From positions 62,001 through 126,000 of the forward strand of contig NZ_FNOG01000008.1 in NCBI RefSeq assembly GCF_900106525.1: 64,000 nucleotides of DNA, in the 5' to 3' direction. The translations under genes and the position numbers were made by a program. Under the pieces are notes generated by a model that was not told the origin of the DNA, ran no database searches, and saw only the letters and a program-made list of their open reading frames with translations. The stretch comes from Lysobacter enzymogenes (lineage in GTDB: Bacteria; Pseudomonadota; Gammaproteobacteria; Xanthomonadales; Xanthomonadaceae). Shown piece after piece: positions 1 to 64,000 of this stretch; position 1 is the stretch's first letter; each line of letters begins with the position of its first letter.

Positions 1-894
1 GAACCCGACACGCTGGCCGGGCAGGCGCTGGCCCGCCACTTCGACCCGTGGCCGGCCGGGCACCCGCTGCACGCGCGCAGCCTGGACGAATCGCTGGCGG
101 CGATCCGCGCGCTCAAGCTCGAGGAACTGCGCGCGTTCCACCGCGAGTTCTACGGCAGCGCCGAGGGCGAGATCGCCGTGGTCGGCGATTTCGATCCCGA
201 CGCGCTGGAACGCCAGCTGCGCACGCTGTTCGCGGCCTGGAAGGCCGGCCACGCGTTCGCGCCCATCGCCACGCGTTACACCGCGGTGGCGCCGGAGCAG
301 CGCCGTCTGGACGCGCCGGACAAGGCCAACGGCGTGCTGCTGGCGCGCGCCAACCTGTCGCTGAAGGAAACCGACCCCGATTACCCGGCGCTGGTGGCGG
401 CCAACTACATCCTCGGCGGCGGCATGAAATCGCGCCTGATCGACCGTCTGCGCCAAAAGGACGGCCTCAGCTACAGCGCGGGCAGCCGCCTGGACGCCGA
501 CGACAGCCGCGACGGCCGCGACGACGACGGCAACTGGAGCATGCAGGCCATCGCCGCGCCGCAGAACCTGGACAAGGTCGAACGCGCCACGCGCGAAGAA
601 CTGACCCGCCTGGTCGAAAGCGGCGTAGCCGCCGACGAACTGCGCGACGCAGTCTCGGGCCTGCTGACCCGACGCGAGCAAGCGCGCGCCTCCGACAGCA
701 ACGTCGCCGGCCTGCTCAGCCGCAACCTGTTCTTCGGCCGAACCATGCAATCCACTGCGGACCTGGACGCCAAGCTCAAGGCCTTGACGGTGGAGTCGGT
801 GAACGCAGCGATCAAGCGGCACCTGAAGCCACAAGACTTCAGCGTGTATCTGGCCGGGGATTTCGACGCTGCGAAGAAGGCCAGCGGAAAGTAA
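1..894 (+). CDS. M16 family zinc metallopeptidase, C-terminal part (5' end outside window)
   Basis: The frame is open from base 1, so the gene starts upstream of the window; 297 residues are visible. They correspond to the second, non-catalytic half of an insulinase-type M16 protease. The typical stretches are AVVGDFD, NYILGGGMKSRLIDRLR and LRQKDGLSYSAGS, which in this family form the C-domain closing over the substrate chamber. The HxxEH zinc motif would lie in the missing N-terminal half. In Gram-negative bacteria such proteins are usually exported peptidases; here the signal peptide cannot be seen. A full-length M16 gene at 36705-39578 is a paralogue. Family is secure; substrate is unknown. 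Confidence 0.9.
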   Translation, partial: EPDTLAGQALARHFDPWPAGHPLHARSLDESLAAIRALKLEELRAFHREFYGSAEGEIAVVGDFDPDALERQLRTLFAAWKAGHAFAPIATRYTAVAPEQRRLDAPDKANGVLLARANLSLKETDPDYPALVAANYILGGGMKSRLIDRLRQKDGLSYSAGSRLDADDSRDGRDDDGNWSMQAIAAPQNLDKVERATREELTRLVESGVAADELRDAVSGLLTRREQARASDSNVAGLLSRNLFFGRTMQSTADLDAKLKALTVESVNAAIKRHLKPQDFSVYLAGDFDAAKKASGK

Positions 895-1111
895 ATCCGC
901 GCAGGAAGCGAAGTTGTGGCCGTCGCCATTGCTCTTCGCTCCCCCCGCCACCGCGAACTCGCCACAGGCAATCAGAGACCCGAAGGGCGGCGCACAGGAT
1001 GTGCGCCGTGCGCCACCCAGGCCATGGATGGCCTGTGTGGCGCATCCCTGCGAACGCACCGAACCTTAGTGGCTCTTGATTCGAAAACAAGGAAAGCGCC
1101 TTTCTTTGGTT

Positions 1112-1137
1112 ACTTTCTTTGGCAAGACAAAGAAAGT
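1112..1137. repeat. CTTTCTTTG hairpin repeat
   Basis: ACTTTCTTTG and CAAAGAAAGT form a perfect 10-bp stem around the loop GCAAGA. A direct partial copy of the left arm (CTTTCTTTGG) lies just upstream at about 1110. I recall similar sequence as a common intergenic repeat in Xanthomonadaceae genomes; this was not checked. Confidence 0.75.
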
Positions 1138-1223
1138 GACCCGGCCGCTTGCGGACGGAAGCTGTTGATCTTGGCTGGTCGTCACTCGTTGCTACGAGAG
1201 AAGCAGAAGCAACATCAAAATGG

Positions 1224-1243
1224 ATTCCGGCTTTCGCCGGAAT
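1224..1243. repeat. Short palindromic repeat, GATTCCGG/CCGGAATGACG type
   Basis: ATTCCGGC-TTTC-GCCGGAAT is a perfect 8-bp stem followed by GACGGG. It resembles the inverted GTCATCCCCGC element at 50421-50507 in general design. Confidence 0.65.
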
Positions 1244-1301
1244 GACGGGCTGGAGGTTGCGGGGCTTCGGTAAGTTGCGGCGGAGCTGCGTCGCTGCGGT
1301 T

Positions 1302-1381
1302 GGTCGCGACTTGCGTCGCTCCTACAGGAACTCCGGCCAGTTTCGTATCCAACTGTAGGAGCGGCGCAAGCCGCGACCGCG
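1302..1381. repeat. REP-like family 1, inverted pair
   Basis: The right unit (1354-1381) is a full copy of the TGTAGGAGC...GCGACCGCG unit. The left unit (1302-1326) is a degenerate reverse copy. Each full unit contains a small hairpin, GCGGC-GCAA-GCCGC, with a GNRA-type loop. About ten more sites in the window carry this family. Confidence 0.85.
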
Positions 1382-1457
1382 AAAACGAAACAACGACGAC
1401 TACCGCGCCTCATCGCAAAAAAACGTCGCAACGCGCAAACGCCGCAACGCCCGACCG

Positions 1458-3143
1458 CTACTTGAACCACCGCCGCCGCGGCCAAGCCGCCAACAACGCC
1501 CACACCCCGCCCAACCCCGCGATCCACGACGACGCCGGCACCGACCAGAACCGCGGCCCGCCGGACTCCAGCCCGTACAACACCGCCGAAACGATCAGCA
1601 AGCCCGTCCCCAGGATCGCCGACACCGTCCGCCGCACCGCATCCTTGATCGTGCGGTTGAGCTCGACGATATCGCCCGAACGCATCTTCAACTCATGCTG
1701 CCCGGCCACCTGCTGGCTCAACCAGGCATGCAGCAACCGCGGCATCTCCGGCGCGCGCGTCACCAACTCCGGCAAGCGCTTGCGGAACTCCCCGGCCAGC
1801 CGCTGCGGGCTGTAGCGATCGAGCAAGATGCGCTGCAGCACCGGCCGCGCCACCGCCCAGATATCGAGCTTGGGATCGAGCAGCCGGCCGACGCCTTCGA
1901 TGTTGAGCAAGGTCTTCTGCAACAGGATCAGCTGCGGCTGCAAGGTCAGCTCGTAGCGCTGCGCGGTGCGGAACAGCTTGAGCAGCACCTCGGCCAGCGA
2001 AATCTCGCTGAGCGGACGGGTGAAGTACGGCTCGCACACCGCGCGCGTGGCCGCTTCGAGTTCGTCGATGCGGATGTGCGCCGGCATCCAGCCGGCCTGC
2101 ACGTGCAGCTCGGCGATGCGGCGGTAGTCGCGGTTGAAGATCGCCATGAAGTTCTCGGCGAGGTAGTACTGATCCTCGTCCGACAACTGGCCCATGATGC
2201 CGAAATCCAGGGCGATGAAGCGCGGGTTGTTGCGCCGCGCCGGGTCGCTGTCGACCCAGATGTTGCCGGCGTGGGCGTCGGCGTGGAAGAAGTTGTCGCG
2301 GAACACCTGGGTGTAGAACACCCGCACGCCCTTGGCGGCGAGCGCGCGGCGGTCGATGCCGGCGGCGTCGAGCGCGGCGATGTCGTCCGACGGTATGCCG
2401 TAGACGCGCTCCAACGTCAGCGCGCGCTCGGAGGTGTGGGTCCAGATCACCTCGGGCACGTACATGTCGTCGCTGTCGGCCCAGAACCGGCGCAGCACGC
2501 TGGCGTTGGCGCCTTCGCGCTGCAGGTCGAGCTCGGCGGCGAGCGTGCTTTCGATCTCGGCCACGATCGCGCGCGGACGGATCTTGTCGGCGCTGGGATG
2601 GGTGCGGTCGACCAGCGCGGCCATCGCCTTGAGCAGGGCGATGTCGCCGGCGATCTTGCCCTCGATGTCGGGGCGCAACACTTTGACGACGACTTCGCGC
2701 GCCGGCCGCTCGCCCTGCGCCGGCAGGCGCGCGGCGTGGACCTGGGCGATCGAGGCCGAGGCCAGCGGCTCGATGTCGAAACGATCGAAGGCCTCGTCGA
2801 TGCGCCGCTCCAGCGCGCCTTCGACGATGCGCCGCGCGGTCTCGCCGTCGAACGGCTTGACCCGGTCCTGCAGCAAGGTCAGCTCGGCGGCGATGTCCGG
2901 CGGCACCAGGTCGCGGCGGGTGGAGAGGATCTGGCCGAACTTGACGAAGATCGGGCCCAGCTCCTGCAGCGCCAGGCGCAGGCGCGCGCCGCGCGACATC
3001 GCCTCGACCTCGGCCGAGGCGCGCGGCACGAACGGACGCGCGAGCTTGAGCCAGCGTTCGACCGGGGTGTCGTCGAGTAAGGCGTCGAGACGGTAGCGCA
3101 GCAGCACGCGGCCGATGCGCCAGGCGCGGGCGGCGGATTTCAT
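1458..3143 (-). CDS. ubiB: UbiB-type ABC1/AarF atypical kinase, ubiquinone biosynthesis
   Basis: The 561-residue product has the UbiB signatures: a KxGQ motif at residues 68-71 ([15 protein letters not shown]), which in this family occludes the nucleotide pocket, and an AxDFG motif (ALDFGIMGQ) around residue 300. The C-terminus carries two hydrophobic segments ([19 protein letters not shown] and a second ending AWPRRRWFK), matching the membrane anchor known for UbiB. Length is close to the E. coli protein. UbiB is an ATPase that supports coenzyme Q assembly, probably by extracting polyprenyl intermediates from the membrane. Its upstream neighbour is ubiJ, the usual partner, which strengthens the call over other ABC1 paralogues. 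Confidence 0.92.
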
Positions 3144-3191
3144 GCGCGGACCTTTTGCGGGAGGGCCTGCCTTTGTGGGAGGGCCCGCTTT

Positions 3192-3285
3192 TGTGGGAGG
3201 GCCTTCAGGCCCGATGCTCTTGTTTCAGATGTGGAAGAAACCTCGCCGCTGACCGAACAGCGTCGGGCCTGAAGGCCCTCCCACA
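3192..3285. repeat. REP-like family 2, inverted pair (with partial extra copies at 3166-3191)
   Basis: TGTGGGAGGGCCTTCAGGCC (3192 onward, ending GATGC) is repeated in reverse at 3260-3285. Two shortened copies of the TGTGGGAGGGCC head precede it, so the unit appears to have stuttered. It fills most of the ubiJ-ubiB gap. Confidence 0.88.
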
Positions 3286-3312
3286 AGAGCCTGCGGCGCC
3301 GCGGCGGCATGC

Positions 3313-3972
3313 TCATGCGCGCTCGCCCGCGCGCGCGCTCAGGCGCACCACCCGCGCGGCCGCGCGTTCGACGTCGTCGCGCAGCGCATCGACGTCGTCG
3401 TGGAAGGCGTCGAGCTCGGCGCGCGGCACCAGGTCGCGGCTTTCTTCGGTCAGGTATTCGGCGGCGTTGCTGGCGAACGCGCCGGCGGCGTCGCGCGCAT
3501 GGCGCAGCGCGCCGGCCACGGCGTTGGCGATCTGCACGCCGACCAGGTCGCCGAACACTGCGGTGAAGGGCTGCTGCCAGTCCGGATCGAACCGCTCGGC
3601 CAGACGCTGCAGGCGCCGGGCCAGATCGGCGTCGCCCTCGATGCGCAGTTTCCCGACCGGCGCGGCCTGTTCGTTGCGCGCGGCGCCGAGCAGGCTCGGC
3701 AGTTGCGCGAAGATCGCGCCGAGGGTGCTGCGCACCGACAGGTCCGGTTCGTCGCTGCTGCGCACCGGGCCGACTTCCAGGCGTTCGCCGGCGACCAGGA
3801 TGCGCGCGGCCAGCGGCGGCTCGGCCAGATGCAGGGCGATGCTGCGGCCGTCGAGCGCGGACAGGCCGGCGCGGGTGTCGGGATCGAGCGCGAGCGCGCG
3901 GTTGAGCGCGGCTTCCAGGGCGCGGCCGGCGAGCGGCTTGAGCGCATCCAGGGGCGAGGCGGAATCGTTCAT
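3313..3972 (-). CDS. ubiJ: UbiJ, SCP2-domain accessory factor of ubiquinone biosynthesis
   Basis: The product has 219 residues. The N-terminal half reads as an SCP2-like lipid-binding fold (ALHLAEPPLAARILVAGERL, LSVRSTLGAIFAQLPSLL). The C-terminus is a charged helix (AELDAFHDDVDALRDDVERA) typical of UbiJ. In E. coli UbiJ is part of the soluble Ubi complex and is thought to hold the hydrophobic intermediates. It lies directly before ubiB on the same strand, as in other gammaproteobacteria, where ubiE often precedes it; ubiE is not here. A -10-like TAGAAT lies 6 nt before the ATG, so the message may be leaderless. Confidence 0.88.
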   Translation of the reverse strand: MNDSASPLDALKPLAGRALEAALNRALALDPDTRAGLSALDGRSIALHLAEPPLAARILVAGERLEVGPVRSSDEPDLSVRSTLGAIFAQLPSLLGAARNEQAAPVGKLRIEGDADLARRLQRLAERFDPDWQQPFTAVFGDLVGVQIANAVAGALRHARDAAGAFASNAAEYLTEESRDLVPRAELDAFHDDVDALRDDVERAAARVVRLSARAGERA

Positions 3973-3978
3973 GCGTCC

Positions 3979-3984
3979 ATTCTA
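3979..3984 (-). promoter_or_regulatory. Putative -10 hexamer of ubiJ (leaderless type)
   Basis: TAGAAT on the minus strand ends exactly 6 nt before the ubiJ ATG, and no Shine-Dalgarno sequence fits in between. Transcription would start at or next to the start codon. Confidence 0.5.
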
Positions 3985-4081
3985 TCCGGCCCCGCCCAGG
4001 CGGCTGTTAGCGCTTTGTGCAAGCGCGGTGCGGTTTAGCGACGCGGCGTGGCGGCGCGGCACGAATGCGGCCCGCAGCCCC

Positions 4082-4168
4082 TGTAGGAGCGGCGCGAGCC
4101 GCGACCGCGAAACCCGGCGTCCGGCGCGAGATCGAAGCCCCGCGGTCGCGGCTCGCGCCGCTCCTACA
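4082..4168. repeat. REP-like family 1, inverted pair
   Basis: Two complete units face each other (4082-4109 and 4141-4168), with about 31 bp between. The hairpin loop is GCGA here instead of GCAA, which keeps the GNRA pattern. The pair lies between the ends of ubiJ's promoter region and oleD. Confidence 0.9.
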
Positions 4169-4186
4169 GGAACTCCGGCCACTTTC

Positions 4187-5173
4187 CTACTGCGCCGCCT
4201 TCACCCGCGCCAGCCCTTCGTCGAAGCTCACCTGCGGCACGTAGCCGAAGTCGCGCTTGGCCGGGCCCATGTCGTACCAGTGCGTGGTCGACAGCTGCTC
4301 GGCCAGGAACCGGGTCATCGGCGGCTCGCCCTTGAGCGGCAGCAGCGTCCACAGGCCTTCGCAGATCGCGCCGACGACATAGGCGGCGCGGAACGGCAGG
4401 GTCTTGTCCACGGTCGGCGCGCCGACCGCGCCGAGCAGGCCGTTGAGGGTCTCGCGCACGGTGCGCGGGTCGCCGTTGCTGATGAAGTAGGCCTTGCCGG
4501 CGCAGGCCGCGCCCGGCGCCAGATGCTCGAAGGCGTCGAAGTGGGCCTGGGCGGCGTTGTCGATGTAGGTGGTGTCGATGCGGTTCTCGCCGGTGCCGAC
4601 GAAGCGCAGGCGGCCGCTGTTGGCGCGCTGGACCAGGCGCGGCAGCAACTGGTTGTCGCCGACGCCCCAGATCAGGCGCGGGCGCAGCGCCACGGTCGCC
4701 AGCTGCGGCGAGTTCGCCGCGAGCACGGCCTTTTCGGCGATGGTCTTGGTGGTGGCGTAGGCGGCCTTGAAGCCGTCGCCGTAGGGCACGGTCTCGGCGC
4801 TGCCGCCTTCGACCGGGTTCGTCGCGCGGTGGGTCACGCTGGGCGTGGAGGTGTAGACCAGCTTGCCGATGCCGTGCGCGCGGCAGGCCGCCAGTACGTT
4901 TTCGGTACCGACGACGTTGGCCTGGTGGTAGCTCTCGTAACTGCCCCAGGCGCCGGCCTTGGCGGCGTTGTGGAAGATCGCCTCGCAGCCTTGCGCAGCG
5001 GCGACCACCGCGTCGCGGTCGGCCAGGTCGCCCTGGATCTGGGTCACGCCGAGCGGGTCCAGCGCCGGGTAATGGCCGCGATTGAAGCTGACCACCTCAT
5101 GGCCGCGCGCGACCAGGCCGCGGCACAGCGCCTGGCCGAGGAAACCGCCGCCGCCGGTCACCAGGATCTTCAT
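4187..5173 (-). CDS. oleD: OleD, NAD(P)H-dependent 2-alkyl-3-ketoalkanoic acid reductase
   Basis: This 328-residue short-chain dehydrogenase of the extended 3-beta-HSD type has a Rossmann motif TGGGGFLG at residues 6-13 and a catalytic Y139-x3-K143 (YATTK). In olefin biosynthesis OleD reduces the 2-alkyl-3-ketoacid made by OleA to a beta-hydroxy acid. The ATG at 5173 is preferred to a TTG fifteen bases upstream because the Rossmann strand starts at once (MKILVTGG). It follows oleB and oleC on the same strand after a 206-bp gap filled by a repeat. Without that context it could only be called an NAD-dependent epimerase/dehydratase. Confidence 0.88.
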
Positions 5174-5257
5174 CGCGTTCGGTTCCAAGAATGGGGAGGC
5201 AAATGATAGGCCCTGCGGCGCGGGCGGAGTGTCGCCTGGGCGACAGCCGCGGGCTCT

Positions 5258-5342
5258 TGTGGGAGGGCCTTCAGGCCCGATGCTTTTCTCTCAGGTCGCC
5301 GTGATCTGGAACAAAAGCATCGGGCCTGAAGGCCCTCCTACA
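5258..5342. repeat. REP-like family 2, inverted pair
   Basis: Full units lie at 5258-5283 and, reversed, at 5317-5342. A trailing partial copy (GGGCCTCCCACAA) follows. The repeat separates oleC from oleD and could affect read-through between them. Confidence 0.9.
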
Positions 5343-5379
5343 ACAAGGGCCTCCCACAACCGCAGGCCCGACGCGGCGC

Positions 5380-7041
5380 TCAGTCGCCGATCGCGCGCGC
5401 CTGCAGCGCCAGCTTCTCGCGCCCGATCTTGGCGTTGTGGCGGATGTCGACCGGGAAGCCCGGATGGAAGCGGAAGCGCTCGATCCCGGCGGTGTGGGCG
5501 TGGCCGGCGCCGATCTCGCGCAATTCGGCGAGGATGCGTTCGCGCTCGCGGTTGCCCACGCGCGGCTGGTGCAGTTCCACCCATAGCAGCGGCCGCTGCT
5601 GGCCCTGCGCGCCAGTGCCGACCAGCGCGGTGCGGCGCACCTTGGGATGGGTGTTGAACACCGGTTCGACCTGCTCGGTGTACAGCGGCCCGTTCGCGGT
5701 TTCCACGCGGTGGCCCTTGCGCCCGCAGAACCACAGCCGGCCTTGCTCGTCGAGATAGCCCACATCGCCCATGCGATGGACGATGCGCTCGCCCTGCGCG
5801 GTGCGTTCGCGGATCTTGGCCAGCCGGGTCATGCCGTCGCGGTTGAAATACGCATCGGTCGCGGTCGGCCCGGCCACGGTGATTTCGCCGACCGTACCGG
5901 CCGGCACCAGCAGTTCGTCCGACCACTGTTCGATGGCCTCGTCGCTGATCCGCACGATGCGCACCTGATTGCGCGCCACCGCGCGGCCGACGCAGGTGCC
6001 GGCGCCGGCCTCGGTGGCCGCGCGCGTGGATTGCAGTTCGCGGCCCTCGATCACCGCCACCGGCAGGCATTCGGTGGCGCCGTAGGGGGTCCAGAACTGG
6101 GCGTCCTCGTGCATCAGCTCGCGCAGCTTGGCGACCGTGTCCGGCGGCACCGGCGCGCCGGCCGAAGTGACCCGGCGCAGCGTCGGCAGCGGCTGGCCGT
6201 AATCGGCCAGCACCTTCATCAGCGCCGGCGAGCCGAACAACTGGTCGCAGCCGAACCGGCGCAGCGCATCGTGCAGCTTGGCCGGATCGGCCTGCGCCGG
6301 CCGGGTCGGGTCCATGTCGGGGATCACCGAGGTCAGGCCCAGCGCCGGGTCGAACAGCGCGAACGGCGGGAACGTCGGCAAGTCCACCCCGCCCGGCGCG
6401 ATGCCGAAGGCCTCGCCCATCATCTCGATCTGGGCGACGAAGTGGCGATGGCGGAACACCACGCCCTTGGGCACGCCGGTCGAGCCGCTGGTGAACACGA
6501 TCGCCGCGACTTCCTCGGCCTTGGTGTCGGCCAACTGCGAACCGGCGCCTTCGCCGGCGCGTTCGACGCGTGCGAGCGTGTCGTCGGCAAGGAATGCGCG
6601 CGCGCCGGTGGTGATGCGGATGCGCGCCGACTTCGCCCAGCCCAGCACCACCCGGGCGATGTGCGCCAGCGGAATGCCGATGAAGGCCTCCGGCGCGGCT
6701 TCGTCCAGGCATTGACGCAGCGCGCGCTTGTCGATGCCCGGATCGATCAGCACCGGCACCGCGCCGGCCTTGAACAGGGCGAACATCAGCAGGAAGAACT
6801 CGGGCGAGGGCCGCACCATCACCGCGGTGCGGGTGCCGCGGACGATGCCGCGCTTGGCCAGGCCGGCGGCGATGGCGTCGCTGCGGCGGTCGAGCTCGGC
6901 GTAGGTCAGCTCGACGTCGTAGCGCGCCAGCCCGTCGGGCCCGCGCGTGCCGGGGCAGCGCATGGCCACGCGTTGCGGCGATTGCGCGGCCAGCCGCGGC
7001 AGCGAGGCGGCGATGTTGCAGACGGCGTCGGAAGCGTCCAT
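5380..7041 (-). CDS. oleC: OleC, beta-lactone synthetase (AMP-dependent ligase superfamily)
   Basis: The 553-residue protein belongs to the ANL adenylating superfamily. The phosphate-binding loop FTSGSTGVPKG is at residues 183-193, followed by the ATP-contact motif TPYGATE and the hinge region GDVGYLDEQGRLWFCGRK. OleC uses ATP to close the beta-hydroxy acid from OleD into a cis-beta-lactone, an intermediate of olefin synthesis. The position between oleB (9 bp upstream) and oleD identifies it; by sequence alone acyl-CoA synthetase would be the default label. The C-terminal catalytic lysine region reads RHNAKIGREKL. Confidence 0.9.
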   Translation of the reverse strand: MDASDAVCNIAASLPRLAAQSPQRVAMRCPGTRGPDGLARYDVELTYAELDRRSDAIAAGLAKRGIVRGTRTAVMVRPSPEFFLLMFALFKAGAVPVLIDPGIDKRALRQCLDEAAPEAFIGIPLAHIARVVLGWAKSARIRITTGARAFLADDTLARVERAGEGAGSQLADTKAEEVAAIVFTSGSTGVPKGVVFRHRHFVAQIEMMGEAFGIAPGGVDLPTFPPFALFDPALGLTSVIPDMDPTRPAQADPAKLHDALRRFGCDQLFGSPALMKVLADYGQPLPTLRRVTSAGAPVPPDTVAKLRELMHEDAQFWTPYGATECLPVAVIEGRELQSTRAATEAGAGTCVGRAVARNQVRIVRISDEAIEQWSDELLVPAGTVGEITVAGPTATDAYFNRDGMTRLAKIRERTAQGERIVHRMGDVGYLDEQGRLWFCGRKGHRVETANGPLYTEQVEPVFNTHPKVRRTALVGTGAQGQQRPLLWVELHQPRVGNRERERILAELREIGAGHAHTAGIERFRFHPGFPVDIRHNAKIGREKLALQARAIGD

Positions 7042-7050
7042 GCGTCGGTC

Positions 7051-7953
7051 TCAGCCCAGCGGATTGCGGTCGAGGAAGGCGCGGATCGCCGGCACCAGCT
7101 CGGCGGCCTTGTCTTCCAGCACGTAGTGGCCGGCGTCCTGGAACGCATGCACTTCGGCCTGCGGCAGCGCGTCGGTGAAGCCCTTGAGGAAGTGGTGGTC
7201 GAACACGAAATCGCCCAGGCCCCAGCCGATGAAGGCCGGGCGGTCGGCGTACTCGGGCAGTTTGCGGCCCATCGCCTGCACCAGCGGCCAGGCCTTGTCG
7301 CCCTCGCCCAGCGGGATGTCCTGGACGAAGCGCGAAGTGGCGATGCGGTTGGCCCAGGAGTCGTACGGCGCGACGTAAGCGCGGCGCACCTCGGCCGGCA
7401 TCGCCTTGGACACGCCCAGGCGCGCGGCGCCGCCGGCGAAGGCGTTGAGGCCGCGGATCAGGCCGGTGCCGATGGCCGAATCGCGGCCCAGGCGCAGGCG
7501 CTTGGGCAGCGGCTTGGCCGCCGGCAGCGGGAACGCGCCGGTGTTGGTGATCACCAGGCGCTTGATCTGGTCGGAATGCTTCAGGCCCCAGCCGAAGCCG
7601 ATGCCGCCGCCCCAGTCGTGCACGGCCAGCGTCATCGGGCCGCTGATGCCCAGGTGCTGCAACAGCTTCTCGACGTCGTCGACGCGCGATTGCAGGGTGT
7701 ATTCGTAGCGCTCGTCGCCGGGCTTGTCGGACAGGCCCATGCCGACGTGGTCGGGGACGATGCAGCGGTAGCGGTCGTGCAGGCCCAGCACCAGCTTGCG
7801 CCAGTAATAGCTCCACGACGGGTTGCCGTGCAGCATCACCACGACTTCGCCGTCGCGCGGGCCCTGGTCGAGATAGCTCAGGCCGATGCCCGGACGGACC
7901 TCGAAACGTTGCGGCTGGAACGGGTAGTCGGGGAAGCGGGGGCTGGACGTCAT
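7051..7953 (-). CDS. oleB: OleB, beta-lactone decarboxylase (alpha/beta hydrolase, haloalkane dehalogenase-like)
   Basis: The 300-residue alpha/beta hydrolase has the oxyanion motif LHGNPSW (residues 41-47), the nucleophile Asp113 in AVHDWGGG and a C-terminal catalytic His in DAGHYVLED. Aspartate rather than serine as nucleophile places it with haloalkane dehalogenases and OleB. OleB decarboxylates the beta-lactone made by OleC to give the final cis-olefin. It is the first gene of the oleB-oleC-oleD run, 9 bp ahead of oleC, so the two are probably co-transcribed. The context makes a true dehalogenase unlikely. Confidence 0.9.
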   Translation of the reverse strand: MTSSPRFPDYPFQPQRFEVRPGIGLSYLDQGPRDGEVVVMLHGNPSWSYYWRKLVLGLHDRYRCIVPDHVGMGLSDKPGDERYEYTLQSRVDDVEKLLQHLGISGPMTLAVHDWGGGIGFGWGLKHSDQIKRLVITNTGAFPLPAAKPLPKRLRLGRDSAIGTGLIRGLNAFAGGAARLGVSKAMPAEVRRAYVAPYDSWANRIATSRFVQDIPLGEGDKAWPLVQAMGRKLPEYADRPAFIGWGLGDFVFDHHFLKGFTDALPQAEVHAFQDAGHYVLEDKAAELVPAIRAFLDRNPLG

Positions 7954-8086
7954 CGGGGGCTCGTTGGCGGCGCGCCGTCGGGGCGGGCCAGGGCGGACAG
8001 GCGGCCATTATCCGGTGCCGGGGCCGGATGGGGAATTTTTGCGGTCTGGGCGTGGCCCGGCGCCCCGCGGATCCCCCGAAGCCCCT

Positions 8087-8173
8087 GGTAGGAGCTGCGC
8101 AAGCTGCGACCGCGAATTCCGGCGGCCGGCGCGAGCTGGAAACCCCGCGGTCGCGGCTTGCGCCGCTCCTACA
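8087..8173. repeat. REP-like family 1, inverted pair
   Basis: Units lie at 8087-8114 and, reversed, at 8146-8173. The left unit carries the variant hairpin GCTGC-GCAA-GCTGC, in which the central G:C pair of the usual stem is replaced by T opposite T. Confidence 0.85.
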
Positions 8174-8221
8174 GGTAGCCCATGCGAGTCCGCCGGCGCC
8201 CGCGAATCGCCCCGCAGCCCC

Positions 8222-8309
8222 TGTAGGAGCTGCGCGAGCTGCGACCGCGAATTCCGGCCTCCGGCGCGAGCTCGAAACCCCCGCGGCCGCGGCTTGCGCC
8301 GCTCCTACA
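8222..8309. repeat. REP-like family 1, inverted pair
   Basis: Units lie at 8222-8249 and, reversed, at 8282-8309, about 48 bp after the previous pair. This makes a block of four alternating units, as in bacterial interspersed mosaic elements. Confidence 0.85.
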
Positions 8310-8339
8310 CGCAGCCCATGCGATCGGCCCAGCGGTCGC

Positions 8340-8403
8340 AACAAAACCTATCGTTTGAACATGCCGCCCCTGTGCCGATGGCCGCGGGCGCTTGCCGCAC
8401 ACT
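8340..8403 (+). promoter_or_regulatory. Putative regulated promoter of the CoA-ester lyase gene
   Basis: AACAAAACCTA (from 8340) and TGAACAT (GAACAT at 8357-8362) match the sequence upstream of the TonB receptor gene at the same 17-bp spacing. A -10-like CACACT follows at 8398-8403, again at the same distance (41 bp) as in the receptor promoter. See 13079-13166 and 22263-22333. Confidence 0.55.
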
Positions 8404-8437
8404 CGCCCCATGATGACTGCCGCCGCCCCGCCCCGCC

Positions 8438-9292
8438 ATGCGTAGCAAGCTGTTCGTCCCGGGCGCGCGGCCGGAGTTGTTCGACAAGGCCCTGGCCGGC
8501 GCCGCCGATGCGCTGTCCTTCGATCTGGAGGACGCGGTCGCGCCCGAGCGCAAGGCCGCCGCGCGCGTGGCGGTGGCTGCGTTCCTGGCGTCCAGCGCCG
8601 CCGCGGCCTCGTCCAAGCTGATGATCGTGCGGGTCAACGCGCCCGGCAGCGAGCACTTCGCCGCCGATCTGGCCGCGGTCGCGCGCGAGGGCACCGACCT
8701 GATCAACCTGCCCAAGATCGAATCGGCCGCGGCCCTGCACGAGGCCGTGGCCGCGCTGGAACGGGCCGAGACACGCAACGGCGTGGCCCGCCCGATCGGC
8801 CTGCTGGTCAACATCGAAACCCCGCGCGCGCTGCTCGCCGCGGCGGCCATCGCCGGCGCGCACCCGCGCGTGGCCGGGCTGCAGCTCGGGCTGGCCGACC
8901 TGTTCGAAGCCCAGGGCATCGCCCGCGACGACCGCGCCAACGTCCACGCCGCGCTGTTCGCGGTGCGCATGGCCGCGGCCCAGGCCGGGGTGTTCGCGCT
9001 CGACGGCGCCTACGCCGACCTGCACGACGAAGCCGGCTATTTCGACGAAGCGCTGGTCGCCAAGCGCCTGGGCTTTCTCGGCAAGACCTGTCTGCATCCG
9101 CGCCAGGTCGGGCTGGCCAACCGCGCCTTCGCCGCCAGCGCCGACGAACTCGCGCGGGCTCGGCGCATCGTGAGCGCGGCCGAAACCGCCGCCGACGGCG
9201 GCCGCGGCGTGTTCGTGGTCGATGGGCGCATGATCGACCGGCCGTTCCTCAAGCGCGCGCAGGCCTTGCTCGCCACCGCGGAACGCACGTGA
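8438..9292 (+). CDS. HpcH/HpaI aldolase family CoA-ester lyase (CitE-like)
   Basis: The 284-residue protein has the CitE-like TIM-barrel signatures: FDLEDAVAPERK near the N-terminus, VRVNAPGSEHF with a substrate-binding Arg, and NIETPRALLAAA and LQLGLADL carrying the metal-ligand region. Such stand-alone CitE-like proteins cleave or form malyl-CoA, citramalyl-CoA or related 3-hydroxyacyl-CoA esters. The specificity cannot be read from sequence. A CaiB/BaiF CoA-transferase at 22375-23574 shares promoter elements and may make its substrate. The ATG at 8438 overlaps the end of a possible 11-codon leader ORF in another frame. Confidence 0.85.
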   Translation: MRSKLFVPGARPELFDKALAGAADALSFDLEDAVAPERKAAARVAVAAFLASSAAAASSKLMIVRVNAPGSEHFAADLAAVAREGTDLINLPKIESAAALHEAVAALERAETRNGVARPIGLLVNIETPRALLAAAAIAGAHPRVAGLQLGLADLFEAQGIARDDRANVHAALFAVRMAAAQAGVFALDGAYADLHDEAGYFDEALVAKRLGFLGKTCLHPRQVGLANRAFAASADELARARRIVSAAETAADGGRGVFVVDGRMIDRPFLKRAQALLATAERT

Positions 9293-9368
9293 ACGGCCGC
9301 GGCGTGCGCGCCGCGGCATCCACGCGCGGCGCACAGGGCGCCGCGCAGGTTTAGGGGAACGGGAACGG

Positions 9369-11897
9369 ATGTCGCAGCAGTCGCAGTCGCTGAAACCGGG
9401 TCGTCGCGCGCCAGCGGCGCGTTCAAGTCTGGCCGGCGCACGCCGCGCCCTGTGGCCGCCGATATCGGCGGCGCGCGCGCTGTCGCTGTGGATGCTGTTG
9501 CTGTTGGCGGCGCTGGCCGCGCCGCTGCAGGCCGAACCGCTGACCCCGCTGCGCAGCGGCGAATTGCCCGCGCTGCAAACCGCCGCGCCGCCGCTCGGGC
9601 TGGCGCAGCTGGACGGCGCCACCGTCGCCGTCGGCAGCGAAAGCGCGTGGCGCCTGGATCCCGGCGCCGCGCAATGGCGCGCGCTGCAATGGACGCCGCC
9701 GCCGCGGCTGCGCGCGATCCTCGGCGACGGCGCGCGCGCGTTCGCGCTGTCCGCCGACGGCGCGTTGGCGCGGCTTCAAGCCGACCCCGCGCGGCTGCAG
9801 GCGCTGCCGCTGCCGGCCGCGCCGGAACCGCTGCGCGACGCCGCCGCGGCGTGGTCGGCCGACACGCTCTATCTCGCCGGCCTCGGCGCCGACGGCGCGC
9901 CGCGCCTGTACCAGCGCCCGCTCGGCGACGAACGCGCGGCCTGGGCCGCGGCGCCCGCCTGGACCGCGCCGGGCGCGCCGCGTACCGCGCTGTTCCAGAC
10001 CAAATCGCTGTTCCTGGTGCTCGCCGACCCCGCCGGCGGCGCCGACCGGCTGCTGCGCTGGACGCCCGGCCAGGGCGGCTGGAGCGAGGCCAGCCGCGTG
10101 CCCGGCCAGATCGCCGGCGCCGGCCGCGCCACCGGCCAGGCCCACCTGCTGATCCCGGTGAGCGCCAGCGCGCATGCGCCGGCGCAGCTCAAGACCTTCC
10201 AGACCATCACCGGCGCCTGGGCCGAACTGCCCGGCGCGCAGGTGCCGGCCGACGCGCTCGCCACCGCGGCCTGGCCCGACGGCCTGATGTGGGCGCGCGC
10301 CGACGGCGCCCAGACCCGCTTCGCCACCGCTCAGATCCAGTCCAACAAGCTGCGCCTGCACTGGCTCGACTGGGCGGTCATCGTCGTCTACCTCGCCGGC
10401 ATGATCGGCATCGGCCTGTATTTCTATCTGCGCGAAAAACGCGGCAGCACCGACAGCTTCTTCGTCGGCGGCCGCAGCATCCCGTTCTGGGCCGCCGGCA
10501 TCAGCCTGTACGCGGCCAACACCAGTTCGATCAGCTTCATCGCGATTCCGGCCAAGGCCTTCGAAACCAACTGGCAGTACATGGCCAACAACATCATCGC
10601 CGTCGGCGGGCTGGTGTTCGTGGCGATCTGGATCGTGCCGCTGCTGCGCCGGCTCGACCTGATGTCGGTGTTCTCGTACCTGGAAACCCGCTTCCATCCG
10701 TCCATCCGCATGCTCGCCAGCGCGCTGTGCGTGTTCGTGCAGATCGGCAGCCGCATGAGCGTGATTCTGTTCCTGCCGGCGCTGGCGATCGCCACCATCA
10801 CCGGCATCAGCGTGTTCTGGAGCGTGCTGCTGATGGGCGGCTTCACCATCGTCTACACCGCGATGGGCGGGATGAAGGCGGTGATCTGGACCGACTTCGT
10901 CCAGGTCATCGTCAAGATGGGCGGCGCGATCTTCGCCATCGGCTTCATGATCTGGGGCCTGCGCGGCGGCTTCGGCCAGTTCTGGTCGACCGCGATGGCC
11001 GAAGGCAAGATGCACACCTTCGATTTCAGCTTCGACCTGACCAAGGCCACCGTGTGGGGCTTCTTGTTCCTGGTGCTGTTCGAGGTGGTGCTGACCTTCC
11101 CCAAGGACCAGGTGCTGATGCAGCGCACCTTGTCGACCAGCTCGGCCAGGGAAGCCGGCCGCTCGATCTGGGCGTTCGCGGCGATCATGATTCCCGGCGG
11201 CATCGTGTTCTACACCATCGGCACGGCGATGTTCGTGTACTACCGCGAGCATCCCGAGCGCATGAATCCGTTGCTGCCGATCGATGCGACCTTCCCGATG
11301 TTCATCGCCGCCGAACTGCCGGTGGGCGTGACCGGGCTCATCATCGCGGGCATCTTCGCCGCGGCGATGGCGACGCTGTCGGGGATCATGAACTCGGTGG
11401 CGACGCTGATCTCGGTGGACTTCTACGAGAAGCTGCACAAAGGCCACAGCGCGCAGCAGAGCGTGCGCTTCGCCGAACTCATGACCGTGGTGGTCGGTCT
11501 GGTCGGCATCGGCGCGGCGCTGCTGCTGTCGAAGTTCGACATCCATTCGCTGTTCGACGTGTCGATCGAACTGGCCGGTTTGCTCGGCGGCGGTTTCGCC
11601 GGCGCCTACACCCTGGGCATGTTCACGCGTCGCGCCAACTGGCAGGGCGTGGCGATCGGGATCGGCGCCAGCGTGGTGCTGACCTTGGGCATCTGGACGC
11701 TGCGCGCGGTGCATCCGTACTACTACCTGGCGATCTCGATCGCGCTGTGCATCGTGATCGGTTACATCGCCAGCCTGTTCTTTCCGGCGCCGACGCAGTC
11801 GCTGGATGGGTTGACGATTTATCGCGACAGGCCTTCATCCGCCCCTGCGGGGCACCTTCTCCCGCAAGCGGGAGAAGGAACAGCCAAGTCCGATTAG
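9369..11897 (+). CDS. Sodium/solute symporter with N-terminal extracytoplasmic beta-propeller
   Basis: The 842-residue product has two parts. After a basic start and a hydrophobic signal-like segment (LSLWMLLLLAALAAPLQA), residues of about 45-315 look like a kelch/NanM-type propeller, the cyclically permuted mutarotase design. From about residue 330 it is a sodium/solute symporter: a first helix LDWAVIVVYLAGMIGIGLY, then SFFVGGRSIPFWAAGISLYA, the typical SSS start, and many further membrane helices. Such fusions probably present the right sugar anomer to the transporter. Substrate is unknown; a sugar fits the neighbouring kinase and glycosidase genes. The last 20 or so residues (from about RPSSAPAG) derive from a dispersed repeat. 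Confidence 0.85.
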   Translation: MSQQSQSLKPGRRAPAARSSLAGARRALWPPISAARALSLWMLLLLAALAAPLQAEPLTPLRSGELPALQTAAPPLGLAQLDGATVAVGSESAWRLDPGAAQWRALQWTPPPRLRAILGDGARAFALSADGALARLQADPARLQALPLPAAPEPLRDAAAAWSADTLYLAGLGADGAPRLYQRPLGDERAAWAAAPAWTAPGAPRTALFQTKSLFLVLADPAGGADRLLRWTPGQGGWSEASRVPGQIAGAGRATGQAHLLIPVSASAHAPAQLKTFQTITGAWAELPGAQVPADALATAAWPDGLMWARADGAQTRFATAQIQSNKLRLHWLDWAVIVVYLAGMIGIGLYFYLREKRGSTDSFFVGGRSIPFWAAGISLYAANTSSISFIAIPAKAFETNWQYMANNIIAVGGLVFVAIWIVPLLRRLDLMSVFSYLETRFHPSIRMLASALCVFVQIGSRMSVILFLPALAIATITGISVFWSVLLMGGFTIVYTAMGGMKAVIWTDFVQVIVKMGGAIFAIGFMIWGLRGGFGQFWSTAMAEGKMHTFDFSFDLTKATVWGFLFLVLFEVVLTFPKDQVLMQRTLSTSSAREAGRSIWAFAAIMIPGGIVFYTIGTAMFVYYREHPERMNPLLPIDATFPMFIAAELPVGVTGLIIAGIFAAAMATLSGIMNSVATLISVDFYEKLHKGHSAQQSVRFAELMTVVVGLVGIGAALLLSKFDIHSLFDVSIELAGLLGGGFAGAYTLGMFTRRANWQGVAIGIGASVVLTLGIWTLRAVHPYYYLAISIALCIVIGYIASLFFPAPTQSLDGLTIYRDRPSSAPAGHLLPQAGEGTAKSD
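11836..11878. repeat. Palindromic repeat CCCCTGCGGGG...TTCTCCCGCAAGCGGGAGAA
   Basis: Two hairpins in a row: GCCCCTGCGGGGC and TTCTCCCG-CAAG-CGGGAGAA. The element lies inside the 3' end of the symporter gene and encodes its last residues. Confidence 0.7.
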
Positions 11898-11908
11898 GCT
11901 CTAGAAAG

Positions 11909-11934
11909 CCCCTCTCCCGTGTACGGGAGAGGGG
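11909..11934. repeat. Palindrome CCCCTCTCCCG/CGGGAGAGGGG
   Basis: A perfect 11-bp stem with loop TGTA, followed by TTGGGGTGAGGGC. It follows the symporter stop codon by 11 bp. There is no T-tract, so it is called a repeat rather than a terminator, although it could end transcription. Confidence 0.7.
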
Positions 11935-12031
11935 TTGGGGTGAGGGCCGCCCCCCACACAAAGATGACTAATGGAAGTAGCCCACCCCACCCACCTGAGG
12001 TAGCGTTGCCCGACAACGAACGCGAGCCGCC

Positions 12032-12925
12032 GTGGAAACCCAGTTCCTCAACACCTTCGTCACCATCGTCGACCAAGGCTCGATGGCCGCCGCCGCGCGC
12101 GTGCTCGGCATCACTCCGGCCGCGGTGGCGCAGCAGATCCGCACGCTGGAACGCGAGATCGGCGCACCGCTGATCGCGCGCGTCGGCCGCACCGTCAGCG
12201 TCACCGAGGAAGGCGCGCGGATCCTGCCGCGCACGCGCGAGCTGTTGCGCAACATCGCCGACCTGCGCAGCGTCGCCACCGAAAGCGAAATCGCCGGCGA
12301 ACTGCGCCTGGGCGCCTGCCCGACCGCATTGGCCGGGATCCTGCCCGATGTGCTCGCGCGCATGGTCGAGACCTTTCCGCAGATCAACGTCTTCATCAAG
12401 CCGGGCTATTCGGCCGACCTCTATCACGCGGTCGAACAGGGCGACCTGGATGCGGCGATCGTGCTGCAGGCGCCGTTCCCGCTGCCCAAGACCTGCGAGT
12501 GGCAGCTGCTGCGCGAGGAACCGCTGATCGTGCTGGCGCCGGCGCACCTGGCCGACCGCGACCCGCATGAACTGCTCGCCACCCAGCCGCTGATCCGCTA
12601 CGACCGCCATCAATGGGGCGGCCGCCAGGCCGAGGAATACCTGCGCGCGCAGCGCATCGTCCCGCGCGAACGCTTCGAATTGAACGCGCTCAACGCCATC
12701 GCGGTCATGGTCGACCGCGGCCTGGGCGTGTCGCTGGTGCCCGACTGGGCGCAGCCGTGGCCCGAAGGCCTGAAACTCGCGCGCATCCCGCTGCCCGACG
12801 CCTCGGCCAAGCGCTGCATCGGCATCGTCTGGTCGCGCTCGAGCGTGCGCGTGCGCCTGGTCACCGTGCTGTTGCAGGAAAGCAAGAAAGCCATGCAGCA
12901 GCGCAGCGCCCCGAACCCCCTGTAG
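12032..12925 (+). CDS. LysR family transcriptional regulator
   Basis: This 297-residue LysR protein starts at a GTG. The winged helix-turn-helix occupies about residues 1-60 (FLNTFVTIVDQGSMAAAARV, then TPAAVAQQIRTLEREIGAPL). The remainder is a PBP2-type effector domain starting at GELRLGACPTALAGILPDVL. It lies in the middle of the carbohydrate/organic-acid locus, between the symporter and the TonB receptor, and is the only regulator seen there. It is therefore the natural candidate for the shared elements before 8438, 13307 and 22375; that is inference. Its last codon and stop (CTG TAG) are the first bases of a REP-like unit. Confidence 0.9.
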   Translation: METQFLNTFVTIVDQGSMAAAARVLGITPAAVAQQIRTLEREIGAPLIARVGRTVSVTEEGARILPRTRELLRNIADLRSVATESEIAGELRLGACPTALAGILPDVLARMVETFPQINVFIKPGYSADLYHAVEQGDLDAAIVLQAPFPLPKTCEWQLLREEPLIVLAPAHLADRDPHELLATQPLIRYDRHQWGGRQAEEYLRAQRIVPRERFELNALNAIAVMVDRGLGVSLVPDWAQPWPEGLKLARIPLPDASAKRCIGIVWSRSSVRVRLVTVLLQESKKAMQQRSAPNPL

Positions 12926-13007
12926 GAGCGGCGCAAGCCGCGACCGCGAAACCACGCATACGACGCGAGCGTGAACGCCCGCGGTCGCAGCTCGCGCAGC
13001 TCCTACA
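12921..13007. repeat. REP-like family 1, inverted pair
   Basis: Units lie at 12921-12948 and, reversed, at 12980-13007. The left unit begins on the stop codon of the LysR gene. The right unit carries the GCTGC-type hairpin variant. Confidence 0.88.
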
Positions 13008-13078
13008 GCCTGAAACGAAACCCCACCGCTGTTTCCCGACTCCTAACCGCTATCTCCTAGCGTTTACGTTGCAGCGCA

Positions 13079-13166
13079 GCAAGAATTTGTAACGCCTCAC
13101 CCAACAAAACCTAGCCTCTGAACATAGCGCGCAACGGTTCTATGCCCGCAGGCGAACGCATAGTCT
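13079..13166 (+). promoter_or_regulatory. Putative regulated promoter of the TonB receptor gene
   Basis: It contains GCAAGAATTTGTAACGCC at 13079-13096, found again with one mismatch at 22263-22280. It also contains AACAAAACCTA at 13103 and TGAACAT (GAACAT at 13120-13125), which match 8340-8362 with equal spacing. TAGTCT at 13161-13166, followed by CGCC, is the likely -10. No good -35 is seen, which fits an activator-dependent promoter. The leader to the ATG would be about 135 nt. Confidence 0.6.
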
Positions 13167-13306
13167 CGCCAGCATCCGGGGATCGCGCGATGTCGGGGAC
13201 GTCGCCACAAGGACGCGGCCACGCTGCCGTCGGGCCAACGCCGGAACGATGCGCGACGCCGCTCGCGGCGCGCGCCGGCCTTCGCACCACCACGACGGAA
13301 CCGAAC

Positions 13307-15601
13307 ATGCTCAAGCCACTTTCCGCCGCGATCGGCAGCGCCTTGCTGCTCTCCTTCGCCGCCGGCACCGCCACCGCCCAGGACGCCGCTGCGGCCGCCG
13401 CGCCGGCCGCGCCCGAGAGCGAAACCGCCGCCGCCAACCGCGCCGCGGTCAACCTCGACAACGTCGTGGTCACCGGCACGCGCAGCCCCAAGGCGGTCGA
13501 CAAGATTCCCGGCGCCATCACCCTGGTGTCGAAGGCCGAACTCGCGCGCAGCCTGGTGCTGACCGAAGACGCCACCGCAGTGCTGGCGCGCACCGTGCCC
13601 GGCTACGCCGAATCCTCGCAGGCGATGAGCAACACCGGCGAGAACCTGCGCGGCCGCGTCGCCCTGCGCCTGTTCGACGGCGTGCCGCAAGGCTCGCCGC
13701 TGCGCGAGGGCACCCGCAACGGCACCTTCACCGACATGGGCATCGTCGGCCGGATCGAGGTCATCAACGGTCCGTCCGCGTCCGAAGGCATCGGCGCGGC
13801 CGGCGGCATCATCAACTACCTCTCCGCCGCGCCGACCAAGGAAGGCAACGAGTTCACCGTCGTCAGCCGCTACACCACCCAGTTCAAGGACGACAGCGCC
13901 GGCTGGAAGCTCGGCTTCAACTTCGCCCGCAAGGCCGGCAACTTCGACATGCTCGCCAGCGCCTCGTTCCTGGACCGCGGCATCACCTACGACGGCAGCG
14001 GCCGCCGCATCGGCATGAACACCAGCGGCTCGCTCGCGGACACCGAATCGCGCAACCTGTTCCTCAAGGCCGGCTACGACTTCGGCGAAGACGGCACCCA
14101 GCGCATCGAAGGCTCGGTCAGCCACTTCAACATCGAAGGCAAGGCCAATTACATCCAGGTGCTGGGCTGCCGCCCCGACGAGCGCGCGCTGTGCGGCGAG
14201 ACCCGCACCAACACCTCCGAGCGCGGCAAGATCTTCGGCTCCAAGGCCGCGATCAACGACTTCAAGCAATACCAGCTCACCTACACCCACAGCGATTTCT
14301 TCGGCGGCACCCTGACCGTGAACGGCTACAAGGCCGACCAGGAAATGCGCTACCTGCCGGAAAACACCATCGACCGCCAGGATCCGCTGCTGGGGCCGAT
14401 CGGCCAGGTCTGGGACCAATCGGAAATCGTCACCAACAAGAAGGGCCTGCGCACCTCGTGGGCGCGGCCGTCGCTGTTCGCGGTCGAAGGCCTGGAACTG
14501 CGCGTCGGCGTCGACCTGGTCGAAGACACCGCCGAGCAGCGCCTGGCGCTGACCGACCGGCTGTGGGTGCCGCCGATGGAGTACAAGAGCCGCGCGCCGT
14601 GGATGCAGCTGTCCTGGGACATCGGCCCGGTGACCCTGTCCGGCGGCCTGCGCCGCGAAGACGGCGAGCTGCACGTGAACGACTACACCACCACCTGGTA
14701 TCGCGACCGCCGCCACGTCGGCGGCGGCACGCTCGATTACCAAGAGAACCTGACCAACTTCGGCGCGGTGTGGCGGGTCAACGAGCAGTGGTCGGTGTTC
14801 GGCTCCTACGGCGAAGGCTTCACCCTGGCCAACGTCGGCATCCCGCTGCGCAACGTGCAGTGCTCCGGCGACGGCGGCAGCATCCAGACCGACGGCTGCC
14901 CGAACGACCCGCCGATCAGCGTCGGCGACCTGCTCGACCTCAACGCCATCGTGGTCAAGAACACCGAGTTCGGCTTCAACTGGCGCGGCGAGCGCGGCTC
15001 GCTGAGCGCCTCGCACTACGATTCCAAGTCCGACTACGGCCAGTCGCTGGCGATCGACCCGGTCACCAACGACCTGGTGCTGCTGCGCGCGCCGGTGCGG
15101 ATCAAGGGCGTCGAGCTGTCCGCCGACTGGCGCTTCAACGACGCCTGGCGGGTCAGCGCGGTGTATTCGCGCACCCGCGGCAAGACCGCGTTCTGGACCG
15201 CCGACGCCGCCGGCCGCTTCGGCGCCGGCGGGCTCAACAAGCCGATGGGCGTGCTCGACATCAATCCCGACAAGTTCGCCTGGACCCTGACCTGGAACTT
15301 CCGCCCCAACGCCGACGTGAGCCTGGGCGCGACCACGCTGTTCTCGCGCGACCTGTCCGGCAGCGACGTGCGCGGGTTCGACAACCGCGCCTTCAGCTTC
15401 AGCGAAAGCACCAAGGGCTACACCTTGTTCGACCTGGGCTTCAACTACGAGACCGAGCGCTACGGCAAGCTCTCGCTCGGCATCGAGAACCTGCTGGACA
15501 AGCAATACATCCTGAGCTGGTCGCAGCCGCCGGGCGGGTTCCAGAACTACTGGGCCGGGCGCGGGCGCACGATCTCGCTTTCCCACACCTTCAAGTTCTG
15601 A
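13307..15601 (+). CDS. TonB-dependent outer-membrane receptor
   Basis: The 764-residue product has a clear signal peptide ending ...SFAAGTATAQD. A plug domain follows (VVVTGTRSPKAVDKIPGAI; IEVINGPSASEGIGAAGGII), then a 22-strand-type barrel ending in the aromatic C-terminal signature TISLSHTFKF. The start at 13307 is chosen because the signal peptide begins there; earlier in-frame codons lie in the promoter. The plug resembles siderophore-type receptors, but neighbours suggest uptake of a plant-derived saccharide or organic acid. Two cysteine pairs occur in barrel loops (VLGCRPDERALC; VQCSGDGG...TDGC). A strong terminator follows. Confidence 0.93.
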   Translation: MLKPLSAAIGSALLLSFAAGTATAQDAAAAAAPAAPESETAAANRAAVNLDNVVVTGTRSPKAVDKIPGAITLVSKAELARSLVLTEDATAVLARTVPGYAESSQAMSNTGENLRGRVALRLFDGVPQGSPLREGTRNGTFTDMGIVGRIEVINGPSASEGIGAAGGIINYLSAAPTKEGNEFTVVSRYTTQFKDDSAGWKLGFNFARKAGNFDMLASASFLDRGITYDGSGRRIGMNTSGSLADTESRNLFLKAGYDFGEDGTQRIEGSVSHFNIEGKANYIQVLGCRPDERALCGETRTNTSERGKIFGSKAAINDFKQYQLTYTHSDFFGGTLTVNGYKADQEMRYLPENTIDRQDPLLGPIGQVWDQSEIVTNKKGLRTSWARPSLFAVEGLELRVGVDLVEDTAEQRLALTDRLWVPPMEYKSRAPWMQLSWDIGPVTLSGGLRREDGELHVNDYTTTWYRDRRHVGGGTLDYQENLTNFGAVWRVNEQWSVFGSYGEGFTLANVGIPLRNVQCSGDGGSIQTDGCPNDPPISVGDLLDLNAIVVKNTEFGFNWRGERGSLSASHYDSKSDYGQSLAIDPVTNDLVLLRAPVRIKGVELSADWRFNDAWRVSAVYSRTRGKTAFWTADAAGRFGAGGLNKPMGVLDINPDKFAWTLTWNFRPNADVSLGATTLFSRDLSGSDVRGFDNRAFSFSESTKGYTLFDLGFNYETERYGKLSLGIENLLDKQYILSWSQPPGGFQNYWAGRGRTISLSHTFKF

Positions 15602-15651
15602 GTTCCTAAGTTCTGAGATCTGCGGCGCAGGCCGGACCGGAACGCCCTCAT

Positions 15652-15687
15652 CCGCCGCGGCAAGGACAGCCGCGGCGGCCTTTTCTT
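15652..15687 (+). terminator. Rho-independent terminator after the TonB receptor gene
   Basis: CCGCCGCGG and CCGCGGCGG form a perfect 9-bp stem around CAAGGACAG, followed by CCTTTTCTTC. It separates the receptor from the serine hydrolase operon. Confidence 0.75.
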
Positions 15688-15703
15688 CGTTGCAGGAATC
15701 GAC

Positions 15704-17143
15704 TTGCCCACTCGCGCTTTCCGCTGTCGCCGCTGGTCCGTCCTGGTCGTGGGACTGATGGCGATGGGTGCGGCTTGCGCCGAGGCCGGGCACGACAGCG
15801 TCGGGCCTGAAGGCCCTCCCACAGCAGGTGCCGCGCCGATGCAGGCATCGACGGATATTGTGGGAGGGCCTTCAGGCCCGACGCTTTCCGCTCAGCCTTC
15901 AACGAACCCCTCGCCCTACGCGGCACTGCACGCTTTCCTGGACCGCTCCACCCGACCGGGCGGCTACCTCGGCGCAGTCAGCCTGATCGTGCACAACGGA
16001 AAAATCGTCGATTTTCAAGCCTACGGCCAACGCGACCTCGCCCGCCGCGCGCCGATGCGGCGCGACGCGATCTTCCGCATCTATTCGATGAGCAAGACCA
16101 TCACCTCCGCCGCGGTGATGCAATTGGCCGAGCGCGGCCTGATCGATGTGGAAGCGCCGATCCAACGCTACCTGCCCGAACTGGCGGACCGCCAAGTCGT
16201 CGCTGGCGGCACCGCGGCCGCGCCGCGGCTACGCCCGGCGCAACGGCCGATCACCGTGCGCCACCTGCTGACCCACACCGCCGGCTTCGCCGCCGGCCTG
16301 CCCGGCGACGAAACCGCCGCGGCGCTGACCCAAGGCCACGACCCGCACGCCGCGCGCGACCTCGCCGGCTTCGTCGCCCGCCTCGCCCAGGCGCCGCTGG
16401 CGGCCGATCCCGGCACGCGCTTCGGCTACGACGGCGCCGCCACCGAAACCCTGGCGCGGCTGGTCGAAGTCGTCTCCGGACAAACCTTCGATGCCTACCT
16501 GCGCGAGCATCTGTTCGCGCCGCTGCAGATGCGCGACACCGGCTTCGCGGTTCCCGCCAGCGAGCGCAAGCGCATCGCCGACCTCACCACCACCGGCGAC
16601 GACGGCCGCCTGCGCCTGGACGACGGCCCATCGCAGCGCGAACCCGGCGCGCCGCTCAACGCCTATCCCAGCGGCGCAGGCGGCTTGTATTCCACCGCCT
16701 GCGATTACGCCCGTTTCGCCCAGATGCTGCTCGACGGCGGCCGCATCGCCGAACGCTCCGGCTTCGCCCAGTGCGACGGCAAGCGCGCGCGCGGCCCCGG
16801 CCCGCGCGTGCTGCGCGCCGATACCGTCGCCGCGATGCTGCGCAACCAACTGAGCATGCTCGATCCGCCGGTGCATCAGTTCGATCCCGGCGAAGGCTTC
16901 GGCTTCGGCGGCGCGGTGGTCATCGACCCGGCCAAGCGCAGCGCGCCGGCGTCGCTGGGGCAGTTCGGCTGGCCTGGCGCGGCCTCGACCACCTACGCCA
17001 TCGATCCGCTGCGCAAGACCGTGGCGATCGCGCTGTTGCAGCACCTGCCGCGCACCGGCGCCGCCGGCGATCCGCCGCGCCTGAGCCGCGATTTCTACCG
17101 CCTCGCGTTCGCCGCCGCGGACGCCGCACCGAGCCCGCCATGA
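15704..17143 (+). CDS. Beta-lactamase-family serine hydrolase, exported
   Basis: The 479-residue protein belongs to the class C beta-lactamase/EstB/D-aminopeptidase group. The nucleophile motif S128-M-S-K131 sits in RIYSMSKTITSA, followed by LLTHTAGF and, near the C-terminus, a QFGWPG stretch in place of the KTG motif. The N-terminus is basic then hydrophobic (WSVLVVGLMAMGAACAEA), a signal peptide cleaved near residue 28. Residues of about 31-62 (beginning DSVGPEGPPT and ending DIVGGPSGPTLS) are the translation of a complete REP-like inverted pair at 15798-15884, just after the signal peptide. The gene overlaps the kinase gene by 4 bp (ATGA). Likely role: esterase or peptidase in the periplasm. 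Confidence 0.88.
   Translation: MPTRAFRCRRWSVLVVGLMAMGAACAEAGHDSVGPEGPPTAGAAPMQASTDIVGGPSGPTLSAQPSTNPSPYAALHAFLDRSTRPGGYLGAVSLIVHNGKIVDFQAYGQRDLARRAPMRRDAIFRIYSMSKTITSAAVMQLAERGLIDVEAPIQRYLPELADRQVVAGGTAAAPRLRPAQRPITVRHLLTHTAGFAAGLPGDETAAALTQGHDPHAARDLAGFVARLAQAPLAADPGTRFGYDGAATETLARLVEVVSGQTFDAYLREHLFAPLQMRDTGFAVPASERKRIADLTTTGDDGRLRLDDGPSQREPGAPLNAYPSGAGGLYSTACDYARFAQMLLDGGRIAERSGFAQCDGKRARGPGPRVLRADTVAAMLRNQLSMLDPPVHQFDPGEGFGFGGAVVIDPAKRSAPASLGQFGWPGAASTTYAIDPLRKTVAIALLQHLPRTGAAGDPPRLSRDFYRLAFAAADAAPSPP
15798..15884. repeat. REP-like family 2, perfect inverted pair inside a coding sequence
   Basis: The 26-bp units at 15798-15823 and 15859-15884 are exact reverse complements, 35 bp apart. 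The whole element is read in frame within the serine hydrolase gene. Confidence 0.92.
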
Positions 17144-18102
17144 CCGCGCCATCGCCCCGCACCGTTCTCGTCGCCGGCTCGGCCAATCTCGACTTCGTCG
17201 TGCGTGCTGCACACGCGCCCGCGCCCGGCGAAACCGTGCTTGGCCGCGAACTGGCGACCTATCCCGGCGGCAAGGGCGCCAATCAGGCGCTGGCCTGCGC
17301 GCGCGCCGGCGGCGCGCCGACCCGCATGCTGCTGGCCTTGGGCGCGGACGCGCACGCCGAGCCGATCGAACGCTCGCTGCGCGACGGCGGGGTGGAACTC
17401 GTCGTGCGCCGCTGCAATGAGCGCGCCACCGGTACCGCCTTCGTCTGCGTGGCCGACGACGGCGAGAACGCAATCGTGGTCGCGCCCGGCGCCAATGCCG
17501 CGCTGCGCGGCGACGACCTGCCCGCGCTCGACGGCGTCGGCTGGTTGTTGTTGCAGCTCGAATCGCCGCTGGACGCGGTCGCAGCGTGGGCGCGGCAGGC
17601 GCGCGCGGCGGGCGTCGCGGTCGCGTTGAACGCCGCCCCGGCGCAGGCCTTGCCGATGGCGCTGCTGGACGACATCGACCTGTTGATCGTCAACGAAGGC
17701 GAGCTGAGCGCGCTGACCGGCATCGCCGACCTCGACGCCGCGCTCGCCGCCGTGCGCGTGCCGCACGTGGTGGTGACCCTGGGCGCGCGCGGCTGCCTCG
17801 CCCGCGTCGATGGCGTGCGCTTTCGCCAGAACGCGTTCGCCATCGAAGCCGTCGATACCACCGCCGCCGGCGACACCTTCTGCGGCGCGTTGATCGCCGC
17901 GCTGGCTCGCGGCGACGACGATTTTCCGACCGCGCTGCGCCGCGCCTGCGCGGCCTCGGCGCTGGCCTGCACCCGGCCCGGCGCGCAGACCAGCGTGCCC
18001 AGTCATGCCGAGGTCGAAGCGCTGTTGCACACTGCGGTGGACCCGGTTTTTGTGGGAGGGACTTCAGTCCCGACGCCTTCCGGGCAGGTCGCCTCGGTTT
18101 GA
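17140..18102 (+). CDS. PfkB/ribokinase family sugar kinase
   Basis: The 320-residue kinase has both PfkB signatures: PGGKGANQALACARAGG (residues of about 42-58), preceded by LVAGSANLDFVV, and DTTAAGDTFCGALIAALA near residue 250, whose Asp is the catalytic base. Overall it is closest to ribokinase, which phosphorylates the sugar at O5. The natural substrate may be a pentose released by the GH127 enzyme; that is inference. Translation is coupled to the serine hydrolase by an ATGA overlap. The last 20 residues (from about VFVGGTSVPTPSG) come from a REP-like repeat, and the stop codon lies in the repeat's loop. Confidence 0.88.
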   Translation: MTAPSPRTVLVAGSANLDFVVRAAHAPAPGETVLGRELATYPGGKGANQALACARAGGAPTRMLLALGADAHAEPIERSLRDGGVELVVRRCNERATGTAFVCVADDGENAIVVAPGANAALRGDDLPALDGVGWLLLQLESPLDAVAAWARQARAAGVAVALNAAPAQALPMALLDDIDLLIVNEGELSALTGIADLDAALAAVRVPHVVVTLGARGCLARVDGVRFRQNAFAIEAVDTTAAGDTFCGALIAALARGDDDFPTALRRACAASALACTRPGAQTSVPSHAEVEALLHTAVDPVFVGGTSVPTPSGQVASV

Positions 18103-18135
18103 AAAGAAAGCATCGGGACTGAAGTCCCTCCCACA
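18051..18135. repeat. REP-like family 2, inverted pair overlapping a gene end
   Basis: Units lie at 18051-18076 and, reversed, at 18110-18135. Both carry GGGAC-TTCA-GTCCC where other copies have GGGCC-TTCA-GGCCC, a base-pair swap that keeps the small hairpin. The left unit is translated as the kinase C-terminus. Confidence 0.92.
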
Positions 18136-18174
18136 GTCGCTACGCCTCTCATCCTCGCTAATCCGAAATCCGCC

Positions 18175-20355
18175 ATGTCCAACTACGATTCCGCCGCCGA
18201 CGACGCCCCCGAAGCCGAACGTCCGCGCGTGCGCAGCGAATACAAGTTCTCCCACGTCACCACCCAGCGCTATCTGCCGCTTCCGGGCAAGGCGCCGGGC
18301 TGGCCGTTCGCCGAGATCGGCCATTGGAAGATCGATGTCGACGCCAGCCTCGACGACTGGATCGAAGAACTCAAGGACTGGCGCCGCGAACACCTGGTGC
18401 GCATCGGCTACGACGACGCGCATTACCGCCGGCCCGAGCTGCAATGGGCGCAGCGCAATTTCGTCCACGCCCAGATGATGGTCGAGGACCGCTATTTCTA
18501 CGATCCGGTCGCGGGCCGCTACACCGTCGACCGTTATCTCGACGATCTGGAACGCCGCTACGGCGGCATCGACAGCGTGCTGATCTGGCCGGTCTATCCC
18601 AACATCGGCGTCGACGACCGCAACCAGTTCGATCTGGCCCGCGACCTGCCCGGCGGCCTCGACGGCCTGCGCGGCGCGGTCGCCGATTTCCATCGCCGCG
18701 GCGTGCGCGTGTTTCTGCCGACCATGCCCTGGGACCACGGCACCCGCGACAGCGGCCGCCGCGACTGGGACTGCGTCGCCGAACTGGTCAAGGCCGTCGG
18801 CGCCGACGGCGTCAACGGCGACACCTACAACGGCGTGCCGCGCGCGTTCTTCGACGCCTGCGACGCCGTCGGCCATCCGGTGGTGCTGCAGCCCGAATCG
18901 ACCATCAGCGCCGAGGAAGCGCTGATCTGGAACGTGCAGAGCTGGGGCAAGAAGGCGCCCAACGAACCGGTGCCGCCGGTGGCCAAGTTCAAGTGGCTGG
19001 AACCGCGGCACATGATCAACTACGAGAACCGCTGGGGCCGCGACCGCAACCACGATCTGCAATACATCTTCTTCAACGGCATCGGCTACAACGCCTGGGA
19101 GAACATCTGGGGCCTGTGGAACCAGCTCACCGAGCGCGATGCGGAAACCTTGCGCCGCATCGCCGCGGTCGAACGCGAGTTCGCGCCGCACTTCGTCAGC
19201 GCCGATTGGCGGCCGTATGCGCGCACCTTGCAGCACGGCGTGTTCGCCAGCCGCTTTCCGCACGAGGGCGCGACGGTGTGGAGCGTGGTCAACCGCAACG
19301 AATCCGATCTCGACGGCGAACTGATCGCGGTGGCGCACGCGCACGGCCAGCGTTACTTCGACCTGTGGAACGGCGCCGAGCTGACGCCGCGCGTGGACGG
19401 CGAACGCGCGGTGCTGGCGTTCGCGCTGGAACGCCGCGGCTTCGGCGCGCTGCTGGCGTTGCCGGCCGGCGCCGCGCGCGACGGGCTCGATGCATTCCTG
19501 GCGCGGATGCAGGCGATGTCGGCCAGGCCGCTGCGCGAGTACAGCGCGCAATGGACCTCGCTGCCGCAGACCCTGGTGGCGATCGCGCCGACCGCGCCGG
19601 CCGCGGCCGCGCCGGCAGGAATGGTCGAAATTCCCGCCGCCGACTTCGACTTCGTCGTCGGCGGCGTGCAGATCGAAGGCCAAACCTGGGACGGCGCGGA
19701 CGTGCAGTACCCGTGGGAGAACAGCGCGCGCCGCAACCATCGCCGGCGTTTGAACCTGTCGCGCTTCTTCATCGACCGCACCCCGGTGACCAACGCGCAA
19801 TACCTCGAATTCGTCCGCGCCAGCGGCTATGTCCCGCGCGATGCGCACAACTACCTGCGCGACTGGATCGACGGCGCACCGCGCGCCGGCTGGGAACACC
19901 GCCCGGTCACCTGGGTCGCGCTCGAAGACGCCCGCGCCTACGCGCACTGGGCCGGCAAGCGCCTGCCGCGCGAGTGGGAATGGCAGTACGCCGCGCAAGG
20001 CGGCGACGGCCGCCGTTACCCGTGGGGCGACGATTGGCGCGACGACGCGGTGCCCGCGCCGAACCGCGGCCGCCGCGTGCGCGCGCCGGATCCGGTCGAC
20101 GCGCATCCGGCCGGCGCCAGCGTGTTCGGCGTGCTCGACCTGGTCGGCAACGTCTGGCAGTGGACCGACGAATACTTTGATGAACACACCCGCGCGGCGA
20201 TCCTGCGCGGCGGCAGTTCCTACCAGCCGCAGACCTCGCATTGGTACTTCCCGCAGGCCTACCGCCTCGACCAGCACGGCAAGCTGCTGCTGATGGCGCC
20301 GGGCAAGGACCGCTCGGCCTGCATCGGCTTCCGCTGCGCGATGGACGCGGAGTAA
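18175..20355 (+). CDS. Glycosidase-like domain fused to an FGE/SUMF1-type domain
   Basis: The product has 726 residues. Residues of about 60-470 look like a TIM-barrel carbohydrate-active domain (SVLIWPVYPNIGVDDRNQFD, VRVFLPTMPWDHGTRD, GADGVNGDTYNGVPRAFFD), followed by a beta-rich segment. Residues of about 480-724 are a formylglycine-generating-enzyme fold (FIDRTPVTNAQYLEFVRASG, GKRLPREWEWQYAA, LVGNVWQWTDEYF, IGFRCAMD). By eye, the two catalytic cysteines of true FGE are replaced by Gln and His in RGGSSYQPQTSHWYF. It should therefore not make formylglycine; a binding or structural role is more likely. No signal peptide is evident. The GH127 gene follows after 4 bp. Confidence 0.72.
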   Translation: MSNYDSAADDAPEAERPRVRSEYKFSHVTTQRYLPLPGKAPGWPFAEIGHWKIDVDASLDDWIEELKDWRREHLVRIGYDDAHYRRPELQWAQRNFVHAQMMVEDRYFYDPVAGRYTVDRYLDDLERRYGGIDSVLIWPVYPNIGVDDRNQFDLARDLPGGLDGLRGAVADFHRRGVRVFLPTMPWDHGTRDSGRRDWDCVAELVKAVGADGVNGDTYNGVPRAFFDACDAVGHPVVLQPESTISAEEALIWNVQSWGKKAPNEPVPPVAKFKWLEPRHMINYENRWGRDRNHDLQYIFFNGIGYNAWENIWGLWNQLTERDAETLRRIAAVEREFAPHFVSADWRPYARTLQHGVFASRFPHEGATVWSVVNRNESDLDGELIAVAHAHGQRYFDLWNGAELTPRVDGERAVLAFALERRGFGALLALPAGAARDGLDAFLARMQAMSARPLREYSAQWTSLPQTLVAIAPTAPAAAAPAGMVEIPAADFDFVVGGVQIEGQTWDGADVQYPWENSARRNHRRRLNLSRFFIDRTPVTNAQYLEFVRASGYVPRDAHNYLRDWIDGAPRAGWEHRPVTWVALEDARAYAHWAGKRLPREWEWQYAAQGGDGRRYPWGDDWRDDAVPAPNRGRRVRAPDPVDAHPAGASVFGVLDLVGNVWQWTDEYFDEHTRAAILRGGSSYQPQTSHWYFPQAYRLDQHGKLLLMAPGKDRSACIGFRCAMDAE

Positions 20356-20359
20356 GCGC

Positions 20360-22276
20360 ATGCACCGCTACGCCCCCGCACTCGACCCGGCCGGCATCGT
20401 CCTGCGCGGCCCGCTCGGCGAAGCGCTCGACGCCAACCTCGGCGGCCGCCTGTCGCATTTCATCGTCGACGAAACCAGCCCGGCGATCGCGCTGTTCGCG
20501 CCCGAGCGCCGCCGCCACAACAGCGAAGGCGACTGGTACGGCGAACACGCCGGCAAGTGGCTCAGCGCCGCGGCCAAGGCCGCCGCGCGCAGCGGCGATG
20601 CGCACCTGCTCGGCAACGTGCGCCGGGTCGCCGACTTCCTGGTGTCGGTGCAGGAACCCGACGGGTATCTGGGCACCTACGCGCCCGAACGCCGCTTCAT
20701 GCGCAAGCAGCCGCCGAAGCCGGTGAGCTGGGACGGCGCGCCGAGCGTGCGCACCTGGGACATCTGGACCCACGCCTATCTGATCCTCGGCCTGCTCGAA
20801 GTGCACAAGCACTTTCCCGAGCCGCGCTACCTCGACGCCGCGCGCCGCATCGGCCGGCTGTGCCTGCGCACGCTGAGCGACGGCGGCATCGACATCACCG
20901 AGCTGGGCAACCACTTCGGCCTGTCGGCGACGGTGTTGCTGGATCCGGCCGTGGAGCTGTACTTCGCCACCGGCGAGCGCGATTTTCTCGACCTGGCCCT
21001 GACCGTGCTCGGCCAGGCCGATGCGCATCCGCCGCTGGCGTTGCTGACCCGCGCGCTGGCCGGCTTCGATGCGGCCGAGATCGCCACCGGCAAGGCCTAT
21101 CAGCTGGCCTGGAACCTGGTCGGGCTGGCCAAGCTGCATCGCGCCAGCGGCCACGCCGATTACCTGCGCGCGGCCGAGTCGTTGTGGCGCAGCATCCGCG
21201 AGCGCCATCTGACCCTCGGCGGCGGGCCCTGGGGCGGCGTCGCCCATCGCTCGCGCGAAGTGTTCAACGCGCCCGGCGCGTTCAGCCCGCAGGCTTATGT
21301 CGAAACCTGTTCGACCCTGGCCTGGATCCAGCTCAACCGCGAACTGCTGGCGATCACCGGGCAAGCGCGCTACGCCGAGGAGATCGAGCGCTCGGCCTAC
21401 AACGACCTGCTCGCCGCGCAGGCGCCCGACGGCGAGGACTGGTGCTATTACGTGTTCCCGAACGGGCGACGCGTGCACACGACGTACTGGCGCTGCTGCA
21501 AGTCCAGCGGCGCGATGGCGGTCGAGGAACTGCCGGGCGTGGCCTACGCGCTGGGCGAGGACGGATCGACGACGCTGAACCTGTACGCCGCGGGTTCGGC
21601 GCGCATCGCTCATCCGCTCGCCGGCGAGTTGCTGTTGCAACAGACCACCGACTACCCGTTCGACGGCGCCATCCGCATCCAGGTGACGCCGCAACGCGCG
21701 GCGCAGTTCGCGCTGCGGCTGCGGATTCCGTCGTGGGCGCAGGGCGCGCGCATCGAGGTCAACGGCGCCGCCGTCGCCGGCGAGCCGGTCGCGGGCGACT
21801 ATTTCGCCATCGAACGCGAATGGCGCGAAGGCGACACGGTCACGCTGCAGCTGCCGATGCGGCCGGTCGCGCACCGCGCGCGCAACCGCAACGTGCAGGA
21901 ATCGCGCGCGCCCGACGGCAGCGCGGTCGCGCAGGAAGTGCTGCATCACGAATACGTGGGCTTCACCTGCGGCCCGCTGGTCTACGCCACCGGCCTGATC
22001 GACGGCTTCAAGAGCGAGGAAACCGTGCGCCTGCCCGCCGCGCCCGAATCGGACTGGCTGCAGTGGACGCCGCCCGCCGGCGACGCGCCGCCGCAACTGC
22101 AACTGCGCCTGGGCTATCGCGCGCCGCTGTTGTTCGAGCCGTATTACCGCGCCGGCGGCCGCAGCGACGGCGCCTGGCGCCTGACCTGGCTGTCGCTGGC
22201 GCCGGCCGGTGCGGCCGATCCGGGCCCGCAACGTGACTTCGCGCACGATGCACACGCCCCAAGCAAGAATTCGTAA
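20360..22276 (+). CDS. GH127-family glycosidase, probable beta-L-arabinofuranosidase
   Basis: The 638-residue protein matches family GH127 (formerly DUF1680). The zinc and catalytic cysteines are present: E315-x-C317 in YVETCSTLAW and the pair C379-C380 in YWRCCKSSG, equivalent to the Glu-Cys and Cys-Cys sites of Bifidobacterium HypBA1, where one cysteine is the nucleophile. A likely acid/base Glu is E300. Known members release beta-L-arabinofuranose from plant hydroxyproline-rich glycoproteins. No signal peptide is seen, so it probably acts in the cytoplasm on imported oligosaccharides. Its last codons (AAG AAT TCG TAA) lie in a regulatory element of the next gene. Confidence 0.87.
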   Translation: MHRYAPALDPAGIVLRGPLGEALDANLGGRLSHFIVDETSPAIALFAPERRRHNSEGDWYGEHAGKWLSAAAKAAARSGDAHLLGNVRRVADFLVSVQEPDGYLGTYAPERRFMRKQPPKPVSWDGAPSVRTWDIWTHAYLILGLLEVHKHFPEPRYLDAARRIGRLCLRTLSDGGIDITELGNHFGLSATVLLDPAVELYFATGERDFLDLALTVLGQADAHPPLALLTRALAGFDAAEIATGKAYQLAWNLVGLAKLHRASGHADYLRAAESLWRSIRERHLTLGGGPWGGVAHRSREVFNAPGAFSPQAYVETCSTLAWIQLNRELLAITGQARYAEEIERSAYNDLLAAQAPDGEDWCYYVFPNGRRVHTTYWRCCKSSGAMAVEELPGVAYALGEDGSTTLNLYAAGSARIAHPLAGELLLQQTTDYPFDGAIRIQVTPQRAAQFALRLRIPSWAQGARIEVNGAAVAGEPVAGDYFAIEREWREGDTVTLQLPMRPVAHRARNRNVQESRAPDGSAVAQEVLHHEYVGFTCGPLVYATGLIDGFKSEETVRLPAAPESDWLQWTPPAGDAPPQLQLRLGYRAPLLFEPYYRAGGRSDGAWRLTWLSLAPAGAADPGPQRDFAHDAHAPSKNS

Positions 22277-22333
22277 CGCCAGAACATATGCCGCCTGCCT
22301 GTTCGCGCGACGCGCGCGGGCGCACAGTTGAAT
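22263..22333 (+). promoter_or_regulatory. Putative regulated promoter of the CoA-transferase gene
   Basis: GCAAGAATTCGTAACGCC (22263-22280) matches 13079-13096 in 17 of 18 bases. GAACAT follows at 22282-22287, and TTGAAT then CGCC at 22328-22337 is the likely -10. Compared with the receptor promoter, 22 bp between the two upstream motifs are missing, about two helical turns. The element overlaps the GH127 stop codon. Confidence 0.55.
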
Positions 22334-22374
22334 CGCCCGCACCGTCGAACCGTCCAGGCTCCGCCATCCCACGC

Positions 22375-23574
22375 ATGCATTCCCGTTCCCCGCTTCCGTC
22401 CGATCCGAACCGCGCCGGCGCCGGCCCGCTGGCCGGCGTGCGCGTGCTCGACCTCAGCGCCTACATCGCCGGCCCCTACGGTTGCGCCCTGCTCGCCGAC
22501 CAGGGCGCGGACGTGATCAAGGTCGAGCCGCCCGACGGCGACAACCTGCGCCAGTACCCGTCCACGCTGGCCAGCGAGAGCCGCGCCTTCCTCGGCGTCA
22601 ACCGCAGCAAGCGCGGCATCGTGCTCGACCTCAAGCGCGCCGAAGACCACGCCGCGCTGCTGCGGCTGGTGCGCGAGGCCGACGTGCTGGTGCACAACTT
22701 CCGGCCCGCCGTGCCCAAGCGCCTGGGCATCGACTTCGAACGCCTGCAGTTGATCAACCCGCGCCTGATCTATTGCGCGGTCAGCGGCTACGGCGAAACC
22801 GGGCCGATGAAGGACAAGGCCGGTTACGACCAGGTGCTGCAGACCATGACCGGCATGTGCGCGCTGCAAGGCAAGCGCGGCGGCCCGCCGGAAATCATCT
22901 ACGGCTCGGTGGTGGACTACTACGCCGCCGCCCTGCTCGCCGGCGGCGTGGCCTCGGCGCTGTTCGAGCGCGAGCGCAGCGGCCTGGGCCAGTTCGTCGG
23001 CGTGTCGCTGCTGCGCAGCGCGCTGACCATGCAATCGGCGCGGCTGATCTGGGCCGAGGGCGAGGGCCTGGACATCGGCCGCGACATGCGCTCGGGCGGC
23101 GTCACCGGCATCCACCCGACCCGCGAGGGCCATCTGTACATCTCGGCCAACACGCCGCGCTTTTGGCAGGCGCTGTGCGAAAAGACCGGGCTGGCCGCGC
23201 TGGCCGCCGATCCGCGCTACGACAGCGTGCGCAAGCGCGCCCAGGCCGCCGCCGAGATCGTGCCGCAACTGCACGCGGCGCTGGCCGCGCGTACCGCGCT
23301 GGAATGGGAAGCCGCATTCGGCGACGAAGTTCCGTGCGCAGCGGCGCGGCGCATCGAGGACATGTTCGAACACCCGCAGGTGCTGGCCGAAGGCATCGTC
23401 GCACCGATCGAGCACCCGGGCGTAGGCCGCTATCGCGGCGTGGCGCAGTCGATCAAGTTCGGCCGCACGCCCGGGCCGGCGCCGTTCGCAGCGCCGGTGT
23501 TGGGGCAGGACACCGAAGCGGTGAAGCGCGAGTTGGGCGAGTCCGGGGATGTGGCGGCGCGCAAGCGCGGGTGA
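22375..23574 (+). CDS. CaiB/BaiF family (class III) CoA-transferase
   Basis: The 399-residue protein opens LAGVRVLDLSAYIAGPYGCA and continues LLADQGADVIKVEPPDGD. Later it has NPRLIYCAVSGYGETGPM and AGYDQVLQTMTGMC. These are hallmarks of class III CoA-transferases, whose catalytic Asp lies in this last region. They move CoA between carboxylic acids such as succinate, oxalate, malate or carnitine. The ATG at 22375 is chosen because the conserved fold begins some 20 residues later; the upstream in-frame codons lie in the promoter. The shared promoter elements tie it to the CitE-like lyase at 8438, suggesting a transferase-lyase pair for a C4-C5 hydroxy-dicarboxylate. Substrate unknown. Confidence 0.87.
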   Translation: MHSRSPLPSDPNRAGAGPLAGVRVLDLSAYIAGPYGCALLADQGADVIKVEPPDGDNLRQYPSTLASESRAFLGVNRSKRGIVLDLKRAEDHAALLRLVREADVLVHNFRPAVPKRLGIDFERLQLINPRLIYCAVSGYGETGPMKDKAGYDQVLQTMTGMCALQGKRGGPPEIIYGSVVDYYAAALLAGGVASALFERERSGLGQFVGVSLLRSALTMQSARLIWAEGEGLDIGRDMRSGGVTGIHPTREGHLYISANTPRFWQALCEKTGLAALAADPRYDSVRKRAQAAAEIVPQLHAALAARTALEWEAAFGDEVPCAAARRIEDMFEHPQVLAEGIVAPIEHPGVGRYRGVAQSIKFGRTPGPAPFAAPVLGQDTEAVKRELGESGDVAARKRG

Positions 23575-23619
23575 GCGGGTTTCGTGGCGGCGATGGCGCT
23601 TTCGTCGTCGTCGCAATGG

Positions 23620-23701
23620 CGCGGTCGCGGCTCGCGCCGCTCCTACAGGGGCTTCGGCCGCTTCGTATCCGACTGTAGGAGCGGCGCGAGCCGCGACCGC
23701 G
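23620..23701. repeat. REP-like family 1, inverted pair between convergent genes
   Basis: Reverse unit at 23620-23647 and forward unit at 23674-23701, about 26 bp apart. It fills the gap between the converging CoA-transferase and PLD genes and may serve as a bidirectional end of transcription. Confidence 0.9.
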
Positions 23702-23722
23702 ACAACCCAACCACCGCGCCGC

Positions 23723-24409
23723 TCAATTCCCGAACTTGTCCCACAGCGCCTCGAAATGCCCCGAGAAGCTGCGCACCAGATTGGCATCGTCGGTCACCAC
23801 CAGATTCTCTTCGTTGCTGGTGGTCGCGCTGCGGGTCCAGTTGAAACTGCCGTTGGCCAGCAACCGCCCGTCGAACAGGGCGAACTTGTGGTGCATGTGA
23901 AACGGGCTGTCGTCGATGCGCAGCGGCACGCCCGACTCCAGCAGGCGCGGCACGTCGCTGCCGTCGTCGTAGCGTTTGTCGTTGTCGCTGATCACCCGCA
24001 CCGCGATGCCGCGCTGGTGGCAGGCCAGAATCTCCTCGGCCAGGCGGTCGTCGGAAATCGTATAGACGCAAACGTCCATGCTGCGCTTGGCCGAGCGGCA
24101 CAGCTCGCGCAGCTTGCGCAGGCAGGCATCGCCGGGGGCGAAGAACGCGCTGGACACCCTCGCCGGCGCTTCGGCGACCGCGTCCAACGTCTTGACCACC
24201 TGCTCCAGCCAACGCAGCGAATCCAGCGTGCGCGGCGGCTGCGCCAGCATCAGCTCGCGGGCCATGTCGAAGGCGCGGTTGCGCAGGTAGCGCACGCGAT
24301 CGGCCGGCAGCCGCGCGCCGAGTTCGCGCAGTTCGAACTTCTCCTCGACGTCCAGGGCCAGGTCGGCGACGCTGTCGCGCAGGGTACGGTCGAGTTCGGC
24401 GAAATCCAT
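23723..24409 (-). CDS. Phospholipase D-like (HKD) protein, probable nuclease
   Basis: The 228-residue protein has one HKD motif: H173, K175 and D180 in HMHHKFALFDG, followed by GSFN at 187-190. Single-HKD proteins of this size act as dimers and include the Nuc endonuclease and mitochondrial PLD6. The first 100 residues are helical and charged, without a recognised domain. No signal peptide is seen, which argues for a cytoplasmic nuclease or lipid-acting enzyme. It is the last gene of the six-gene operon, 7 bp after the giant ATPase, so the two proteins very likely work together. Confidence 0.82.
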   Translation of the reverse strand: MDFAELDRTLRDSVADLALDVEEKFELRELGARLPADRVRYLRNRAFDMARELMLAQPPRTLDSLRWLEQVVKTLDAVAEAPARVSSAFFAPGDACLRKLRELCRSAKRSMDVCVYTISDDRLAEEILACHQRGIAVRVISDNDKRYDDGSDVPRLLESGVPLRIDDSPFHMHHKFALFDGRLLANGSFNWTRSATTSNEENLVVTDDANLVRSFSGHFEALWDKFGN

Positions 24410-24416
24410 CGGAACC

Positions 24417-27400
24417 TCAGCGCTGGGTGCGGCCGTTGAGCCGGTCGGCGAATTCGTTGAGCGCGCGCTGCAGCTCGCGCTGCTGTTCGGTCATTTCGGC
24501 GCGGGTCGGCGCGTCCTGGACCTCGCGTTCGCCGAGCTGCTGGAACAGCTCCACCATCGCCGCGTTGACCCGGCTCTGGCGCTCGTCGTTGTCCTGCAGG
24601 CGCTCGACCAGCGGCACGAACGCCTGCTGCAGCTGCGGGCCGAGCCCGCTCAGCGCCGCGCTCAGGGCCGCGCCGGCATCCGCCGGCGGCGCCGCATCGG
24701 GCTCGGCCTGCGTCGCGGCGATGCGCTCCAGCGCCGCCAGCAGCTGCGGCCACGGCGCCGGGTCGGCCGGCTTGGCCTGCACCGCCTTGGCCTGTACCGC
24801 GCCGGCGCGGTCGGCGGCCGCGTCCAGCGCGCGCACGCTCTCGACCAGATCGTTGAGCTGTGCCACCACGCGCCCGCCGACATCGGCCTCGCCCGCGCCC
24901 ATCGCCTTGTTGCGCAGGAAATCGCGCTTGATCTGGGCCCAGCGCGCCGCCTGTTCCTCGCTGTGCACGCCGCGCAGCTCGCCGAGCTTGAGCAAGTTCT
25001 CCTCGGCGCCGGAGGTCAGCAACTGCGCCTCGCCGAGGTAGTGATCGCCGATCAACTGCTGCAGCTCGGCCGCGTTCATCACCGGCGAAATCTTCTCCGC
25101 CAGCTTGTTCATGTTGCGATAGCTGCCTTGCAGCTTGAACGGCGGCTCGGTGCGGTAGGTCTCGGCCTGGGCGGCGCTGGCGATGTACTGCTGGTTGACC
25201 CGGTAGACCACGTCGCGCACCTGCACCAGCCGCTCCAGGGTGGCGACGATTTCGTTGATCTCCGCGCCGCTGTAGGCGTGGCGCAGCTCGTTGGCTGAAA
25301 ACGCCTTGCCCTGGGCCTTGTCGATCAGCTTGTACAGATCGCTCATCTCGCGCGTGGCCAGCGGCGCCAGCACCGGATTGGAGGTCAGGCTGTTCTCGAT
25401 GTAGCTCAGCAGGAAGGCGTGTTCCATGCCGCCGAGCACATCGCCGAGGTTGTAGATGTCGGCGCGGTTGGCGAGCATGTCCGGAATCTTGAACACCTCG
25501 CCGGACTCGGTGTACGGATTGCCGGCCATGACCACGCAGAACTTCTTGCCGCGCATGTCGTAGGTGCGGGTGCGGCCCTTCCACACGCCTTCGATGCGGC
25601 GGGTGCCGTCGCACAGCGAGATGAACTTCTGCAGGAACTCGGGATGGGTGTGCTGGATGTCGTCGACGTACAGCATCACGTTGTTGCCCATCTCCAGCGC
25701 CAGATTGAGCTTCTCCAGCTCCTGGCGCGAGGTCGCGTCCGGCGCCTGGGCCGGGTCGAGCGAGCGCACCTCGTGGCCGAGCGCGGGGCCGTTGATCTTC
25801 ATGAAGATCAGGCCCAGCCGGTGCGCCACGTATTCCATCAGCGTGGTTTTGCCGTAGCCCGGCGGCGAAATCATCATCAGCAGGCCCATCAGGTCCGAGC
25901 GCTTGCTCTCGCCGACGGTGCCCATCTGCTTGGCCAGGTTGTCGCCGATCACGCCCAGGTAGACGTCGTTGATCAGCTTGTTGCGCACGAACGAACTCAA
26001 CGGCCGCGGCTTGAACTCCTCCAGGCGCAGCGCCGCGCGCTCGCGCGCGACGATCTGCTGGCGCAGCGCCTGATAGGTCTGGAAGCCGGGCACGAACTGT
26101 TCGCGATGGTGGCGCAGCCGCGCCGACCAGTCGTCCACGGCCAGGCGCATGCGGCCCTCGCGGATGCGCGGGTGCTCGCCGAGCAGGCCTTGCAGGTCGG
26201 CGCCCAGCTCGGTCTCGCTGGTGGTCTTGGCGAAGTCGTCGTCGAGCAGCAGCAGCGCCGCGGCCTCCGCCGCGTAGGCCGCTTGCGCGGCCAGTTCCGG
26301 CGTGCGCGCCAGCGCGTCGATCCAGTTCGTCGCCAGCGCCCAGCGCGCGGCCGGACGCTCGCGCAGCGATTCCAGCGCGGCGGCGAAACCGTCCCACATC
26401 CGCGCCGCTTCGAGCTTCTCGCGCAAAGCCTTGAGCAGTTGCGCGGCGTAGCGGCTGAACACGAACCGCGGCTGCGGCGCCGACAGTTCCAGCACCAGGT
26501 ATTCGGCTGCGCGCGGGGTCAGCGCCGGGTCCACCGGCATCGCCTGCGCCTGCGCCCACGCCGCCATCGCCGCGGCGACTTCGCCGCGCAACGCGGCCAG
26601 GCCGTCGGCGCTGGCGAACAGGCGCTGGATGTCGGCCGCGGTGCGCGCGCGTTCCGGCCACAGCGCCGGCTCACCCTGCCCGCCCTGCAGCGACCAGAAG
26701 TACGCCGCCCACGCGCGCGCGGCCGGCTCGAAGCTGAGGCTGCCGGCGCTGTCGCGCAGCGGCAGCAACACCTGCAGGATCAGCGCGGCGTCGTGGTCGT
26801 GGATGCCCTTCTCATAGCCTTCGCGATAGCGCGGCGCGGCGAAGTCGCGGATCGTGCGCGCCAGCGCGTCCGGCTGCGCCAGCTGTTCGCGCAGCAGGTC
26901 CATGCTGAGGTTTTCGCGCCCGGCCTGCGCCGCTTCGATCGCCAGCCCGGCCAGATACTCGCCGCGGTACAGCTGCGGCGATTCGGAATCCATCGACACG
27001 CCCCAGTAGTCGCGCGCCGCGTCCAGGCCGGCATCATTGATCGGCTCGAAGAAATCGGTGCCGGTCAGATGCAGGTTGAGCGCGTCGCCGCGCGGCATCA
27101 GGGTCAGGTCGAGTTCCTGAGTGTTGACGCTGAAACGATGACGCGGGCCGAGCTTGATGACCCCGCCGCCGTCCTCGAACAGTTCGCTGCGGTCGCGCAG
27201 CGCGCGCACCGCCTGGTCGCGCGCGCCCTTGAGCCGCGCCTCGACATCGTCGGCCTTGACGTTGTCCTTGAGCGCGCGCAGGCGCTCGGCCAACTCGCGC
27301 AGCTTGAGGATCAGCGCGTCGCCGGCGAAGAACGCGTTGAGCTCGTCGCTGTTGGCGAAGCGCGCGGTGCGCCGGCCCAGGCCTTCGAGGATGCGCGCGG

Positions 27401-29792
27401 CCGCGTCCATCACCGCCTGCGCCTTGCGCTGGCGCTCGTCCAGCAAGGTCTGCTTGTGCGCTTCGAAGGTTTCCAGCAACTCCTCGCGCTTGGCCAGGAT
27501 GTCGCCGAGGAAGGCCTCGTGTTCGCCGAACTGGCTTTCCAGTTCTTCCAGTTGCACCAGCAGGCGCGAGAGCTGTTCGTCGGCCTTTTCCGGATCCTGC
27601 GCCAGCGCCAGCGCGCTGGCGATGCTCTGGCCGAACAGGGTGAACTGGGCGCCGAACTGGGCCACCGATTCGGCCGAGCCCAATTGCTTGCGGCGCTGGT
27701 CCGCGCGCGCCTTGGCCTGGTTGAGCTTGGCGTAGATTTCCGAGATCGCCTCGACCACGCGCGTGCGTTGGGTCGCGTCGTCGACTTTCAGCGTCGCCAT
27801 CAGCCCCGATAGCATGTCCAGATCGCCCGACATCGCCTGCAGCTGGGTCAGCGGTTCGGTCAGTTGCGTCACCGTGGTCGCGGCCTGGGCCTGGGCATCG
27901 AGCTGCGCGAGCTTTTCGCCCAGCGGCGCCAGCGCCTTGTCGCCGGCCAGGAACGCGCCGGTGGCCGCGCCGATGCGCTCGTGCGCGGCGATCAGCGCCT
28001 GCTCCATCTCGTCGATCTTCGCCACATCGATGTAGCGGTACTCGCGGATGGTCAGCAGGTGCCCGCGCTGCGCGGTCAGGCCGTTGAGCGCATCGACGAA
28101 GGGCTGCACTTGTTCCCAGTTGTCCGGCTGCAGACTGTCGAACAAGGCCTTCTGCTTGCTCTGCGCCTCGCGCATGGCGCGCTCGGACTGGCTGCGGATG
28201 CCTTCGACTTTCTCGTACTCGTCCAGCACCGACTCGGCGGTGGCGGCGATCTCGCGCAGCAGCGGCGCCACATCGCCGCAATTGGGGTCGCTGAGCCAAT
28301 GGTGGGCGTCGAACAGGCGCCGGGTGTTCTGCGCGAGCAAGCCGTAGCGCTGCGCCGAGACCTCGGTGGCCTCGATCTCGCGGCTCAGGCTGATCAGCTC
28401 GGACATGCCGCGCACCAGCTCGGCGTTGCCGATCTTGCCCATGAAGGTGTTGCCGGCCGGTTGCTTTGCTGCGTATTCCTCGCTGGCGTAGGGCGTCTGC
28501 CACACCTGCATCGGGTGCACGCGGGTCGGCTCGTCGCTTTCGGTGGCGAAGATCACCATGCGCCCGTCTTCCAGGCGCGCGTAACCGTGGCCGAAGATCG
28601 GCGTCTGCAGGCGCCGCTCGATCAGGTTGTAGGTGAACATCGCCGTGCGGCCCTGCTCGGGCTCGTAGAACAGGTACATCACGTCTTCGCCGTTGGGCGA
28701 GCGGATGTTGCGCTTGTAGCGCATACCGTCCATCGACTGATCGAAGCGCTTGTGCTCGCCGTTCTGCAGGTAATAGCCGCCGGGGAAGATGATGCCGTGG
28801 TCTTCCGGCAGCTGGATGCAGGCCAGGCCGATCTCGTCCAGCCGCACCACCTTGCGGGTGAGCGTGTTGAACACCAGGTAGCGCCACTGCTCTTCGCGAT
28901 ACGGCAGGATCTTGAGCAGGATCAGGCTGCCGACCCGGGCGTAGTCGACCTGGGCGTCGTCGAGCGACTGGGTCTTGTCCTGGACCGGCTCGCGGTAGAT
29001 GCCCTGACCGTCCTCGGTGTTGTTCTCGACCTTGATCGTGAGATCGCCGCCGACGGTTTCGACGAACACGCTGTCGAGAATATTGAGATGCGGATGGCGG
29101 CCGTTGACCACCATGTCGCGGCCGGCGCGGATCCACTCGAAGTCGTACGGCGCCGGCAGCGCGATGTCGCGCTCGCCGCGGTTGTCGATATAGCGCACCT
29201 CACCGTCGGGCGAGACCGACCAGCGGAACACGCGCAGGTCGGTGATGCGCTCGCCGATCTGGAACGCGGCCAGCAGCTTGCCGTCGCGCACGATCAGCTG
29301 GATCAGCCGGGTGTGCTTGTAGTACGCGTACAGCTCGCGGAAATCGTGGGCGAAGCTGTCGATGCCGAGGAAACTGCCCTTGAGCTCGACCGGGGTGACA
29401 TCAAAGCCCTCCGGCCCCTGCACCAGCTTGTACAGCGAGAACACGTCGGCGACCGCGGTCTCTTTCTTGAGCCCCATGAACACGTTGTAGCCGAACACCA
29501 GGAACTCGCCGACCTGGACGATGTCGCGGGCGACGCAGTTGTTCTCGGTGCGGATGCGGAAGCGCCCGACCACCTCCATCTGGCTGCTGCCGAATTCGGC
29601 CAGCCGCTGCTTGTTCAAGCCGTCGGCCAACGCGCGCAACTTCTGGCCTTGTTCGGCCAGGCGCTTGCTCAGCACCTCGTAGGCGCCGCCCTGGGCGACG
29701 GCCTGATCGACTGCGCTGCTGTCGCCGGCCGTTGCCGAGCCAGCAGTGGAAGCGCCCGCGGCCGCTGCCGCGGCGGGCTTGGTATCCGCCAT
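24417..29792 (-). CDS. Giant AAA+ ATPase with N-terminal propeller-like and coiled-coil regions
   Basis: The product has 1791 residues. After an Ala-rich start, residues of about 75-420 are beta-rich (VVGRFRIRTENNCVARDIVQ, later FIFGHGY-type strands). Residues of about 430-900 are long charged helices, probably coiled coil. An AAA+ module lies near residue 1300-1450: Walker A ISPPGYGKTT (about 1304-1312), Walker B VMLYVDDIQH (about 1370), then FCVVMAGNPYTESGEVF as in MoxR-like proteins. Similar proteins are labelled DNA repair ATPase in databases, to my memory without strong evidence. No membrane segment is seen. A Shine-Dalgarno TAGGA sits 7 nt before the ATG. It follows the flotillin gene by 102 bp and precedes the PLD gene. 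Confidence 0.78.
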   Translation of the reverse strand: MADTKPAAAAAAGASTAGSATAGDSSAVDQAVAQGGAYEVLSKRLAEQGQKLRALADGLNKQRLAEFGSSQMEVVGRFRIRTENNCVARDIVQVGEFLVFGYNVFMGLKKETAVADVFSLYKLVQGPEGFDVTPVELKGSFLGIDSFAHDFRELYAYYKHTRLIQLIVRDGKLLAAFQIGERITDLRVFRWSVSPDGEVRYIDNRGERDIALPAPYDFEWIRAGRDMVVNGRHPHLNILDSVFVETVGGDLTIKVENNTEDGQGIYREPVQDKTQSLDDAQVDYARVGSLILLKILPYREEQWRYLVFNTLTRKVVRLDEIGLACIQLPEDHGIIFPGGYYLQNGEHKRFDQSMDGMRYKRNIRSPNGEDVMYLFYEPEQGRTAMFTYNLIERRLQTPIFGHGYARLEDGRMVIFATESDEPTRVHPMQVWQTPYASEEYAAKQPAGNTFMGKIGNAELVRGMSELISLSREIEATEVSAQRYGLLAQNTRRLFDAHHWLSDPNCGDVAPLLREIAATAESVLDEYEKVEGIRSQSERAMREAQSKQKALFDSLQPDNWEQVQPFVDALNGLTAQRGHLLTIREYRYIDVAKIDEMEQALIAAHERIGAATGAFLAGDKALAPLGEKLAQLDAQAQAATTVTQLTEPLTQLQAMSGDLDMLSGLMATLKVDDATQRTRVVEAISEIYAKLNQAKARADQRRKQLGSAESVAQFGAQFTLFGQSIASALALAQDPEKADEQLSRLLVQLEELESQFGEHEAFLGDILAKREELLETFEAHKQTLLDERQRKAQAVMDAAARILEGLGRRTARFANSDELNAFFAGDALILKLRELAERLRALKDNVKADDVEARLKGARDQAVRALRDRSELFEDGGGVIKLGPRHRFSVNTQELDLTLMPRGDALNLHLTGTDFFEPINDAGLDAARDYWGVSMDSESPQLYRGEYLAGLAIEAAQAGRENLSMDLLREQLAQPDALARTIRDFAAPRYREGYEKGIHDHDAALILQVLLPLRDSAGSLSFEPAARAWAAYFWSLQGGQGEPALWPERARTAADIQRLFASADGLAALRGEVAAAMAAWAQAQAMPVDPALTPRAAEYLVLELSAPQPRFVFSRYAAQLLKALREKLEAARMWDGFAAALESLRERPAARWALATNWIDALARTPELAAQAAYAAEAAALLLLDDDFAKTTSETELGADLQGLLGEHPRIREGRMRLAVDDWSARLRHHREQFVPGFQTYQALRQQIVARERAALRLEEFKPRPLSSFVRNKLINDVYLGVIGDNLAKQMGTVGESKRSDLMGLLMMISPPGYGKTTLMEYVAHRLGLIFMKINGPALGHEVRSLDPAQAPDATSRQELEKLNLALEMGNNVMLYVDDIQHTHPEFLQKFISLCDGTRRIEGVWKGRTRTYDMRGKKFCVVMAGNPYTESGEVFKIPDMLANRADIYNLGDVLGGMEHAFLLSYIENSLTSNPVLAPLATREMSDLYKLIDKAQGKAFSANELRHAYSGAEINEIVATLERLVQVRDVVYRVNQQYIASAAQAETYRTEPPFKLQGSYRNMNKLAEKISPVMNAAELQQLIGDHYLGEAQLLTSGAEENLLKLGELRGVHSEEQAARWAQIKRDFLRNKAMGAGEADVGGRVVAQLNDLVESVRALDAAADRAGAVQAKAVQAKPADPAPWPQLLAALERIAATQAEPDAAPPADAGAALSAALSGLGPQLQQAFVPLVERLQDNDERQSRVNAAMVELFQQLGEREVQDAPTRAEMTEQQRELQRALNEFADRLNGRTQR

Positions 29793-29812
29793 GTTTCGTC
29801 CTACCGATAGTA

Positions 29813-29874
29813 CCGTCGGCGCGCACGCGCGCCGACGGCGTCACATCGATGCGCCGCCGTCAGCGGCGGCGCAT
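29813..29874 (-). promoter_or_regulatory. Two perfect GC-rich hairpins in the flotillin-ATPase gap
   Basis: CCGTCGGCGCGC and GCGCGCCGACGG (29813-29824, 29827-29838) pair over 12 bp with a 2-nt loop. ATGCGCCGCCG and CGGCGGCGCAT (29849-29859, 29864-29874) pair over 11 bp with loop TCAG. Neither is followed by a T-tract. They could lower read-through or protect the upstream mRNA, so that the flotillin is made in excess over the ATPase. Confidence 0.6.
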
Positions 29875-29894
29875 TCCCTGGCTGAGCGCCGCGC

Positions 29895-31943
29895 TCAGGA
29901 ATCCAGCGCGGCGGCGCCGTCGGCCGCCTTGTCGCCGGCGGGCTTGGTCTCGGCCTTGGCCAGGATGCGCTGCAGCACGTCCTGCACGATCGGGCTCTTG
30001 CCGGCCACGCCCTCGATCGCCTTGCCGACCGACAGCGCCTTGGCGAAGGAATCGAAGAACGCGCCTTCGCCGCCGACGATGTCGATGTTGGCCTTGCTGA
30101 GCGCGGCCGACAGCACCTCGGACTGCTCCTTGGCGATTTCCTTGTTGGCCTCGATCCCGGCGATCGCCTGCTCGAAGCTCTTTTCCAGCTGCATGCGGAA
30201 CTCTTCGTGCGCGCGCGCCTGGTCGCTGAGCGAATCCAGCGCGCCGAACTTCTGCGCCAGGCCCTCGGCCTCGGACTTGAACTTCTGCAGCAGCACCTCG
30301 GCTTCCGACAGGCCCAGGGCCTGGGTCGCCTTGGCCTTGGCCGCACCCAACTGCTCCTCGCCGCGCGCCTGCGCGAACAGGTTCTCTTCCAGCACCTTGG
30401 CGTCGGACAGGCCCTGCTTCTGCTTGGCCTCGGCCTGCGCCTCGATCACGCGCGCCTGCGCCAGACCCTTTTCCTGCTCGCCCTTGGCTTCCGCGCCCAT
30501 GGTTTCGGCGATCACGCGCGCCTTGGCCAGGCCTTCCTTCTCGGCCGCGGCCGCGGTGACTTCGCGCACCCGCGCATCGGCCAGGCCCGGCGCGGCGCGC
30601 TCGGCCTCGATGCCTTCGGCCAGCTTCTTCTTGGCCTCGGCGGTCTTGCCGGCGGCCTCGAACTCGGCCTGAGCCAGCGTGGTCATCTCCACCGCCTTGT
30701 GCTTGGACGCGGTCTCGTCGGCCTCGGCCTGCTTGACCTGGCGCACCAGCTCTTCCTCGGCCGACGCCTGCGCGGCGAGCACGGCGACCTGCTTGGCGCG
30801 GTCGGCCTCGGACACCTGGCGCACTTCCTTGATCCGCTCTTCTTCCTGCGCCACGGTCTTCTCGACCGCAATGCGCTCGCGGATGACGTTGGCGATTTCC
30901 TTGCGCTGCTCTTCCAGCGCGCGTTCCTTCTCGATCCGGTTCAGCTCGACCTCGCGCTCGCGCGAGACCACTTCCAGATCCTTGGCGCGGGTGACCTTCT
31001 CGACCTCGATCACCACCGCGCGCTGGCGGTTCTGCTGCGCCACTTCGACTTCGCGCTGGCGGTTCTGCTCGCGGATGTCGATCTGTTCCTGCGCGGCGAT
31101 GCGCGCCTGCTCGGCCTTCAGGCGCTCTTCTTCCTGGACCTTGGCGGTCTCGGCCTGCTCGCGCGCCTGGATGGTCTGGATCTCGCGCTTCTGCCGCGCC
31201 TCGGCGTCGGCCTGCTGGCGTTCCAGCGCCAGCATCGCCTCGCGGGTCTCGACGTTCTTCTTGGTGATCGCCAGCTGCTCGTTGCGCTCGAGCTCGTTGG
31301 TGATGACGTTCTGCGCCGCGGTCAGCTCGGTGATCTTGCGGATGCCTTCGGCGTCGAGGATGTTGGTCGGATCCAGCGAAGCCTTCGGCGTCTGCTCCAG
31401 GTAATCGATCGCCACGTCTTCGAGCACGTAGCCGTTGAGGTCGTTGCCGATCACCTCGATGATGCGGTCGCGGAACTCCTGGCGGTTCTCGAACAGCTTG
31501 ACGAACTCGATCTGCTTGCCGACGGTCTTGAGCGCCTCGGAGAACTTGGCGTTGAACAGCTCGTTGACCGCGGTGCGGTCGGACGCGCGGTCCACGCCGA
31601 TGGCCTTGGCGACCTTGAGCACGTCCTGCTGGGTCTCGTTGACGCGCAGGTAGAAGGCGACGGTGATGTCGGCGCGCATGTTGTCGCGGCAGATCAACCC
31701 GTCCTTGGCCCGACGGTCCACTTCCAGGGTGATCAAGGAGATCTTCATGAACTCCTTCTTGTAGATCACCGGATAGACCAGCGCACCGGTGAAGTGCACC
31801 TTCGGCGTGGCGGACATGTCGTTGACGATCAAGGCCGTGCCCTGCGGCACCTTGATGTAGAAGGCCTTGAACATCAACAGCATGACGAAAATCATCAGTA
31901 CGACGACGACGATGGCGGCGCCGACGATCATCAAGTTGCCCAT
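29895..31943 (-). CDS. Flotillin family SPFH-domain membrane protein (YqiK-like)
   Basis: The 682-residue protein has one N-terminal membrane helix (residues of about 3-28) and an SPFH domain (YIKVPQGTALIVNDMSATPK, then ISLITLEVDRRAKDGLICRD; about 30-210). A very long Glu/Ala/Arg-rich coiled coil follows (about 220-600), with a C-terminal oligomerisation region. The start at MGNLMIVG is chosen because GGGAG lies 6 nt before it. Flotillins form membrane-domain scaffolds; E. coli YqiK is the nearest well-known relative and also has an NfeD-like partner (YqiJ). The NfeD-like gene lies immediately upstream here, 73 bp away. Confidence 0.88.
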   Translation of the reverse strand: MGNLMIVGAAIVVVVLMIFVMLLMFKAFYIKVPQGTALIVNDMSATPKVHFTGALVYPVIYKKEFMKISLITLEVDRRAKDGLICRDNMRADITVAFYLRVNETQQDVLKVAKAIGVDRASDRTAVNELFNAKFSEALKTVGKQIEFVKLFENRQEFRDRIIEVIGNDLNGYVLEDVAIDYLEQTPKASLDPTNILDAEGIRKITELTAAQNVITNELERNEQLAITKKNVETREAMLALERQQADAEARQKREIQTIQAREQAETAKVQEEERLKAEQARIAAQEQIDIREQNRQREVEVAQQNRQRAVVIEVEKVTRAKDLEVVSREREVELNRIEKERALEEQRKEIANVIRERIAVEKTVAQEEERIKEVRQVSEADRAKQVAVLAAQASAEEELVRQVKQAEADETASKHKAVEMTTLAQAEFEAAGKTAEAKKKLAEGIEAERAAPGLADARVREVTAAAAEKEGLAKARVIAETMGAEAKGEQEKGLAQARVIEAQAEAKQKQGLSDAKVLEENLFAQARGEEQLGAAKAKATQALGLSEAEVLLQKFKSEAEGLAQKFGALDSLSDQARAHEEFRMQLEKSFEQAIAGIEANKEIAKEQSEVLSAALSKANIDIVGGEGAFFDSFAKALSVGKAIEGVAGKSPIVQDVLQRILAKAETKPAGDKAADGAAALDS

Positions 31944-32005
31944 TTGCATCTCCCTATGACACGACTGCATGTCGCGGCCGACAAGGCGGCGACGGTTCGT
32001 TGGCG

Positions 32006-32025
32006 GGCGGCTGCGTTCAGCCGCC
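32006..32025 (-). promoter_or_regulatory. Hairpin over the stop codon of the NfeD-like gene
   Basis: GGCGGCTG and CAGCCGCC pair perfectly with loop CGTT. The TGA stop of the NfeD-like gene lies at the loop/stem junction. No T-tract follows. Confidence 0.5.
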
Positions 32026-32700
32026 GCGGAATTCGTCCTCGCTGACCGCGCGGTAGGCGTTCTGGTCCTCGAGGTATTCGATCAGCACGACCCGGTCGCC
32101 GCGCTTGAAGCGCTGCGGGTCTTCGTCGCGGATCTGCAGGATCAGGCCCGCGCCGCCGTCTTCGACGCTGGCGGTGCCGGTGCCGCGGTTGACCGGGCTG
32201 CGGATGGTCGCGACCTGGCCGAGGATCGGCCGCGCCGGCCCGGGCTGCATCTTGCGCAACAGCTTGCGCAGCGGCCGCAGCGCCAGCGCGGCGACCGGCA
32301 GCGACAGGCAGAAGTTGACGAAGATGATCAAAGCGCCCGCGGCGATGCGCAGCGGCGTGCCCGGCACCAGGCTCAGCAGGTAGATGTCGGCGTAGTAGGT
32401 CAGGATCCAGCCGACCAGCACGATCACGCTGACCACCACGGTGATCGGGATGCCGCCCAGGCCCAGGCGCATCAGCGGATCGAAGATGCCGTGCTGCGGA
32501 TGATGCGCGCCGTCGACCAGGGTGTGGTCGCCCAGGCCGTGCGCGCCGTGGCCGTGGCCGTCGCCGCCGATCCATCCATCGATCATTTCGCCGCCGGCCA
32601 GCCCCACCGCCGACAGCAGCCAATAGCCCACGACCACGCCGAGCAGGACGGTGTAGAACGCCGTCGGCAACGTCAGGATCGTGCTGAAGAAATCGCCCAT
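32017..32700 (-). CDS. NfeD/YqiJ-like membrane protein with C-terminal OB-fold
   Basis: The 227-residue product has an N-terminal membrane helix (TAFYTVLLGVVVGYWLLSAV), a His/Gly-rich loop (GGDGHGHGAHGLGDH), and further helices (ITVVVSVIVLVGWILTYYA and AAGALIIFVNFCLSLPVAAL). It ends in a small beta-domain (GQVATIRSPVNRG...KRGDRVVLIEYL) with the look of an NfeD OB-fold. The ATG at 32700 has GGGAGGGA just upstream, so an in-frame codon 63 bp earlier is not used. NfeD-like proteins pair with flotillins, which explains its place before the flotillin gene. The His-rich loop might bind metal, but this is only suggested by composition. Confidence 0.82.
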   Translation of the reverse strand: MGDFFSTILTLPTAFYTVLLGVVVGYWLLSAVGLAGGEMIDGWIGGDGHGHGAHGLGDHTLVDGAHHPQHGIFDPLMRLGLGGIPITVVVSVIVLVGWILTYYADIYLLSLVPGTPLRIAAGALIIFVNFCLSLPVAALALRPLRKLLRKMQPGPARPILGQVATIRSPVNRGTGTASVEDGGAGLILQIRDEDPQRFKRGDRVVLIEYLEDQNAYRAVSEDEFRGG

Positions 32701-32790
32701 TTCGTTTCCCTCCCCCGCTTGCCGCATCGCCCGCGGCGCCTCCATGAAACCGGCCGACCCCATGTCGACCGGCCGTATCGATCCGGGCGC

Positions 32791-33495
32791 TCAGCCCGGC
32801 AGCTTCTGCCGCAACCGCGCCAGCACCGCTTCGGCGCCGGCCTCGTCGGCGATGATGCCGGCGTCGCGCAGTTTGCGTTCCAACGCATCGCCGTTGTCGT
32901 GGCGCGCCAGTTCCGCCGCCGCCTCCATGCGCGCGCCGCGTTCGGCCTGCTTGAGCTTGATCCGGGCCAGCGAATCCACCGCGGTCTGCAGGCGGTTGTG
33001 CGGCCCGGCGTAGCGCTGCGCGACCGCGGCCTGCGCGCGCTGCATGCTTTCGGTGGCCTTGACCGTGTCGAGCTGCTGCTTGAGCCGGCGGATGTTGCCT
33101 TCGGCCATCGCCACCGCGCGGCGCAGTTCGGCGACGCTGGCGGCGAGCTGGCCCAGATGCGCTTCGTCGTCGCCGCGCGCGGTTTCCAGCGCGGCGATCT
33201 TGTCGGCGACCTCGCGCGCCAGCGCGTCCTCGCCCGACTCCAGCGCCTTGATCGCATAGCCTTCGTACTCGGCGATCTTGTCCGCGCGCTGCGCCAACGC
33301 GCGCTCGGCCAGGGTGTGGCGCGCGATCAGATGCGCCAGCGATTCGCGCGACTGGCGCAGGTCGATGTCGCAGTCGCGGATTTCCTGGTCGAGGATGCGC
33401 AGCGCCTGGCTATCGGCCCAGGCCTCGCCGAGTTCCTGCGCGCCGGCGCGCACCGAAGTCAGCAGCTTGCTCCAGATGCCGTCGTGCTTGGCCAT
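32791..33495 (-). CDS. PspA/IM30 family protein (YjfJ-like)
   Basis: The 234-residue protein is almost entirely helical and charged, with the PspA/Vipp1 pattern: WSKLLTSVRAGAQELGEAW at the N-terminus, then IRDCDIDLRQSRESLAHLIA and long heptad runs. PspA-type proteins are ESCRT-III relatives that coat and repair damaged inner membrane. The ATG at 33495 overlaps the stop of the DUF2170 gene by one base (TGATG), so translation is coupled. The pairing with a DUF2170 gene is the same as yjfI-yjfJ of E. coli, which marks this as YjfJ-type rather than the classical PspA of the psp operon. Confidence 0.85.
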   Translation of the reverse strand: MAKHDGIWSKLLTSVRAGAQELGEAWADSQALRILDQEIRDCDIDLRQSRESLAHLIARHTLAERALAQRADKIAEYEGYAIKALESGEDALAREVADKIAALETARGDDEAHLGQLAASVAELRRAVAMAEGNIRRLKQQLDTVKATESMQRAQAAVAQRYAGPHNRLQTAVDSLARIKLKQAERGARMEAAAELARHDNGDALERKLRDAGIIADEAGAEAVLARLRQKLPG

Positions 33496-34118
33496 CACGC
33501 CGCCTCCAGCAGTTGCGTCTCGTAGGCCTCGGTGGCCTTGATGACGTTGTCGGCCAGGGTTTCGATCTCATAAAGCACGTTCGACAGCGACGACGACGCG
33601 CTGAGCGCGCCGAACATCATGTACACCGCTTCGCCGTCGGCGAGGGTCTCGATGCCGATGGTCGACAGCGGGAACACCTTGTGGGTGCGCAGCACTTCTT
33701 CGTTGAACGCGTTGGCGTCGCGCACGTGCGCGACCGGCCACAGCAGCGCCTCGACCACGATCTGCTCGCCGACCACGGCCACGAACAGCGGCAGGTCGCC
33801 ATAGTCGGCCATGACCAGGTGCAGGCTCGGCTCGGCGCCGTCGATCAGTTCGATCTGCGAGTCGCCGTAGACGAATTCCTCGAGCTGGCACAGCGCGTCG
33901 TACAGCCCCGTCGCGGTCCAGACCTTGCCGTCGTTCATGTCCCTCTCCACCTGTCCGCGCCCGGCCGCCGCACCGCGCGGCTGCCGCATCCGCTTCTCCA
34001 CCGCCAGCAGTTCGTCGGCGAACTCGGGCAGCACCCACAGCTCTTTCTTGACCAGGCCTTTCTCGCGCAGTCGTTCGCGGTGGCGGCGCTGGTAGTAGGC
34101 GGAGGATCGGCGTTCCAT
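33495..34118 (-). CDS. DUF2170 family protein (YjfI-like)
   Basis: The 207-residue product begins with a basic helix (ERRSSAYYQRRHRERLREKG). The DUF2170 body follows (GKVWTATGLYDALCQLEEFV, then SLHLVMADYGDLPLFVAVVG and VEALLWPVAHVRDANAFNEE). It resembles YjfI of E. coli, a protein of unknown function next to the PspA paralogue YjfJ. An ATG at 34118 is chosen; a TTG 9 bp upstream is also possible. It is the first gene of the operon. The inverted repeat at 34137-34169 lies 18 bp before its ATG, so expression is probably controlled there. Confidence 0.8.
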   Translation of the reverse strand: MERRSSAYYQRRHRERLREKGLVKKELWVLPEFADELLAVEKRMRQPRGAAAGRGQVERDMNDGKVWTATGLYDALCQLEEFVYGDSQIELIDGAEPSLHLVMADYGDLPLFVAVVGEQIVVEALLWPVAHVRDANAFNEEVLRTHKVFPLSTIGIETLADGEAVYMMFGALSASSSLSNVLYEIETLADNVIKATEAYETQLLEAA

Positions 34119-34136
34119 GCGGTCCAAGGTAAGTCA

Positions 34137-34169
34137 TTACATGTGACACAGGCAAGATGTCACATGTGA
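34137..34169 (-). promoter_or_regulatory. Operator-like inverted repeat upstream of the PspA/flotillin operon
   Basis: TTACATGTGACA (34137-34148) and TGTCACATGTGA (34158-34169) are inverted repeats matching in 11 of 12 positions, with a 9-bp spacer. The centre-to-centre distance is 21 bp, two helical turns, as expected for a dimeric repressor. No regulator gene is adjacent. The half-sites resemble CRP half-sites but their spacing does not fit CRP. Confidence 0.65.
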
Positions 34170-34269
34170 GAGCCGACGAACGGCGGGGCGAGGCGGTTGA
34201 GTCGCCTTCGGTGCTTTCGGATCAAGGGCTTGGGAGCGGCCAGGAGGGCCGCGTCGGTGCGGGTGGATG

Positions 34270-34297
34270 CGCGGTCGCGGTTTGCGCCGCTCCTATA
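34270..34297. repeat. REP-like family 1, single degenerate unit
   Basis: CGCGGTCGCGGTTTGCGCCG followed by CTCCTATAG: a lone reverse unit with two changes from the usual form. It lies between the operator and the small acidic gene. Confidence 0.7.
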
Positions 34298-34330
34298 GGG
34301 GCTGCGGGCAGGAGCGGCGCGGCCGGGAAG

Positions 34331-34576
34331 TCAGGCGGGGATGCCGTGCTGCTGGCGCGCTTCGGCGATGCGGCGCTGGACTTCGGGATCCAGCGAGCCG
34401 AATTCGGCCTGCTTGAAGATGTTGCCGAGCACGCGCTTCTCGTCCTCGTCGATGGTCTGATCGCGCAGGGCGAGGTCGAGCAGGTTCTGCAGCTCGGCGA
34501 CGTCGAGGGTGCCGTCGTTGGTGAAGACCTGGATCGAGGCGAGCGCGATCACGAGGTGGCTCTTGGGCTGGGCCAT
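34331..34576 (-). CDS. Small acidic protein of unknown function
   Basis: The product has 81 residues: SHLVIALASIQVFTNDGTLD, then DLALRDQTIDEDEKRVLGNI. A CGGAG sequence sits 8-9 nt before the ATG. The acidic helix-loop-helix (TNDGTLDVAEL and RDQTIDEDEKR) is spaced like a degenerate pair of EF-hands or a TerB-like helical protein, but no calcium-binding loop is complete. It has no partner in an operon: the PspA operon lies to the left and oleA to the right, both on the same strand. I do not recognise its function. Coding status is supported by the good ribosome site and the acidic, non-shadow composition. Confidence 0.6.
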   Translation of the reverse strand: MAQPKSHLVIALASIQVFTNDGTLDVAELQNLLDLALRDQTIDEDEKRVLGNIFKQAEFGSLDPEVQRRIAEARQQHGIPA

Positions 34577-34725
34577 GGTTGCAACTCCGTTGCGGATGAT
34601 GAAGTCCCGGTGCGGCGGCCATCGCGGCCGGCGCGTGATGGGATCGACTATAGCAAGGTCGGTGCGGGCGTCGTGGTGCACAGCGGGGCAGCGGCGCGGG
34701 AATGGGTTCGCCGTAATCGTGTTGT

Positions 34726-34808
34726 CGCGGTCGCGGCTTGCGCCGCTCCTACAGGGGCTTCGGTCGGCTTCGTATCCGACTGTAGGAGCGGCGCGAGCCG
34801 CGACCGCG
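34726..34808. repeat. REP-like family 1, inverted pair
   Basis: Reverse unit 34726-34753 and forward unit 34781-34808. The loop between them (GGGGCTTCGG...CGTATCCGAC) is nearly the same as in the pair at 23620-23701, so whole pairs, not just single units, appear to spread. Confidence 0.9.
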
Positions 34809-34856
34809 ACAACGCAACCGCGACGAAACCCAATGCAACGCACGCATCGACCGCGC

Positions 34857-34893
34857 AAAACAAAACGGGCCCGATGCTCGCGCATCGGACCCG
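34857..34893 (-). terminator. Rho-independent terminator of oleA
   Basis: On the minus strand, CGGGTCCGATGC and GCATCGGGCCCG pair over 12 positions with one mismatch (loop GCGA), followed by TTTTGTTTTG. It lies about 45 bp after the oleA stop codon. Confidence 0.8.
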
Positions 34894-34937
34894 CTCGTTT
34901 GCAGCCGGCGCCGCGAGGCGCCCGGCTCAATCGGCGA

Positions 34938-35960
34938 TCACCACACCACTTCGGCCATCGAGCAGTTCAGGCCCGAGCCGATGCCCAGCAGCGCGACCCG
35001 GTTGCCCTTCTTCAGCCGGCCCATCTCGCGCAGCTTGCTCAGCACGATCGGCACCGAGGCCGGGCCGATGTTGCCGTGTTCGCCGAAGATGGTCATGACC
35101 TTGTTCGGGTCGATGCCGAAGGCCTTGAGGAAGGCCTGGGTGTGCGCGCGGCTGACCTGGTGGATGACGAATTCGTCGAGCTCTTCCACCGCCCAGCCCA
35201 GCGCGGCGCGCGCGGCGGTGAAGGTCTTCTGGCCGAGCTTGAGGCCTTCGATCATCAGCATGCGGCCGTCGGCGACCATGCGGTCGTGGTGCAGGTCGCC
35301 CACGCACAGGTGGTTCCACTCGGTGGCCGAACGGGTCACGCCGCCGCGGTAGCGCGGCGCGCCCGGCGCCAGTTCGGCGCGGGCCAGCACCATCGCGGCG
35401 GCGCCCGAACCCAGAGTCAGCGTCGCCATTTCGTCGCGCAGCTGCGATTCGGTGACGTCGGCGCGCGAGAGACGGTCGAGGGTCTTCTCGTAGGCCTTGT
35501 TCGCGGTTTCGCCGTCGACGACCAGGGCGTAGTCGATCTCGCCGCGCTCGATCATGCGGCCGGCGATGTCCATGCCGTTTATGAAGGCCAGACAGGCGTT
35601 GGCGACGTCGAAGTTCTGGCAGTTCTCGCCCAGGCGCAGGTTGCCGGCGACGATCGAAGCGGTCGACGGCTCCAGGTAGTCGCGGCTGACCGAGGTGTTG
35701 ACCAGCAGGCCGATGCGGTCGGCGTCGACGCCGGCATCGGCCAGCGCCTTGACTCCGGCCAGGGTGGCCGCTTCCGAAGGCTTGACCTCGCCGTCCCACA
35801 GACGGCGCTCGCGTACGCCGGCGATGTTCTGCAGCACGTCCACCTTGATGCCGAGGCGATCGAGCGTCGGCTTGAGCCGGGCGTTGATTTCCTCAGTGGT
35901 CAGCTTTCGCGGCGCGTCGACATGGGCGAGGCCGGCGATGGCTACGTGTTGGAACAGCAT
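34938..35960 (-). CDS. oleA: OleA, thiolase-superfamily enzyme for head-to-head acyl condensation
   Basis: The 340-residue protein is a thiolase-fold condensing enzyme. The nucleophile Cys123 lies in FDVANACLAFINGMD, Glu97 in SVSRDYLEPSTAS, and the conserved His and Asn in FVIHQVSRAHT and GEHGNIGPASVP. These sites coincide with those known from Xanthomonas campestris OleA, and the similarity runs the full length. OleA condenses two fatty acyl-CoAs to a 2-alkyl-3-ketoacid, the first step to long-chain olefins. The product would go to OleD, OleC and OleB, whose genes are at 4187-7953. Its sequence excludes FabH. It has its own terminator, so it forms a separate transcription unit. Confidence 0.95.
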   Translation of the reverse strand: MLFQHVAIAGLAHVDAPRKLTTEEINARLKPTLDRLGIKVDVLQNIAGVRERRLWDGEVKPSEAATLAGVKALADAGVDADRIGLLVNTSVSRDYLEPSTASIVAGNLRLGENCQNFDVANACLAFINGMDIAGRMIERGEIDYALVVDGETANKAYEKTLDRLSRADVTESQLRDEMATLTLGSGAAAMVLARAELAPGAPRYRGGVTRSATEWNHLCVGDLHHDRMVADGRMLMIEGLKLGQKTFTAARAALGWAVEELDEFVIHQVSRAHTQAFLKAFGIDPNKVMTIFGEHGNIGPASVPIVLSKLREMGRLKKGNRVALLGIGSGLNCSMAEVVW

Positions 35961-36112
35961 GGGCGCGAACCCTTGGCAGGCGAAAAGTGCGACAGGTTAG
36001 CGCCTTCGTGCCCCCTATGCACCAGCAAAGGTCATGCCTGGGCCTGGACCTGAACCAAGCCGAAAGGGTTATTTCTGTTTTTATTCAGTGACTTACAGCG
36101 GTTTTTGCACCG

Positions 36113-36133
36113 CAAAAAAGCCGTACGCCGGCG
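36113..36133 (-). terminator. Possible terminator after the DUF4156 lipoprotein gene
   Basis: On the minus strand GCCGGCGTACGGC is followed by TTTTTTG. The stem is only 4 bp (GCCG/CGGC), so it is weak. Confidence 0.4.
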
Positions 36134-36146
36134 TTTGGATTTGCGC

Positions 36147-36533
36147 TCAACCGCCGATCGGGAAGGTCTGGGCGCTGCCCGAAGCCGGGTTTTGCGCGGC
36201 CGGGGCGGTCGTGCGCGGGGCATTGGCGCCGCAGCGGAAGGCGGCGAAGCGCTGCGCGCCCTCGGCCGGCGGGGCCAGCGCCTGGATGGTGTCGGCCTGC
36301 AACGCGGGCGCTTCGTTGCGCGCCAGGGTTTCCAGTTCCTCGCGCACGCGCAGCTCGTTGCGCTCGTAGAAGGCGATGTTGTGCTTGACCGCGACCTGCA
36401 CCTCGCCGCGCTTCTCGCAGCCGGGCGCCGCGCCCGGGGACAGCACGCGTACCGCCTGCGCGCCGGGGGCCATGTTGACCCAGGTGCAGGCCGAGACGCT
36501 CAGAGCCAGGAACACGATTGCCGGTGCGCGCAT
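36147..36533 (-). CDS. DUF4156-type outer-membrane lipoprotein
   Basis: This 128-residue protein has a short signal peptide with a good lipobox (VSAC, Cys16), so a lipid-anchored product is expected. The mature part (VRVLSPGAAPGCEKRGEVQV, VKHNIAFYERNELRVREELE) fits DUF4156/RcsF-like lipoproteins. It has a further cysteine at GCEKRG and one at FRCGAN, which could form a disulfide as in RcsF. The final 30 residues are low in complexity. It is a single-gene unit on the minus strand between oleA and the M16 peptidase. The biological role is unknown; RcsF itself is an envelope-stress sensor. Confidence 0.78.
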   Translation of the reverse strand: MRAPAIVFLALSVSACTWVNMAPGAQAVRVLSPGAAPGCEKRGEVQVAVKHNIAFYERNELRVREELETLARNEAPALQADTIQALAPPAEGAQRFAAFRCGANAPRTTAPAAQNPASGSAQTFPIGG

Positions 36534-36615
36534 GCGGAACCTCGATGAGTGCGGTTGGAACCGGGCGGCATTGTCGCCGGAAACGGCTGAGCGCGATAGG
36601 AACGCGACGGCCGCG

Positions 36616-36649
36616 AAAACAAAACGGGCCGCCCCTGCGGGCGGCCCGT
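36616..36649 (-). terminator. Rho-independent terminator of the M16 peptidase gene
   Basis: ACGGGCCGCCC and GGGCGGCCCGT pair perfectly over 11 bp with loop CTGC. On the minus strand TTTTGTTTTC follows. Confidence 0.85.
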
Positions 36650-36704
36650 CGATGTCACGCTCTCATTGCAAGGCGCCGCCGCGACGCCGGCGCCGCGGCC
36701 GGGC

Positions 36705-39578
36705 TCAGCGCACCGGCTTGCCGTCGCTGTCGATGACCTTGACCTCGCCCAGGCCGAGCGCGCGCACCGGCTGCTCGATCTTGGACAGGTCGCCGACCAC
36801 CACCCAGGTCAACGCGGCCGGATCGAGCGTCTTGGCCGCGGCCTGCGCCAGCGCCGGCGTCATCGCCTCGTTGCGCGCCTTGTATTGCAGGATGTAATCG
36901 GCCGGGCGCCCGTAGCGCAGGTCGGCGCCGACCTGGCCGAGCAACGCGTCGCCGGTTTCGTAAGCGCCCGGCAGGCTCAGCGTGTTGGCGGCGCGGACCT
37001 TGGCCACTTCGGCCTCGCTGATCGGCTTGCTGCCGCTGCTGAAGGCTTCGATTTCGCGCTTGAGCTCGGCCAGCGATTCGACCGTCTTGTCCGACTGCAC
37101 CGCCGCCTGGGCGATCCACGGGCGCTGGCCGAGCGCGTTGCCCGAGCCGCTGTAGGAACCGTAGGCCCAGTGCTTGTCCTCGCGCAGGTTCATGTTGAGG
37201 CGCGAGCTGAACTCGCCGCCGAGCACGCCGTTGGCGAAGTCGAAATCCACCGTGCTCTTGTCGCCGGTCGGCGCGATCAGCTCGCCGACGTAGAGGTTGG
37301 ACTGGATCGCGCCGGGCTGGTCGACCAGGAACACCCGCGGCGCCTTCGGCCGCGCCACCGCGGCCAACGCCGGCAGCGCCGGCGCGTCGGCCGCTCCCTT
37401 CCAGTCGCCGAAGCGCTTTTCCAGCAGCGGCACGATCTGCGCCAGGGTGGTGTCGCCGACCACGATCGCGCGGGCGCGCTGCGGCTGCAGCCAGTCGCGG
37501 TGGAAGGCGACCAGGTCGTCGCGCTGGATCGAGCCGATCGAGGCCTCGGTGCCGGTGCCGGTGAACGGAATCGCATACGCGTGGCCGCCGCCGTACAGCA
37601 GCGGCGGCAGCACCCGCAGCGCCGCGGTCTGCGGGCGCGCCTTCTCCTGCTTGATCCCGGCCAGCCACTGCGCGCGCACGCGGGCGATTTCGCCCTCTTC
37701 GAAGCGCGGGCGGCGCACGGTGTCGGCGAACAGGTCCAGCGAGGGTTCGAGCTTGTCGCTCAGCGCCGACAGGGCGACGCTGGCGCCGTCGAGGCTGGCG
37801 CCGCTGCTGAGTTCGGCGCCCAGCGATTCCTTGCGCGCCGACAGCTGCAGCGCGCCGTAGTCGCCGGCGCCCTCGTCGAGCATGGCCATGGCGAAGCTGG
37901 CGGTGCCGATCTTGCGGCCCAGGTCGGCGCTGAAGCCGCCGGGGAATTCCATCTGCAACTGCACCACCGGGGTTTCGTGGCGCTCGATCAGCACCACCTG
38001 CATGCCGTTGCTGAGCGTCGCGGTCTGCCGCTGCGGGAACTTCAGCGCCGGGAAGCTCGCGGTTTTCGGCACGCCGAGGCTGCGGTCGACCTCGGACTTG
38101 ACCGTCTTGAAGCGCGGATCCGGCGCCGGCAGCGCCGCGGGCGCGGCGGCCGGCGCGGCGCGCGCGGTTTCCGGCAGCGCCGAGGCCGGCTTGTCGCCAG
38201 GCACCACCACGATGGTGTGCGAGCCCTTGCCCAGCCACTTGCGCCCGGCCGCCTGCACGCTGGCGATGCTGGCCTTGTCGAGATCGGCCAGCTCGTTGCG
38301 GTAGCAATCGGGCTTGCCCAGGAACACCGCGCAGCGGGCCAGCACGTCGGACTTGCCGCCGAAGCCGCCGATGCGCTCGATCCCGCGCACGAACTCGGCG
38401 CGGCTGGCGGTCTTGGCCCGGTCCAGTTCTTCCGCGCTCGGGCCCTGCGCGATCAGGCGCGCGATTTCCTCGTCGATGGCCGCGCGCACTTTCGCCGGGT
38501 CCACGCCCTGCTTGACGTTGGCGACCACGACCAGGGTGCCGCTGATTTCGGCGTCGTTGATCGAGACGCTGGCGCTGTCGGCGATGCGGTCGCGGTGGAC
38601 CAGGCGCTCGTCCAGGCGCGAGGCGGCGCTGCCGCCGAGCACCTGCGCGAACAGGCCCAGGTCGGTGCCGTCGGCGGCGCCGAACTGGGCGACCGGCCAG
38701 GCGCGGTACACGCGCGCCTGCGGCACGCGGTCGCCGATGGTTTCCTCGGTGTCGCGCTCGCGCTGGGGGATGCGCGTGGCCATGTCCTTGAGCGTGGCGG
38801 TGGCGGGGATGTCGCCGAAGTAGCGCAGCGCCTTTTGCTTGGCGGTGGCCGCGTCGATGTCGCCGGCCAGCACCAGCACTGCGTTGTTGGGGCCGTACCA
38901 GCTGCGGAACCAGGTCTTCACGTCCTCCAGCGAGGCCGCGTCGAGGTCGGCCATCGAGCCGATGGTCGACCAGCTGTACGGATGGTCGGCCGGGTACAGC
39001 GCTTCGTAGAGCTTGCCGCTGATGCGGCGGCCGTAGGGCTGGTTCTCGCCCTGGCGCTTCTCGTTCTGGACCACGCCGCGCTGTTCGTCCAGGGTCTTTT
39101 GGTCGATCGCGCCGAGCAGGTGGCCCATGCGGTCGGATTCCATCCACAGCGCCATGTCCAGCGCGGTGGTCGGGACGTTCTGGAAGTAGTTGGTGCGGTC
39201 GACGTTGGTGGTGCCGTTCTGGTCGGTGGCGCCGACCAGTTCGAACGGGCCGAAGAATTCGTCGCGATGGTTTTCCGAGCCCTGGAACATCAGGTGCTCG
39301 AACAGATGGGCGAAGCCGGTGCGGCCGGGCTGCTCGTTCTTGCTGCCGACGTGGTACCAGACGTTGACCGCGACGATCGGCGCCTTGCGGTCGGTGTGCA
39401 CGATCACCCGCAGGCCGTTGGGCAGGGTGAACTCCTCGTAGGCGATGCCGACCGCGGCGGCGGGCCGGGCGGCGGCGGCCGGCGCGGCCAGGACCGCGGC
39501 GGGCGCGGCCAGCGCGGCGGCGAGCGCCAGGGCGAGCGCGGCGGCGCGCGGAAGACGGGACGAGGAAAGCTGGGGCAT
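36705..39578 (-). CDS. M16 family zinc metallopeptidase, full length, exported
   Basis: The 957-residue protein has two M16 halves. The N-terminal one carries the inverted zinc motif HLFEH in AHLFEHLMFQGSENH, after PNGLRVIVHTDRKAPIVAVN. The second begins near FPQRQTATLSNGMQVVLIER and lacks HxxEH, as usual. The start at MPQLSSSR is chosen because GGAG lies 7 nt upstream and a long Ala-rich signal peptide follows (ALALALAAALAAPAAVLA). It is thus a periplasmic oligopeptidase of the pitrilysin/PqqL group. The gene fragment at 1-894 is a paralogue. Confidence 0.92.
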   Translation of the reverse strand: MPQLSSSRLPRAAALALALAAALAAPAAVLAAPAAAARPAAAVGIAYEEFTLPNGLRVIVHTDRKAPIVAVNVWYHVGSKNEQPGRTGFAHLFEHLMFQGSENHRDEFFGPFELVGATDQNGTTNVDRTNYFQNVPTTALDMALWMESDRMGHLLGAIDQKTLDEQRGVVQNEKRQGENQPYGRRISGKLYEALYPADHPYSWSTIGSMADLDAASLEDVKTWFRSWYGPNNAVLVLAGDIDAATAKQKALRYFGDIPATATLKDMATRIPQRERDTEETIGDRVPQARVYRAWPVAQFGAADGTDLGLFAQVLGGSAASRLDERLVHRDRIADSASVSINDAEISGTLVVVANVKQGVDPAKVRAAIDEEIARLIAQGPSAEELDRAKTASRAEFVRGIERIGGFGGKSDVLARCAVFLGKPDCYRNELADLDKASIASVQAAGRKWLGKGSHTIVVVPGDKPASALPETARAAPAAAPAALPAPDPRFKTVKSEVDRSLGVPKTASFPALKFPQRQTATLSNGMQVVLIERHETPVVQLQMEFPGGFSADLGRKIGTASFAMAMLDEGAGDYGALQLSARKESLGAELSSGASLDGASVALSALSDKLEPSLDLFADTVRRPRFEEGEIARVRAQWLAGIKQEKARPQTAALRVLPPLLYGGGHAYAIPFTGTGTEASIGSIQRDDLVAFHRDWLQPQRARAIVVGDTTLAQIVPLLEKRFGDWKGAADAPALPALAAVARPKAPRVFLVDQPGAIQSNLYVGELIAPTGDKSTVDFDFANGVLGGEFSSRLNMNLREDKHWAYGSYSGSGNALGQRPWIAQAAVQSDKTVESLAELKREIEAFSSGSKPISEAEVAKVRAANTLSLPGAYETGDALLGQVGADLRYGRPADYILQYKARNEAMTPALAQAAAKTLDPAALTWVVVGDLSKIEQPVRALGLGEVKVIDSDGKPVR

Positions 39579-39700
39579 GACGGCTCCGGTCGAGATGGCG
39601 TCCATGGGCGGACCACCGGCCATCTTAGGCGGCCGCGGCCGCGCCGGGCATGGGCCGGCGGTCACGTGGGGTGGCGGCCCGCTGCGGCGTTGCGCTTCCG

Positions 39701-39742
39701 GGGTGCGGGTGCGGGTGCGGGTGCGGGTGCGGGTCGGGTGCG
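39701..39742. repeat. Hexanucleotide tandem repeat GGGTGC
   Basis: GGGTGC occurs about five times in direct tandem, followed by an imperfect GGGTC-GGGTGC. It lies between the divergent M16 and trmL genes, where copy-number changes would alter promoter spacing. Confidence 0.85.
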
Positions 39743-39791
39743 GACGTGGGCGCCGGTGCGCGACCCGGGCGCGGCCGTCGACGCCGGGCCG

Positions 39792-39797
39792 CATAAT
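39792..39797 (+). promoter_or_regulatory. Putative -10 hexamer of trmL (leaderless type)
   Basis: CATAAT ends 6 nt before the trmL ATG; no ribosome-binding site fits between. Confidence 0.5.
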
Positions 39798-39803
39798 GGC
39801 GCG

Positions 39804-40283
39804 ATGTTCAACGTCATCCTGTTCCAGCCGGAGATTCCGCCCAACACCGGCAACGTCATCCGCCTGTGCGCCAACACCGGCGCGGCCCTGCACCTGATCG
39901 CGCCGCTGGGCTTCACCCTGGAAGACAAACAGCTCAAACGCGCCGGCCTGGACTACCACGAGTACGCCAGCCTCAAAGTGCACGACAGCCTAGACGCCGC
40001 GCTGTCCGCGATCGCCGCGGCGCAGGGCGCGGCCCCGCGCCTGTTCGCGCTGAGCACGCGCGGCCGCGAACGCTTCGACGCCCCGCGCTACGCCGCCGGC
40101 GACGCCTTCCTGTTCGGCCCGGAAACCCGCGGCCTACCGCAAGCGGTGCTGGACGCGCTGCCGCCGGAGCAACGCTTGCGGCTGCCGATGCGGCCGGGCA
40201 ACCGCAGTTTGAATCTGTCGAACACGGTGGCGGTGGTGGTGTTCGAGGCTTGGCGGCAGTTTGGATACGCGGGTGGACAGTGA
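39804..40283 (+). CDS. trmL: tRNA (cytidine/uridine-34 2'-O)-methyltransferase TrmL
   Basis: The 159-residue SPOUT methyltransferase opens FNVILFQPEIPPNTGNVIRL. It contains LFGPETRGLPQAVLD and ends with the knot motif LRLPMRPGNRSLNLSNTVAV, the SAM-binding trefoil of this family. The short length and lack of extra domains are typical of TrmL. The enzyme methylates the ribose of the wobble base of tRNA-Leu isoacceptors. The -10-like CATAAT directly before the ATG and the lack of a Shine-Dalgarno suggest a leaderless message. It is divergent from the M16 gene. Confidence 0.93.
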   Translation: MFNVILFQPEIPPNTGNVIRLCANTGAALHLIAPLGFTLEDKQLKRAGLDYHEYASLKVHDSLDAALSAIAAAQGAAPRLFALSTRGRERFDAPRYAAGDAFLFGPETRGLPQAVLDALPPEQRLRLPMRPGNRSLNLSNTVAVVVFEAWRQFGYAGGQ

Positions 40284-40387
40284 GGTAGTTCTAGGCGACC
40301 GCGTCGATCGAGCGCCGGTTGCAGAGACCTGCCGACTCAACTGCCGAGTGTCGATCTCGGAGCGAATCCAGGCGTTTTTCGACAAAA

Positions 40388-40870
40388 TCACGTACGACCG
40401 GGTTCACGAACGATGACGGTCCCGCCGGTGCACTTCGGCGCACAACCGCTTCCGCCCGGATTGGGCGCGCCGCCGCCACCGGATCCACCACCACCCCCTT
40501 CTCCGCCCGGTCCGCCGGAACCGCCCATGCGGGGCTTGGACTGCGTTCTCGGCTCTTTCGGCTTGAAGGAATAAAACAAGTAATCGCTGGTTACCGTGTA
40601 ATGCGCGCACTCTTTCGTATTGCACACGATAAAAACATCGCCCACGTCCCAGCGCATGAGACCGATCAGGGGAAGGTTGTCGTCGATGGCCTTCTTGGTA
40701 GTCGCATCCGGGACCGGATGATCCAAGCGGCATGAATCGCAAATAATTGGCCCATTGTAGCTGGTGCCCGCGATCAGGATCGACGACACCCCTAATGCCG
40801 CCACCGCGGCAAGCGCAATGACGATACGACGTCTCTTAGTCGCCGCAGCACGCTCTATAGATTTCCTCAC
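40388..40870 (-). CDS. Hypothetical exported Gly-rich protein
   Basis: The 160-residue product starts at a GTG with a strong GGGGGAGG eight bases upstream. A basic segment and one hydrophobic helix (RRRIVIALAAVAALGVSSIL) act as signal or anchor. Four cysteines come as CDSC and CNTKEC in the middle; the C-terminal third is Gly/Pro-rich (GGSGGPGGEGGGGGSGGGG) with CAPKC. The paired cysteines may bind metal or form disulfides. It overlaps the end of the Sel1-like gene by 35 bp, so the two are translated in series. Base composition is lower in GC than its neighbours. No family is recognised. Confidence 0.6.
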   Translation of the reverse strand: MRKSIERAAATKRRRIVIALAAVAALGVSSILIAGTSYNGPIICDSCRLDHPVPDATTKKAIDDNLPLIGLMRWDVGDVFIVCNTKECAHYTVTSDYLFYSFKPKEPRTQSKPRMGGSGGPGGEGGGGGSGGGGAPNPGGSGCAPKCTGGTVIVREPGRT

Positions 40871-41675
40871 CTTGTTGCCTCCCCCGTTTCAGTTGATCGC
40901 CGTCGAGCGCCGCAGCGTATCGCTGCAAAACGCCCGTCGGACTCGGCTGCGCCTTTTCGGCGGCATACATGTAGGCATAAGCCTTGACAGCGTCCTTATC
41001 TCCAAGCCCCCCACGCCCGTACAATCCGGCGAGATCCACCATCGCATCGACGCTTCCCATCGACGCTGAATCGGTCAGATACTGGAACACCCTGCGTTTG
41101 TACTGAGACATTCGCTCGATGTTTCTCAGTCCATCGCTCGGCGAGCCGATGAACGGCTCAGGATGAGCCGCATAGATCAGCCGAGCCTCGACCATGCCTG
41201 CGGCTGCCGCGTCTTCTATCCACTTGGGCGCCGAATCCAGTTGTTCTTTTGAAAGGTTTTCGCATTCGCTCCAGGCGCTAGATGGGTCAACAGAAGCGCG
41301 CTGCCCTTTCTCGACGATCGAATCCCGAGTTGTAGCCAGCTGCCGACAACCATCGAGCTTCAGAAAGAGCGCGACGGCCGCGCGCCGATCGCCGGCCTCG
41401 GCAAGAGGTTTCAGTCTGGCGTAAGCGTTTGCTGCATCCCCCACCGGAACATCGAAGTTCATGTCCGCAGCGAACGGACCTTTTTGGCGCGCAACGGCTC
41501 TGTGTGCAGGAGCGTTGGATGCGGACTTTCCGGCCGAAAGCTGCGCCTGCGCGCTCTGCGCGCCGGAGAGATCGGGTCCGCGGCTCGGCACGACCGCTTC
41601 CGGAGCGGAGCGGAGCCAGAACAAGAGCAGTGCCGCCCCAACCAACACGGCCAAGCCGATGAATACCTTTTTCAT
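40836..41675 (-). CDS. Sel1-like/TPR helical repeat protein, membrane-anchored
   Basis: The 279-residue protein has one N-terminal hydrophobic helix (KKVFIGLAVLVGAALLLFWL) and a Ser/Ala-rich linker. The rest is alpha-helical, with Sel1-type segments (SMGSVDAMVDLAGLYGRGGL and DKDAVKAYAYMYAAEKAQ). Sel1 repeats mediate protein contacts. Two to three repeats are visible, fewer than in dedicated Sel1 proteins. The ATG at 41675 is chosen because the signal anchor begins there. It lies in the lower-GC pocket and is coupled to the Gly-rich gene. Function unknown. Confidence 0.68.
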   Translation of the reverse strand: MKKVFIGLAVLVGAALLLFWLRSAPEAVVPSRGPDLSGAQSAQAQLSAGKSASNAPAHRAVARQKGPFAADMNFDVPVGDAANAYARLKPLAEAGDRRAAVALFLKLDGCRQLATTRDSIVEKGQRASVDPSSAWSECENLSKEQLDSAPKWIEDAAAAGMVEARLIYAAHPEPFIGSPSDGLRNIERMSQYKRRVFQYLTDSASMGSVDAMVDLAGLYGRGGLGDKDAVKAYAYMYAAEKAQPSPTGVLQRYAAALDGDQLKRGRQQGEEIYRACCGD

Positions 41676-42139
41676 CGCACGTGATCTACCGCCAACGAAT
41701 AGGAAATCGACTCTAACAAAAGCAATCATGCCTCCCTTTCACGCGCGGCCGATCCGCAGCGAAAGGAAAAATCGCTCCATGTGTTGAACGTGTTCTGTCC
41801 GGACCGGATAGATCCGGCCATATCGGCCGCGTCCGCCACAACGTCCAATCCGCGTGAAACCCGAACCCTTCAAGAAGGCTCGCAAGATATAAACGAAGAA
41901 CGAAGCTGCTCCCCTATTCGCATAGTGCGGCACACTCGAATTTTCAGACGCGTCAGAAAGCACTAACGCCCGGCTACCAAACGTGGGCCACGAAACTATC
42001 CACGACGGAATCGAATGGACCGAATTCGATTCAAACGACCGCCCAGACGCGAAGCGTCAAGAGCCGCAGGCGACTTGCATCGGTGCGCGAAACGGCACAC
42101 CTACGTTCCACCTGAAGCCATCAGGCCACCGCGCACTCG
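41676..42139. other. Lower-GC non-coding stretch
   Basis: No gene is supported. The sequence is visibly richer in A and T than the rest of the window and contains no REP-like unit. It presumably holds the promoter of the Sel1-like gene. A small palindrome, GGACCGGATAGATCCGG, lies near 41799. Confidence 0.55.
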
Positions 42140-43525
42140 TTACAACAACCGATCGCGCTTCACCGCCAAATACTTCTCCACCAACGACGCCGCCAGTTGG
42201 TCGCAGGCCACGTCCAGCACCATCACCCCCTGGCTGCGCAGCGCTTCGTGCGCCTGGGCGCGGTGTTCCAGGTATTGCGCGGCGGCGCCGGCGCGGATGG
42301 CGCCGGACAGGTCGTCGACTTCTTCGTTCAGCGCTTCGTCCAGCGAGCCTTCGCGCAGGCTGGCCACGCACACCAGGTGGCGGGCGCGCAGCATGCGCAC
42401 GGCGGCGAGCAGGTCGTCCATGTCTTCGTCGCGCAGGTTGGTCACCAGCATCACCAGCGAGCGGCGGCGCTGGCGCAACGACAGCTCGGTGGCGGCGGCG
42501 AGGAAGTCGGTGGCGACCGGTTGCGGCTGCAGCGCGTAGCTGGCGCGCAGCAGGTTGTCGATCGCGCCGACGCCGCGCTGCGGCGGCACCCAGCGGCTCT
42601 GGCCGCCGCTGGCGAGCAGGCCGACGCCGTCGCCCTGGCGCAGCGCCAGGTAGGACACCACCAGCGCCGCGTCGAGCACGTGGTCGAAGTGCGACAGCTC
42701 GCCGTCGCGCGCCATCAGCCGGCGGCCGGTGTCGAGCATCAGCACCAGTTGTTGGTTGCGCTCGTCCTGGTATTCGCGCGAGATCAGGCGCCGCGCGCGC
42801 GCGGTGGCCTTCCAGTCGATCTGGCGCAGGCTGTCGCCGACGCGGTATTCGCGCATCTGATGGAAGTCGGTGCCTTCGCCGCGGCGGCGCTTGACGTGCG
42901 CGCCGACCAGACGCGAGGCCTGTTCGGCGCTGAACATCGCGAACTTGGCCAGCGGCGCGAAATTGGGGAACACCCGCACCCGCTGCGGCGCGCCGGTCGC
43001 CCGCGACTGCCACCACAGGCCCCACGGCGAGTGCAGCCGCAGTTGGGTGCCGTCGAACTGGAAATCGCCGCGGCTGTTGGCGCGCAGGTGGTAGTCGAAG
43101 CCGGCCGATTCGCCGGGCTTGAGGTCGAGCCGGCGCGGCAGGTCGCGCATCGCCCAGCCGCCGGGATGCAGGTCGAACACGTCGAGGCGTTGGCGCCGTT
43201 CGCTGTCGATCTGCAGGCTCACCGGCCGCTCCACGCCGATCGCCCAGGTGTCGTGCATGCGCCGCTGCACGCGCGGGGTCGGCGCGCGCCACACCCGCCA
43301 CAGGTCCAGCGCCAGCAGCGCCACTGCGATCAACACCGCCAGCTGCCACCACTGCGGGCTGAGCCGGCCCGCGCTCGCCGCCAGCCCCAGCACCGCGCAC
43401 GGCAGCGCCAACCAGCCCAGCCGCAACGACGGCCGCGGCCAGGTCCGGCGCGCCGACGCGCGCTCGCCCGGCGCCGCGGGCGCGGCGCCGGCGAGGGCCG
43501 GCAGCGGCGGCGGCGCCGAACTCAT
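42140..43525 (-). CDS. DUF58 domain protein, last gene of the MoxR operon
   Basis: The 461-residue product has two hydrophobic helices near the N-terminus (WLALPCAVLGLAASAG and WWQLAVLIAVALLALDLW). A beta-rich region follows and then the DUF58 core (YRVGDSLRQIDWKATARAR, followed by LVLMLDTGRRL), which has a vWA-like fold. The MIDAS-type Asp is in LMLDTG. DUF58 proteins are almost always coded with MoxR ATPases and are thought to be the target or adaptor of that chaperone. It starts inside the last codons of the MoxR gene (4-bp overlap). Confidence 0.88.
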   Translation of the reverse strand: MSSAPPPLPALAGAAPAAPGERASARRTWPRPSLRLGWLALPCAVLGLAASAGRLSPQWWQLAVLIAVALLALDLWRVWRAPTPRVQRRMHDTWAIGVERPVSLQIDSERRQRLDVFDLHPGGWAMRDLPRRLDLKPGESAGFDYHLRANSRGDFQFDGTQLRLHSPWGLWWQSRATGAPQRVRVFPNFAPLAKFAMFSAEQASRLVGAHVKRRRGEGTDFHQMREYRVGDSLRQIDWKATARARRLISREYQDERNQQLVLMLDTGRRLMARDGELSHFDHVLDAALVVSYLALRQGDGVGLLASGGQSRWVPPQRGVGAIDNLLRASYALQPQPVATDFLAAATELSLRQRRRSLVMLVTNLRDEDMDDLLAAVRMLRARHLVCVASLREGSLDEALNEEVDDLSGAIRAGAAAQYLEHRAQAHEALRSQGVMVLDVACDQLAASLVEKYLAVKRDRLL

Positions 43526-44511
43526 TGCCGCGGCGCTTCCACCGTGGCCAGCAGCGCGTGCAGCACGTCGTCGGACGATTGGCCTTCGATCTGCAGCTCC
43601 GGCGCCAGCGCGATGCGATGGCGCAGCACCGGCTTGGCGATTTCGCGCACGTCGTCGGGGGTGACGAAATCGCGGCCCGACAGCACCGCCTGCGCGCGCG
43701 CCGCGCGCACCAGACCGAGGCTTCCGCGCGGGCCGGCGCCGAGCGCGATGCCGGCCCAGTCGCGGGTCTTGGCGACGATCCGCACGGCGTAGTCGATCAC
43801 CGCCTCGTCCACCCGCACCAACGCGGTGCCCTGCTGCATGGCCACGATTTCCTCCGGGCCGAGCACGCGCCGCACCTGCGACAGATCGAAGTCCGACGCG
43901 CTGCGGCCCAGGCTCACCGCGGTGACCATGCGCTTCTCGTCGGCCAGGGTCGGGTAGTCGATCAGGATCTTGAGCAGGAAGCGGTCGAGCTGCGCTTCCG
44001 GCAACGGATAAGTGCCTTCCTGTTCGACCGGGTTCTGCGTGGCCAGGGTCAGGAACGGCGGCGGCAGTTCGAAGCTGTGGCCTTCGATGGTGACCTGCAG
44101 CTCCTGCATCGCCTCCAGCAGCGCCGACTGGGTCTTGGCCGGGGCGCGGTTGATTTCGTCGGCCAACAGCAAGTTGGTGAAAACCGGGCCCCTGCGGATA
44201 TTGAAGCTCTCCGTTTTAGGGTCGTACACCGCATGGCCGCTGATGTCGCTGGGCATCAGGTCGGGGGTGAACTGGACGCGCGCGTAGCCGCAGTCCAGCG
44301 CCTTGGACAGCGCGCGCACCACCAGGGTCTTGCCCAGACCGGGCACGCCTTCGAGCAGCGCGTGGCCGCCGGCGAGCAGCGCGATCAGGATCTGGTCGAG
44401 CACTTCGGCCTGGCCGATGAAGGCCTTGCCGACTTCATCGCGCACGGCGGCGGCGCGTTCGGCCAGCGCGGCGCCGGTGATCGGGACGAGCGGAGCGGCT
44501 TCGAGGCTCAT
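43522..44511 (-). CDS. MoxR family AAA+ ATPase
   Basis: The 329-residue MoxR-type AAA+ protein has Walker A GVPGLGKT at residues 55-62, Walker B LLLADEINRAP, and the sensor region FLTLATQNPVEQEGTYPLPE. These are textbook features of the family. MoxR proteins act as chaperone-like ATPases for vWA-containing partners, here most likely the DUF58 product. The ATG at 44511 overlaps the stop of the DUF4350 gene (ATGA). The operon has seven genes, from 49662 down to 42140. Confidence 0.93.
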   Translation of the reverse strand: MSLEAAPLVPITGAALAERAAAVRDEVGKAFIGQAEVLDQILIALLAGGHALLEGVPGLGKTLVVRALSKALDCGYARVQFTPDLMPSDISGHAVYDPKTESFNIRRGPVFTNLLLADEINRAPAKTQSALLEAMQELQVTIEGHSFELPPPFLTLATQNPVEQEGTYPLPEAQLDRFLLKILIDYPTLADEKRMVTAVSLGRSASDFDLSQVRRVLGPEEIVAMQQGTALVRVDEAVIDYAVRIVAKTRDWAGIALGAGPRGSLGLVRAARAQAVLSGRDFVTPDDVREIAKPVLRHRIALAPELQIEGQSSDDVLHALLATVEAPRQ

Positions 44512-45725
44512 AGACGGTTTCTCATGCGGATCAAAGTGGCGATGCGGGTGCGGAAGGCGGCGTGGTCGCGCGCCACCGGATGGGCCAGGGCCTCGCGGAT
44601 CTGCGCCGGCCCGAGCCCGGGTTCGTTCTTGTAACGTTTGGCCAACAGTTCCACCTGCGCCTCGCCTTCGATCGAGGCGGCGTAGGGGTCGCGCCGGCGC
44701 AGCCGCTGCAGGAACGCGGCCCGCGCCGAGGCGTACAGGCTGGGGCCGTAGCCGTAGCGGTAGATATGCTCGCCGCTGGCGACGATGTGCTCGAGCAGCG
44801 AGCGCCGCTCCATCGCCGGCGCCGGCTTGAGCGGGCCGAAGCGCTGCATGCGCTGCCACAGCCAGGCCAGCAGCCACAGCAGCAGCGGCAGCCAGGCCAT
44901 CCAGCTGTTGACGATCAGCGTGCGCCACAGCGACGGCACTTCGGCCGCGTAGATCAGGTGCACGGTGCCGGCCTTGTAGTTCGGCGCCAGCACCTGGCGC
45001 GCGAGCGCGGCGTTGGAGGCCTGCGCGATCTCGTCGTCGCCGGCGCGCGGGCCGGCGAACATCGACAGGCCCGAGCCGCCGCGGTTGGACAGGAAATCCA
45101 GATCGGCCAGCACGTCGACCTTGCCTTCGCCGTACGGCAGGCGGGCGTAGACGTAGGCGCTGTCCTCGTCGCCCCACGCCGCTTCGGGCTCGGTTTCGGC
45201 GTTGTAGAAATAGAACCGGCGCGCGCCGCAGAACACCCCGCGCGGCTCGCGGCCGCGCTCGAACAACTGCACGCAGCTAGTGCGCTCGCTCTGGCTGCCG
45301 CCGTCGGAGGCGTCCAGCAGGGTCACGCCGACTTCGTCGAGCACCGGCACCCGCGCCTCGCCGACGCGTTCGCGCCACGGCGGGGTGCGCACGATCAGAT
45401 GGCCGCCGCGCGCCACCCATTCCAGCAGGGTCTCGGCATCGCTCGCGGCGAGGGTGCGCGGGTCGCGGTAGATCAGCACCGTGTCGCGCGCGCCCAAGCT
45501 GTGGGTGGACAGCAGCAGGCGCTGGCGCGCGTCGACCTTGACCCCGTCCTTGAGCAGCGCCAGCTTGAGCACGTACAGCGGATTGCTGGCCGCCTCGCCG
45601 GTGCGCGGCATGTCGACGACTTCTTCGCTGCGCACGAAATCCTGGCGCCACAGCGAGTAGCCGGCAAAACCGAGCAGGCCGACCACCAGCACGATGACGA
45701 TCGCGTAGATGCCCTGCCGGTTCAT
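44508..45725 (-). CDS. DUF4350 domain membrane protein
   Basis: This 405-residue protein has an N-terminal helix (YAIVIVLVVGLLGFAGYSLW), an extracytoplasmic region with the DUF4350 core (LLEWVARGGHLIVRTPPWRE, a GATase-like fold) and a second membrane segment (SWMAWLPLLLWLLAWLW). A cytoplasmic tail follows. Two cysteines (SCVQLF and VFCGAR) may pair outside the membrane. The protein is typical of MoxR/DUF58 operons, with unknown role. The gene overlaps both neighbours by 4 bp. Confidence 0.84.
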   Translation of the reverse strand: MNRQGIYAIVIVLVVGLLGFAGYSLWRQDFVRSEEVVDMPRTGEAASNPLYVLKLALLKDGVKVDARQRLLLSTHSLGARDTVLIYRDPRTLAASDAETLLEWVARGGHLIVRTPPWRERVGEARVPVLDEVGVTLLDASDGGSQSERTSCVQLFERGREPRGVFCGARRFYFYNAETEPEAAWGDEDSAYVYARLPYGEGKVDVLADLDFLSNRGGSGLSMFAGPRAGDDEIAQASNAALARQVLAPNYKAGTVHLIYAAEVPSLWRTLIVNSWMAWLPLLLWLLAWLWQRMQRFGPLKPAPAMERRSLLEHIVASGEHIYRYGYGPSLYASARAAFLQRLRRRDPYAASIEGEAQVELLAKRYKNEPGLGPAQIREALAHPVARDHAAFRTRIATLIRMRNRL

Positions 45726-47446
45726 GCGGCCCACCCGAAGCGCCGGCTCAGCACGCCGACCAGGTCGTCGAACTCGTCGCTGGCCGGCAAGGTCTCGGCG
45801 TAGGCGGCGTATTGCCACACCCGCACCGCGCGCGCGAACGCGTCGCGGTCTTCGGCCAGCGGCAGCTTGCGCGAAGCGCGCAGGCACTGCGCTTCGGTCG
45901 CGCCCGGCACCAGGGTCACCTGGGCGCGCTGCGCCATCGATTCGACCGCGGCGCGGTACATCAGCGCCAGCGCGTCGCGATGGCGGCCACCCTGCCACAG
46001 GCGGCGGATCGCGGTGGGAATGTCGTCGGGCAGCGGTTCGGGCTCCAGCAGCGCGGCGCTGCGCACCTCGCCCGGCACCGGCGCGTCTTCGCCGGCGCCG
46101 CCGCGGAACCAGCCCAGCCAGCGGCCGAGGCTGAAGATCAGCAGGCCGACGATCAGCGCGACCACGCCCCACAGCACCACCTCCAGGCCGGTCGCCAGGC
46201 TGCTGCTGATGCCGTTGAAACTGCCGCGATCACGTGAGCGCCGCGGCTCGTCGGGCTTGGCTTCGTCGGCCTTGGCGCGCGGCTTCCAGGTGGACTGCTT
46301 CTGTTTGGGCGAGACCGTGGGATCTTTCAGCGACTGCTCGACCGCGCGCCGCAGCGAGGCGTCGTCGCTGCGCGAGGCGCCGTAGAGCGCGTCCAGGGTC
46401 GAGGACTGGGGGTCGGCCTTGTCGCCGTATTCGCGGATCGGCACGGTCGGGTAGGCGGGTGCTTCTTCGGCGTCTTCGGTTTCTTCGTCGTCGTAGGACG
46501 CTTCGGCGGCCGGGGCTTCATCGCTCGCAGTGGCGTCCGCATCGGCCTGCGCTGCGGGCGCGGACGCCGCGGCGTCGTCGCTAACGAACTGCGTCGAATT
46601 CCCGGCAGCGGCATCCTGCGCCGCCGCCGGCGGCAGCCACGCGCCCAGGCCCACCGCCAGGCACAGCGCCAGCAGCGACGGCGCCGCCGCCGCGCTCAGG
46701 CGCGCGCGCAGGCGGCGGAACACGATCTCGATGTCCCAGCCTTCGATCTCGGTGCGGCGGTTGAGATACAACCCGAACCCGGCGCCGACGTAGAACGGCT
46801 CGATCACGCTCATCGCCACCCACGCCAGCGCGTTGAGCAGCGCCACCATCCAGCCGGGTTGTTCCAGGAAGGACTCCCACAGCGACTTGAACGTGTCGGG
46901 CAGGTAGTCGAAGGGAATGAACATCGCCCCGGCGAACACCAGCCCGAGCATCAGCACCAGTTCGAAGTTGAGGCAGATCAAGGTCAGCAGCGCGCTGACG
47001 CCGTACACCGGCGCGCCGAGCGCGGCGCGGCGCTGGCGCGCTTCGCCGCCGTCGCCGCCTTCGAGCAGGTCGACCGGCAGGTACAGCGGGCGCGCCGGGC
47101 CGAGCCGGCGCCAGGTCAGGTACGGCAGCCACCAGCGCCCGCCCCAGCTCAGCGCGGCGCGCACGGTCTGGCGTGGGGTCGGGGTTTCGCCGAACACCGC
47201 GCGCGAGATCACGAACAGCGGGATGCGGTCGAACCAGGGCTTGAGCCACCACATCAGCAGGCCCGACAGCCACAAAAGGTCCAGCGCCCAGCCGGCGGCG
47301 TTGAGCGCGATCAGCAGCGGCAGGGTGACCAGCAGCCACGGCTTCCAGATCGCGCCGGCGTAGCGGCGGACCAGGGCCATGCCCAGTTCGCAGGCTTCCC
47401 AGGCGGTGCGCGGGCGCAGGGCGACGGTGAGCGCTTCGAGCTTCAT
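45722..47446 (-). CDS. DUF4129 domain multi-helix membrane protein
   Basis: The 574-residue product has several membrane helices in its first half (WKPWLLVTLPLLIALNAAGW, LLTLICLNFELVLMLGLVFA). A signal-like segment, LALCLAVGLGAWLPPAAAQD, follows, then an acidic low-complexity region (DDEETEDAEEAPAYP) and a further helix (VVLWGVVALIVGLLIFSLG). The end is a DUF4129 domain (LWQGGRHRDALALMYRAAVE, DEFDDLVGVLSRRFGW). DUF4129 often pairs with transglutaminase-like or MoxR systems. The internal signal-like segment and Ala/Asp-rich linker suggest two fused modules. Overlaps of 4 bp join it to its neighbours. Confidence 0.82.
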   Translation of the reverse strand: MKLEALTVALRPRTAWEACELGMALVRRYAGAIWKPWLLVTLPLLIALNAAGWALDLLWLSGLLMWWLKPWFDRIPLFVISRAVFGETPTPRQTVRAALSWGGRWWLPYLTWRRLGPARPLYLPVDLLEGGDGGEARQRRAALGAPVYGVSALLTLICLNFELVLMLGLVFAGAMFIPFDYLPDTFKSLWESFLEQPGWMVALLNALAWVAMSVIEPFYVGAGFGLYLNRRTEIEGWDIEIVFRRLRARLSAAAAPSLLALCLAVGLGAWLPPAAAQDAAAGNSTQFVSDDAAASAPAAQADADATASDEAPAAEASYDDEETEDAEEAPAYPTVPIREYGDKADPQSSTLDALYGASRSDDASLRRAVEQSLKDPTVSPKQKQSTWKPRAKADEAKPDEPRRSRDRGSFNGISSSLATGLEVVLWGVVALIVGLLIFSLGRWLGWFRGGAGEDAPVPGEVRSAALLEPEPLPDDIPTAIRRLWQGGRHRDALALMYRAAVESMAQRAQVTLVPGATEAQCLRASRKLPLAEDRDAFARAVRVWQYAAYAETLPASDEFDDLVGVLSRRFGWAA

Positions 47447-48456
47447 GCGGCGTCTTCGTCGTCCTGATAGGCCGCGTTGCGGCCGCCGCGCAGCAGCCAC
47501 AGCGCGGTCAGCGACCACAGCAGCGCGCCCACGGCGTACTTGATCGAGGCCGGCATCCAGCCGATCGACGACCAGAACGCTTCGACGAAGGCGGCGAACA
47601 CCAGCATCGCGAACACGCCGATGCAGATCTTGGCGCCGCGGCGGCCGCCGTGGATCAGCGAATCCACGCGCCGGCGCTGGCCCGGCGCGATCAGGCTCAG
47701 GCCCATGCGCAGGCCGGCGCCGCCGGCGATCACGATCGCGGTCAGCTCCGGCGCCGAATGCCCGGCGACGAAGCGCCAGAACGGATCGCCGTGGCCGACC
47801 GCCTGCAGGTGCCCGGCCACGCCGCCGATCATGATGCCGTTGAAGATCAGCACGAACACCGTGCCCAGCCCGGCGACCAGGCCGGTGGCGAAGGTCTGGA
47901 AGCCGATGCCGACGTTGTTGCCGATGTAGTGGGCGAACATCTGCAGGTCGTCTTCGTTGGTGCGGCCCAGGTCGCGCTTGCCGGTCGGGTCGTACATTTC
48001 CTCGAACTGGGCCAGCATCTGCGGCGCGAACAGGCCTGAGGCCAGATCCGGCTTGACCTGGATGGCGACGAAGATCGTCACCAGCGGAATCACGAACAGC
48101 AGCGCCGCGGCCAGCATGCAGCGCCACTCAGCGCGGACCAGGCGCGGGAACCCGGCCAGCAGGAATTCGACCGCGTGCCGCGGGTGCGCCGGCTTGGTCC
48201 GGTACAGCACGCTGTGGCCGCGCTGCATGAGCTGCTGCAGGCGGTCGGTGACCACCGCGCTGTAGCCGCGCCGGCGCGCCAGCGCCAGTTGCTGGCACAG
48301 GCGGCGGTGGCGCGCGGGCAGCTCGTCGTCGCGGATGCCGCGCCACTCGCGCCGGTTCGAACGGGCGGTGCGCGCGTTGTCGCCGCGGCGTTCCAGCCAC
48401 TGCTCGAACTCGCCCCACTCGGCCTGATGGCGTTCGACGAAACGCTCTTGCTTCAT
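47443..48456 (-). CDS. SpoIIM/DUF95 family membrane protein
   Basis: The 337-residue protein starts with a charged helical region (EFEQWLERRGDNARTARSNR), followed by several membrane helices (CMLAAALLFVIPLVTIFVA; FATGLVAGLGTVFVLIFNGI). The GHSAPELTAIVIAGGAGLRM motif is typical of the stage II sporulation protein M family. Outside sporulating bacteria such genes sit beside RDD and MoxR/DUF58 genes, as here. The role is not known. The gene overlaps the DUF4129 gene by 4 bp. Confidence 0.87.
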   Translation of the reverse strand: MKQERFVERHQAEWGEFEQWLERRGDNARTARSNRREWRGIRDDELPARHRRLCQQLALARRRGYSAVVTDRLQQLMQRGHSVLYRTKPAHPRHAVEFLLAGFPRLVRAEWRCMLAAALLFVIPLVTIFVAIQVKPDLASGLFAPQMLAQFEEMYDPTGKRDLGRTNEDDLQMFAHYIGNNVGIGFQTFATGLVAGLGTVFVLIFNGIMIGGVAGHLQAVGHGDPFWRFVAGHSAPELTAIVIAGGAGLRMGLSLIAPGQRRRVDSLIHGGRRGAKICIGVFAMLVFAAFVEAFWSSIGWMPASIKYAVGALLWSLTALWLLRGGRNAAYQDDEDAA

Positions 48457-48472
48457 CGTGGCGCGCCCTGCG

Positions 48473-49156
48473 TCATCGCCGCCCCAGCAGCCAGTTGGCG
48501 ATGCCGTACAGGCGCGCTACCGCGGCCTGGCCGCGCGCGTGCACCAGCGGTTCGGCCAGGTCGGCCAGTTCGGCCTGGCGCGCCGCGGTCAGGCCGGGGC
48601 CGCGTTCGGCGAAGGCGACCACGGCGGATTGTTCGTGCGGCAGCAACAGATGATCGGGCGCCACCGCCGGCGCCACCGCGGCCGCGTGCAGCACCGCCTG
48701 GCGCGGCGCGTGCACCACCAGGGTGCGCGCGACCATGTCGCCCAGGCGCCGGCCCCACGGGTCGATCAGGCAGGCGGTCAGGCCGACCGCATAGAACAGC
48801 GGCAGCGCGTCCACCACCCGCAACAGATTGCGGGCGAAGGTCGCCATCCAGCCCACCGGCGCGCCGTCGGCGGCGACCACGCGCAGCCCCAGCGCCCACT
48901 TGCCGGGCGTGCGGCCCTGCATCAGCGCTTCGAACAGCACCGGGTAGAACCAGGTCAGGGCGAAGCTGACCAGCATCAGCATCGCGGTGCCGGCCTTGCC
49001 GAACGGAATCGCCAGCAACTGCACCAGGGCGATGTAGATCGCCGCGCGCGCGATCAGGTCCACCAGGTAGGCCAGCGCGCGCGGCACCGGGCCGGCGGCG
49101 CGCAAATGCAAGGCCACGCCTTCGGGCGTCACCACCTGGCGGTACGTGTCGAGCAT
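48473..49156 (-). CDS. RDD family membrane protein, second copy
   Basis: This 227-residue protein has an RDD domain: RALAYLVDLIARAAIYIALV with the Arg and Asp typical of the family, then GRTPGKWALGLRVVAADGAP with its conserved GK. A C-terminal tail of about 80 residues is soluble. RDD proteins are small membrane proteins, some of them sodium/proton antiporters or transport accessory factors. The ATG overlaps the stop of the upstream RDD gene (TGATG). Two RDD genes in tandem head this operon. Confidence 0.85.
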   Translation of the reverse strand: MLDTYRQVVTPEGVALHLRAAGPVPRALAYLVDLIARAAIYIALVQLLAIPFGKAGTAMLMLVSFALTWFYPVLFEALMQGRTPGKWALGLRVVAADGAPVGWMATFARNLLRVVDALPLFYAVGLTACLIDPWGRRLGDMVARTLVVHAPRQAVLHAAAVAPAVAPDHLLLPHEQSAVVAFAERGPGLTAARQAELADLAEPLVHARGQAAVARLYGIANWLLGRR

Positions 49157-49662
49157 CAGGCCTTGACGACCTTGGTGTCGCAGATCAGGTCGTGCAGGCA
49201 GCGGCTTTCCTCGCCGAAGATCCACAGCGCGTTGACCAGGGCGAACAGCGCGCCCAGGCACGGCACCTGCTCGATCAGCGCGATCACGAACATGCGCAGG
49301 CCGACGATGCGGCCGAACGAGCACGGCGAGCCGTCGTTGCGCACGATCTTCATGCCCAGCCAGCGCTTGCCCAGGGTCTGCGAGCTCTGGTACAGCAGCA
49401 CCAGCTGATAGGCGAACAGGCCCAGCGCGAACAGGCCGCCGAGCGCGATCATGCCCAGCTGCAGCGGCGAGGGTTCGTCGTTGTTGGGCGCGATCGCCAC
49501 CGACAGGAACGCCGGCAGCATGCACACCAGCATCAGGCCGCCGTCGATCAGCCGCGCCACCAGGCGCAGGCCGCGGTCGGCCTTGATCGAGTCGTCGGCG
49601 AGTTCGCCGGGCAGCGGCGGCGGCGCGGTCGGTGCCGCGTACGGATTCTGCGTATCTTCCAT
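49156..49662 (-). CDS. RDD family membrane protein, first copy
   Basis: The 168-residue protein has a Pro-rich start (NPYAAPTAPPPLPGE), then the RDD domain: LRLVARLIDGGLMLVCMLPA, QTLGKRWLGMKIVRNDGSPC and CLHDLICDTKVV. Three membrane helices are expected. It is the first gene of the seven-gene MoxR operon; the promoter should lie between 49663 and 49757. A Shine-Dalgarno GGGAG sits 10 nt before the ATG. It differs from the next RDD protein in length and tail, so the pair is an old duplication. Confidence 0.86.
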   Translation of the reverse strand: MEDTQNPYAAPTAPPPLPGELADDSIKADRGLRLVARLIDGGLMLVCMLPAFLSVAIAPNNDEPSPLQLGMIALGGLFALGLFAYQLVLLYQSSQTLGKRWLGMKIVRNDGSPCSFGRIVGLRMFVIALIEQVPCLGALFALVNALWIFGEESRCLHDLICDTKVVKA

Positions 49663-49757
49663 GTAGCGATGACTCCCTGGTCCTGCTTTTTATTTCCCCT
49701 GCCGCGACTGTAAACGCGGCGAACGGGCCTGACTAGACGGGCGCGGCCGCGGGCGGC

Positions 49758-50300
49758 TCAGGCCGAGCGCATGCCCAGGTAACGGTCCTTGAGCCGCACA
49801 TAGTGCTGCGCGCTGTATTGCAGTTGCTCGATCTCGCGCTCGCTCAGGCGCCGCGCCAGCCGCGCCGGGTTGCCCAGCCACAGCTCGCCCTCGCCGACCA
49901 CCTTGCCCGGCGCGATCACCGCGCCGGCGCCGACGAAGCCGAAGCGGCTGACCCGGGCGCCGTCGAGGATCTTGGCGCCCATGCCGATCAGGGCGAACTC
50001 GTCGATGGTGCAGGCGTGGACGATGGCGCCGTGGCCGATGGTCACGTCGTTGGCGATCAGCGTCGGCAGCCCGCCGGGGCGGGTGAACGGCCCTTCGTGG
50101 GTGACGTGGACGATGGTGCCGTCCTGGACGTTGGTGCGCGCGCCGATGGCGATGGAATTGACGTCGCCGCGGACCACGCAGCCGGGCCAGATCGAAACGT
50201 CGTCGCCGAGGGTCACCGCGCCGATCACGGTCGCGGCCGGGTCGACGTAGACGCGCTCGCCGAGGGTGGGAAAGGTGTCGAGATAGGGTCGAAGGCTCAT
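49758..50300 (-). CDS. Gamma-carbonic anhydrase-like hexapeptide-repeat protein
   Basis: The product has 180 residues forming a left-handed beta-helix (VIGAVTLGDDVSIWPGCVVR, NSIAIGARTNVQDGTIVHVT, NDVTIGHGAIVHACTI). The three zinc-ligand histidines of the family can be read as IVHVTHEG and GHGAIVH. The group (YrdA/CaiE/PaaY) contains active and inactive gamma-carbonic anhydrases. The start at MSLRPYLDTF fits YrdA. A TACAAT hexamer lies 6 nt before the ATG, so the message is probably leaderless. Confidence 0.88.
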   Translation of the reverse strand: MSLRPYLDTFPTLGERVYVDPAATVIGAVTLGDDVSIWPGCVVRGDVNSIAIGARTNVQDGTIVHVTHEGPFTRPGGLPTLIANDVTIGHGAIVHACTIDEFALIGMGAKILDGARVSRFGFVGAGAVIAPGKVVGEGELWLGNPARLARRLSEREIEQLQYSAQHYVRLKDRYLGMRSA

Positions 50301-50306
50301 GCGCGC

Positions 50307-50312
50307 ATTGTA
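50307..50312 (-). promoter_or_regulatory. Putative -10 hexamer of the gamma-carbonic anhydrase gene (leaderless type)
   Basis: TACAAT on the minus strand, separated by GCGCGC from the ATG. Confidence 0.55.
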
Positions 50313-50420
50313 GGCGCTGGCGGCGGCGCAGCCGCGGCGCGGGCGCGGACCGCCCGATCCGGGCAGGGCGATGAGGCGCGGGCTTGCGCGCCCTCCTTTC
50401 ACCGTCATCCCCGCTTTCCA

Positions 50421-50507
50421 CCGTCATCCCCGCGAAGGCGGGGATCCAGGGCTTCACCGAGGCAGGGCTGCGAAGTCTCCGGATCCCCACCTTCGCGGGG
50501 ATGACGG
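50421..50507. repeat. GTCATCCCCGC-type inverted repeat
   Basis: CCGTCATCCCCGCGAAGGCG (50421, ending GGGGATCCAG) is repeated in reverse at 50481-50507. A partial copy (CCGTCATCCCCGCTTTC) precedes it at 50402. The rest of the 423-bp gap between the carbonic anhydrase and dehydrogenase genes (50301-50723) shows no gene. Confidence 0.85.
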
Positions 50508-50710
50508 CCTGGGAGGACACCGGCGCTCATGACGGCGGCAGCCAGGGGCGATGCCGGCGACAGACGTAGTCGCCCTCGGCGATGGCCGAGACTCGCGGCC
50601 TTCCGCCGTCGTCGCAACGGCAGCCACCGCTCCCCAACTCGACCGCCGCGCCCCCCGCACCTGTCCTCTGCCGCCCCACGCCGTTCCCGTTTTCGGCCGC
50701 CCCGGCGTAC

Positions 50711-50716
50711 TAGACT
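50711..50716 (+). promoter_or_regulatory. Putative -10 hexamer of the aldehyde dehydrogenase gene (leaderless type)
   Basis: TAGACT ends 7 nt before the ATG; the intervening GCGGCGT offers no ribosome-binding site. Confidence 0.45.
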
Positions 50717-50723
50717 GCGGCGT

Positions 50724-52151
50724 ATGGACATTCTCGCCGACACGCCCATCGCCGACCTCGCCGCCACCCGCGAACGCCTGCGCGCCGCCTGGCAGGCGCG
50801 CAAGCCCGACTACGCCCAGCGCCGCGCCGACCTGATCCGCCTGCGCGACGCCTTCCGCGCACAAATTCCGCAGATGGATGCGGCGATCCGCGCCGACTTC
50901 GGCCACCGCTCCAGCCACGAGAACCTGCTCTCGGAGGCGATGATCACCCTGGCCGAGATCGACCACGCGCTCTCGCACCTGCGCGCCTGGACGCGCCCGC
51001 GCCGCGCCGCGGTCGGTTGGCGGTTCTGGCCGGCGCGCGCGCAGATCCGGCCCGAGCCGGTCGGCGTGGTCGGCATCCTGTCGCCGTGGAACTACCCGGT
51101 GAACCTGGCCCTGGTGCCGCTGGTCTCGGCCATCGCCGCCGGCAACCACGTCTATCTCAAGCCGTCCGAACACACCCCGCGCACCTCGCAGTTCCTGCGC
51201 GAGCTGTTGGCCGAGGTGTTCCCCGAAGACCGCGTCGCCGTCGCCCTGGGCGGGCCGGAACTCGGCGCCGCGTTCTCGGCGCTGCCGTTCGACCACCTGC
51301 TGTTCACCGGCTCCACCGCGGTCGGGCGCAAGGTCATGGCCGCCGCCGCGCCGAACCTGACCCCGGTGACCCTGGAACTCGGCGGCAAGGCGCCGGCGCT
51401 GGTGTGCGCGGACTACCCGCTGGAGCAGGCCGCCGCGCGCATCGCCACCGGCAAGTGGTTCAACGCCGGCCAGACCTGCATCGGCGTGGACTACGTGCTG
51501 GTCGACGAAGCGCGCCGCGACGCCCTGGTCGAGGCCCTGCTGGCGCAGTTGAAAGCGCGCTACGGCGAGATGGCCGCGCCGCAGGACTACACCCGCATCA
51601 TCAACGCCAGCCAGTACGCGCGGCTGGCGTCCTACCTCGACGACGCGCGCGAGCGCGGCGTGCGGGTGGTCGAGCCGTTCGCAGACCCCAGCGCGCGCGA
51701 GACGCGCGCGGCGCAGCGGCTGTTCCCGCCGGCGCTGGTGATCGAACCCGGCGACGACGCCCAGGTGATGCAGCACGAAATCTTCGGCCCGATCCTGCCG
51801 GTGCTGTCCTACCGCACGCTCGACGAGGCCATCGCCCGCATCAATAAGCTCGACCGGCCGCTGGCGCTGTATCCCTTCAGCCGCGACTCGGCCCAGATCG
51901 AGAAGATCCTCGCCCAGACCCTGGCCGGCGGCGTCACCGTCAACGACACCTTGCTGCACTTCGGCGCCCACGACCTGCCGTTCGGCGGCATCGGCCCCAG
52001 CGGCATCGGCGCGATCCACGGCCGCAACGGCTTCGACGCCTTCAGCAAGCTGCTGCCGGTGTTCTACCAGCGGCCGTGGGCGGGCAGCGATCTGCTCAAG
52101 CCGCCGTACAAGGGCAAGATCGACGCGATGATCCGCTTCCTGGCCAAATAG
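50724..52151 (+). CDS. Aldehyde dehydrogenase, coniferyl-aldehyde dehydrogenase type
   Basis: The 475-residue ALDH has the catalytic Cys252 in FNAGQTCIGVDY, the general base Glu218 in VTLELGGK, and the cofactor motif GSTAVGRKV. The N-terminal region (RLRDAFRAQIPQMDAAIRAD) and the C-terminal membrane-proximal end (PPYKGKIDAMIRFLAK) resemble the CalB group, which oxidises coniferyl and medium- to long-chain aldehydes. No operon partner is present. Substrate could be aromatic or aliphatic. Confidence 0.88.
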   Translation: MDILADTPIADLAATRERLRAAWQARKPDYAQRRADLIRLRDAFRAQIPQMDAAIRADFGHRSSHENLLSEAMITLAEIDHALSHLRAWTRPRRAAVGWRFWPARAQIRPEPVGVVGILSPWNYPVNLALVPLVSAIAAGNHVYLKPSEHTPRTSQFLRELLAEVFPEDRVAVALGGPELGAAFSALPFDHLLFTGSTAVGRKVMAAAAPNLTPVTLELGGKAPALVCADYPLEQAAARIATGKWFNAGQTCIGVDYVLVDEARRDALVEALLAQLKARYGEMAAPQDYTRIINASQYARLASYLDDARERGVRVVEPFADPSARETRAAQRLFPPALVIEPGDDAQVMQHEIFGPILPVLSYRTLDEAIARINKLDRPLALYPFSRDSAQIEKILAQTLAGGVTVNDTLLHFGAHDLPFGGIGPSGIGAIHGRNGFDAFSKLLPVFYQRPWAGSDLLKPPYKGKIDAMIRFLAK

Positions 52152-52265
52152 CGCGTTCGCAACCACCGCCCACGGGAACGACAACCGCGCGCGGCGGCAG
52201 AGCCGCCGCCGCGAATGCGATGATGACGGCGCGGCGCGAGGCCGCGCCCGAGGACCGCATCGCGC

Positions 52266-53573
52266 ATGGAAGCCCAACCGCCCCACCCCGCTGCGCCGCC
52301 CAAGCCGCCGCGCTCCAACGCACCGACCTGGGTCGCCTTCGCGCTGCCGCCGCTGGCCTGCGCGCTGTGGCTGGCCTGGGCCGCGCTGACGCTGGGCCAC
52401 GCCGAGGCCGAAGGCGGACGCGCCTACGACATGGTGCTGTACGGCGTCGGCGGCGCCGGCCTGACCGCGGTGCTGGCGATCGCGGTGCTGATCTGGGCCG
52501 GCCTGCGCGGCTTCATCGGCCACGCCCTGCTCGCGCTGCTGACCGGCCTGCTGCTGTCGCCGCCGCTGCTGTGGTTCGGCGCCGGCGCGGTGCTGTCGGC
52601 GCGGCGCACGGACTTCGAACAACGCCAGGCGCAGGTGACCGCACTGGCCGAAACCATCGCCCGCGGCGACGCCGCGCGCATCCGCGCCGCCATCGACGCC
52701 CTGCCCGACGCGCCCGGCCCGGCGCAAGCGCTGTGCATGCTGCAAGGCCGCCGCACCTACAAGCTGGTGCATTGGGTCTGGTTCGACGAATACGCCAACG
52801 GCCCGAACCTGCCCAGCGAGCAGCTGCTGACCGCGGCCGCGGCGGTGGTCGACGGGCCGGCGACGGCGCAGGTCAAGCAAGCCACCCTGCGCACCGCCCT
52901 GCGCGCCTTGGGCGAACGCAACCAGCCTGAGCGCTTCGGCGCCTGGGCCGCGCTGTGGCGGCGCACCCTGCCGCAGCCGCCGCCGCGTCCGTTGCTGCTG
53001 TCCGCCGAGCCCGACGCGGCCGGCGATTGCGCTTACGGCGAGCCGGTCGATTTCGTCCTGCGCCACTGGCGCGACGCCGGCGTGCGCGCCTGGCTGGACG
53101 CCGGTTTCGGCTTCGCCGCGGACCGCGACCAACCGGTCTCGGCGCTGCGCGCATTGCGCCGCGCCGACAGCCTGCGCGCGCTGCTCGCCGCCGATGCGCA
53201 GTTCGCCGCGCTGCTGCGCGAGGACGAGTACGTCGGCGAGCAGGCGCTGTCGGCCCAGGCCGATTCGCTCAGCGACACCCTGGACGCGAGCGAGCATCCG
53301 CAAGACGCGGCCGAACTGGTCGAAGCGCTGCGCGCGGCCGGCGCGCGCCCGCGCACGATCGGGCCGACGACCACGTGCGAGTTGTTCGACGGCAACGAAC
53401 GCCGGCGCACGCAGCCGCACGACATCCCGCAGCGGCAGGCCGCGGTGCAGCGGATCCGCGCGGTGCTGTGTCCGGCTGCAACCAAGCCGCAGGCGGCCAA
53501 GCGCCGCCGCCGCGGCAAAAGCGAACCGATGAGCCGCCGCCGCGCGCTGGCGCCCGGCACGGCCGCAAGGTAA
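52266..53573 (+). CDS. Hypothetical membrane protein, first of a tandem paralogous pair
   Basis: The 435-residue product has about three N-terminal membrane helices (WVAFALPPLACALWLAWAAL; AGLTAVLAIAVLIWAGL; LLALLTGLLLSPPLLWFG). A soluble, helical, Ala/Arg-rich domain with scattered cysteines follows (AQALCMLQGR, AGDCAYGEP, TTTCELFDG). The C-terminal tail is very basic (AAKRRRRGKSEPMSRRR). The soluble domain aligns by eye with that of the next gene: GPAQALCMLQG with GPGRALCFVGG, AGVRAWLDAGFGFA with DGLRAWIAAGYGFA, and AAVQRIRAVLCP with AAAQRIRLALCP. No known family is recognised. Confidence 0.65.
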   Translation: MEAQPPHPAAPPKPPRSNAPTWVAFALPPLACALWLAWAALTLGHAEAEGGRAYDMVLYGVGGAGLTAVLAIAVLIWAGLRGFIGHALLALLTGLLLSPPLLWFGAGAVLSARRTDFEQRQAQVTALAETIARGDAARIRAAIDALPDAPGPAQALCMLQGRRTYKLVHWVWFDEYANGPNLPSEQLLTAAAAVVDGPATAQVKQATLRTALRALGERNQPERFGAWAALWRRTLPQPPPRPLLLSAEPDAAGDCAYGEPVDFVLRHWRDAGVRAWLDAGFGFAADRDQPVSALRALRRADSLRALLAADAQFAALLREDEYVGEQALSAQADSLSDTLDASEHPQDAAELVEALRAAGARPRTIGPTTTCELFDGNERRRTQPHDIPQRQAAVQRIRAVLCPAATKPQAAKRRRRGKSEPMSRRRALAPGTAAR

Positions 53574-53605
53574 AACCGAGCCTTCCCCGGATTCGAGCCA
53601 TCGCC

Positions 53606-54976
53606 TTGGACGGCATCCCCGATCAGACCCAGCGCCGCCGCCGCGCATTCCGCCGCTGGCTGTTCGCCTATCCCGTGGCCACGCTGGCGTTCTCGCTCTA
53701 CTTCGTCGCCACCTCGGCCCGCACCGACATGGGCGAGTTCCTGCTGCTGATCGTCGTCGCCTTCGGCGCGGCGGTGGCGATCCTGGTGTTGTCGGCGATC
53801 GACGGCTCCCGTTCGCGCGCCGCCGGTTCGGCCGTGGGCGGCTGCCTGCTCGGCCTGGCGCCGGCGGTGCTGGTGTTCGCCGGCGTGTTCGAGGTCGATC
53901 GCGCGCACCGCCAACACAACCTGGACAGCGAGCGCCGACGCGCGGCCGCGCTGGCCGACGCCGCCGCGAGCGGCGACGCCGAGGCGGTGCGCGCGGCGAT
54001 GGCGCAACTGTCCGCCGACTACGGCCCGGGCCGCGCGCTGTGCTTCGTCGGCGGCCACGGCCGGCCGCAATCCGCCGGCCGCAGCGACAGCGACGACTGG
54101 CTGTTGTCCGACCCCGACGGCGGCGAACGGCTCGTATCCACCGCACGCCTGTTCGACGCGGCCGAGGCCTTGATGCAAGATCGCCCGCCCGCGCAGCGGC
54201 AAGCCGTGCTCGCCGCGCTGCTGGTGCGGTTGAGCGAGCGCAACGAATCGCTGGAGTATCTGCCCGGCTGGCTGCGGCTGTGGCGCGGCACCGATCCGGA
54301 CGCGCGCACCGTGACCTTCGCGCAACCGCGCGAGGACGACGGCGCGGGCGCTTGCTATCTGCCCAACGGCAACGCCGATCTGGCCCGCATCGTCGCCGAC
54401 ACCTGGCACGACGACGGCCTGCGCGCCTGGATCGCCGCCGGTTACGGTTTCGCCCCGGAGCAGGGCCCGGCCGCGCTCGAAGGCCTGCGCAGCAAGGCCG
54501 GGCTGGACGCGCTCGTCGCCGCCGGCTTCGACCTGGCCGCCGCGTTGCGCCGCGGCGGCGACGACGGCGAGCTGATGACGCATCTGGTCTCGACCTTGCC
54601 GCGGCTGCTCGACGAAAGCGCCGACCCGGCCGCGCTGGCCGACCTGACCGAGGCCTACCTGCGCTCGGGCGCGGAACTGGGCCGCACCACTTACGGCGAG
54701 ACCTTGTGCGAAGCCTTCACCGGCGGCGATAGTTCGCAGGCCGCCAGCCGCAGCAGCGTGCCGGGCGCCGCGCGCGCGGCCGCGGCGCAGCGGATCCGCC
54801 TGGCGCTGTGCCCGCAAGGCCAGCCGCCGACGCCGACGTCTTCGTCCACCACGGCCTACGAAAACAGCCTCGCGGCGGCGGCCGAAGCCGCCGCGGAAGC
54901 GGGGCGGCGCGAGGCGATCGACGCGGCCGAGCCGGTCGAACCGGCGCAGCCCACGGCCCCCGCGCCGGCCCGCTGA
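53606..54976 (+). CDS. Hypothetical membrane protein, second of a tandem paralogous pair
   Basis: The 456-residue product is read from a TTG at 53606; the start is uncertain because no ATG precedes the first helix. Two or three membrane helices follow (WLFAYPVATLAFSLYFVATS; FLLLIVVAFGAAVAILVLSA; GGCLLGLAPAVLVFAGVF), then the same soluble domain as in the preceding gene. The C-terminus differs: it is acidic/Ala-rich and ends in EPVEPAQPTAPAPAR. The gene starts 33 bp after its paralogue ends. Function unknown; ankyrin-like or helical-repeat folding is possible from the repeated ADALV/LRAW-type helices. Confidence 0.6.
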   Translation: MDGIPDQTQRRRRAFRRWLFAYPVATLAFSLYFVATSARTDMGEFLLLIVVAFGAAVAILVLSAIDGSRSRAAGSAVGGCLLGLAPAVLVFAGVFEVDRAHRQHNLDSERRRAAALADAAASGDAEAVRAAMAQLSADYGPGRALCFVGGHGRPQSAGRSDSDDWLLSDPDGGERLVSTARLFDAAEALMQDRPPAQRQAVLAALLVRLSERNESLEYLPGWLRLWRGTDPDARTVTFAQPREDDGAGACYLPNGNADLARIVADTWHDDGLRAWIAAGYGFAPEQGPAALEGLRSKAGLDALVAAGFDLAAALRRGGDDGELMTHLVSTLPRLLDESADPAALADLTEAYLRSGAELGRTTYGETLCEAFTGGDSSQAASRSSVPGAARAAAAQRIRLALCPQGQPPTPTSSSTTAYENSLAAAAEAAAEAGRREAIDAAEPVEPAQPTAPAPAR

Positions 54977-55005
54977 GGCCGCATCGCCGCACCGGCAAAC
55001 GCGGC

Positions 55006-55011
55006 TACACT
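55006..55011 (+). promoter_or_regulatory. Putative -10 hexamer of the exonuclease III gene (leaderless type)
   Basis: TACACT, then TCGCCC, then ATG: a 6-nt gap, as for ubiJ, trmL and the carbonic anhydrase gene. Confidence 0.5.
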
Positions 55012-55017
55012 TCGCCC

Positions 55018-55785
55018 ATGAAAATCGTCAGCTGGAACGTCAACTCCCTCAACGTGCGCCTGCCGCACCTGCAACAGTGGCTGGCCGCGTTCGCGCCGGA
55101 CATCGTCGCGCTGCAGGAAACCAAGCTCGAAGACAACCGCTTCCCCGACACCGCGCTGGCCGAAGCCGGCTACCGCAGCGTGTTCGCCGGGCAGAAGACC
55201 TACAACGGCGTAGCCATCCTCTCGCGCGATGCCGCCCAGGACGTGCAGGTCGGCATTCCCGGTTTCGAGGACGAACAAAAGCGCGTCATCGCCGCCACCG
55301 TCGGCGGGCTGCGCATCATCGACCTGTACGTGGTCAACGGCCAGGACGTGGGCACCGACAAATACGCCTACAAGCTGCGCTGGCTCGAAGCCGCGCACGC
55401 CTGGATCCAGGACGAACTGGCGCGCCATCCCGACCTGATCGTGCTCGGCGATTTCAACATCGCCCCGGAAGCGCGCGACACCCACGACCCGGCGGTGTGG
55501 AACGACAGCCACATCCTCACCTCCACCGCCGAGCGCGACGCGCTGCAAGGGCTGCTCGCGCTGGGCCTGCACGACGCGTTCCGGCTGTTCCCGCAGGAAG
55601 AGAACGCATTCTCGTGGTGGGACTACCGCCAGGCCGGCTTCCGCCGCAACCTCGGCCTGCGCATCGACCTGACCCTGATCTCCGACTCGTTGCGCGCGCG
55701 CTGCGTAGCGGCCGGCATCGACCGCGAACCGCGCACCTGGGACCGGCCCAGCGACCACGCGCCGGCCTGGGTCGAGCTGGCCTGA
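55018..55785 (+). CDS. xth: Exodeoxyribonuclease III (AP endonuclease)
   Basis: The 255-residue exonuclease III carries all key sites: the metal ligands in VSWNVNSLNVR and LQETKLED, the active-site Asp/Asn in VLGDFNIAPEARD, and the C-terminal SDHAPAWVEL with its catalytic His. The enzyme removes abasic sites in base-excision repair. It is close to XthA/ExoA of proteobacteria; which of two possible paralogues it is in this genome cannot be decided. A bidirectional terminator separates it from the next, convergent gene. Confidence 0.92.
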   Translation: MKIVSWNVNSLNVRLPHLQQWLAAFAPDIVALQETKLEDNRFPDTALAEAGYRSVFAGQKTYNGVAILSRDAAQDVQVGIPGFEDEQKRVIAATVGGLRIIDLYVVNGQDVGTDKYAYKLRWLEAAHAWIQDELARHPDLIVLGDFNIAPEARDTHDPAVWNDSHILTSTAERDALQGLLALGLHDAFRLFPQEENAFSWWDYRQAGFRRNLGLRIDLTLISDSLRARCVAAGIDREPRTWDRPSDHAPAWVELA

Positions 55786-55805
55786 GCGATCGGCACTGCC
55801 TTCAC

Positions 55806-55836
55806 GAAAAAGCCCGGCCGATGCCGGGCTTTTTCG
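55806..55836. terminator. Bidirectional Rho-independent terminator
   Basis: AAAAAGCCCGGC-CGAT-GCCGGGCTTTTT: a perfect stem flanked by A and T tracts, serving both convergent genes. Confidence 0.9.
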
Positions 55837-55855
55837 TTGCCGCAACCGGCGCGCC

Positions 55856-56131
55856 TCAGCGCACGCGGCCGCGCCGGAACAGATTGACGATGCCCAACAG
55901 CACGATCGCGCCGACCAGCGACAAGGCCAACCCGGCGATGTTGAACGCGCCGCTGTTGATGGTGCCCGCGCCGATGCCGAGCACGCCGCCGAGCCAACCG
56001 CCGAGGAAGGCGCCGACGATGCCGACGATGATGTTGAGGAAAATGCCTTGCTGGCCATCGGTGCGCATGATCATGCTGGCGATCCAACCGATGATGCCGC
56101 CTACCACCAACCAAACGATGATGCCGAACAT
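55856..56131 (-). CDS. GlsB/YeaQ/YmgE family small membrane protein
   Basis: The 91-residue protein consists of hydrophobic, Gly-rich helices (MFGIIVWLVVGGIIGWIA; IFLNIIVGIVGAFLGGWLGG; LSLVGAIVLLGIVNLF), the pattern of transglycosylase-associated/YeaQ proteins. Such genes are often stress-induced. AGGAG lies about 7-8 nt before the ATG, so this start is secure. It forms a single-gene unit that ends at the shared terminator. Confidence 0.9.
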   Translation of the reverse strand: MFGIIVWLVVGGIIGWIASMIMRTDGQQGIFLNIIVGIVGAFLGGWLGGVLGIGAGTINSGAFNIAGLALSLVGAIVLLGIVNLFRRGRVR

Positions 56132-56552
56132 TGCGTCTTCTCCTGAGGTTGCACAGGTGATGCGAGCGGCGCGGCGAACGGCCTGATGCGTTTCGCCGGC
56201 GCCGTTGCCTGAACGGGCTTGCGGCCAGTCTGGTACCCGCGGCGTGACGGCAACGTCGAATTGCGCATCGTCGCTACGTGAAGAAGCGTGCGACGCGCGA
56301 GGCTGTGAACGCGGATGCGTGGTTTCGCGCGAAATTCCGCATCCGCGCAAGCCGCATGCACTACCTGTAGGAGCGGCGCAAGCCGCGACCGCGCCAACAC
56401 AACCACGACGAAACTCCGCCCACCGTCGCCACGGCAATAACGAACGGCAGCGAATGGAAGCCGCTCGATCGCGCTCAGCGAGCGTTCGCGGAAGTTTGGT
56501 TGGCGCGGTCGCGGCTCGCGCCGCTCCTACAGGGGGCTCACCGGCTTACGCG
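56132..56552. other. Non-coding stretch with a REP-like pair
   Basis: Apart from the repeat units at 56366-56393 and 56504-56531 nothing is recognised. The promoter of the YeaQ-type gene should lie in its left part. Confidence 0.65.
56366..56531. repeat. REP-like family 1, widely spaced inverted pair
   Basis: Forward unit 56366-56393 and reverse unit 56504-56531, 110 bp apart, the widest spacing in the window. The reverse unit ends about 20 bp from the ligase stop codon. Confidence 0.85.
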
Positions 56553-57935
56553 TCAGTCTTGCGCACGCAACAAGGCTTCCAACGCATCGCGCGGCAGCTT
56601 GCCGGTGTCGTTGCGCGGCAGCGCCGCCACGCGCTTGAGCGGGCGCGGCAGGAACACCGAATCCACGCTGCGGCGCAGTTCGGCCAATATCTGCGCCGCG
56701 CTCAGCGTCGGCGCCACCGCCAGCGCGGCGACGCGGCGCACGCCGAAAGCGTCGGCTTCGTCGAGCTGGAACACTGCGCCGTCCTCGACGCCTTCGATCG
56801 CCAGCAGCTTGCGGGTCAGATCGCCGAGCGAGGCGCGCTTGCCGGCGATCTCCAGAAGGTCGGCGGCGCGGCCGCGCACGTGGAAGCGGCCGTCGGGCTC
56901 GACTTCCATCAGGTCGGCGAGCACCACCGCCTCGGGCAGGTGCGGGGCGTGGATCGCGGTGCCGTCGGGCTGCGGACACACGCGCACGCCCGGCAGCGGC
57001 GTCCACGCCTGCTCGCGCGCGGTGCGGCGGCGCGCGAACACGCAGGTTTCGGTCGAGCCGAACACTTCGCGCACTTCGCAGCCGTAGCGATCTTCCGCCG
57101 CGCGCGCCAGCTCCACGCTCAGCGGCGCGGTGGCCGAGACGATGCCGGCCAGCGCCGGCAGTTCGACCTGCGATTCGATCAGCGCGCGCAGGTGCACCGG
57201 CGTGGTCACCAGCAGCGGCGGGGTCGCCGCGTCGGCGGTCGCGCGCGCCACGTCGGCGGGAAAGAACGGCCGCTGCGCGTGCACCGCGATCGGGCCGAGC
57301 AGCGGCAGCAGCACCGACATCTCCATGCCGTACATATGCTGCGGCGGCACCGTGGCCACCACTTCGGTCGCGCCGTCCTCGCGCAGCAGCCCGTCGAGCG
57401 CGGCCAGGTTCTGCGCGGTGCTGATGCGGAACCCGCCCCAGGTCTTGAGGTTGGGCTTGGGCTGGCCGGTGCTGCCGGACGTGAAGCCGATCGCCAGCAG
57501 GGCCGCGTCGTCGACCCGCAGCGGCTCGCCGTCGAGCGGCGCCAGGGCCTCGTCCAGGCGCAGGTAGCGCGGCGGCGGCGGATCGAGTTCGAGATCGCCG
57601 ATGCAGTAGCTGTCGGGATAGCGGCCGAGCACGTCGTCGACGATGGCCGGCGCGCGCGAGGGCGGCAACAGGTTGATCTGGCCGCGCACCGCGACCGCGC
57701 ACAGCGCGACCAGGAAGCGGTAGCGGTCCTCGCACAGGTTCACCGCGTGGCGCGCCTGCGGCAGGGTCGCGGCGAGCGCGCGCACGTCGGCTTCGAAACC
57801 GGCGCGGTCGACGCGGCCGTCCGGGCCGAAGGCGAGGATGCGCCGCGGCGCGCCGGCCAGCAGCTCGCGCTGCTCGGATTCGCAAATAGGCTGGGGCGCC
57901 GGGGCGCTCTGGCTCGGATCGATGACCGCTGACAT
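56553..57935 (-). CDS. AMP-dependent ligase (acyl/aryl-CoA synthetase superfamily)
   Basis: The 460-residue protein is a short member of the ANL superfamily: the P-loop FTSGSTGQPK at residues 151-160, VFGSTETCVF for ATP binding, the hinge GRAADLLEIAGKR, and the C-terminal catalytic lysine in LPRNDTGKLPRDAL. It is shorter than most acyl-CoA synthetases but complete. Ligases of this size load aromatic starters in aryl-polyene or xanthomonadin pathways (ApeH-like). A phosphopantetheinyl transferase gene starts about 200 bp away in the other direction, which fits carrier-protein chemistry. No other pathway genes are present, so the substrate is unproven. Confidence 0.8.
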   Translation of the reverse strand: MSAVIDPSQSAPAPQPICESEQRELLAGAPRRILAFGPDGRVDRAGFEADVRALAATLPQARHAVNLCEDRYRFLVALCAVAVRGQINLLPPSRAPAIVDDVLGRYPDSYCIGDLELDPPPPRYLRLDEALAPLDGEPLRVDDAALLAIGFTSGSTGQPKPNLKTWGGFRISTAQNLAALDGLLREDGATEVVATVPPQHMYGMEMSVLLPLLGPIAVHAQRPFFPADVARATADAATPPLLVTTPVHLRALIESQVELPALAGIVSATAPLSVELARAAEDRYGCEVREVFGSTETCVFARRRTAREQAWTPLPGVRVCPQPDGTAIHAPHLPEAVVLADLMEVEPDGRFHVRGRAADLLEIAGKRASLGDLTRKLLAIEGVEDGAVFQLDEADAFGVRRVAALAVAPTLSAAQILAELRRSVDSVFLPRPLKRVAALPRNDTGKLPRDALEALLRAQD

Positions 57936-58134
57936 TCGCTGTGGTTTTCCGCGTTATTGCCTGGAACTTGCCGGGTGCCGCCTGATCGCAGGCTGACGAG
58001 CCTGCGCACGCGGCCGCCTATTGCGACCCCACGCGCCGCCGCCGCGCCCCCGCGCGGCCGCCCTGGCCGGAACCCGATCCCCTGGGTTTAGCTTACGCTG
58101 ACCGGCCCGACGCACCGCAAGCCCAAGCCTGTTC

Positions 58135-58719
58135 ATGTCCCTGTCCGCCCGCTCAACCCCGCCTGTCGTCGTGCCGCGCTGGACCTGGCTGCCGCACCCG
58201 CACGGCCAGCCGGCGCAGCCGCCGGCGCGCGCGTGGCTTGCGGCCGAGTTGGGCGATCCGGACCTGCAGGTGCGCCGCGACGGCCGCCAGCGCCCGCACC
58301 TGCAGCCGCCGCACCAGGCCTGGGACTGCAACTGGAGCCACAGCGGCGAACGCCTGCTGGTGGCGCTGGCGCACGGCGCCCGGGTCGGGGTCGACCTGGA
58401 GCGGCTGCAGCGGCGGCCGCGCGCGCTGGAAGTGGCCAAGCGCTATTTCACCGAGCGCGAAGCGCAGTGGCTGGCGGCGCAGGACGACCGCGACCTGGCC
58501 TTCCTGCGCCTGTGGTGCGCCAAGGAAGCGGTGCTCAAGGCGCACGGGCACGGGCTGTCGTTCGGGCTGCACCGGCTGCGCTTCGAAGCCGACGCGCAGG
58601 GGCTGCACCTGGTCGAGTGCGACGCCGAGCTGGGGACGCCGGAGCAGTGGCGGCTGGACGAGATCGCGCCCGGGCCGGGCTATCTCGGCGCGATCGCGTG
58701 GCGGCCGAAGCCGCTGTAG
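58135..58719 (+). CDS. 4'-phosphopantetheinyl transferase, Sfp/HetI type
   Basis: The 194-residue protein has the PPTase motifs: [25 protein letters not shown] (metal-binding Asp and Glu) and [19 protein letters not shown]. It lacks the extra N-terminal half of some Sfp proteins but has the pseudo-dimer length. The enzyme transfers the phosphopantetheine arm to carrier proteins of non-ribosomal peptide, polyketide or aryl-polyene pathways, which Lysobacter has in number. The stop codon CTG-TAG coincides with the start of a REP-like unit, so the last residues (KPL) may have been set by the repeat. Confidence 0.88.
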
Positions 58720-58814
58720 CAGCGGCGCGAGCCGCGACTGCGGGAACACAACGACGACGAAACCTTGCGCCGCGAGCGGGAAAGCCAGCGGTCGCGGCTT
58801 GCGCCGCTCCTACA
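58715..58814. repeat. REP-like family 1, inverted pair
   Basis: A degenerate forward unit (58715-58742; TGTAGCAGC instead of TGTAGGAGC) and a reverse unit (58788-58814). The first overlaps the PPTase stop codon; the second ends shortly before the rsmG promoter. Confidence 0.85.
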
Positions 58815-58845
58815 GGGGCTGCGGCCAGTTCCGCTGGTGTTGGGC

Positions 58846-58851
58846 GATAAT
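58846..58851 (+). promoter_or_regulatory. Putative -10 hexamer of rsmG (leaderless type)
   Basis: GATAAT lies 7 nt before the ATG (CGCCGCG between) and no ribosome-binding site fits. Confidence 0.5.
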
Positions 58852-58858
58852 CGCCGCG

Positions 58859-59524
58859 ATGAACGCCCCCATTTCCCTACCGCCCGGCCTGCGCGGCGAG
58901 CTCGAGGCCGGCCTATCCGCGCTCGCGCTCGACCCGGCGCTGGCCGCGCCGCTGCTGGACTACCTGGCCCTGCTGGCGCGCTGGAACCGTACCTACAACC
59001 TCACCGCCGTGCGCGACCCGCACGAGATGGTCGGCAAGCACCTGCTCGATTCGCTGGCCATGCACCGCTATGTCGATGCCGTGGCGGCGCGCGGCGGCGC
59101 CCTGGCGGATCTGGGCACCGGCCCGGGCCTGCCCGGGATTCCGCTGTCGATCGTCAAGCCCGGCCTGCGCGTGACCCTGGTCGAGAGCAACGGCAAGAAG
59201 GCCCGCTTCATGCGCGAGGCGCTGCGCCAGCTCGGGCTCAAGGACGCGCGCGTGGCCGAGTCGCGGATCGAGGCCTTCGCCGAGCCCGGCGCCTACGACG
59301 CCATCACCGCGCGCGCCCTGGCGACCTTGCCGCTGATCCTCGAACTCGGCGGCCACCTGCTCAAGCCCGGCGGGGTGCTGCTGGCGATGAAGGGGGTGCG
59401 GCCGGACGAGGAGATCGCCGCGCTACCCGAAGGCTGGGAAGTGCGCGCGGTCGAGCCGATGGCGGTGCCGGGGCTGGCCGCGGAGCGGCATATGGTGGTG
59501 ATCGGGCGGCGCGGCGAGGGCTGA
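58859..59524 (+). CDS. rsmG: 16S rRNA (guanine527-N7)-methyltransferase RsmG
   Basis: The 221-residue enzyme has the SAM-binding motif [20 protein letters not shown] and the family features [20 protein letters not shown] and [13 protein letters not shown]. It methylates G527 of 16S rRNA; loss gives low-level streptomycin resistance. The ATG at 58859 is chosen by match to the family start and the -10 at 7 nt. Its place before parA-parB is conserved in many bacteria, near the chromosome origin. Confidence 0.94.
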
Positions 59525-59601
59525 GCGGGCGCTCGCGGCGGCGCGGGGCGGCCTTGGGCGGGTACGCGCCTGGGCCGCATTGACGCCGCGATGGGCTACG
59601 G

Positions 59602-59629
59602 CGCGGTCGCGGCTTGCGCCGCTCCTACA
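59602..59629. repeat. REP-like family 1, single reverse unit
   Basis: A full unit with loop CTTG/CAAG orientation reversed; no partner is seen. The rest of the 298-bp gap between rsmG and parA holds the parA promoter region, with a CATAAT at about 59735. Confidence 0.8.
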
Positions 59630-59822
59630 GGGGCTTCGGGCGATTACCGTACGGCGGCTGGCCCAGGCGTCTGTTGGGCCCGGCACGCCGGGCCGGTCCA
59701 GGCCACTTCAAGCGCGCGGCGGCCCGGGCGGGCATAATCCCCTGTCCGGTCGGCGCCTGGCGCTGCCCGCATCGCTCAACTTTCTTTCTTTTCTCACTCC
59801 GCAACCGCAGGGGACGAGCCGC

Positions 59823-60641
59823 ATGGCCCGCATCATCGCCGTCGCCAATCAGAAGGGCGGGGTCGGCAAGACCACCACCGCGGTCAACCTGGCCGCCGCG
59901 CTCGCCGGCACGCCCAAGCGCGTGCTGCTGGTCGATCTGGACCCGCAGGGCAACGCCACGATGGGCAGCGGCATCGACAAGCGCCAGCTCGAGGACTCGA
60001 TCTGCGACGTGCTGCTGGGCGAGGCCGACGCCGCCGCCACGATCGTGCAGGCGCCGGAGAGCTTCGACCTGTTGCCGGGCAATATCGACCTCACCGCGGC
60101 CGAAATCCGCCTGATGAGCGAAGATGCGCGCGAACAGCGGCTCAAGCGCGCGCTCGAACCGCTGCGCGGCAACTACGATTTCATCATCATCGACTGCCCG
60201 CCGGCGCTGTCGCTGCTGACCTTGAACGCGCTGACCGCGGCCGATTCGGTGATCGTGCCGATGCAGTGCGAGTACTACGCCCTGGAAGGCCTCAGCGCGC
60301 TGATGGAGACCATCGACGCGCTCAAGGCCCAGCTGAATCCTTCACTCGAAATCGAAGGCGTGTTGCGCACCATGTTCGACGTGCGCAACAACCTCGCCAA
60401 CGCCGTCTCCGCCGACCTTACGACCCACTTCGGCGACCGGGTCTTCCGCACCATCGTGCCGCGCAACGTGCGCCTGGCCGAGGCGCCGAGCTTCGGCCAG
60501 AGCATCGTCGGCTACGACAAGGCCAGCCGCGGCGGCATCGCCTACCTGGGCCTGGCCGGCGAAGTGCTGCGCCGCCAGCGCGAGCGCGACCAGGCGGCGG
60601 CCAAGACCGCGCGCGCGGCCACCGCGGAGACCCCGGCATGA
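59823..60641 (+). CDS. parA: Chromosome-partitioning ATPase ParA (Soj)
   Basis: The 272-residue protein has the deviant Walker A KGGVGKTTTAVNLAAAL at residues 11-27, VLLVDLDPQGNATMGSG, and FIIIDCPPALSLLTLNAL. It lacks the N-terminal DNA-binding domain of plasmid ParA, as expected for a chromosomal Soj-type protein. ParA moves ParB-bound origins by ATP-dependent binding to the nucleoid. It overlaps parB by 4 bp (ATGA) and is probably read with it. The ATG at 59823 starts directly at the Walker strand, with AGGGGACG shortly upstream. Confidence 0.95.
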   Translation: MARIIAVANQKGGVGKTTTAVNLAAALAGTPKRVLLVDLDPQGNATMGSGIDKRQLEDSICDVLLGEADAAATIVQAPESFDLLPGNIDLTAAEIRLMSEDAREQRLKRALEPLRGNYDFIIIDCPPALSLLTLNALTAADSVIVPMQCEYYALEGLSALMETIDALKAQLNPSLEIEGVLRTMFDVRNNLANAVSADLTTHFGDRVFRTIVPRNVRLAEAPSFGQSIVGYDKASRGGIAYLGLAGEVLRRQRERDQAAAKTARAATAETPA

Positions 60642-61555
60642 GCAATCCCGCCAAGAAGCGCGGCCTCGGCCGCGGCCTGGAAGCCTTGCTCGGCCCCAAG
60701 GCCGCCGCCGAAGCCCCGACCCTGGTCGAGGCCCAGCCCGGCGACCTGCTGCGGCACCTGCCGGTGGATTCGCTGAGCGCCGGCAAGTACCAGCCGCGCA
60801 AGCACTGGGACGAGGAAAAGCTCGCCGAGCTGGCCGAGTCGATCAAGGCCCAGGGCGTGATCCAGCCGATCGTGGTGCGCGAGATCGGCGAGCGCGGCGG
60901 CAAGACCTACGAAATCATCGCCGGCGAGCGCCGCTGGCGCGCCTCGCGCCTGGCCGGGTTGGCCGAGATCCCGGTGGTCATCCGCGAAGTCGACGACCGC
61001 ACCGTGGTCGCGATGGCGCTGATCGAGAACATCCAGCGCGAAGACCTCAACCCGCTGGAAGAAGCGCAGGCACTGACCCGCCTGATCGACGAATTCGACC
61101 TCACCCACGCCCAGGCCGCCGAGGCCGTGGGCCGCTCGCGCGCGGCGGTGTCCAACCTGCTGCGCCTGCTCGAGCTGCCGGGCGAGATCCGGGTGCTGGT
61201 GGAGACCCGTTCGCTGGAAATGGGCCACGCCCGCGCCCTGCTGACGCTGGCGCCGCAGGCCGCGATCGCGCTGGCCCGGCAGGCCGCCGAGCTGGGCTGG
61301 TCGGTGCGCGACGTCGAACACCGCGTGCAGCAGCTCGCCGCCGGCAAGGTGCCGGTGGCCGGCAAGCCCAAGCCGGTCAAGGCCAAGCCGCAGGCCGACA
61401 TCGTCACGCTCGAGCGCGAGCTGTCGGAATCACTCCAGACCAAGGTCAACGTGCTGCACGGCCGCGGCGGCAAGGGCCGGCTGGTGATCCACTACACCGA
61501 CCTGGATTCGCTGGAAGGCGTGCTGGAAAAGCTGCGCGGCAAGGTCGAGGCTTGA
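60638..61555 (+). CDS. parB: Chromosome-partitioning protein ParB (Spo0J)
   Basis: The 305-residue ParB has the N-terminal KKRGLGRGLEALLG box, the CTPase motif region GERRWRASRLAGLAEIPVVI with the Arg patch, the NIQREDLNPLEEAQAL motif, and a helix-turn-helix (THAQAAEAVGRSRAAVSNLL). The C-terminal dimer domain follows. ParB binds parS sites, loads SMC and works with ParA in origin segregation. The coupled parAB arrangement is standard. No parS (TGTTTCACGTGAAACA) was found by eye in this window. Confidence 0.95.
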   Translation: MSNPAKKRGLGRGLEALLGPKAAAEAPTLVEAQPGDLLRHLPVDSLSAGKYQPRKHWDEEKLAELAESIKAQGVIQPIVVREIGERGGKTYEIIAGERRWRASRLAGLAEIPVVIREVDDRTVVAMALIENIQREDLNPLEEAQALTRLIDEFDLTHAQAAEAVGRSRAAVSNLLRLLELPGEIRVLVETRSLEMGHARALLTLAPQAAIALARQAAELGWSVRDVEHRVQQLAAGKVPVAGKPKPVKAKPQADIVTLERELSESLQTKVNVLHGRGGKGRLVIHYTDLDSLEGVLEKLRGKVEA

Positions 61556-61921
61556 GCCTCGCTCAGGGGCTTGCTTGTGCGAGGGCCTTCAGGCCCGATG
61601 CTTTTTTGTTCCACAACGCCGCGAACTGACTGGAAAGCCTCGGGCCTGAAGGCCCTCCCACAAGAGCCGACCGGGTCGAAGCTGTACAAGCTGAACCGAG
61701 TACCGGCTCGGTCGGTTCCCCTTAGCCTGCTCGCGCCGCCCTCAGCGGCCGCATCCGCGTTTTTTGTTGTGACCACAACGCCGGATCGCGAGGGGTAATC
61801 CACTAAACTTATGCCTCCGTCCCCCGCCGCCTGCCTTGCCGGATTCCGTCCGGCCGGGCGCCGGGCGTCGCCGGTACGGCATGAATACGCAGCAAAATCC
61901 ACCGAGCAAGGAGACGCAACG
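61556..61921. other. Non-coding stretch after parB
   Basis: Holds a REP-like family 2 pair (61576-61662) and a small palindrome GTTGTG-AC-CACAAC (61766-61779) behind a T-run. No gene is supported. The promoter of the small secreted protein gene should lie in its right part. Confidence 0.7.
61576..61662. repeat. REP-like family 2, inverted pair
   Basis: Units 61576-61601 (with TGTGCGAGG for TGTGGGAGG) and, reversed, 61637-61662. It lies about 20 bp after the parB stop and may help end the parAB message. Confidence 0.88.
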
Positions 61922-62347
61922 ATGAAATGGATGGCCGCCGCCGCGCTGATGCTGGCCCCGGTTCTGGCCTGGGCGCAGACCGGCACCTGCCCCGGGCTGA
62001 AGAATCCGGACCTGAAGTGGAACCAGCGCCAGGGCGACAACTACACCCTGTGCTACATCGAACTGCCCGGCAGCGTCAGCACCGGTTTCGGCGTCTACGT
62101 CGGCCACCGCACGTTCAAGCCGGACAAGAAGGCCAAGGCCGAGAAGGGCACGGTCGGCACCCAGCAGGTGCAGTGGTACACCAAGGCCACCCCCGGCAAC
62201 GCGCGTCCCTACTCGCGCGAGGCGATGATCGTGATCCCCGGCGACAAGCCCAAGAGCAAGCTCAAGGTCTACGCCTGGATCGACGCGGCCACCGCCGAGC
62301 AGCTCAACCAGGCCTATGCCATCGCCAAGCAGGTGGCGCTGAACTGA
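61922..62347 (+). CDS. Small secreted protein of unknown function
   Basis: The 141-residue product has a clear signal peptide (KWMAAAALMLAPVLAWAQT), an AAGGAG site 8 nt before the ATG, and a mature part with two cysteines (TCPGLKNPDLKWN and TLCYIELPG). The rest is beta-rich (GSVSTGFGVYVGHRTFKPD, EAMIVIPGDKPKSKLKVYAW) and ends in a helix (AEQLNQAYAIAKQVAL). I do not recognise the family. The disulfide-ready cysteines and compact size fit a periplasmic binding or inhibitor protein. Single-gene unit between parB and the epimerase. Confidence 0.8.
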   Translation: MKWMAAAALMLAPVLAWAQTGTCPGLKNPDLKWNQRQGDNYTLCYIELPGSVSTGFGVYVGHRTFKPDKKAKAEKGTVGTQQVQWYTKATPGNARPYSREAMIVIPGDKPKSKLKVYAWIDAATAEQLNQAYAIAKQVALN

Positions 62348-62446
62348 GCCGCGGCCGGTCCGCCCGGCGACCGCGGCGCGCGCGCAATGCGCGCGTCGCG
62401 GGCAGGCGGCGATAATGGGCGTCCGTTCCGACCGTCGGCCCTTCGC

Positions 62447-63412
62447 ATGACCATCCTCGTCACCGGCGCCGCCGGCTTCATCGGCGCCAACGTCTGCCGC
62501 GCGCTGCGCGCCCAGGGCCGCGCCGTCGTCGGCCTGGACAACTACAACGACTACTACGACCCGCAGATCAAGCGCGACCGCGTCGCCGCGCTGTGCCCGG
62601 ACGTGGACCTGCGAGCGCTCGACCTGAGCGACCGCGACGGCCTGGCCGCGCTGTTCGACGAGTTCGCCTTCGACCGCGTCGTCCACCTGGCCGCGCAGGC
62701 CGGCGTGCGCTATTCGCTGAGCAATCCGCACGCCTACGTCGACAGCAACCTGGTCGGCTTCGTCAATCTGCTGGAACTGTGCCGCCACCGCGGCGTGCAG
62801 CACCTGGCCTATGCCTCGTCCTCGTCGGTGTACGGCGATTCGGCGACGCCGCCGTTTTCCGAAGACCAGCGCATCGACAAGCCGCGCTCGCTGTACGCGG
62901 CGACCAAGGCCGCCAACGAGCTGATGGCCTACACCTACGCCCAACTGTACGGCCTGCGCGCCACCGGCCTGCGCTTTTTCACCGTCTACGGCCCCTGGGG
63001 CCGGCCGGACATGGCGCCGCTGCTGTTCTCGCGCGCGGTCCTGGCCGGGCGGCCGATCGAGGTGTTCAACCACGGCAAGATGCGCCGCGACTTCACCTAC
63101 ATCGACGACATCGTCGCCGGGGTGATCGGCGCGCTCGACCACCCGCCGCAGGACACCCCGCCGCACCGGGTGTTCAACCTCGGCAACCACACCCCGGTCG
63201 AGCTGGAGCGCTTCATCCAGGTCCTCGAGGACGCCGCCGGCCGCCCGGCGCAGAAGGTCTATAAGCCGATGCAGCCCGGCGACATGGTCGAGACCATGGC
63301 CGATACCAGCCGCGCCCATGCCGCGTTCGGCTTCGAGCCGGCGACCTCGATCGAGACCGGCCTGCCCGGCGTGGTCGCGTGGTGCCGCGACTATTTCGGC
63401 GACAATGCCTGA
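62447..63412 (+). CDS. NAD-dependent epimerase/dehydratase, UDP-glucuronate 4-epimerase-like
   Basis: The 321-residue extended SDR has GAAGFIGANVCRALRAQG at its N-terminus, the active-site SSSSVYG and Y-x3-K in YAATKAANE, and RFFTVYGPWGRPDMA for sugar binding. The sequence DNYNDYYDPQIKRDR is typical of UDP-glucuronate 4-epimerases (GalE/LpsL/Cap1J group). They supply UDP-galacturonate for lipopolysaccharide or capsule. A glycosyltransferase gene starts 247 bp downstream, which supports a role in surface polysaccharide or lipid glycosylation. Confidence 0.88.
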   Translation: MTILVTGAAGFIGANVCRALRAQGRAVVGLDNYNDYYDPQIKRDRVAALCPDVDLRALDLSDRDGLAALFDEFAFDRVVHLAAQAGVRYSLSNPHAYVDSNLVGFVNLLELCRHRGVQHLAYASSSSVYGDSATPPFSEDQRIDKPRSLYAATKAANELMAYTYAQLYGLRATGLRFFTVYGPWGRPDMAPLLFSRAVLAGRPIEVFNHGKMRRDFTYIDDIVAGVIGALDHPPQDTPPHRVFNLGNHTPVELERFIQVLEDAAGRPAQKVYKPMQPGDMVETMADTSRAHAAFGFEPATSIETGLPGVVAWCRDYFGDNA

Positions 63413-63659
63413 CATTCGCCCGCGTTCGGCGCTTTTGTTGAATAGTTGACCGAAGTAACGCAGCCCGCGACGGTTCCGACCGAATCTGAACATTCGCGCG
63501 GGTAAGCTCCGCGGTTTGCGCCGGCGGCCGGGCCGCGGACAATGAATCGTTAAAACCGGCGCGGCATCTTTGCTGCATCCCAGGCAGGTGGAAGGCGCAT
63601 CCCGACCACACGCCGGACTTGCTCCCGCCGGACATCCCCCGACTCCTCGAGCTCCATCC

Positions 63660-64000
63660 ATGACCCAAACCCCACAGCTGTCGGTCGTCGTCCCGGTGTT
63701 CAACGAACAGGACAACGTCGCGCCCCTGGTCCAGGAGATCACCGCCGCGCTGCGCGGGGTGACCGACTTCGAAATCGTCTATGTCGACGATCATTCGCGC
63801 GACGGCACCCTGGCCGCGCTGGAAGCGCTCAAGGCCGGCGTGCCCGAGCTGCGCGTGCTGCAGCACGTGACCCAGAGCGGGCAGAGCACCGCGGTGCGCA
63901 ACGGGGTCAAGGCCGCGCGCGGCGCCTGGATCGCCACCCTCGACGGCGACGGCCAGAACGACCCGGCCGACATCCCCAAGCTGCTGGCCAAGCGCGCCGA
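63660..64000 (+). CDS. Family 2 glycosyltransferase, 5' part (runs off window)
   Basis: An ATG at 63660 opens a frame without stop to the window end, giving about 113 residues. It starts LSVVVPVFNEQDNVAPLVQE and carries EIVYVDDHSRDGT and ATLDGDGQNDPADIP, the nucleotide-sugar and metal-binding sites of GT2 enzymes. The closest groups are DPM1- and ArnC-like transferases, which put a sugar on a polyprenyl phosphate. Further domains or membrane helices cannot be seen. It follows the epimerase on the same strand. Confidence 0.88.
   Translation, partial: MTQTPQLSVVVPVFNEQDNVAPLVQEITAALRGVTDFEIVYVDDHSRDGTLAALEALKAGVPELRVLQHVTQSGQSTAVRNGVKAARGAWIATLDGDGQNDPADIPKLLAKRA

Follow-up and report, generated by a model that had tools for sequence, protein, structure and literature searches.

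A bac-like operon of Lysobacter enzymogenes with a putative flotillin–ATPase core and optional PspA and HKD genes

Introduction

Ravi et al. 2024 (PMC11237479, section 19) described operons in which YqiJ, a flotillin and a new AAA+ ATPase accompany a CesT/Tir (YjfI) gene and pspA; an HKD protein joins them in some Proteobacteria. In passages of that paper, PspA is proposed to remodel membranes together with AAA+ ATPases in an ATP-dependent way. For the bac operon of Pseudomonas aeruginosa, passages of two papers (PMC10948618, PMC2587700) report that the genes form one operon linked by RT-PCR, that bacA and bacB mutants have biofilm and rhamnolipid phenotypes, and that the PspA-like protein accumulates after osmotic shock. 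According to part of the former paper, the five remaining products of this six-gene operon increase 6.1–13.5 fold when BacA is lost (PMC10948618), and a passage of PMC13092808 gives a predicted contact between BacA and BacB with a probability of 0.981. PA3728 is called an ATPase in a table passage (PMC8190622), and a pa3728 insertion mutant, which served as the control for an unrelated gene, grew well in a passage of PMC12599236. The P. aeruginosa flotillin paFlo3 is one of nine SPFH genes found in 99.5–100% of 1117 genomes of the species; passages of the same work (PMC13086221) report about 20% less biofilm upon its deletion, with pyocyanin and swimming no different, and cite a cage of SPFH and NfeD proteins that protrudes into the cytoplasm. 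Given the mild paFlo3 phenotype and the good growth of the pa3728 mutant, any role would be conditional at most. In Bacillus subtilis, an SPFH protein recruits PspA (part of PMC8581546).

Gene content of the locus

We analysed a window of 64,000 nucleotides of Lysobacter enzymogenes (contig NZ_FNOG01000008.1, positions 62,001 to 126,000), in which six intact ORFs follow one another on the minus strand in the order DUF2170, PspA, NfeD-like protein, flotillin, ATPase and HKD protein. These genes and their neighbours are as follows:

33495..34118, minus strand: DUF2170/YjfI-type (CesT/Tir-like) protein, 207 aa, putative bacA counterpart; PF09938, 170.8 bits
32791..33495, minus strand: PspA/IM30 (bacterial ESCRT-III superfamily), 234 aa, putative bacB counterpart; PF04012, 161.9 bits
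32017..32763 (alternative start 32700), minus strand: NfeD/YqiJ-like membrane protein, putative bacC counterpart; hydrophobic regions, homologues before flotillin
29895..31970 (alternative start 31949), minus strand: flotillin-like SPFH protein, putative bacD counterpart; N-terminal hydrophobic segment, homologue with Band_7
24417..29792, minus strand: 1791-aa ATPase; DUF3686 (52-498), DUF7902 (619-703), C-terminal AAA+ (about 1270-1610)
23723..24409, minus strand: single-HKD phospholipase-D-superfamily protein, 228 aa; PF13091 (PLDc_2), 99.2 bits
34331..34576, minus strand: acidic small protein, 81 aa, uncertain operon member; homologues in 22/99 loci
34938..35960, minus strand: OleA-type 3-oxoacyl-ACP synthase III, neighbour outside the operon; NF006720, 454.8 bits (cut-off 285)
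5380..7041, minus strand: OleC (olefin beta-lactone synthetase), neighbour; NF045786, 1015.5 bits (cut-off 900; window 5398-7020)
7051-7953: OleB-like, beside OleC; 88% to the alpha/beta hydrolase of locus L016
4187-5188: OleD-like, beside OleC; kept next to OleC in relatives

The names OleA, for the synthase, and OleB and OleD, for the neighbours of OleC, are putative. The six-gene run bears out the preliminary description, which had claimed this order with gaps from a 1-bp overlap (DUF2170 and PspA genes) to 102 bp (flotillin to ATPase); 7 bp separate the ATPase and HKD genes. Because the same order recurs in other species, a chance arrangement is ruled out.

The window holds the features of the published group, namely a DUF2170 gene followed by pspA, a YqiJ/YuaF-type 3TM protein adjoining a TM-band-7-flotillin (family labels via homologues only), an AAA+ ATPase and the optional HKD hydrolase. 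By gene content, we assign the operon to the CesT/Tir-PspA-flotillin-AAA+ group already in print (PMC11237479). The DUF2170 protein scored 344.5 bits against the BacA equivalog NF050185 (NCBI cut-off 300), as expected of a bac operon member, and matched the DUF2170 family protein of PDB 8q8o at 2.5e-47. The window flotillin and NfeD-like proteins had no Pfam family match of their own. The flotillin label is based on a homologue in locus L024 that matches Band_7 (9.3e-11) and on related records annotated as SPFH or flotillin; the protein has a hydrophobic region at residues 1-36 (family alignment A4), its long repetitive part is probably a coiled coil, and its profile found no PDB match at 0.01. 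For the NfeD/YqiJ label we rely on three hydrophobic regions (about 6-39, 77-114 and 110-146), on a relative annotated as DUF1449 and on a below-cut-off NfeD match in another relative, and a PDB search with this profile gave nothing convincing at 1.

Upstream lies an 81-aa acidic ORF (34576-34331) that was absent from the preliminary description. Its relatives have sub-threshold TerB/EF-hand matches, stand between flotillin and ATPase genes in 8 Pseudomonas/Stutzerimonas loci, and gave nothing convincing at 1 when their profile was compared with the PDB. The ole lipid-hydrocarbon genes flank the operon on both sides, and the one genus genome without the ATPase (G011; 19/20 have it) carries a deletion scar within the ole olefin cluster. 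The acidic ORF is retained in that genome, from which the operon is lost and in which the ole genes persist, and the small protein may belong with the adjoining ole gene rather than with the operon.

Conservation across relatives

We compared 80 loci, which lean to close kin because they were taken as the best 80 of 583 confirmed relatives, and assigned neighbour families by transitive BLAST; profile-based neighbour finding was dropped, as it drifted (151 PLD hits from 4 final seeds). Among these best 80 of 583, NfeD-like and flotillin genes lay upstream of the ATPase gene in all 69 relatives with enough flank (11/80 loci were set aside for flank), whereas the DUF2170-PspA pair was found in 44/65 operons and the HKD gene in 26/67 relatives, with no HKD gene found in 41/67. 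From this linkage, the NfeD-like protein, the flotillin and the ATPase appear as the steady core, and the BacA-PspA pair, like the HKD enzyme, as an optional module. The core was also found on Deinococcus and Hymenobacter plasmids, and flotillin and ATPase genes are linked on a Streptomyces plasmid; at Streptomyces locus L026, which lies outside the 80, the 8 kb upstream held no NfeD-like match, which counts against the explanation preferred below. A separation of the ATPase and HKD genes from PspA and flotillin in other genomes would speak against the unit first described: none is seen between ATPase and flotillin, while for the HKD gene it is seen in part.

In a tree of the ATPase, built by a quick search from 75/80 loci plus the window (five omitted by length; 18/73 inner branches unsupported), the DUF2170-PspA pair changes at least 10 times and the HKD gene at least 11 times. 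In a raw table drawn from the best 80 loci, the two modules occurred together in 21, the pair only in 20, the HKD gene only in 5 and neither in 14, which leans to a mild positive association, kinship not being corrected for. Independent evolution of pair and HKD gene was dropped as a candidate, the pair test having about 3 informative pairs and no power.

For 24 ATPase genomes whose operon lacks the pair, we searched a genome collection of contigs of 3 kb and more. In nine of the 24 there was no PF04012 (PspA) match genome-wide, and in 18 no DUF2170 (6/24 have it), genome completeness not being given for this collection; three of the 24 (L053, L076, L106) had under 8 kb upstream, and none of these has DUF2170 in the genome. 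The HKD gene is present in three of the nine PspA-free genomes (L093, L096, L107). A phylum sample, in which 8/398 genomes hold the ATPase, pointed the other way: DUF2170 was present in 8/8 ATPase genomes and in 42/390 ATPase-free ones (Fisher 3.7e-8, kinship not corrected for), which argues for a tighter tie between ATPase and PspA pair than our preferred explanation allows. This association was not kept as proof that the tie to PspA is obligatory, because DUF2170 was present in only 6/24 genomes of the second sample.

The ATPase and the HKD protein

The ATPase is the largest protein of the operon and is conserved from Proteobacteria to Actinomycetota, and the literature search found no assigned activity for it; nor was a study aimed at the ATPase or the HKD protein found, within the part of the PA3728 literature covered. 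It matched DUF3686 (PF12458, 689.6 bits) and DUF7902 (PF25472, 95.8 bits), and its AAA+ module matched AAA_5 (PF07728, 24.9 bits, cut-off 22) and AAA (24.7 bits, cut-off 21.2). The P-loop, the Walker B DD, the GNPYTE Asn and the arginines are invariant in 47/47 ATPase sequences, window included (alignment A2 of the module took in 46/51 picked relatives and alignment A3 of the DUF3686 part 44/47). The AAA+ profile matched mostly short P-loop stretches of CDC48/p97, NVL/Rix7, RuvB and others among the 60/99 PDB matches listed, while the DUF3686 profile gave nothing convincing at 1. For the N-terminal beta-propeller of Ravi et al., hhalign gave no internal repeat and the PDB no sequence match. 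No hydrophobic segment and no Pfam protease family match were found in the ATPase.

By sequence, the closest solved relatives of the HKD protein are mitochondrial cardiolipin hydrolases: it matched PDB 9lkx at 1.3e-30 over residues 91-227, gapless in the top match, whereas Nuc reached 4.2e-13 and NucT 1.8e-7. Like MitoPLD/PLD6, the protein has one HKD catalytic domain, which carries HxKx4D and GSxN, and His173, Lys175 and Asp180 are invariant in 36/36 rows, window included. MitoPLD/PLD6 has an N-terminal membrane anchor; no hydrophobic segment was found in the HKD protein, whose N-terminal 90 residues have conserved positions of their own. This likeness makes lipid a serious candidate substrate.

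Discussion

With moderate confidence, we read the operon as the equivalent of bac in P. aeruginosa, with a function in envelope stress and in quality control of the membrane, not in phage defence. The flotillin and its NfeD-like partner would assemble into an oligomeric scaffold, probably cage-shaped, at the cytoplasmic side of the inner membrane; the ATPase would dock on this scaffold by its long N-terminal part, and the C-terminal AAA+ module would remodel or extract proteins in this patch, somewhat as HflK/C does with FtsH. PspA would act as a stress-induced membrane-sealing module restrained by the CesT-like BacA, and in the same place the HKD enzyme would have phospholipid, or nucleic acid, as its substrate. 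This mechanism is inferred; in favour of the explanation as a whole are the core linkage in 69/69 relatives, the ATP-site residues invariant in 47/47 sequences, the module changes (at least 10 and 11), the 9/24 genomes without a PspA match, the likeness of the HKD protein to MitoPLD and the ole genes on the flanks. The preliminary description had seen the set as one linked unit connected with membrane stress, which agrees with the operon linkage and phenotypes reported in passages on bac (PMC10948618, PMC2587700); the linear route that it drew, from damage at PspA and flotillin through the ATPase to a nuclease, does not fit an HKD gene not found in 41/67 relatives and 9/24 genomes without a PspA match, nor did its proposal of a defence system find support in PADLOC or NCBIfam, where matches were weak or far under cut-off.

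That defence system, in which PspA and flotillin sense a breach of the membrane and the ATPase in turn allows the HKD nuclease to cleave phage DNA or to bring about cell death, is quite improbable. HKD proteins do occur in defence systems, and with PADLOC models, which come without cut-offs, the HKD protein matched DrmC (1.1e-7) and, among further weak matches, MkoC, MkoB and DpdK, the ATPase LmuB (1e-4) and PspA JetC (0.0046); yet none of these components reaches curated strength, the NCBIfam matches to DrmC (32.6/133 bits) and DpdK (21.2/100 bits) are far below cut-off, and no PADLOC match at 0.001 was obtained for eight neighbours in the window or for two accessory proteins that relatives carry. 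The ATPase is patchy across the phylum (8/398 genomes) and occurs in 12 records of the plasmid collection, and in P. aeruginosa PA3728-PA3732 transcripts rise on phage infection in a passage of PMC12041424, all of which would suit such a role, but the ATPase is present in 19/20 genomes of the genus, as paFlo3 is in 99.5–100% of P. aeruginosa genomes (part of PMC13086221), and matched 0/50,697 phage records. With the HKD gene not found in 41/67 relatives and its product nearer in sequence to cardiolipin hydrolase than it is to either Nuc or NucT, the evidence leans against an anti-phage role of the operon.

We also regard it as rather unlikely that the ATPase is an analogue of Vps4, a dedicated disassembly motor of PspA (ESCRT-III) with flotillin as membrane anchor only, although PspA is in 44/65 operons among the best 80 of 583 relatives, the phylum sample ties the ATPase to DUF2170 (8/8 versus 42/390, Fisher 3.7e-8) and ATP-dependent remodelling has been proposed for PspA with such ATPases in passages of PMC11237479. 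A motor of this type would have PspA always in the same genome; 9/24 pair-less genomes had no PspA match and 18/24 no DUF2170 (completeness not given), and the ATPase would thus not simply be a PspA-dedicated Vps4, whereas the flotillin and NfeD-like genes accompany it in 69/69. The function implied by the Pfam and NCBI label of the DUF3686 protein, DNA-repair ATPase, is hardly credible: the name of PF12458, the annotated products and weak RuvB-like matches (Pfam, NCBIfam) are in its favour, but the likeness to RuvB covers about 45 residues around the P-loop and is below cut-off, the steady neighbours are membrane proteins, and among the literature matches listed under the DNA-repair name or DUF3686 none contained DUF3686 and none concerned this family by title or abstract start.

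Returning to the bac counterpart, a bolder version can be put forward tentatively, in which NfeD-like protein, flotillin and DUF3686 ATPase would make up a distinct, PspA-independent SPFH-AAA+ machine of bacteria, a cytoplasmic flotillin cage with a giant motor and effectors exchanged between species. If so, PspA/ESCRT-III, the MitoPLD-like enzyme and a rhomboid protease would be plug-in effectors of one SPFH-AAA+ patch, and protein unfolding, lipid cleavage and resealing of the bilayer could all take place in one membrane patch. The comparison points to flotillin rather than PspA as the steady partner of the ATPase, and it opens the question of how bacterial flotillins function, and by what they are driven, to direct tests.

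Comparison with known systems

The bac operon (bacA-F), as given in passages of its published description, shares DUF2170 (the BacA equivalog), PspA, a membrane protein and an SPFH protein, followed by further genes, and the likeness is set by that description together with the BacA equivalog model. A sigma-54 promoter has been proposed for bac, whereas the window holds none beyond chance: the pattern used has 16 matches against 29.3 expected, the nearest (34652-34667, 2 mismatches) before the acidic ORF. The 8 Pseudomonas/Stutzerimonas loci differ by the small acidic protein between flotillin and ATPase, and in several a rhomboid gene comes after the ATPase gene.

The catalytic domain of MitoPLD/PLD6 is alike (E 1.3e-30), while the HKD protein is without a membrane segment and has N-terminal 90 residues of its own. 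FtsH is a membrane-anchored protease, from which the window ATPase differs by the hydrophobic segment and protease family match that it lacks. An SPFH scaffold joined to an AAA+ machine is what HflK/C-FtsH would have in common with our locus (in part from PMC13086221). In the four-gene pspA-ydjGHI operon of B. subtilis, according to passages of PMC8581546, PspA is coupled to an SPFH protein, as here, without a giant ATPase or HKD enzyme.

The group of Ravi et al. has the same gene set as the window, including the optional HKD hydrolase; the words rhomboid and TerB are absent from the main text of that paper (PMC11237479), and its section 19 is without counts of linkage and proposes a PspA elsewhere for PspA-less operons, unlike the 9/24 genomes found here. 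The operon type itself is thus already in print, and the comparative counts are the new part: the core linkage, the apparent optional modules, the PspA-free genomes, the likeness of the HKD protein to cardiolipin hydrolases and the distribution in the genus.

The operon is a counterpart of the bac operon

All six minus-strand open reading frames that the preliminary description had placed between 23723 and 34118 were found there, separated by gaps of the reported sizes, and Pfam bore out the families DUF2170, PspA_IM30, DUF3686 + DUF7902 + AAA_5 (the ATPase) and PLDc_2 (the phospholipase D-superfamily or HKD protein). The flotillin and NfeD-like labels held through hydrophobic segments and through homologues so annotated or matching Band_7, but the window proteins themselves had no Pfam match. 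The DUF2170 protein scored 344.5 bits against the NCBI BacA equivalog (cut-off 300) and its sole PDB match was 8q8o, a DUF2170 family protein; the operon is therefore a counterpart of the Pseudomonas aeruginosa bac operon. The same genome has another DUF2170-PspA pair outside the operon (G000 contig 16, 324274-325361).

Ravi et al. 2024 (PMC11237479) describe a gene set comprising CesT/Tir-PspA, a TM-band-7-flotillin protein, a novel AAA+ ATPase and a YqiJ-type protein, which a phospholipase D (HKD) hydrolase joins in some Proteobacteria. The set is thus not new, and the operon is real, of a known kind and previously described as an operon. The same authors give the ATPase a coiled coil and a beta-propeller (PMC11237479); for the propeller, we found no internal repeat and no PDB match by sequence, which fits its presence as well as its absence. 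Both AAA_5 and PF00004 matched the window ATPase over the Pfam cut-off, spanning nearly the whole profile and half of it, respectively. What we take to be the P-loop, the Walker B DD and the Asn of GNPYTE were invariant, together with several arginines, in 47 sequences including that of the window, which suggests that the ATPase should be an active enzyme. One in-frame TGA lies within the ATPase match of a further genome (G026 contig 42, 208579-209916).

Flotillin and an NfeD-like protein as probable steady partners of the ATPase

Using an alignment of 12 ATPases, we retrieved relatives from species genomes and counted linkage at loci with enough flank among the best 80 of at least 583 confirmed relatives. 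Of these 80, the ATPase nearest to that of the window belongs to Lysobacter sp. ISL-50 (88% identity across the region used for the tree), which makes Lysobacter the probable genus.

Genes linked to the ATPase among the best 80 of at least 583 relatives (loci with the gene/loci with flank; loci of the 80 set aside)
Flotillin: 69/69; 11
NfeD-like gene: 69/69; 11
PspA: 44/65; 15
DUF2170: 44/65; 15
HKD gene: 26/67; 13
Small acidic protein: 13/60; 20

The co-occurrence that the preliminary description proposed to check was thus complete for flotillin at these loci but only partial for PspA and the HKD gene. Outside the 80, a Streptomyces plasmid locus (L026) had flotillin and no NfeD-like match. 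In two Marinobacter loci the DUF2170-PspA pair adjoins the operon on the opposite strand.

Among 398 genomes of the phylum, own genome counted, the ATPase occurred in 8 and DUF2170 in 50, all 8 being among the 50 (Fisher 3.7e-8, kinship ignored). Across 24 genomes with a pair-less operon, DUF2170 was matched in only 6 and PspA in only 15; the nine genomes without a PspA match (contigs of at least 3 kb, genome completeness not stated) were those of loci L038, L041, L042, L047, L050, L082, L093, L096 and L107, and belong to Xanthomonas, Luteimonas, Stenotrophomonas (three), Wohlfahrtiimonas, Aquabacterium (two) and a Burkholderiales bin. The HKD gene is carried by L093, L096 and L107. With the caveat of genome completeness and of contigs of at least 3 kb, it is flotillin and the NfeD-like protein rather than PspA that steadily accompany the ATPase.

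In a 76-row tree of the ATPase, at least 11 changes were counted for the HKD gene and at least 10 for the pair. The raw table, again from the best 80 of at least 583, held 21 loci with both, 20 with the pair only, 5 with the HKD gene only and 14 with neither; an independent-pairs test on the tree (8 pairs, median p 0.625) had no power. Independent variation of the two, on which the favoured explanation does not rest, is not claimed.

Optional and accessory genes

His171, His173, Lys175 and Asp180, with the G, S and N of GSxN, were invariant in 36 of 36 HKD rows, window counted. The eight PDB matches were headed by mitochondrial cardiolipin hydrolases (9lkx, 1.3e-30; 4ggj, 3.4e-27), with Nuc (1byr, 4.2e-13) and then NucT (6ehi, 1.8e-7) lower down. 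For MitoPLD/Zucchini, both phospholipid and nucleic acid have been claimed as substrate. Judged by sequence, phospholipid is favoured as the putative substrate no less than nucleic acid.

A rhomboid-family protein (PF01694) was present in 21 of 99 loci, mostly directly 3' of the ATPase, for example:

L034 (locus of a relative), 15205-15750: rhomboid-family protein

The GxSG and later His, presumably the rhomboid catalytic motif, were kept in 20 of the 21 (exception, L077). Sixty-seven loci with downstream flank divided into 13 with HKD gene and rhomboid, 13 with the HKD gene only, 4 with the rhomboid only and 37 with neither. Fourteen loci encoded a zinc-ribbon-like protein (PF13453 just below cut-off) and 13 a 115-residue protein without Pfam match. 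On plasmid pQBR103 (L024, 1004-14208), a single gene run of pair, rhomboid, polyamine-type genes (DUF2491, DUF350, DUF1190, glutathionylspermidine synthase), NfeD-like gene, flotillin and ATPase combines two of Ravi's groups.

Upstream of the operon lies an ORF absent from the preliminary description:

34576-34331, minus strand: small acidic ORF, 81 residues

It had no Pfam match at 0.01, and its relatives matched TerB and EF-hand models only under cut-off. In 8 Pseudomonas/Stutzerimonas loci the protein sits between flotillin and ATPase. It is 7 kb away from the operon in the Lysobacter-like loci L016, L017 and L021 and is retained in G011, a genus member, despite the lack of an operon there, so its operon membership in the genus is doubtful. 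By eye, REP-like repeats of the type (C/G)GTAGGAGCGGCG... flank this ORF (~34720-34790 and 34270-34310).

Loss in one genome and the ole setting

Within the genus, 19 of the 20 genomes (own counted) have the ATPase, and equally many have close HKD homologues and DUF2170. G011 had neither an ATPase nor a DUF2170 match in its genome, and its HKD content was a 42-residue remnant plus two distant HKD proteins. Compared with L016, a 19.9 kb stretch of G011 lacks ~9.7 kb, which begin at the 3' end of the ATPase gene and stop short of DUF2170, and has a further gap within the HKD gene; flanking genes are retained, and none of the remaining operon proteins was found within the stretch.

L116 (G011 contig 10), ~9528-9770: deletion scar; of the operon, only the HKD remnant and a match to the end of the ATPase were found

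The operon was thus lost in G011, most simply in one block, and is dispensable.

Olefin-biosynthesis (ole) genes were compared in 12 Lysobacter-like loci; a 13th, L118, is another piece of the genome that contains L021. Upstream of the operon, 9 of the 12 have an OleA-type synthase (all but L021, L023 and L069). Downstream, 8 have OleB/C/D-type genes (all but L019, L020, L023 and L035, some of which extend only about 5 kb on that side). OleC scored above the NCBI cut-off in L016 and in the own genome (window 5398-7020). The operon lies directly between the ole halves in several of these loci; in the window it splits OleA-type (34938-35960, upstream) from OleB/C/D-type genes (4187-7953, downstream), and about 16 kb of other genes separate the HKD gene from OleB.

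Phage defence or membrane stress

The suggestion that the operon is a defence system drew only weak matches in PADLOC; the operon proteins scored far below cut-off in curated NCBIfam defence models, and no PADLOC match at 0.001 came from eight neighbours in the window or from two accessory proteins encoded by relatives. Among 50,697 phage records none matched the ATPase. In the plasmid collection 12 of 72,556 records did, but six of the 12 exceed 1.6 Mb and could be chromosomes or chromids. In P. aeruginosa, nine SPFH genes including paFlo3, the bac flotillin, are reported in 99.5-100% of 1117 genomes; across Pseudomonas species the distribution of paFlo3 is patchy, and its deletion costs ~20% of biofilm (PMC13086221). 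PA3728-PA3732 transcripts rise on phage infection (PMC12041424), an increase that a membrane-stress regulon would explain as readily as defence.

A possible mechanism and comparison with known systems

The bac genes are reported to be co-transcribed, with a PspA-like protein accumulating after osmotic shock (PMC10948618, PMC2587700) and BacA acting negatively within the operon (PMC10948618); an SPFH-NfeD cage has also been reported (as cited in PMC13086221). Alongside the observed gene content, linkage, optional modules, active-site conservation and one loss with a scar, a mechanism may be sketched in which the window flotillin would form such a cage, the ATPase would dock on it and extract proteins, the HKD enzyme would cleave lipid and PspA would serve as a resealing module. 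Two parts merit testing: the core that is independent of PspA, and the MitoPLD-like enzyme. Ravi et al. suggest that, where the operon has no PspA, it acts with one encoded elsewhere (PMC11237479); here, 9 of the 24 genomes with a pair-less operon had no PspA match.
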